From: Saccoglossus kowalevskii
Lineage: Eukaryota > Hemichordata > Enteropneusta > Harrimaniidae
DNA: 21,490 nt
Assembly: GCF_000003605.2 (NCBI RefSeq)
Contig: NW_003140813.1
Coordinates: 207,773 to 229,262 of the forward strand
Reading direction: 5' to 3'
In this document: in pieces, positions 1 through 21,490 of the stretch
Layout: every line of letters starts with the position of its first letter
Numbering within the stretch: the stretch's first letter is position 1
Program-made: the position numbers and the translations under genes
The notes under the pieces: generated by a model
Database searches by the model: none
What the model was told of the DNA's origin: nothing
What the model saw: only the letters and a program-made list of their open reading frames with translations

Positions 1-868
1 AGAACCCCCCCCCCCTACATCTGCCATTGCTTTAACACTTGCTGTTCATCAAGCCATTTTTTACAAAAGAGTTTAACAATCCAGTTAAATCATGTACAAT
101 ACTTTTATCATTTAAAAAGATATGCAAAGATTTGTTGTTTTAAATCTTCAAATCAGCAACTGATTAATCTTTCAGTTTTGTGTTTATATTTTACTGTTGT
201 TTCTTTATTTTTGTTGATGTTTCTGCTATTATGTTCATTTTGTGGCTTTTTAATTAGCTGTTTTATATATATATATATATATACACATGTACCGGTATAT
301 ATATACATATGCTCAACATCCATGATGGATTTTTCTTACTGAATTTATTGAGTACTCAAATAAAGATCTATCTATCCAGGGTTCCCCCCATTGCATAAAG
401 TATTGGACAATTTGCATAATAATAGAATATGTTAATGAATTATATTGTATTCATTGTAATGCTAAATTGGTTTTATTGTTTATCCAAAATTAAACAGTTG
501 GGAACCCCTACTCTTTAATGCAGGGCTACATAGGCTACTCCAAAATGTTGAGTATTCTGTTGACGAAGCAATGAAATTCTCTAATACGCAAGTCATTATG
601 CACTGCGTTTTTTTTGGTACGTACAATAACAATGTGTCCTGTAACGCAACATTTTTGATTTATGATAAATCATAATCTGATTTAGTATACAGTATGGAGT
701 AATGAACAATATTGAAGCATAATTGTATGCTTTCGTCCTATCGTATCTTTAACAGCATTTTCCAGAATGGTCACCGATATTTCACCTGACATGTACGAGT
801 ATGTCACTAATAACAATTATGAATATAAAAATAACAGATCTTGCTATTTTCACATTTGGCAAGTTAGT
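1..868. other. Non-coding AT-rich stretch
   Basis: I see no gene. It opens with an 11-base poly-C run (5-15). TA dinucleotide runs lie at 264-283 and about 296-305. An 8-bp inverted pair GGGTTCCC/GGGAACCC (379-386 and 500-507) encloses AT-rich DNA with two TTGCATAA motifs; it could be the ends of a tiny element but is too short to call. Confidence 0.6.
264..305. repeat. TA microsatellite, interrupted
   Basis: Two TA dinucleotide runs (264-283 and about 296-305) are separated by a short segment containing ACCGGT. This is simple-sequence DNA, likely length-polymorphic. Confidence 0.8.
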
Positions 869-1558
869 TACAATTTCATATTCATTTTTCACATTTACAT
901 AAACTATTTCTAAGAATTTGTCAGGTGTGGTACAATTTCATATTCATTTTCACATTTACATAAACTATTTCTAAGAATTTGTCAGGTGTGGTACAATTTC
1001 ATATTCATTTTCACATTTACATAAACTATTTCTAAGAATTTGTCAGGTGTGGTACAATTTCATATTCATTTTCACATTTACATAAACTATTTCTAAGAAT
1101 TTGTCAGGTGTGGTACAATTTCATATTCATTTTCACATTTACATAAACTATTTCTAAGAATTTGTCAGGTGTGGTACAATTTCATATTCATTTTCACATT
1201 TACATAAACTATTTCTAAGAATTTGTCAGGTGTGGTACAATTTCATATCCATTTTCACATTTACATGAACTATTTCTAAGGAATTTTGCAGGTGAGATAC
1301 AATTTCATATTCATTTTCACATTTACATAAACTATTTCTAAGAATTTGTCAGGTGTGGTACAATTTCATATCCATTTTCACATTTACATGAACTATTTCT
1401 AAGGAATTTTGCAGGTGAGATACAATTTCATATTCATTTTCACATTTACATAAACTATTTCTAAGAATTTGTCAGATGAGGTACAATTTCATATCCATTT
1501 TCACATTTACATAAACTATTTCTAAGGAATTTTGCAGGTGAAACACAATTTTATATCC
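869..1558. repeat. Tandem array of 61/62-bp units, two subtypes
   Basis: About eleven head-to-tail copies start at 869, 931, 992, 1053, 1114, 1175, 1236, 1298, 1359, 1421 and 1482, and decay by about 1558. Each starts TACAATTTCATAT and contains CACATTTACAT and AACTATTTCTAAG. Subtype A (61 bp) has TATTCATT, AAGAATTTGTCAGG and ends GTGTGG. Subtype B (62 bp) has TATCCATT, AAGGAATTTTGCAGG and ends GAGA. The order is A x6, B, A, B, A-variant, B-variant, so the 5' half is homogenised for A and the 3' half alternates as 123-bp dimers. No flanking gene explains it; it is a minisatellite or satellite-like array. Confidence 0.95.
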
Positions 1559-1629
1559 TGGTAAATGTAGTTGGTAATCATATTTTCATACTACCATATT
1601 AGGAAATGTGAATTCCAAATATGGAATGA

Positions 1630-1822
1630 TTACAGCCAAAACAAGGTCAGCTTCGACGTTCAGTTGTGAGACATAACAAAAAAAACGCAGCTAGTAATAC
1701 ATTTTGAAAAAAAAAAAATACAAAATAAATGCAATCAGAGGCACCGACTTTACGCGTAGGAAATAAATAGAACACGTTGTGACACAGTCTCACCAGCCTC
1801 TTTCACTCACGCAATATAATTA
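1630..1822 (+). repeat. Partial copy 1 of an interspersed repeat (segment X)
   Basis: This segment, from ACAGCCAAAACAAGGTCAGC to TTTCACTCACGCAA, is recognisably the reverse complement of 2465-2670. Shared blocks include CAGTTGTGAGA, GAAATAAATA and TTTCACTCACGCAA. Divergence and a poly-A expansion near 1708-1719 show it is old. No coding sequence is seen. Confidence 0.75.
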
Positions 1823-2464
1823 CGCTATTTCCCAACGCACTTATATTTAATACATTGATGAAAAACACCACAAGAAAAATGTAAATCAGGCTTGTAATTA
1901 CTAGTTACTCAACTCGAACGCAATGTTCATCACTATAAAAGTGGATAAATTCGAACCAGCCAGCTCATGACCGGAGACGTCTGGTCGTCTTTGTTGATAA
2001 CTCGCCAATTCACCATAATCGTGGTGGTGAACTGTTTAGCTGATTTTTCCAAAGATGGACATTCAATTCATATTCATCCCAACTTATTTGAATACTCTTT
2101 CGGAAATTTGAGACATTGTTCAAAAAATCGTGTACAGGGATATGTCTGATGTCAACTAATAATACGCAATTATCCAGCCAGTACAAGAAATTATTGCTGA
2201 TACTAAACATGTATTGTATTGGGAAGTTGGATACAAAACGTGTAGTCCCCGGGCGTGTAGTAGACGAGCATAATCATACTGTCAAATGTTTTTCGTCTTA
2301 GCCTTATCTTTTCGTCTTAACCATCGCAGTCCGTTTCATTGAATGTTTAGTTTGATAAATTATAAACATATATTCAGTGTGAGACTGTTGCTTTCAAGTT
2401 GTGTTAATACAAAGATGATTTAAACTTGTCCCTTTCGTTGTCAACGTATTCAATATACAGAAAT
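1823..2464. other. Non-coding spacer between inverted copies
   Basis: I see no convincing gene. Short open frames on both strands around 2010-2300 overlap one another, lack recognisable motifs and have no clear splice context. The stretch may be interior sequence of a fold-back element bounded by the inverted repeats at 1630-1822 and 2465-2670. Confidence 0.5.
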
Positions 2465-2760
2465 AGCATGCTTGTGTGCGTTTGCGTGAGTGAAAAGTGC
2501 AGATGAGGTTTCTGGTCGCAACGCGTTTTATTTATTTCTAACGCGCATGATCGCGCCTTTGATTACGCTTATTTTGTTCTTTCATACTCGAAATCTATCG
2601 CTGACACCGTTTATTTTGTTATTTCTCACAACTGAATGTCCAAGCTGACTTTGTTTTGGCTGTACGTGCGTTAGCCCTGCATACAGTGCTGTGTGTACGG
2701 CGTTCGGTTGATAGATGTCCCCACCACAGTCCTGCGTACCTTCATAGACAAAGTCCGGGA
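2465..2760 (-). repeat. Copy 2 of the interspersed repeat (segments X and Y)
   Basis: Read on the minus strand, 2760 to 2465 contains segment Y (CGGACTTTGTCTATGAAGGT onward) joined directly to segment X (ACAGCCAAAACAAAGTCAGC to TTTCACTCACGCAA). Segment X matches 1630-1822 and segment Y matches 3483-3600, both in inverted orientation. It is the only copy in the window holding both segments, so it shows that X and Y belong to one repeat family. The open frames here are incidental. Confidence 0.75.
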
Positions 2761-3482
2761 GTGCACCGTAATAGACCATTTTCCGTTCACTGCCAGAATC
2801 ACGCGTTATGCGTGAAATCGAACGTAAAAACAGGACAAACAAAGGTCATAGCGTCGTAGTCGCGTCAAACATCGCGTGGGATTCGACAAACGCGAAAGTA
2901 TTTCAGGGACATTTCCATGCTTAATAATGTGCTGTCCACATTTGATGATAGGCAATTTCGATTAAGTAAAGGTATTCGGAAGCAATATTCCTCTGTCGAA
3001 GATCGGCCGGTCAATGTAAGCTACAAAATAAAGAAATTCTAGTTCAAAATCAAATCGTTCGATTTTTGCGGCAGACGTTCGACGCGCGTGTTTCATGCAT
3101 CTCGCGAGATCTTGCAATTGTACAGAAAATCACCTATTGGTGCGCAAGTTGAAAATAAGTAGTTTCCCAGCCGAAATCGGTTGAAATGATGATAGTTATC
3201 CGTAACAACCATTACAAAGTTATCAGAAACTGAAATATCTTTAAAAAGCGACTAGTAAAGACGGACAAAATGTAAACGCGTAGGTACCGTAGGAATTATC
3301 CACCAAACGCCGCCATTTTTAATTTCATGCACGCAAGAGAATGTGTTTGTTTTTAGGGCAAAGTAGACAATTTCATCCACAATCGGACTCCGAACTGGGA
3401 GTTCTGGATATATCTGGTGATGGATCATCATTTGTGGTACCTGGGCATGTTATTTCATTAAAAAATTTATTTTTTTCAAAGT
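2761..3482. other. CpG-containing non-coding spacer
   Basis: It is bounded by the inverted Y segments at 2665-2760 and 3483-3600. It is richer in CG dinucleotides than its surroundings (for example TCGCGTCAAACATCGCG around 2850-2875 and GACGCGCGTG near 3080). A GCCGCCATTTTT string at 3308-3319 resembles the reverse complement of a YY1 site. It may be the interior of a fold-back transposon or a promoter-like island; no gene is recognised. Confidence 0.4.
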
Positions 3483-3600
3483 CGCGGACTTTGTCTATGG
3501 AGGTACGCAGGGTTGTGGTGGGGACATCTATCAACCGAGCGCGTCCCCGTACACACAGCATGCATCACTGTACGCAGGGCTATACGTGCGTAAGCTTCTC
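3483..3600 (+). repeat. Partial copy 3 of the interspersed repeat (segment Y)
   Basis: The segment from CGGACTTTGTCTATGGAGGT to GGGCTATACGTGCGTA matches the reverse complement of 2660-2759 over about 95-110 bp, including GGGGACATCTATCAACCGA and CCGTACACACAGCA. Unlike copy 2 it is not followed by segment X. An insert (GCGTCCC and ATGCATC) distinguishes it. Confidence 0.75.
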
Positions 3601-5082
3601 CTACTAATAAAAACAAACATGGCAGCCCCCAGGGTTTGACCCAAACCCCATACAAGAAAGTTTGCTCAATTTGTTCTAAACTTTTTGTATTTCGGCATCC
3701 CATGATGTATCCTTGGAAGTAAAGATGTACATTGTTTCATAAGGTTATTATAAGGATAATGCATAATATGCAGTACTTGTAATAACCTCATATAGTATTA
3801 ATAACATCCAAGGCAGTCGTTGGAGGCTTATCATTAATTGATTCATGAAACTCGTAGTATAATGAGCACTTTCCCACGAGGGAATATCCATTGGCATAAA
3901 ATGAAAAACAATTGTAGTACTAGTTAAATCCCCCCCCCCCCCGATTACTAAACACGCGACCAATCAAAGACGAATATGGTACACACGCATTCAGTGGGAA
4001 CATTTATAATTGTTGATGATAATGATTAGTTTGAACAGAGAATTAGCTGTGTGCATGTTTAATTTACAAATCTCAATTTATGAAATTGGTAGACCACATT
4101 CCCGAAAATTTGATGGCACTGCTATTGTCGTACATACATGTACATGTTTATTTAGGTTAGTTTTCAAGAATCGTGAATATATCACGGACTTTCTTTAAAT
4201 AAACATATACATATGGTAAATATGCTTCATTACATAGGATAGCACACTTACTGGGTTCAAAAATTAAACAGTTCTTGGCGCTTTACCAAGGAAACGCGTG
4301 TCAGTCCGAAACCTACTGGCAGACAGAACTTCAAAATGGCGACCAATCTCAACTACCTTCGGATTCGTAATCAGCTTTGTAATTGTAGTTTCGGATTCCA
4401 CTCGGAGATTACTTCTCGTAAGACTCCGGTGACACGTCTCGATGGAAATAGATAATAAGCATTCAATGTGACCACAGAAGATTACACAGGATCCTGCTAA
4501 ACCTCACAGTTCCGTTGAATGTGAACTGCAGACACGAAATAAACCAGCCTACCAGAGGTAACCTTTCTGCGCTGTTGGTTTGTAACACGTGTGATGATTG
4601 GTTCATTGTGTTTCAAGCGTCCCCGAAATACGAGGGCTTCTATTTTAGCAGAGACGAACTCCGCTGAATCACAATCCTACGATGATTCCCATAGTACGTT
4701 GTTTGTTCGTAGCTAGAAACACTTTCATGAATCAAATATTTATTCTATTTGTTTGTTTGTTCAAAATAATATTATATTGTAGAATATTTTTTTTACTGTT
4801 TTAGTGCTGAATATTTGTAGAATATTTTCATTTTCTTTTTTACGGTGTTAGTGCCGAGTTCACTTGCAACCGAGCTCATGAGATCCATGAAATTAGCCAC
4901 AACTAAGTGTAAGCAAAAACAAATTAAATATGTGTGTTTTTACTTTCCTAGTGTAATCTGAACTGATTATTATGAGTTACATTTTGTAAACTGTTACATT
5001 CAGTACATTATAGCGGTCAGAAAAAACGGAAACATATTAACCAACTATTCCAATTCTATAGATGAGCGAATTGGTATGAGCT
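3601..5082. other. Non-coding stretch
   Basis: I recognise no gene. It contains a small inverted pair (3741-3756 against 3775-3789, GGTTATTATAAGGAT and CTTGTAATAACC) related to the element at 14435-14553. It also has a 13-base poly-C run (3930-3942). A CG-richer patch around 4270-4480 contains AAAATGGCGACC (4333-4344), which resembles a YY1 site. That patch could be a promoter or non-coding first exon, but nothing downstream confirms it. Confidence 0.5.
3930..3942. repeat. Poly-C homopolymer run (13 C)
   Basis: Thirteen consecutive C bases. Similar runs are at 5-15, 13831-13843 and 14705-14713. Length is prone to sequencing and replication slippage. Confidence 0.85.
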
Positions 5083-5205
5083 GTCAGGATGGCCGAGCGG
5101 TCTAAGGCGCCAGACTCAAGGCTTTGATACCTTGCCCTGATTACAGGGTTCACCGAGAATTCTGGTCCACGTATGTGGGCGTGGGTTCGAATCCCACTTC
5201 TGACA
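5083..5205 (+). tRNA. tRNA-Leu (anticodon CAA), intron-containing
   Basis: A complete nuclear cytosolic tRNA gene. The acceptor stem GTCAGGA (5083-5089) pairs with TTCTGAC (5198-5204), with discriminator A at 5205. The A box runs from TGGCCGAGCGG; the long variable arm typical of leucine tRNAs follows; the T arm is GTGGG-TTCGAAT-CCCAC (5181-5197), giving a perfect B box. The anticodon stem CCAGA (5110-5114) pairs with TCTGG (5161-5165) only after removal of a 39-nt intron (5121-5159) one base 3' of the anticodon CAA (5117-5119), the canonical position for archaeal/eukaryal tRNA introns. CAAGG (5117-5121) can pair with CCTTG (5130-5134), the usual anticodon-intron helix, followed by a hairpin CCCTG-ATTA-CAGGG. 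Mature length is 84 nt before CCA addition. It decodes UUG. The promoter is internal to the gene, as in other pol III tRNA genes. Confidence 0.97.
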
Positions 5206-5212
5206 ATAATTG

Positions 5213-5223
5213 TTTTTTTTTTT
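5213..5223 (+). terminator. RNA polymerase III terminator (T11)
   Basis: An uninterrupted run of 11 T begins 8 nt after the tRNA discriminator base. Pol III terminates at runs of four or more T on the non-template strand, so this is a strong terminator for the tRNA-Leu gene. Confidence 0.9.
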
Positions 5224-5568
5224 GTTGAATAATAGTTGTATACTGTAAACTGCCGCTTCTGTTGAATATTATTAGTTTGGCCATCGTACAAATACACTTA
5301 TTTATTATTTAAACAAAAAATACCACATTAATTTGTCGTTACCCGTACACCTGCGTTGACTTTTCATCGCATCTATGCGGCTCTGTCGACATTATGTTTT
5401 TACACATGGGTGAACTTAGTAGGGGGCCCCCATTCTCTTTCCCAGAGTTCCTTGCGGTTAGATCACCGAAAGTAAATCGTAGAAATAAAACTCTGCCTGG
5501 GAGATTGGGGACGCCCACCACTAAAACTTTCGTCACTCATACACGTATATCCCATAATGCAACATGAT

Positions 5569-5580
5569 AATGACGTCATT
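5569..5580. promoter_or_regulatory. CRE-like palindrome AATGACGTCATT
   Basis: A perfect 12-bp palindrome centred on TGACGTCA, the full consensus for CREB/ATF-family factors. It lies about 370 bp downstream of the tRNA in a moderately CG-containing patch. No adjacent gene start is recognised, so function is unproven. Confidence 0.35.
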
Positions 5581-5835
5581 GTAAAGGTGCCCTTCCAGCC
5601 AGACAACCTTCTCAGAATTCATTGCCATTCTGCTATCATTTTCGACATCCCCATTTACCCTGCAAACAAAATAACACCGAATAAACGGCATGGTAAATAA
5701 TATGCAAATCAAAGTAAACATGTACAGCGTGCGTGACTCGAACTGACGCTCGCTGACCTGGTCCAAAAATTATGTTCTCACTCAGCAATCAGTTCACGCG
5801 TGATTTTATTACGTTCAAGCTTGTTCTGCTCTTAG

Positions 5836-5857
5836 ATTTAATTATATATAATTAAAT
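5836..5857. repeat. 22-bp perfect AT palindrome
   Basis: Eleven-base arms ATTTAATTATA and TATAATTAAAT meet with no spacer. Probably a cruciform-capable low-complexity palindrome; no gene association. Confidence 0.7.
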
Positions 5858-6512
5858 GCGAAAGTACCACTACAAACCCCGATTGTTTTGTGAGAAGCCA
5901 CAAGACTTTCACTACGTTTTAAAATATGTTATCGATAGCTGATAATGATTTTTTTTGTAAACGCAATAAAAAGGGTGATATAAATTACAAAGGATTTTAT
6001 TGTGGAATAACGGTTACTAAGGTGTTGCTCGGTTCTTCAAGCAGACCGTCCTGCCGCTTGCTGGGGCGAAAAGAAATAAACAAATAAAAACACGTCGTGG
6101 TACTGACGGCTAACTCGTCTTAAATTTCCACTCATTTTGTGCTTCGGCAGGTCAAAAAATAGCTTCTCACTTTGGATATAGTTAGAATCTATAAATATTG
6201 TTTTAATCACAATACACTGTGAGCTTTAGCGTGTCTTCCATCCATAACAACTTAACAATTTAAATTTATTTAGGCTTTTGGCTTCCGCGAAGCGACAAAT
6301 TCCACGAATAAGGTCCAGCATTATTATTAACACTCAAGCCCCACCCATCGCATTAAACGACATTAAGAGAGAACACCAGACGGGACAACTAGAACTATAA
6401 CAGCTTACGTACTCTGAAAGAATCAAGAAGGAACAAAACAAAACAGGTATTTATACATAGTTTCGTCGCCCGTCTTCATCGCCGTCAACGCTATTCCTGT
6501 TAGTTGTATGAC

Positions 6513-6552
6513 ACTCAGACGACTAGCCAAAATTTGGGTTGGTTGTCTGAGT
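6513..6552 (+). other. 16-bp hairpin, wobble-paired on the plus strand
   Basis: The arm ACTCAGACGACTAGCC (6513-6528) pairs fully with GGTTGGTTGTCTGAGT (6537-6552) around an 8-nt loop AAAATTTG. Three of the sixteen pairs are G-U in a plus-strand RNA; the minus strand would have A-C mismatches at those positions. It is too short for a typical pre-miRNA and no RNA family is recognised. Confidence 0.45.
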
Positions 6553-7963
6553 TTTAGTAGTTGTTAAATGTGACTCCTGCGACTTGCAATTTCCGCTTCA
6601 AGAACGTGTAAATGTTTCATTTTTGGTTATATTTGCTTTTTATTTAAACAATACATCGAGAAGATGAGAGGATTTCACACATACTAGTAAGCTCACACAG
6701 GCGGCATTGTTATACAAAGCGTACACAATGTACTTTATATTCAATACTCTGATTAAGAGATACCATAGACCTAGGGATAAGGTGGTACATATATTGACAA
6801 ATATGGCGTTATGGTAGTATCAATAGTTAGGGTAAAGATGATATAACACTGTTTTTCATGTCTGTAACCACAAAGGCATAACTCTGGATCGAAAGTAAGT
6901 TCGACTCACAGGGTAAGGGAAACACTGAATTTGTCGAAATGTACTCGTTACTCTATTGTCGTGACATTGTGGATCGCGGAACTACTAGTGTTTAAAAGAA
7001 TGTACAAAGGTGGCGGTCATTTTGACAATTTTGGAACCATTTTAATGTTCATTGGTTTATTATGTGAAATCATGAAGCTATTGTCTCATGACACCAGCAT
7101 TATTTTGTGTTTTACAGTGACGTATTTTGGGAAACTTGTCCCAGTATTTTTCAAAAATCGCTTTTTTTAGAACAATTCCATAGAGCACAATGTTAAAGAA
7201 AAATTGCATTTTTGATACATTTTAAAACACAGTTCAATACAGTAAAAATATCCCACCATTCACAATATATAATTGTTTCAGCCTATGTCACCAGCCTACA
7301 ATTTGAGATATGGCGTAATGTCTCTGTTGTGGGAACCTATGGTAAAAGCACTATAATACTGGCAAAATGACCATTTTCAACTAAAATACAACAACCATTT
7401 ACTCGAAAATTAATGTGGTGACCCCAACTTATCCTTATATTATCGTAGGTACAATTTATTAGAAAATGAATAAATTCTGGATACTTCAATTCACACAGTA
7501 GACATCCTCCTATATCCCAAGTATGCATGTGATGATATCCCCATGGTTACGGTGACATATAGAGTATGTCGTAAAAGTATTCAGCATGAGCAGCGGGCAA
7601 AATTTTGTTTTGTTTGGTGATTTACCGAATTATTAATTGATAGCTTATCAAATATACATCCGATATATATTATTGTACCTATAACGATCTGTCGTCAAAC
7701 TGATGGCACCGACGTCTAGAGTGTGTGATTTCAAAACTCGTCTATTTTATATATTAGAAAAATAGTATTTAAATATCTCTGTTTTAAATCCCATATTTCA
7801 ACAGATCATTATGACATGGTAACAATGTTTTTTTTTGTGATGTGGAAAAAATGTTTTATAACAGTTTTAATACAATTCCAGACATTAATAGTTTTATGAG
7901 ATAAAATATCTTATAATATAGTTGACCTTTCACTTTGTAGGGTCAGTCGGCTATAATTATTTA

Positions 7964-7982
7964 GATACCATTTGATGGTATC
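7964..7982. repeat. Palindrome GATACCAT-TTG-ATGGTATC
   Basis: Perfect 8-bp arms around a 3-nt loop, about 110 bp upstream of the TATA-like box of the death-fold gene. It could be a binding site for a dimeric factor, or chance in AT-rich DNA. Confidence 0.35.
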
Positions 7983-8075
7983 ACCAACTTTATAAATCAC
8001 TGATATAGTACGCTATCACATACACAATAATTCATTTTGTAGTATGCTGCTGTAATCGGCGCTTATCGGCGGGCC

Positions 8076-8081
8076 TATATA
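8076..8081 (+). promoter_or_regulatory. TATA-like box upstream of the death-fold gene
   Basis: CCTATATACCC places TATATA 121 nt before the predicted start codon. Transcription from about 30 nt downstream would give a roughly 90-nt leader that contains no upstream ATG. This is the simplest promoter reading; a spliced leader ending at the acceptor-like TTTTCACTAG (8181-8190) is the alternative. Confidence 0.4.
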
Positions 8082-8196
8082 CCCTAGATATCAGTGAGCT
8101 CATTGTATTTCTCACGAATTTATCGATACATTTACTCATCGTGTGTTGATACTGTTTCTTTTTAACAAAAACCTGTATTATTTTCACTAGGTTACA

Positions 8197-8724
8197 ATGG
8201 CTGCATTTAACAGTGAAGGACGCGAGCAACTGAGAAAAATATTTGATGATCTGAATGATGAGGAGACGAAACGAGCTAAAACGTACCTCCGAGATCATGG
8301 TATTGGTAAAAAAAGGTTGCAAATTGACGACACTGACGACTTGGTTGATATCTTAATAGCTAATTTTCAGCCATTTGAGAATTGTAAAGAGGTAACAATT
8401 GAAATACTGGAAAAAATTCCCAGACGAGATCTGATTAAAAAAAATGAATATTTTTTTAATGGGATTGAATATATCCGTGGAAAGTTGATCCATATGCTTG
8501 ACGACCTGGACGACAAAGAGACTAAACGACTGACGACGCTTCTACGAGATCACGACATCGGGAAGAAAATTCTACAGGGCAAGGATAGCGATGACATAGC
8601 CGATATACTAATCAGCACATTCCAACCCATTTCGAAATGTTTGGAAATATTCAGAGGCTTGTTAATGCGAATCCCAAGAAAGGACATTGTTGAAAAGAAC
8701 AAAGATTTCTTTAGTATTCAATAA
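8197..8724 (+). CDS. Tandem death-fold (PYD/DED-like) domain protein
   Basis: A 175-residue protein made of two homologous ~77-residue units (residues 12-88 and 97-173), 41 of 77 positions identical. Each has the helix pattern of the death-domain superfamily: an L-x4-DDL-x-D-x-ETKR first half, then LRDHxIGKKxLQ, then DDxxDILI, then a final helix with IPR[RK]D[LI]xxKN. The ending resembles both the RxDL signature of death-effector domains and the R/N-xDL ending of pyrin domains, so I do not choose between DED and PYD. No caspase, NACHT, RING or transmembrane part is present. In known families, death-fold-only proteins act by homotypic domain binding in the cytosol, as adaptors or competitive inhibitors of apoptosis or inflammasome complexes; that role here is inference. 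The start has A at -3 and G at +4, with an in-frame TAG at 8188-8190. An acceptor-like AG at 8190 leaves a spliced upstream exon possible. AATAAA overlaps the stop codon (8720-8725). No intron is visible within the frame. Confidence 0.8.
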   Translation: MAAFNSEGREQLRKIFDDLNDEETKRAKTYLRDHGIGKKRLQIDDTDDLVDILIANFQPFENCKEVTIEILEKIPRRDLIKKNEYFFNGIEYIRGKLIHMLDDLDDKETKRLTTLLRDHDIGKKILQGKDSDDIADILISTFQPISKCLEIFRGLLMRIPRKDIVEKNKDFFSIQ

Positions 8725-8725
8725 A
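8720..8725 (+). terminator. Polyadenylation signal AATAAA overlapping the stop codon
   Basis: The canonical hexamer covers the TAA stop at 8722-8724 of the death-fold gene. Cleavage 10-30 nt on would give a 3' UTR of only a few tens of bases, ending before the inverted-repeat element at 8765. Confidence 0.55.
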
Positions 8726-8764
8726 CAAATGTCTTCTGCAAAGCACCAAAAAAACATCCTTCAC

Positions 8765-8926
8765 TTAAAGGGGTAACTTCCAAGCCCAGGGATTGCACCA
8801 AAGAATCATGGGACACTATAGTTTATGTTGTTTACAAAGTTAATCTATCTTTTGTTATCCATTGTCATTTTAATCTAGAAAGTAAATTTGTTGTGAGATT
8901 AGGCTTAACTGGAAGTGCCCCTTTAA
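8765..8926. mobile_element. Short TTAA-flanked MITE, piggyBac-like
   Basis: Two TTAA tetranucleotides (8765-8768 and 8923-8926) flank a 154-bp body (8769-8922). The body begins AGGGGTAACTTCC and ends GGAAGTGCCCCT, imperfect terminal inverted repeats that extend to AAGCC (to 8786) and GGCTT (from 8902). TTAA target duplication is the hallmark of piggyBac transposition. The interior is non-coding, so this would be a non-autonomous derivative. It sits about 40 bp after the stop of the death-fold gene. Confidence 0.75.
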
Positions 8927-10144
8927 GATATTCAGAGGCGTTTAATAGCGAGAAGGGAATTTTTTTTTTTTAATATACTAGTATTTTATTTTACAATTCA
9001 AAACACTGCTTTAAAGTTAGATAAATCAATAGCTAATTAAAAAAAATCTGAATTTGCTTAGGATACTACACGTCAATCGGTGTTTGAAATATTGAACAAA
9101 CGAACACTTCTATATTTTTGCATAATGTTTTTTTCCTTTGGATAAGTGTATATTTCATTATATATATTGTCTAATCAGATGTCCTTAAACTTTAGCTTAT
9201 ATGTAAGTAGTCAGTAATTGGCTCTTGTGTTATCATAGGGACGATGTAGTATTACTAATCAACGAAATACATATTATAAACACCTAATGCAAAAAAATGT
9301 TATAAATACGTTGTTTACTACTTGTGATAGCGGCAATTTCGCAATGCTTCATCCTCTGGGACACATCCCTGGCAATCATGTGATTGTGCCAACGGCTGCG
9401 GCCATTGTTTACAAGATACAATATATTTTATTTGGAACGTACACAATACAAAGCTTGAGTAAAGTCCAAAAAACAAAACAAAAAGAAATAACAATACAAA
9501 ACAACTAACTAAATAACTAAACTAAAATAATCTCATAATCTGAAAAACAAAATTAGCTAAGTTGGTATAGATAAATTTATCATTACTAGAGAAAATCTGT
9601 ACAAACAAATCTTTCTTACATAAATGTTTACTCTGATACGTATTGGAGTTTTATTGGAAAGTAATAATAAGAATCTGTATTGCATAATCGTATCTTTATT
9701 TGGATTACATTTACAAGTAACAAATTGGAAGCGCTAAAATTGAAAAGAAAAAAAAACCAGTTTATTTATTTAGGGGCAGTTTATTACTTATTCGCCGACG
9801 GTATCCTACTCGGTCCAAAAATCTTAACACCTTTCGTCAAATAGCACCCCCTTGTAAATTACCTATTGATATGCTAATTTTGGTATATTTGTCTAACGAT
9901 TGTCTCTGAACAATGCTATCAGTGATTATTTGTTCACTGCCCAACCCAACTCGCCTTTTTCACACCTATGGTGGGGATTAACAGATAAATGTACCCCGAA
10001 CCTGGTGGGTGGTAAGTTTTAAGGAGCTAGTAGTATATCGTCGGGGTGGTTCGTTATAATGTGGTAGTTTTTTTAAATGATTTTCTCTGGCACTGAAACA
10101 ATTATAGATGTAGCTTGCTAGTTTTTTTTTGTTTTTTGTTTTTT
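8927..10144. other. Non-coding AT-rich stretch
   Basis: I see no gene. It consists of A/T-rich DNA with short A and T runs, including an A-rich tract at about 9466-9540. The open frame at 9287-9508 has no recognisable motif. The poly-T-rich segment near 10120-10146 adjoins the 3' end of the minus-strand LINE remnant and may represent its A-rich tail. Confidence 0.5.
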
Positions 10145-10764
10145 TTGGCTATTATTGCTTGTTAGTATAGTAATTAATTTATTAGTATTTGTGTTGTTGA
10201 AATGTATTGAATTTATTTCCTTCAACATTTCAGTTCTCTCATTTTCATACAGCTTGCATTCAAGTAAGAAATGCATTTCGTCTTCAATCAAGGAATTTGT
10301 TTGTATCGTCCTTTCTCTGTTTCTGAATTATGGGCGCTAATTCTCAATTTTATTAATGCTGCTCTATGTTTTGCATTTGTTACTGTTGTTAGGTAATTTT
10401 CATACTGACAATTCTTCTTTAGCAGTCTATATGTACGCAGCTTATTCTTTTGTTTTTTTTTATCATCATGCATTTTTTCTTGACTCTTGTTTTCGAATAG
10501 TTTTTTAAGTTTAACGCAAATTGTGTTGATTAGATTGGTGTTATAATTTGGATCATTATTTTCCCATGACTTATCGATTTCCAGATAGTGTAGAATATTT
10601 TTGATACCAGACACCCAATTGAGTATGCCTTTACCATCCACCTCTATGCCAAGTCTGTATGCTTCATGGACTATGTAAGATATCGTAAAAAAAGCGAGAA
10701 GCGAGGCGTAATCTGAACTGGCCGTTTTGATGAATAAAGCTGGACTACTAGTATCTGCAATGAA
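10145..10764 (-). pseudogene. Decayed C-terminal tail of a non-LTR retrotransposon ORF2
   Basis: Read on the minus strand, the frame is open from 10764 to a stop at 10288-10290. It carries the signature that follows the reverse transcriptase in many LINE proteins: a VSGIKNIL region, then KLRTYRLLKKN, ENYL, KHRAALIKLRISAH and EKGRY. Homology resumes in another frame from about 10288 to 10145 with IEDEMHFLLECKLYENER, the conserved block containing EDE-HF-L-C. The CxxC motif normally between these two halves is absent, so about ten codons appear deleted with a frameshift at the junction. The reverse transcriptase and endonuclease are not present; upstream of 10764 the frame is closed by TAG. This is a dead, 5'-truncated copy. 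Its clade is not resolved from this fragment. Confidence 0.75.
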
Positions 10765-10767
10765 CTA

Positions 10768-11909
10768 ATGCATATTTTTTTGGTCGAATGTGGTATCTCT
10801 TACGTGTTTAAATGCGTGGAACTATGATGATATAGCTCCATGGTGTTATCAGCCAAGCGAGCCGAAGTTCCCTGCACAAGGTTTTCCCCAAATTTGCACC
10901 CTCTGGTATGAAATGACTGTGTGGTTATTGTGATCTGCAGTAGCACTGGTCAATAAATTGTAACTTTTATAAGTACTTTTGTTGTAATGTTTGAATAAAT
11001 CATTCAGGGTTAGTAGTTCCTACACTTTTTGTGTGGTTTCTCAACTTTTGAAAATGAGTGTCATTATTCTCAGTATTCATCATTATTCCCCGTAAAATCT
11101 ACCGAGTTAGTGTCACATGTTTCGAATTTACATCGATGATTCATGAGACAATGATATATGTGAATATGTCTGGGATTTAAAATACCATGCGCTTTGTCAC
11201 GGAATACTGGTCCGCCAAAGATGTGATGGTATGGTTGAGTGGTGAATTACTGGGCTAGAAAATACTTTACTGTACACATATAAAAAAAAATCAGCTGAAA
11301 TACCACCGTGTATGACAAGGTCCGACAATTAGTTCATCACGTGATGCAAATGAGTAAATAAACGAAGAGTATCAACAATCATTCTTGGAGTGGAAGTGGA
11401 GCAAGTGAATATAGTCTGACATTATAGTACATATTTTTATACATTACAAACCCACCAATTGGGATAGAATGTACAAAACACTTGATCAAGGTAAATTTCC
11501 CAAATTAGTTCTTTCAGGGAAAATGTTACTAATGAAACTAATTCTCGTGACGAAAACAGGTAAAAATGCATGACAGACATCATGATATAGTGCTACTTTC
11601 CATTTTTTTGTTGTTGGAATTGGCAAATTATTATACAAAAAATAGTATTTTGAGAACAGTATCTTAGGAACAACGGTAATCTGAGAAAATAGGATAACAA
11701 AGAGTGTAATGCCAGTCACGATAATATTTGAGATATAGGAAGATACTGCACCACAGGTCATCGACCCAAAAGTACACAAGTTTGACAATTTGAAACATTT
11801 GCAATGACATCAACATTAAATATAAATAAACAAACTTACAAAATCTAATGACGGGTCACGTTACTAGTACTCACGAGGTATGTAAATATTCTTACATTTG
11901 GGTGTGTTC
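10768..11909. other. Non-coding stretch
   Basis: I recognise no gene. A 12-bp palindrome CATCACGTGATG (11335-11346) contains an E-box and is followed by an octamer ATGCAAAT. The 100-codon minus-strand open frame at 11486-11788 encodes hydrophobic stretches but no recognisable domain; I treat it as chance. Confidence 0.5.
11335..11350. promoter_or_regulatory. E-box palindrome joined to an octamer motif
   Basis: CATCACGTGATG is a perfect palindrome centred on CACGTG, the bHLH-zipper E-box. It overlaps ATGCAAAT (11343-11350), the POU octamer on the minus strand. No gene start is adjacent, so this is only a candidate site. Confidence 0.25.
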
Positions 11910-12244
11910 TATCCTCGGGGGCGAAGCTACGTCACAGACGTGGTTCTACGTTGCTAAGACGCGCACCACCGTACAACGTATATCTACGGGCTCTGTGCGC
12001 GCTGCTGTGGAACGCCGGTGGAGCCGGTGAAAATTCGAGAAAACAACACAATGACTCAACTTTGAAGTAATCCTGAACAACCGAATTTATATATGTTACA
12101 CACGTAGGGCAAATCTTGTTACTCTGTTCAGGGGACTCTCAACAACAATCGCAAAGTGCCGTTTTCTGCGAGTTTTTGCTCTTTGTTTTCACCGCCAGGG
12201 TTGCCAGGCGGTAGAAAATGCCCGGATGTCCGCCCCCGAGGATA
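11910..12244. mobile_element. MITE with 14-bp perfect inverted ends, TA target
   Basis: TATCCTCGGGGGCG (11910-11923) and CGCCCCCGAGGATA (12231-12244) are exact reverse complements bounding 335 bp of non-coding DNA that is GC-richer than its surroundings. If the outermost TA is the target duplication, this fits a Tc1/mariner-type or related non-autonomous element. A second, outer similarity (CTAGTAC near 11865 and GTACTAG near 12253) suggests that the inverted repeat may once have been longer, with an insertion on the left. A short hairpin ACCGCC...GGCGGT lies at about 12191-12212. Confidence 0.65.
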
Positions 12245-13325
12245 GGAGTGATGTACTAGTGACGAGCAGCCATTCATGGGCTAAAAATAAAAGTGTGTAA
12301 TCAACCCTGTATCGGTACATTGTTTTTGAGAGTTTATCCAATTGAAAATGACATTCTCTGATTTGTTTGTATTGTAACTATGACGACAAATATTTGTTTT
12401 TCATTTCTCTCTGTTGTATCACATTGGGATTGCTTCTAAAAAATATGGTGCAAACATATGAAATTATACTTGTGCGTGAAGCACGCTAGGAGCGAACGCC
12501 CTCTATGTAAAGTGTGATAAATTTCAGTTACGATGCTGAAGTTGGCCTCGGATTCGATTCATTTAAATTTGCAGATATGGTGGTTTCGATTTGTTGTTGT
12601 TGATATTTATGTGTTTTTTTCCGATTTGTATTACTTTTAAAATCCGTATTTTATGGAATTTATAAAAACATACAATGAAGTATATTAATACTTTTTAATC
12701 ACTCAAACCTAAGCCCGATAATGAATACGAATCCGCAAACGAATCAGGAGCTAAGCATTCTAACCTGTCGATCTCGTGGCCAGATTCGAAAACTGTTGTT
12801 ATTATCTAAAAAATGGGCGAGTATACACAGCGAAGAACATAACCAGGATCTACCGAAAAACGAAAGTATAATCTAGTCCAGTCCAGAATTGTTAGTAAAT
12901 ATGAATCGGGTCTAAACTATTCAGAAGTAAGTGCACTTTACAGCGCTGCACGAATCCTCTGTCAGCCATTTTGAATTGGAGGTCATATTCAGTTTCCTAT
13001 GAACGATTTCAGGACATCTGAATATTTGATTTTATTCAAGACCAGTCTGTTTTAGTGGTATGGGCTTTCACGGGCGCAGTTAGTGTCGTTTACGTGGGCG
13101 GCGTATCAAACCACTAAACACGACGTTATTCAGCTTTGTGTAAAGGTGTACGAGCGCTGAAATCAGGGCGTTGTCGGAGTGGGCGTTTATTTGGCTGTCC
13201 GCTCAACACTGCCATGGATCCAATGCATTGAATGCGCATGTCCACGAGCAATATCTTAAACTCAATTCAATCAGTGTAATTGAGATAATAAGTTCTGACA
13301 GTTATTAGTTTGTGTTTGGCTCATC
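12245..13325. other. Non-coding stretch
   Basis: I see no gene. The first part is AT-rich; 12950-13210 is mildly CG-enriched. There are no long open frames, tRNA boxes or clear inverted repeats. Confidence 0.5.
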
Positions 13326-13901
13326 TGGTTGATCCACAGGGAGCCCAGGAACTATTAGCAACTGTATGCAGTTTGAAAGAGAAACTTATACTTATACCAC
13401 AGTCCCTCAACACCCTCAGGGACTGTGCTTATACTTATACTTTATTAAACACGTAAAATTCCCCAGGAGGAATTAAAATGGTTACATTTACACTAAACAA
13501 AACTAGACTAATAATACAAAACATTAAGAATAAAGTAATGATTAAAAATAGTAATAATCAAAATAAAAAAATAAAAAATAAAAACATGAATAGTAGTAAA
13601 TCCCACTAACAGCAATAATAAAGGTAGAATAAACTATTGTTAAAAAGGTAATAACAATAATGATGTGTTAATGCATTAAGGGTTAAACATTTTGTTCAAC
13701 TAATATTGTTCAAGCTAGTATTTTTTATAGATTTCATTTTTCATTCTGACTGATTTTTCGAGTTTATAAAATGTGAGCTGGCTGGAGCTTTCATCCCTTG
13801 TCTATATCTTACACTAGATACCAGCCGATACCCCCCCCCCCCCAGCTCATAGAGACTGTGTACAGTTGTTCATAGTTCCTGGGCTCCCAGTGGTTGATCC
13901 A
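13326..13901. mobile_element. 554-bp DNA transposon derivative with 11-bp target duplication
   Basis: The body 13337-13890 begins CAGGGAGCCCAGGAACTAT and ends with its near-exact complement. The inverted repeats span about 30 bp (13337-13366 and 13861-13890) with three mismatches. Immediately outside are perfect 11-bp direct repeats TGGTTGATCCA (13326-13336 and 13891-13901). Target duplications of 8-11 bp are typical of Mutator-like elements (hAT makes 8 bp), so a Mutator-like MITE is favoured. The interior has no transposase; it is A-rich (13440-13640), with a 13-base poly-C run (13831-13843) and a nested palindrome. Confidence 0.85.
13385..13440. repeat. 30-bp palindrome flanked by 13-bp direct repeats
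   Basis: CACAGTCCCT (13398-13407) and AGGGACTGTG (13418-13427) form a perfect 10-bp stem around a 10-nt loop. The 13-bp sequence CTTATACTTATAC abuts both sides (13385-13397 and 13428-13440). It lies inside the 554-bp element. Confidence 0.75.
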
Positions 13902-14434
13902 AAACAGTGCATATAAATTTGATAAGCCTATCTCATTTTTCTATAGCAGGACTCATAAGGGTGCGAGTGAGCACCCAATGAGTATAAATAACGCCCATTC
14001 TGACCACGCAGTGGACATGCTTGTTTGCATCAGGACCTTTGTTCCATGGCCTCATTTGGGAACTGCAATTCTTTTAATGTGAATACACTACCTTTTCTAC
14101 CCATGGGTCGATATGGGCACAATTATTGAAATTGTTGTTTTGAAATCTGATGTGTTACTAACACATGCCAGATTTTTTTTTAAACGTGGCATATTTTCAT
14201 TTCAGATTAGCCATGGATGTTGTTTGAGGTTAATTTGAACAAAGACACTAGAAAATACATATTTTGCAAATTTGACCTGTTACGTCAGAGGGCATTGTTC
14301 TGATGGTATAAAAATAAATGTTTTCTTTCTTCTGATTGTTTTTGACATGGAATGACAACCATGCTTTATTGTACTTTGATCTATGTCCATTTTTAGGATA
14401 CGACTTCAATAAAGAATATTATTATTATAATAAT
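13902..14434. other. Non-coding stretch
   Basis: I see no supported gene. A small palindrome TGTGTTA-C-TAACACA lies at about 14149-14163. A tract TTTTCATTTCAG precedes GATTAGCCATGG near 14206 and looks like a splice acceptor, but no coding frame follows. Confidence 0.45.
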
Positions 14435-14553
14435 AGGGTTATTGGGAGGATGCTACAAGTTATGCACTCGGACAGTACACACAGCTGCGCGTCGGTCGAT
14501 GCTTCCGCTGTACTTTCTTCGTTCATGCTTTGTAGTATCCTTGTAATAACCTC
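14435..14553. mobile_element. Short inverted-repeat element (MITE-like)
   Basis: GGGTTATTGGGAGGATGCTACAA-like sequence at 14436-14458 is complementary, with a few changes, to the segment 14530-14553 that ends ATCCTTGTAATAACCTC. The same GGTTATTACAAG core also forms the inverted pair at 3741-3789, suggesting a small family. Target duplication is not clear. The enclosed open frame is not considered real. Confidence 0.45.
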
Positions 14554-15002
14554 ATATTATGTAGGAAATAATAAACAGGAAAAAAAGTATGGGATCTATA
14601 ATATTGTAATTAAATGTACATATTTTTTGTGATCATTTCTGTTTTGTCATTGTAAATGTGTTGTGAAAATCAATGACGCCGCAAGTCAATTTGTAATTTC
14701 ATTTCCCCCCCCCAAAAGACTCCCCAAATTTGGCACCTGGTGAACAAAAATTATCTTTTAGATCAGCTTTTGAGTAGGGTGCTTGACTAAACTCTTGCCC
14801 CTAAAAAACAGGACTTTTGAGAAAAGTACCCTTGGTCAAATGAGTATGATATACATGGCATGCTGTAAACTATATCATACCATGAGCTTTTCAATTCAAG
14901 ATGATAGTCATGATAATTTTGTTTTCAATTTCTTGTATATTTCATAAAAAAAATATAATAAATATATATTAGATAATTTGTGTGTGTGCATCTGAATTAC
15001 AT
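14554..15002. other. Non-coding stretch
   Basis: AT-rich DNA with a 9-base poly-C run (14705-14713) and a TA-rich tract near 14950-14975. No gene seen. Confidence 0.5.
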
Positions 15003-15350
15003 AATTTGCATAATAATCGCACTAATTTAACCTTTTTTCACTGATATCAAACATTATTTTATTACCTGTGAGTTTAAATTGGTATGTACTAATTAATTTG
15101 CATAAATTAGCAAATTTTAATTGTTCCATAGATCACTCCAGTATCACTCATCAAATTTCAATGAAACTTGGTACATAGATATTCTGAGATAATGAACATA
15201 TCTTATTACTTTAGGGTTGTAGGTATTAATTATTTAATTTGCATAAATTAATGTACTAAAAACCACTTAATTAATACTAATGGTCTTCAATGAAGCTTGG
15301 AACAAAGGTCATCTGTGATACTCTACAGACCACAATCCATAGATTTACAA
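15003..15350. repeat. Dispersed repeat units with TTTGCATAA core
   Basis: AATTTGCATAA occurs at 15003, 15096 and 15236. The latter two are each followed by a TTCAATGAAACTTGG or TTCAATGAAGCTTGG block (about 15159 and 15288), about 50-60 bp on, indicating two diverged copies of one unit about 130-140 bp long. Related pieces occur at 15890-15925 and 15980-15995. No coding potential. The core contains the POU octamer ATTTGCAT, which may be incidental. Confidence 0.6.
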
Positions 15351-15513
15351 TCAATTTTGGACTCCAATGTGCAAATGTCTGTATGTGTATGTGTGTGTGT
15401 GGTACGTTGTGATGACTTCAATTTAAATTTACATGACTTACTTGTAATGACAGGCCCTACATTGTGACGACCCTCACTATTTTCATAATTTATATTAATA
15501 TTTAATTAATTAA

Positions 15514-15590
15514 TTTAGTAAAGGGGGAAGGTATGGTTCAATTTATATTAATATTAATATAATTGTACCATACCTACCCTCTTTACTAAA
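15514..15590. repeat. 77-bp fold-back (long imperfect hairpin)
   Basis: The left arm starting TTTAGTAAAGGGGGAAGGTA and the right arm ending CTACCCTCTTTACTAAA pair over about 35 bp with a few mismatches and one bulge, around a short AT loop. It could be a tiny fold-back MITE or a hairpin RNA source; the window gives no evidence for expression. Confidence 0.6.
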
Positions 15591-15692
15591 CCTAAGCTAC
15601 CCAAACATTTCTATGTTCAGTCTCGGGATATTCAACTTATATTTGATTAAACTTAATTAAAACGCATTTCTATGTTGAATTGCATTGTAATT

Positions 15693-15744
15693 GAGTTTAA
15701 TTAAACTCCAATTAAAACGCAATCCTACAGGAATGCGTTTTAAT
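15693..15744. repeat. Adjacent palindromes
   Basis: GAGTTTAATTAAACTC (15693-15708) is a perfect 16-bp palindrome. It is followed by ATTAAAACGCA (15711-15721) and TGCGTTTTAAT (15734-15744), perfect 11-bp arms around a 12-nt loop. AATTAAAACGCA also occurs just upstream (about 15655-15666). The cluster looks like the remains of small inverted-repeat elements. Confidence 0.6.
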
Positions 15745-16336
15745 CTAGTTCATATCGCAACAATAATAGTTTATTTGACTATATTGAAAGTTAATCCAAT
15801 GTGTGTTGTCACAACGATGGTACGATAAGAATGTGTGTGACCGTTCCCCTGATATCTCAAGAATCCTTTGCTCTGCATTTCAATTAGCTAATTTGCATAA
15901 CTTTCAATGACATGAAACTTTGTATGTGCTTGCTGTTTGTGCAGATGAAAATCTGATACCTGTTTTTGCATATTAATTAGTTAATTTGCATATGAATTTG
16001 CTTCTCAGTCTGTTTATTATATATTGTCATAGTATACTGTTCAAATGCTTTTGAATTTTACACATTCATACTGTGTGTGTAGTTGAATCTGTCACTACTA
16101 ACTTTAACTTTAACGTCAAACAACAGTTTGGTCAAATGGATTAAATCTGAGTGTATCATTAGTTTTGAATCAACCTATAAATCAACTTGCATAATCTTGA
16201 GACAGAAATGGTTGTACGTTAATTTTGCAGTCAACAGTGGTCAACGAATATTGAATTCGCATCACATGGAAGCACTGTAGTTCAGTAGTTTCTTACACAT
16301 ACTGTAGCATAATTTTCATTTTCTTTTATATTGCAG
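15745..16336 (+). other. Intron or upstream non-coding region of the zinc-finger gene
   Basis: I see no separate gene. It contains two more TTTGCATA repeats (15892 and 15985). TTTTATATTGCAG ends at 16336 and is a good 3' splice site, so at least the end of this stretch is probably an intron in the 5' part of the zinc-finger gene. Confidence 0.5.
16331..16336 (+). other. Probable 3' splice acceptor TTGCAG
   Basis: A T-rich tract (TTTTCTTTTATATTGCAG) ends in AG at 16335-16336, 46 nt before the first ATG of the zinc-finger frame. The frame is open, without a stop, from that acceptor to the ATG, so an additional coding exon upstream cannot be excluded. Confidence 0.55.
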
Positions 16337-16382
16337 ATTCAAATTCCTTGTAACATATTCCACTGTTATTGAACTTTCCAAG

Positions 16383-19300
16383 ATGAACACTTCAAACACT
16401 GCCAGTGAGTGGGTTTTGAAGAGCTCCAACCATTCTGCTATCATTTTAGACAAACTGAACATTATGAGGGAAAACAATATTGGGACAGATTTACGACTAA
16501 GTAATGGCGAGCAGGAAGTTTCCTGTCATCGAGTTGTATTCACTGCTGTCAGTGAATTTGCTAAGAGAACTTTATACATAGATGAGCCCAACTCTGATGC
16601 AGGTACACTCCAAATTGACAATATGGATATTAAATCATTAGAACAATTTGTAGAGTATGTATATACTGGTCAGATAAAAGTAAATGATGAAAATGCCAAT
16701 AATTTGGTAAACATTGCTGAAATGTTTGAGGTGGAAACTCTGCGTGTTGAATGTATCGCTTTCATGAAGAGATTCACTAAAGTACCTGCAAATGCAGCAG
16801 ATTCAGGAAATACTTCACAGAAGGTTTCATCTCCTCAGAAATGTACTGTAGAAGTATTGAAGATGGCAGGTGGAGGTGATGCAGTCCAGTCATCAGTAAA
16901 GAAAAAAGTCAGTCTTACCGAGACAAGAAACACAGAAGAATTTGAGTCTAATTGTTCAACAGCAAAGGAAGTTAACATAAATAAGGATTCTGATGACAGT
17001 GAAGTTGAAGATGGAAAACCATCTGGTGATGATAGTCAAGATTGTGATTGGTCTCCTCAAACAGTAAAACGACAAGAAACTTTGTCTAGAAGATGTAAAA
17101 AAACTCCAAATTTGGCTTCACGCTTTGGTGCTCGAAGACACGATAAACTATCTGCCAAAAAACCCAGAAGACCATTGAGTGTACCGAATCAGCAATGCAC
17201 ATTTTGCAATAAAAGTTTTTCTGCTGACCGCCTGAAAAAGCACATGAGAATACATACTGGTGAGAAGCCATACATTTGTAATGTATGTGGAGACCAATTT
17301 ACTGTTAGTTCTAACCTTTATAGACACTGTCGCAGTAAGCATGGTAAAGCAACCCCCGAAATGATTGGGAGAAATATGAACACATCTGTTGTGCAAGAAA
17401 TTGAGGAAGATTCAATGAGTAGTTCAACTTCACAAACAAGTCAAAATATTGCAGAGAAAATAGGGTCTGAAAAGCGTACTTTTGAGAGGAAAGGAGAGGA
17501 TTTACAGGAATTTGTAATGTCACAAGAAGAAACAACTTCTGAAGCCTTAAATCAGTATAGTGCCGATGTTAATAATTTAAATGATCATGTTGGTGATGTA
17601 TCTTTAAGTACGAATGACATTGACTCACCCGAGAAGTCAGAAAAGAGACACACATCTCGATTTGAAAATAACAATAGTGTGAGTAGTGCTGTAAATAACA
17701 CCAACAGTTTCTCAAGTCCAAGTAAAAACACCCGAAGCAGAACAAACCTGAATGAGAATCTACAATGTGAAATATGTAATAAAACACTGTATGGTAGCAC
17801 TGGACTGAAAAGACACATGCGAATACACACTGGTGAACGACCATACTCGTGTAACCTCTGTGGCCAGTTATTCACTACAAGTTCAAATCTCTATAAGCAC
17901 TGTCGGACAAAACATGGGGGAGTAAAGCCGGAAATGATTGGTAAATGTTCCGAAAAAACGGCTACTTTAGACAAGTATTTCACTTGTAATGTTTGTGGGA
18001 GTCAGTTCACTACAAGTTCCAATGTGCATAAACACTGTCGAACAAAGCATGGTGAAGTGAATCCTGAAATGATCAGCAAACCACCAAGGAAGCAAGGAGA
18101 AGATTTATTGGAACACAGTAAGGATGAACTAATGTCAGAATCAAGTAATGATTGTGAGGAAGAAGGTGATTCACAGTTCGGTGATATGTTTAGTTGCCCA
18201 TTGTGTGATGAAACTTGTAGGGACATGAGTAAACTGAAGAATCATTTGAAAGAAAAGCATTCAAATGGCAGTAATAATCCTGTGGATAAGCAGAAAGATA
18301 CAAGACTCTCAATCACACAAATTAGTCCTGGCAGATTTATTGTGGATAATAATCTTGGTGCAGAGGAGCATGACAGAACTAAGGATGGGATATCAATTTC
18401 TGTTAAAGATACTGCACAAAAGGATGAAACTGATGTTCGTGATATTGGGGTTCCAGTAGATCCTGATCCTGACATAGTGACATCAATGAATATTGTTGCA
18501 GCTGCAGAACAAGAGAAAGTGCTATCCTTTGATGAAAACAATGACATGATTGTCACATATGGTGGGACTTGTGAAAAAGAATCCAACCTGGGATTGACAA
18601 ATGATGATACTTTAGGGAACACTGTTCTAATTAATGATAAACATAGCACAACTGAGGTAGATAAGGAGACTGGAACTAGTACAGCTACCCTGGATGATGA
18701 TAGTATTGCTATGACAGATAAAGAGGCTGGGGATGATGAAAATAGTACCACAGTCCTAGATGAGGAGGCAGAAACTAGTATTGCTGCCCAGGGTGCTGAG
18801 AAAGATGAGAAAGAGTTGGATCATTCAGATGATGTAACAAAAGATGGATTAAAATCAACAGAGGGAGGTACAGAATTCAACTGTCCTTTATGTGAGTTTC
18901 CATGCAACAACCTACTTGACTTCAAATTACATGTAAAACAATTACATCAAAGTACACAAAACTCTGACCAACAAACTACAAGGGCTCTTCATAAATGTAA
19001 TGTCTGCAACGAAACATTAGATAGTATTCATGCATTGAAACAGCATATGATGTCACACAGAAGTGACAAGAATTTTGTTTGCAAGGTTTGTGATGAAAGG
19101 CTAGTTTCAAATATTGCCCTGCATTTTCACTGTCGCAGTAAACATCCAGGGATAAAATTCAGAAGAAAGTCTGTGCAGATGAATTCCACAAATCAATTAA
19201 ATTGCCCATTATGTAAAATTCCATATGCAACACGAGTAGCACTTGATAAACATATACGCGAGTGCCACATGGAAGATTCAGAAGCTCTGAAGTTGGTGGA

Positions 19301-20924
19301 TCCTTTGTATGTGCAGCCTTTGGAAGGTCTCTCGCATAAAATTAAAAAGTCTGGTAAAATGTCATATGCTTGTACTTCTTGTGGAAAAAAATTCAGAGCC
19401 GCAAATAAAGCTAAGTTGCACATGCGTGCAGTCCATTTAGGGGAAAGGCCATATGTTTGTGAGAAGTGTGGCAGGTCTTTCGGCTACCCACAAACTCTTA
19501 AGCTCCATAACCAAACTGTTCATGAAAATCTGAGACCCTTTAAATGTACTGTGTGCAGTAAGGACTTTGCCCGAGAGGCAGGACTGAAAGATCACATGAA
19601 GTCGCATACAAAAGAAAAATCATACTTATGTCATCTGTGTGGAAAATCCTTTAGATACATACAGAGTTTTAATGCTCATAAAAAAATTCACAGCTATGAG
19701 AAACCCTATGAATGTGATTTGTGTAGTAAAGGGTTCAAGTCGAAAGGAAACTTAACTGATCATAAAAAACGTGTTCATCGAGCTGGTCCAACCACTGCAT
19801 GTCAAGTCTGCAATAAAGTTATGAATGTCAACTTCCTTAAGAAGCACATGATTACACATTCTGATTATCGTCCTCACACATGTCCGACTTGTGGAAAGAC
19901 ATTCAGAACTGGACTGAAAGATCATTTAAAGACGCATACAAAGGAGAAACCATTCCTGTGTCATTTGTGTGGGAAATCTTTTGGTTACATTCAGAGTTTG
20001 AATGCCCATAAAAAATTGCATAATGATGAAAAGCCCTTTGAATGCGAATTTTGTGGGAAGTTGTTTAAAAAAAAAGGAAACTTAACTGCTCATCAAAACC
20101 ATGTTCATAAAACTGGTCCTACTGCTGCCTGTGAAACTTGTGGAATCGTTTTGAATGTTAAGTGTATGAAAAAACACATGATTGCACATTCAGATCATCG
20201 CCCTCACACATGTCTTACTTGCGGTAAGAAGTTCAAGACTGAAAGAAACCTGCGAAATCATGAATCAACACATAATACAACTAGACCATTTGTATGTACT
20301 ATATGCAGAGTGACTTTCAAAGCACAGTATCAGTTGCTAAAACACAAGGCTACTCACAAGTTGCCTTTTCGTTGTGGCCATTGCAAACAAGGTTTCAAAA
20401 CAGAAGATTCCCTGCACATTCATCTGAAGATCCATTCCCGAAGGTTTGCTTGCAGCCAGTGTCATCACAGTTTTGATAGAAAGAAAAGTCTTGAAAATCA
20501 TCGAAAGTTCTGTAGATTTTTGCCCAACGCAGACAATGCTACTGAAGAGGTCCATCAAGTGGTATTCATTCAGCCAGTGACAGATATTGCTACTGAGGCC
20601 CATCCAGATATTGCTAGTGAGGCCCATTCAAATATTGCTACTGTGGTCCATTCAGATATTGCTACTGTGGTCCATTCAGATATTGCTACTGTGGTCCATT
20701 CAGATATTGCTACTGTGGTCCATCCAGATATTGCTACTGAGGCCCATCCAGATATTGCTACTGAGGCCCATTCAGGTATTTCTACTGTGGTCCATCCAGA
20801 TATTACTACTGAGAACCATCCAGGTATTGCTACTGTGGTTCATTCAGATATTGCTACTGAGGGTATTGACATTTGTGCTCAGGCAGTGGCAAGTCTTCAG
20901 GAAGTGATGACTACTTCATTATAA
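16383..20924 (+). CDS. BTB domain / 24 C2H2 zinc-finger protein
   Basis: A 1513-residue single-frame protein, expected to be nuclear and DNA-binding. BTB/POZ-like domain at about residues 18-131 (HSAIILDKLNIMREN, CHRVVFTAVSEFAKR, LEQFVEYVYTGQI), the usual N-terminal dimerisation and corepressor-binding module. C2H2 fingers: two at 272-320, two at 462-511, single fingers at 535-556, 605-626 and 834-855, three at 872-962, then fourteen nearly contiguous at 997-1377. Many linkers resemble TGEKP. Fingers 16 and 20 lack the usual aromatic residue and have a shortened loop; finger 17 is two residues short; the last finger is C2HC (Cys1377). Acidic, Ser/Thr-rich linkers fill about 630-830. Residues 1399-1494 are twelve octapeptide repeats. 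The start has A at -3 and directly precedes the BTB domain, which supports it. The whole frame lies in one 4.5-kb exon. Orthology is not assigned; a transcriptional repressor role is inference from the family. Confidence 0.93.
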   Translation: MNTSNTASEWVLKSSNHSAIILDKLNIMRENNIGTDLRLSNGEQEVSCHRVVFTAVSEFAKRTLYIDEPNSDAGTLQIDNMDIKSLEQFVEYVYTGQIKVNDENANNLVNIAEMFEVETLRVECIAFMKRFTKVPANAADSGNTSQKVSSPQKCTVEVLKMAGGGDAVQSSVKKKVSLTETRNTEEFESNCSTAKEVNINKDSDDSEVEDGKPSGDDSQDCDWSPQTVKRQETLSRRCKKTPNLASRFGARRHDKLSAKKPRRPLSVPNQQCTFCNKSFSADRLKKHMRIHTGEKPYICNVCGDQFTVSSNLYRHCRSKHGKATPEMIGRNMNTSVVQEIEEDSMSSSTSQTSQNIAEKIGSEKRTFERKGEDLQEFVMSQEETTSEALNQYSADVNNLNDHVGDVSLSTNDIDSPEKSEKRHTSRFENNNSVSSAVNNTNSFSSPSKNTRSRTNLNENLQCEICNKTLYGSTGLKRHMRIHTGERPYSCNLCGQLFTTSSNLYKHCRTKHGGVKPEMIGKCSEKTATLDKYFTCNVCGSQFTTSSNVHKHCRTKHGEVNPEMISKPPRKQGEDLLEHSKDELMSESSNDCEEEGDSQFGDMFSCPLCDETCRDMSKLKNHLKEKHSNGSNNPVDKQKDTRLSITQISPGRFIVDNNLGAEEHDRTKDGISISVKDTAQKDETDVRDIGVPVDPDPDIVTSMNIVAAAEQEKVLSFDENNDMIVTYGGTCEKESNLGLTNDDTLGNTVLINDKHSTTEVDKETGTSTATLDDDSIAMTDKEAGDDENSTTVLDEEAETSIAAQGAEKDEKELDHSDDVTKDGLKSTEGGTEFNCPLCEFPCNNLLDFKLHVKQLHQSTQNSDQQTTRALHKCNVCNETLDSIHALKQHMMSHRSDKNFVCKVCDERLVSNIALHFHCRSKHPGIKFRRKSVQMNSTNQLNCPLCKIPYATRVALDKHIRECHMEDSEALKLVDPLYVQPLEGLSHKIKKSGKMSYACTSCGKKFRAANKAKLHMRAVHLGERPYVCEKCGRSFGYPQTLKLHNQTVHENLRPFKCTVCSKDFAREAGLKDHMKSHTKEKSYLCHLCGKSFRYIQSFNAHKKIHSYEKPYECDLCSKGFKSKGNLTDHKKRVHRAGPTTACQVCNKVMNVNFLKKHMITHSDYRPHTCPTCGKTFRTGLKDHLKTHTKEKPFLCHLCGKSFGYIQSLNAHKKLHNDEKPFECEFCGKLFKKKGNLTAHQNHVHKTGPTAACETCGIVLNVKCMKKHMIAHSDHRPHTCLTCGKKFKTERNLRNHESTHNTTRPFVCTICRVTFKAQYQLLKHKATHKLPFRCGHCKQGFKTEDSLHIHLKIHSRRFACSQCHHSFDRKKSLENHRKFCRFLPNADNATEEVHQVVFIQPVTDIATEAHPDIASEAHSNIATVVHSDIATVVHSDIATVVHSDIATVVHPDIATEAHPDIATEAHSGISTVVHPDITTENHPGIATVVHSDIATEGIDICAQAVASLQEVMTTSL
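17196..18072 (+). repeat. Thrice-repeated finger plus PEMI motif module
   Basis: Within the zinc-finger gene, fingers 2, 4 and 5 share a VSSN/TSSN...HCR[ST]KHG helix end, followed four residues later by PEMI[GS] (residues 325-329, 516-520 and 561-565). Fingers 1-2 and 3-4 are whole duplicated pairs. Finger 5 repeats only the second finger plus the motif. This shows serial internal duplication that includes a non-finger tail. Confidence 0.75.
19581..20240 (+). repeat. In-frame 330-bp tandem duplication of four finger units
   Basis: Residues 1067-1176 and 1177-1286 align over 110 positions without gaps, with 75 identities. Both copies begin with GGACTGAAAGATCA (19581 and 19911) and end in TTCAGAACT or TTCAAGACT. 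The junction lies inside finger 17. Confidence 0.9.
20577..20864 (+). repeat. Coding 24-bp minisatellite, 12 copies
   Basis: Twelve exact-length 24-bp units encode octapeptides of the form H[SP]DIAT[VE][VA] near the C-terminus of the zinc-finger protein (residues 1399-1494). Copies 3-6 and several later ones end TVV, others EA. The central TVV copies are nearly identical in DNA. The reverse strand and another frame are also open purely because of this repeat. Confidence 0.95.
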
Positions 20925-21490
20925 GGTAATTGTGTAAAGTTGATACATCACCTGGCATTTTAAACCATTTTCATAAGCTACATTTTTGGAAACTTCTATT
21001 CCCTATGAAAATAACAAATTGCTGAAACAATAACCTTAGTTTGGCCAACGATGAGTAATATGATAGGTCATAATTATATGCAAATAACTAAATGTGAATT
21101 GTTTGCGTGGCAGCGTATATACTATGTTAAAGTGAATGTAGGTAGATATACGACACCAAATTAACTGGCTATACACGTCACGGTGAATCTTTCACTCGAT
21201 CACTGAGAATGCATCGCCTATAAAAAATAAGTAATAACCGGGTTGGTTTAGTGCTGTTGCACACACAGTACATGTTTATGTGCTAGTTGATTACCATCTA
21301 AACATGAACTTTGTCGACAGCGGAGCTGTTCATATTACTGATTGTCCGTTGTCGTCAACTTTACAATTTCAACTTCCTCTTCGAAACCACAAATCAGAAT
21401 GTTTTCAAATTTGATATGCAAGTACCTTGGATGGTTCTTTCTCGGATTTGTTCATTTCATGTCAAAATCTCAAATTCTCTATTTTTGGTA
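20925..21490 (+). other. Downstream non-coding region of the zinc-finger gene
   Basis: I see no gene. No AATAAA or ATTAAA lies between the stop codon and the window end. AAGGTAATT directly overlaps the stop (GT at 20926-20927) and resembles a 5' splice donor, so the transcript may be spliced within its 3' UTR or end beyond the window. A POU octamer on the minus strand lies near 21079. Confidence 0.45.

Follow-up and report, generated by a model that had tools for sequence, protein, structure and literature searches.

A tandem pyrin-type domain gene and its paralogues in the acorn worm Saccoglossus kowalevskii

The window and its repeated frame

The window, by which we mean the whole stretch of 21,490 nucleotides that was analyzed, contains on its plus strand a 175-amino-acid frame (positions 8197 to 8724) that runs from an ATG to a TAA stop codon (8722 to 8724). 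Residues 12 to 88 and 97 to 173 of this frame (positions 8230 to 8460 and 8485 to 8715) are two repeats of one another. Recounting by alignment gave 41 identical residues out of 77, in agreement with the 53% identity of the original prediction, and the translation contains the motifs (PRRDL, PRKDI) and the DDL-x-D-x-ET starts that it had listed. The local alignment of one half against the other scores 218; in 2,000 shuffles the score averaged 27.8 and never exceeded 57.

Split by codon position, identity between the halves is 49/77 at the first position, 57/77 at the second, and 25/77 at the third. The identity observed at the first two positions was never reached in shuffles (5,000 each), whereas the third position is near chance (shuffled mean 18.8, P = 0.063, 5,000 shuffles). 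The halves are separated by a dN of 0.36, with dS not computable. Such a pattern is what long-standing purifying selection on the protein leaves, and we take the frame to be an old, selected coding duplication because the protein has been kept while silent sites are near chance. A chance or noncoding repeat is ruled out by the shuffle and codon-position tests. It is also very improbable that the frame is a decaying copy without function; the transposon-like element some 40 bp past the stop would fit such decay, but the frame is intact, its first and second codon positions are conserved against third positions near chance, and the charge pairs described below are complete in both halves. The element itself is 164 bp long (8764 to 8927), has inverted ends (CTTAAAGGGG...CCCCTTTAAG) with TTAA on both sides, and resembles a small piggyBac-type MITE; a general repeat search of the window did not list it.

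The rest of the window holds several unrelated features. A single open frame on the plus strand (16383 to 20924) encodes a protein of 1,513 amino acids with a BTB domain and many C2H2 zinc fingers, and carries a 24-bp tandem repeat near its C terminus (20581 to 20862). An Rfam tRNA match of 47.5 bits at 5083 to 5205 on the plus strand looks by eye like a tRNA-Leu(CAA) with an intron, and ARAGORN reported no tRNA in the window, this segment included. A minisatellite at 869 to 1556 consists of about 11 copies of a 61-bp unit with 94% matches and a higher period of 123 bp. Open frames on the minus strand at 10121 to 10764 resemble by eye the C terminus of a LINE and gave no Pfam match at E-values up to 0.1.

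Domain type, family, and predicted fold

Pfam sets its gathering cut-offs at 22.9 bits for PYRIN (PF02758) and at 35.9 bits for DED (PF01335). The first domain of the window protein scores 39.4 bits for PYRIN and 20.8 for DED, the second 26.2 and 16.1, and the whole 175-residue protein 60.9 and 26.6, so that each half passes the PYRIN cut-off whereas neither half nor the whole reaches that for DED. No other Pfam family exceeded its own cut-off in the frame, if ATG 8197 is the start, and the original claim of two PYD/DED-like death-fold domains that fill the protein is thereby upheld. Among the controls, human ASC scored 76.7 bits for PYRIN, well above either window half, and was not listed for DED, while FADD, caspase-8 DED1, caspase-8 DED2, and PEA-15 scored 84.7, 89.6, 90.8, and 74.4 bits for DED, with caspase-8 DED2 the only one of the four also listed for PYRIN (19.2 bits). 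A profile built from the two halves and run against PDB sequences at E-values up to 10 matched 22 sequences, none of them labeled as DED, CARD, or Death domain. Sixteen are PYD proteins, with NLRP3 the best (E = 0.0021); the other six are two fimbrial CFA/I entries, one of which (E = 0.0036) owes its score to repeated weak fragments, three GDP-L-fucose synthases, and one yeast protein. The corresponding single-sequence search, which proves nothing alone, returned GDP-L-fucose synthase in the top three of its eight rows (E = 0.46 to 0.48), ahead of NLRP3 (E = 0.65).

A protein search of the genome located the family in four places, namely, the window gene, two exons on the same contig (C3162, 247,846 to 249,006), and one copy on contig C689 (314,187 to 314,474). 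The three further domains score 26.8, 32.3, and 30.7 bits for PYRIN (30.7 for the C689 copy), all above 22.9. In all, three loci of this genome carry at least five PYD-type domains between them, and the neighbor on C3162 and the copy on C689 support that part of the original interpretation which expected paralogues in the same genome. A search of the genome with the PYRIN family alone returned three places above the cut-off from four candidates, all on C3162 (the window gene and the neighbor about 32 kb away); its count is a minimum, since the C689 copy escaped it and the second window half was not listed separately. A family HMM run over 79 kb of C3162, including the window, and over 40 kb of C689 yielded no other copy beyond fragments at E-values of 1.5 or worse. 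In the stretches scanned with Pfam (the window gene, the three plus-strand frames of 1 to 8196 and 8725 to 16381, and a single strand of some 10 kb preceding the C689 copy), no PYD fused to another domain and no ASC-like PYD-CARD gene was seen. The sequence before the C689 domain exon holds pieces of retroelement RNase H in differing frames (L012, 5976 to 9900, minus strand). Relatives in viruses or prokaryotes are rejected: viral contigs gave 502 pattern matches and four confirmed loci, sharing only a 32-residue stretch (50%), which we take as chance, and genome contigs of prokaryotes gave 399 pattern matches, none of them confirmed.

According to a passage of PMC7830601, the type-I contacts of ASC involve E13, D48, and D51 on one face and K21 and R41 on the other. 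In an alignment with PYDs and FADD, the equivalents in both window halves are D, D, and D and K and K, such that all five positions are conserved by charge in each half. Domain 2 of the neighboring paralogue carries the same five residues, and the C689 copy has E, D, and D and K and R. Domain 1 of the paralogue (L008, 1480 to 1764) passes the PYRIN cut-off with one of the five charges (K at R41) and might serve as a terminator or as a decoy. The hemichordate family thus seems, from its residues, to include domains fit for PYD polymerization and one without the charges. FADD has two of the five (K at R41 and D at D51). Of five further ASC positions, both halves retain K22 and D54, half 1 alone retains D6, and neither half has D10 or K26; in NLRP3, K22 is the only one of the five that is kept.

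Two features are reminiscent of DEDs. The charge triad E/D...RxDL is usually associated with that domain type, and an E...RxDL/I triad was found by eye in the alignment of both halves (E23/R76-D78-L79 and E108/R161-D163-I164, with I for L in half 2). RRDL occupies the same place in the NLRP3 PYD, so the triad is not DED specific. The helix-2/helix-3 region of the halves lacks 7 residues relative to ASC and NLRP3, and that of FADD is short too; the PYDs of AIM2 and IFI16 are equally compact (aligned spans 3 to 88 and 3 to 89 in the fold search).

The family-based model of half 1 (pLDDT 93.2) is a six-helix bundle with helices at 2 to 12, 16 to 28, 33 to 36, 41 to 51, 55 to 68, and 72 to 77/79 to 82 in the numbering of the modeled half, as the original prediction had anticipated for this fold, which here is a predicted one. 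The helices of domain 2 in the full-length model span 89 to 102, 106 to 118, 122 to 125, 131 to 141, 145 to 157, and 162 to 167/169 to 172. The best structural matches of the half-1 model are pyrin domains, with DEDs close behind; past row 28 the two are interleaved, and rows that differ by no more than 1 Z count as ties. CARD-only and Death-only structures do not occur among the best 50 matches listed for this model, which does not amount to an exclusion. For the tandem model (pTM 0.50, with helix 3 absent from half 1), the first five Foldseek rows are tandem DEDs (E = 0.066 to 0.10, TM-scores of 0.38 to 0.40). Since neither model passed a Foldseek E-value of 0.001, the fold assignment rests on Z, TM-score, and model confidence.

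A tree of 11 domains, short and few as its sequences are and with only two PYDs, both human, set four DEDs apart (95%). It joined half 2 to paralogue domain 2 (84%) and, weakly, half 1 to the C689 domain (51%), and left paralogue domain 1 outside these groupings. The recent, separate duplication that had been proposed for the two halves is thus rejected, given that third codon positions are near chance and that half 2 clusters with a paralogue domain (84% ultrafast bootstrap) and not with half 1. In plain pairwise scoring, the NLRP3 PYD outscores every DED tried for the two window halves and for paralogue domain 2. A DED comes out best for paralogue domain 1 (FADD 58 versus ASC 43) and for the C689 copy (caspase-8 DED2 62 versus ASC 57).

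Could the window protein be a divergent tandem DED protein of the FADD, caspase-8, or FLIP type whose PYRIN score is fortuitous and which would join a caspase-8-type death complex? The weak DED scores, the triad, the FADD-like compact loop, the Foldseek rows of the tandem model, and the two of five family domains that score best with a DED all lean that way. We nevertheless consider it improbable, because the halves and the whole remain below the DED gathering score while passing that of PYRIN (control DEDs score 74 to 91), the fold search with the better model puts PYDs first, the tree separates the DEDs, and FADD retains so few of the type-I charges. The PYD/DED-like type of the original prediction can be sharpened to pyrin type by Pfam, the PDB profile, the fold of the better model, the charges, and the small tree. 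The domain type is pyrin rather than DED.

Exon structure and host

Immediately upstream of ATG 8197 the window reads CTGTATTATTTTCACTAG followed by GTTACA, and an in-frame TAG (8188 to 8190) closes the frame unless it is spliced out. The segment at 8166 to 8190 (CTGTATTATTTTCACTAG, then G) is a probable 3' splice acceptor, six bases 5' of the ATG, by its likeness to the acceptor of the second exon of the paralogue: 22 of 25 bases are identical, and the best of 1,088 other plus-strand AG sites in the window reaches 14/25 against the same acceptor. A similar but less close acceptor precedes the domain exon on C689. The intron ends before these domain exons (window 8166 to 8190; L008, 2352 to 2376; L007, minus strand, just upstream of 1788) are unusually alike, despite the paralogue proteins being only 40 to 53% identical. 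In the paralogue about 32 kb downstream, domains 1 and 2 lie in separate open stretches of the same phase with candidate donors after GAG codons (by eye), from which we infer a two-exon model. By the same comparison, positions 8191 to 8724, with the whole 175-residue frame, are probably a 3'-terminal exon preceded by an intron.

The TATATA word at 8076 to 8081 may be intronic rather than part of a promoter because of the acceptor shared with the paralogous exons. AATAAA at 8720 to 8725 overlaps the stop codon and is a candidate poly(A) signal. Both are consensus words only, and the distance of about 650 bp between them is as originally given; the unspliced unit of about 650 nucleotides derived from it is doubtful, since an acceptor right before the ATG is common to the paralogous exons. 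A scan of 8000 to 8300 for bacterial-type promoters and terminators, not informative for an animal, found nothing.

An upstream intron raises the question of whether exons farther upstream add a sensor or effector part, in which case the frame would be a single exon of a longer protein. The window acceptor, so like that of the paralogue exon and in the same phase, speaks for this, as does an exon-like stretch seen by eye upstream of the C689 copy. On the other side, the three plus-strand frames of 1 to 8196 and 8725 to 16381 contain no Pfam family at E-values up to 0.05, a further 20 kb upstream (L016 and L018) contain no further family member, and the acceptor is followed by ACAATGG, a good context under the start-context rule. 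On balance, we regard a larger protein as rather unlikely.

The host can be read from C4830, the last contig of the same assembly and a complete-looking mitochondrial genome of 17,037 bp that begins in a C-rich tandem repeat. Its order is atp6, cox3, nad3, nad4L, nad4, nad5, cob, nad6 (other strand), a gene-poor stretch, nad2, nad1, cox1 (other strand), and cox2, where the gene names are those we recognized from the translations and the gene-poor stretch is presumably, by position, the rRNA region. Across 11 protein genes, with nad4L and atp8 not counted, AGA serves as a sense codon five times and AGG never occurs. ATA stands at three cox1 sites that we take to be conserved Ile, and AAA at presumably conserved Lys sites of nad4, nad1, and nad5. 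Table 3 of PMC3121625 gives for the S. kowalevskii mitochondrion AUA as Ile, AAA as Lys, AGG as absent, and AGA as Ser, and no other row of that table fits all four features. A passage of the same paper derives the S. kowalevskii order by COX1 inversion and transposition of ND1 or ND2, and one of PMC2697986 notes nd5-cob adjacency in two hemichordates and also in Xenoturbella and birds. Because code and gene order of C4830 match, the host is S. kowalevskii or an acorn worm very close to it, which substantiates the invertebrate host considered originally; acorn worms are hemichordates, related to vertebrates and sea urchins. A vertebrate host or contamination is ruled out, given the mitochondrial match, the 1.09-Mb length of the window contig, and the presence of paralogues on this contig and on another.

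Proposed function and comparison with known systems

We think it fairly probable that the gene belongs to a small hemichordate PYD-only family whose tandem PYDs engage in homotypic PYD-PYD contact and act as scaffold, nucleator, or copolymerizing regulator. Each domain would offer a type-I interface with an acidic face on helices 1 and 4 and a basic one on helices 2 and 3. With both faces kept, the tandem protein could bind PYD partners, perhaps its own paralogues, from both sides. While itself lacking an effector, it would thus scaffold, nucleate, or regulate by copolymerization small assemblies of the death-fold kind, with a putative role in immunity.

Alternatively, the protein might be a decoy inhibitor like human POP1 to POP3, binding PYD sensors or adaptors with one face and capping their filaments. 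Its PYD-only composition would suit this, and a passage of PMC7555848 describes how POP1 binds ASC through type-I charges and keeps the charge distribution of ASC while not self-polymerizing, which makes retained charges compatible with an inhibitor. However, a decoy needs PYD-bearing targets, for which the PYRIN search of the host, a lower bound, offered only the window gene and its neighbor, and a cap would presumably need only one face, whereas both are kept in both domains. We give this alternative a minor chance and keep to tandem PYDs that assemble through both faces.

The PYD fold and PYD-only proteins were known already; what is new, in the literature searched, is the lineage of the host and a PYD-only protein with two domains in tandem, although protein databases may already list the genes. 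A passage of the 2024 survey PMC11508797 describes PYD, a module of immune signaling, as absent outside Craniata, and figure legends of the same survey cite S. kowalevskii proteins. The pyrin passages of PMC8195603 name no Saccoglossus PYD. At odds with the survey, one passage of PMC8298618 uses NLRP for pyrin-domain proteins and gives their number in the clam Corbicula as 99, and another in PMC3934898 has mussel contigs labeled "NLR family, pyrin domain containing"; we take both assignments as labels, as no PYD match is shown in these passages. The PYRIN domain is absent in the Mytilus data of PMC3308963, according to a passage there. Titles and abstract beginnings among the matches listed in the literature search mention no tandem-PYD protein.

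It is quite possible, though somewhat less likely than not, that PYD predates vertebrates: the hemichordate-chordate ancestor would have had effector-less tandem PYDs for ASC-free assembly, and the NLRP/ASC inflammasome would have captured the module later. In that case the domains of this hemichordate, which combine PYD charges with a DED-like triad and a short helix-2/3 loop, would stand near the PYD/DED split. If the acorn-worm genes are expressed, either the origin of PYD goes back to the deuterostome ancestor or transfer or convergence took place, and acorn worms would become a system for the roles of PYD before ASC and inflammasomes.

Compared with the PYDs (PF02758) of NLRP3, NLRP12, and ASC, the window domains share the predicted six-helix fold, a Pfam score above the cut-off, and the five type-I charges. 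They differ in their hemichordate host and in a helix-2/3 region shortened relative to NLRP3 and ASC, and their frame has neither NACHT, CARD, nor any other Pfam domain. The tandem arrangement over about 170 to 185 residues is shared with the MC159 vFLIP, cFLIP, and the caspase-8 prodomain; unlike these tandem DED proteins, the window protein does not reach the DED score and carries PYD-type charges. The two domains of known tandem DED proteins are also less alike than the window halves. Most similar in composition are human POP1/PYDC1, POP2, and POP3, which like the window protein (if ATG 8197 is the start) are small and consist of nothing but PYD. Yet the POPs hold a single PYD, within 90 amino acids in POP1 and 113 in POP3 according to PMC7555848 in the passage concerned, whereas the acorn-worm protein joins two in 175 and belongs to an old family in its genome.
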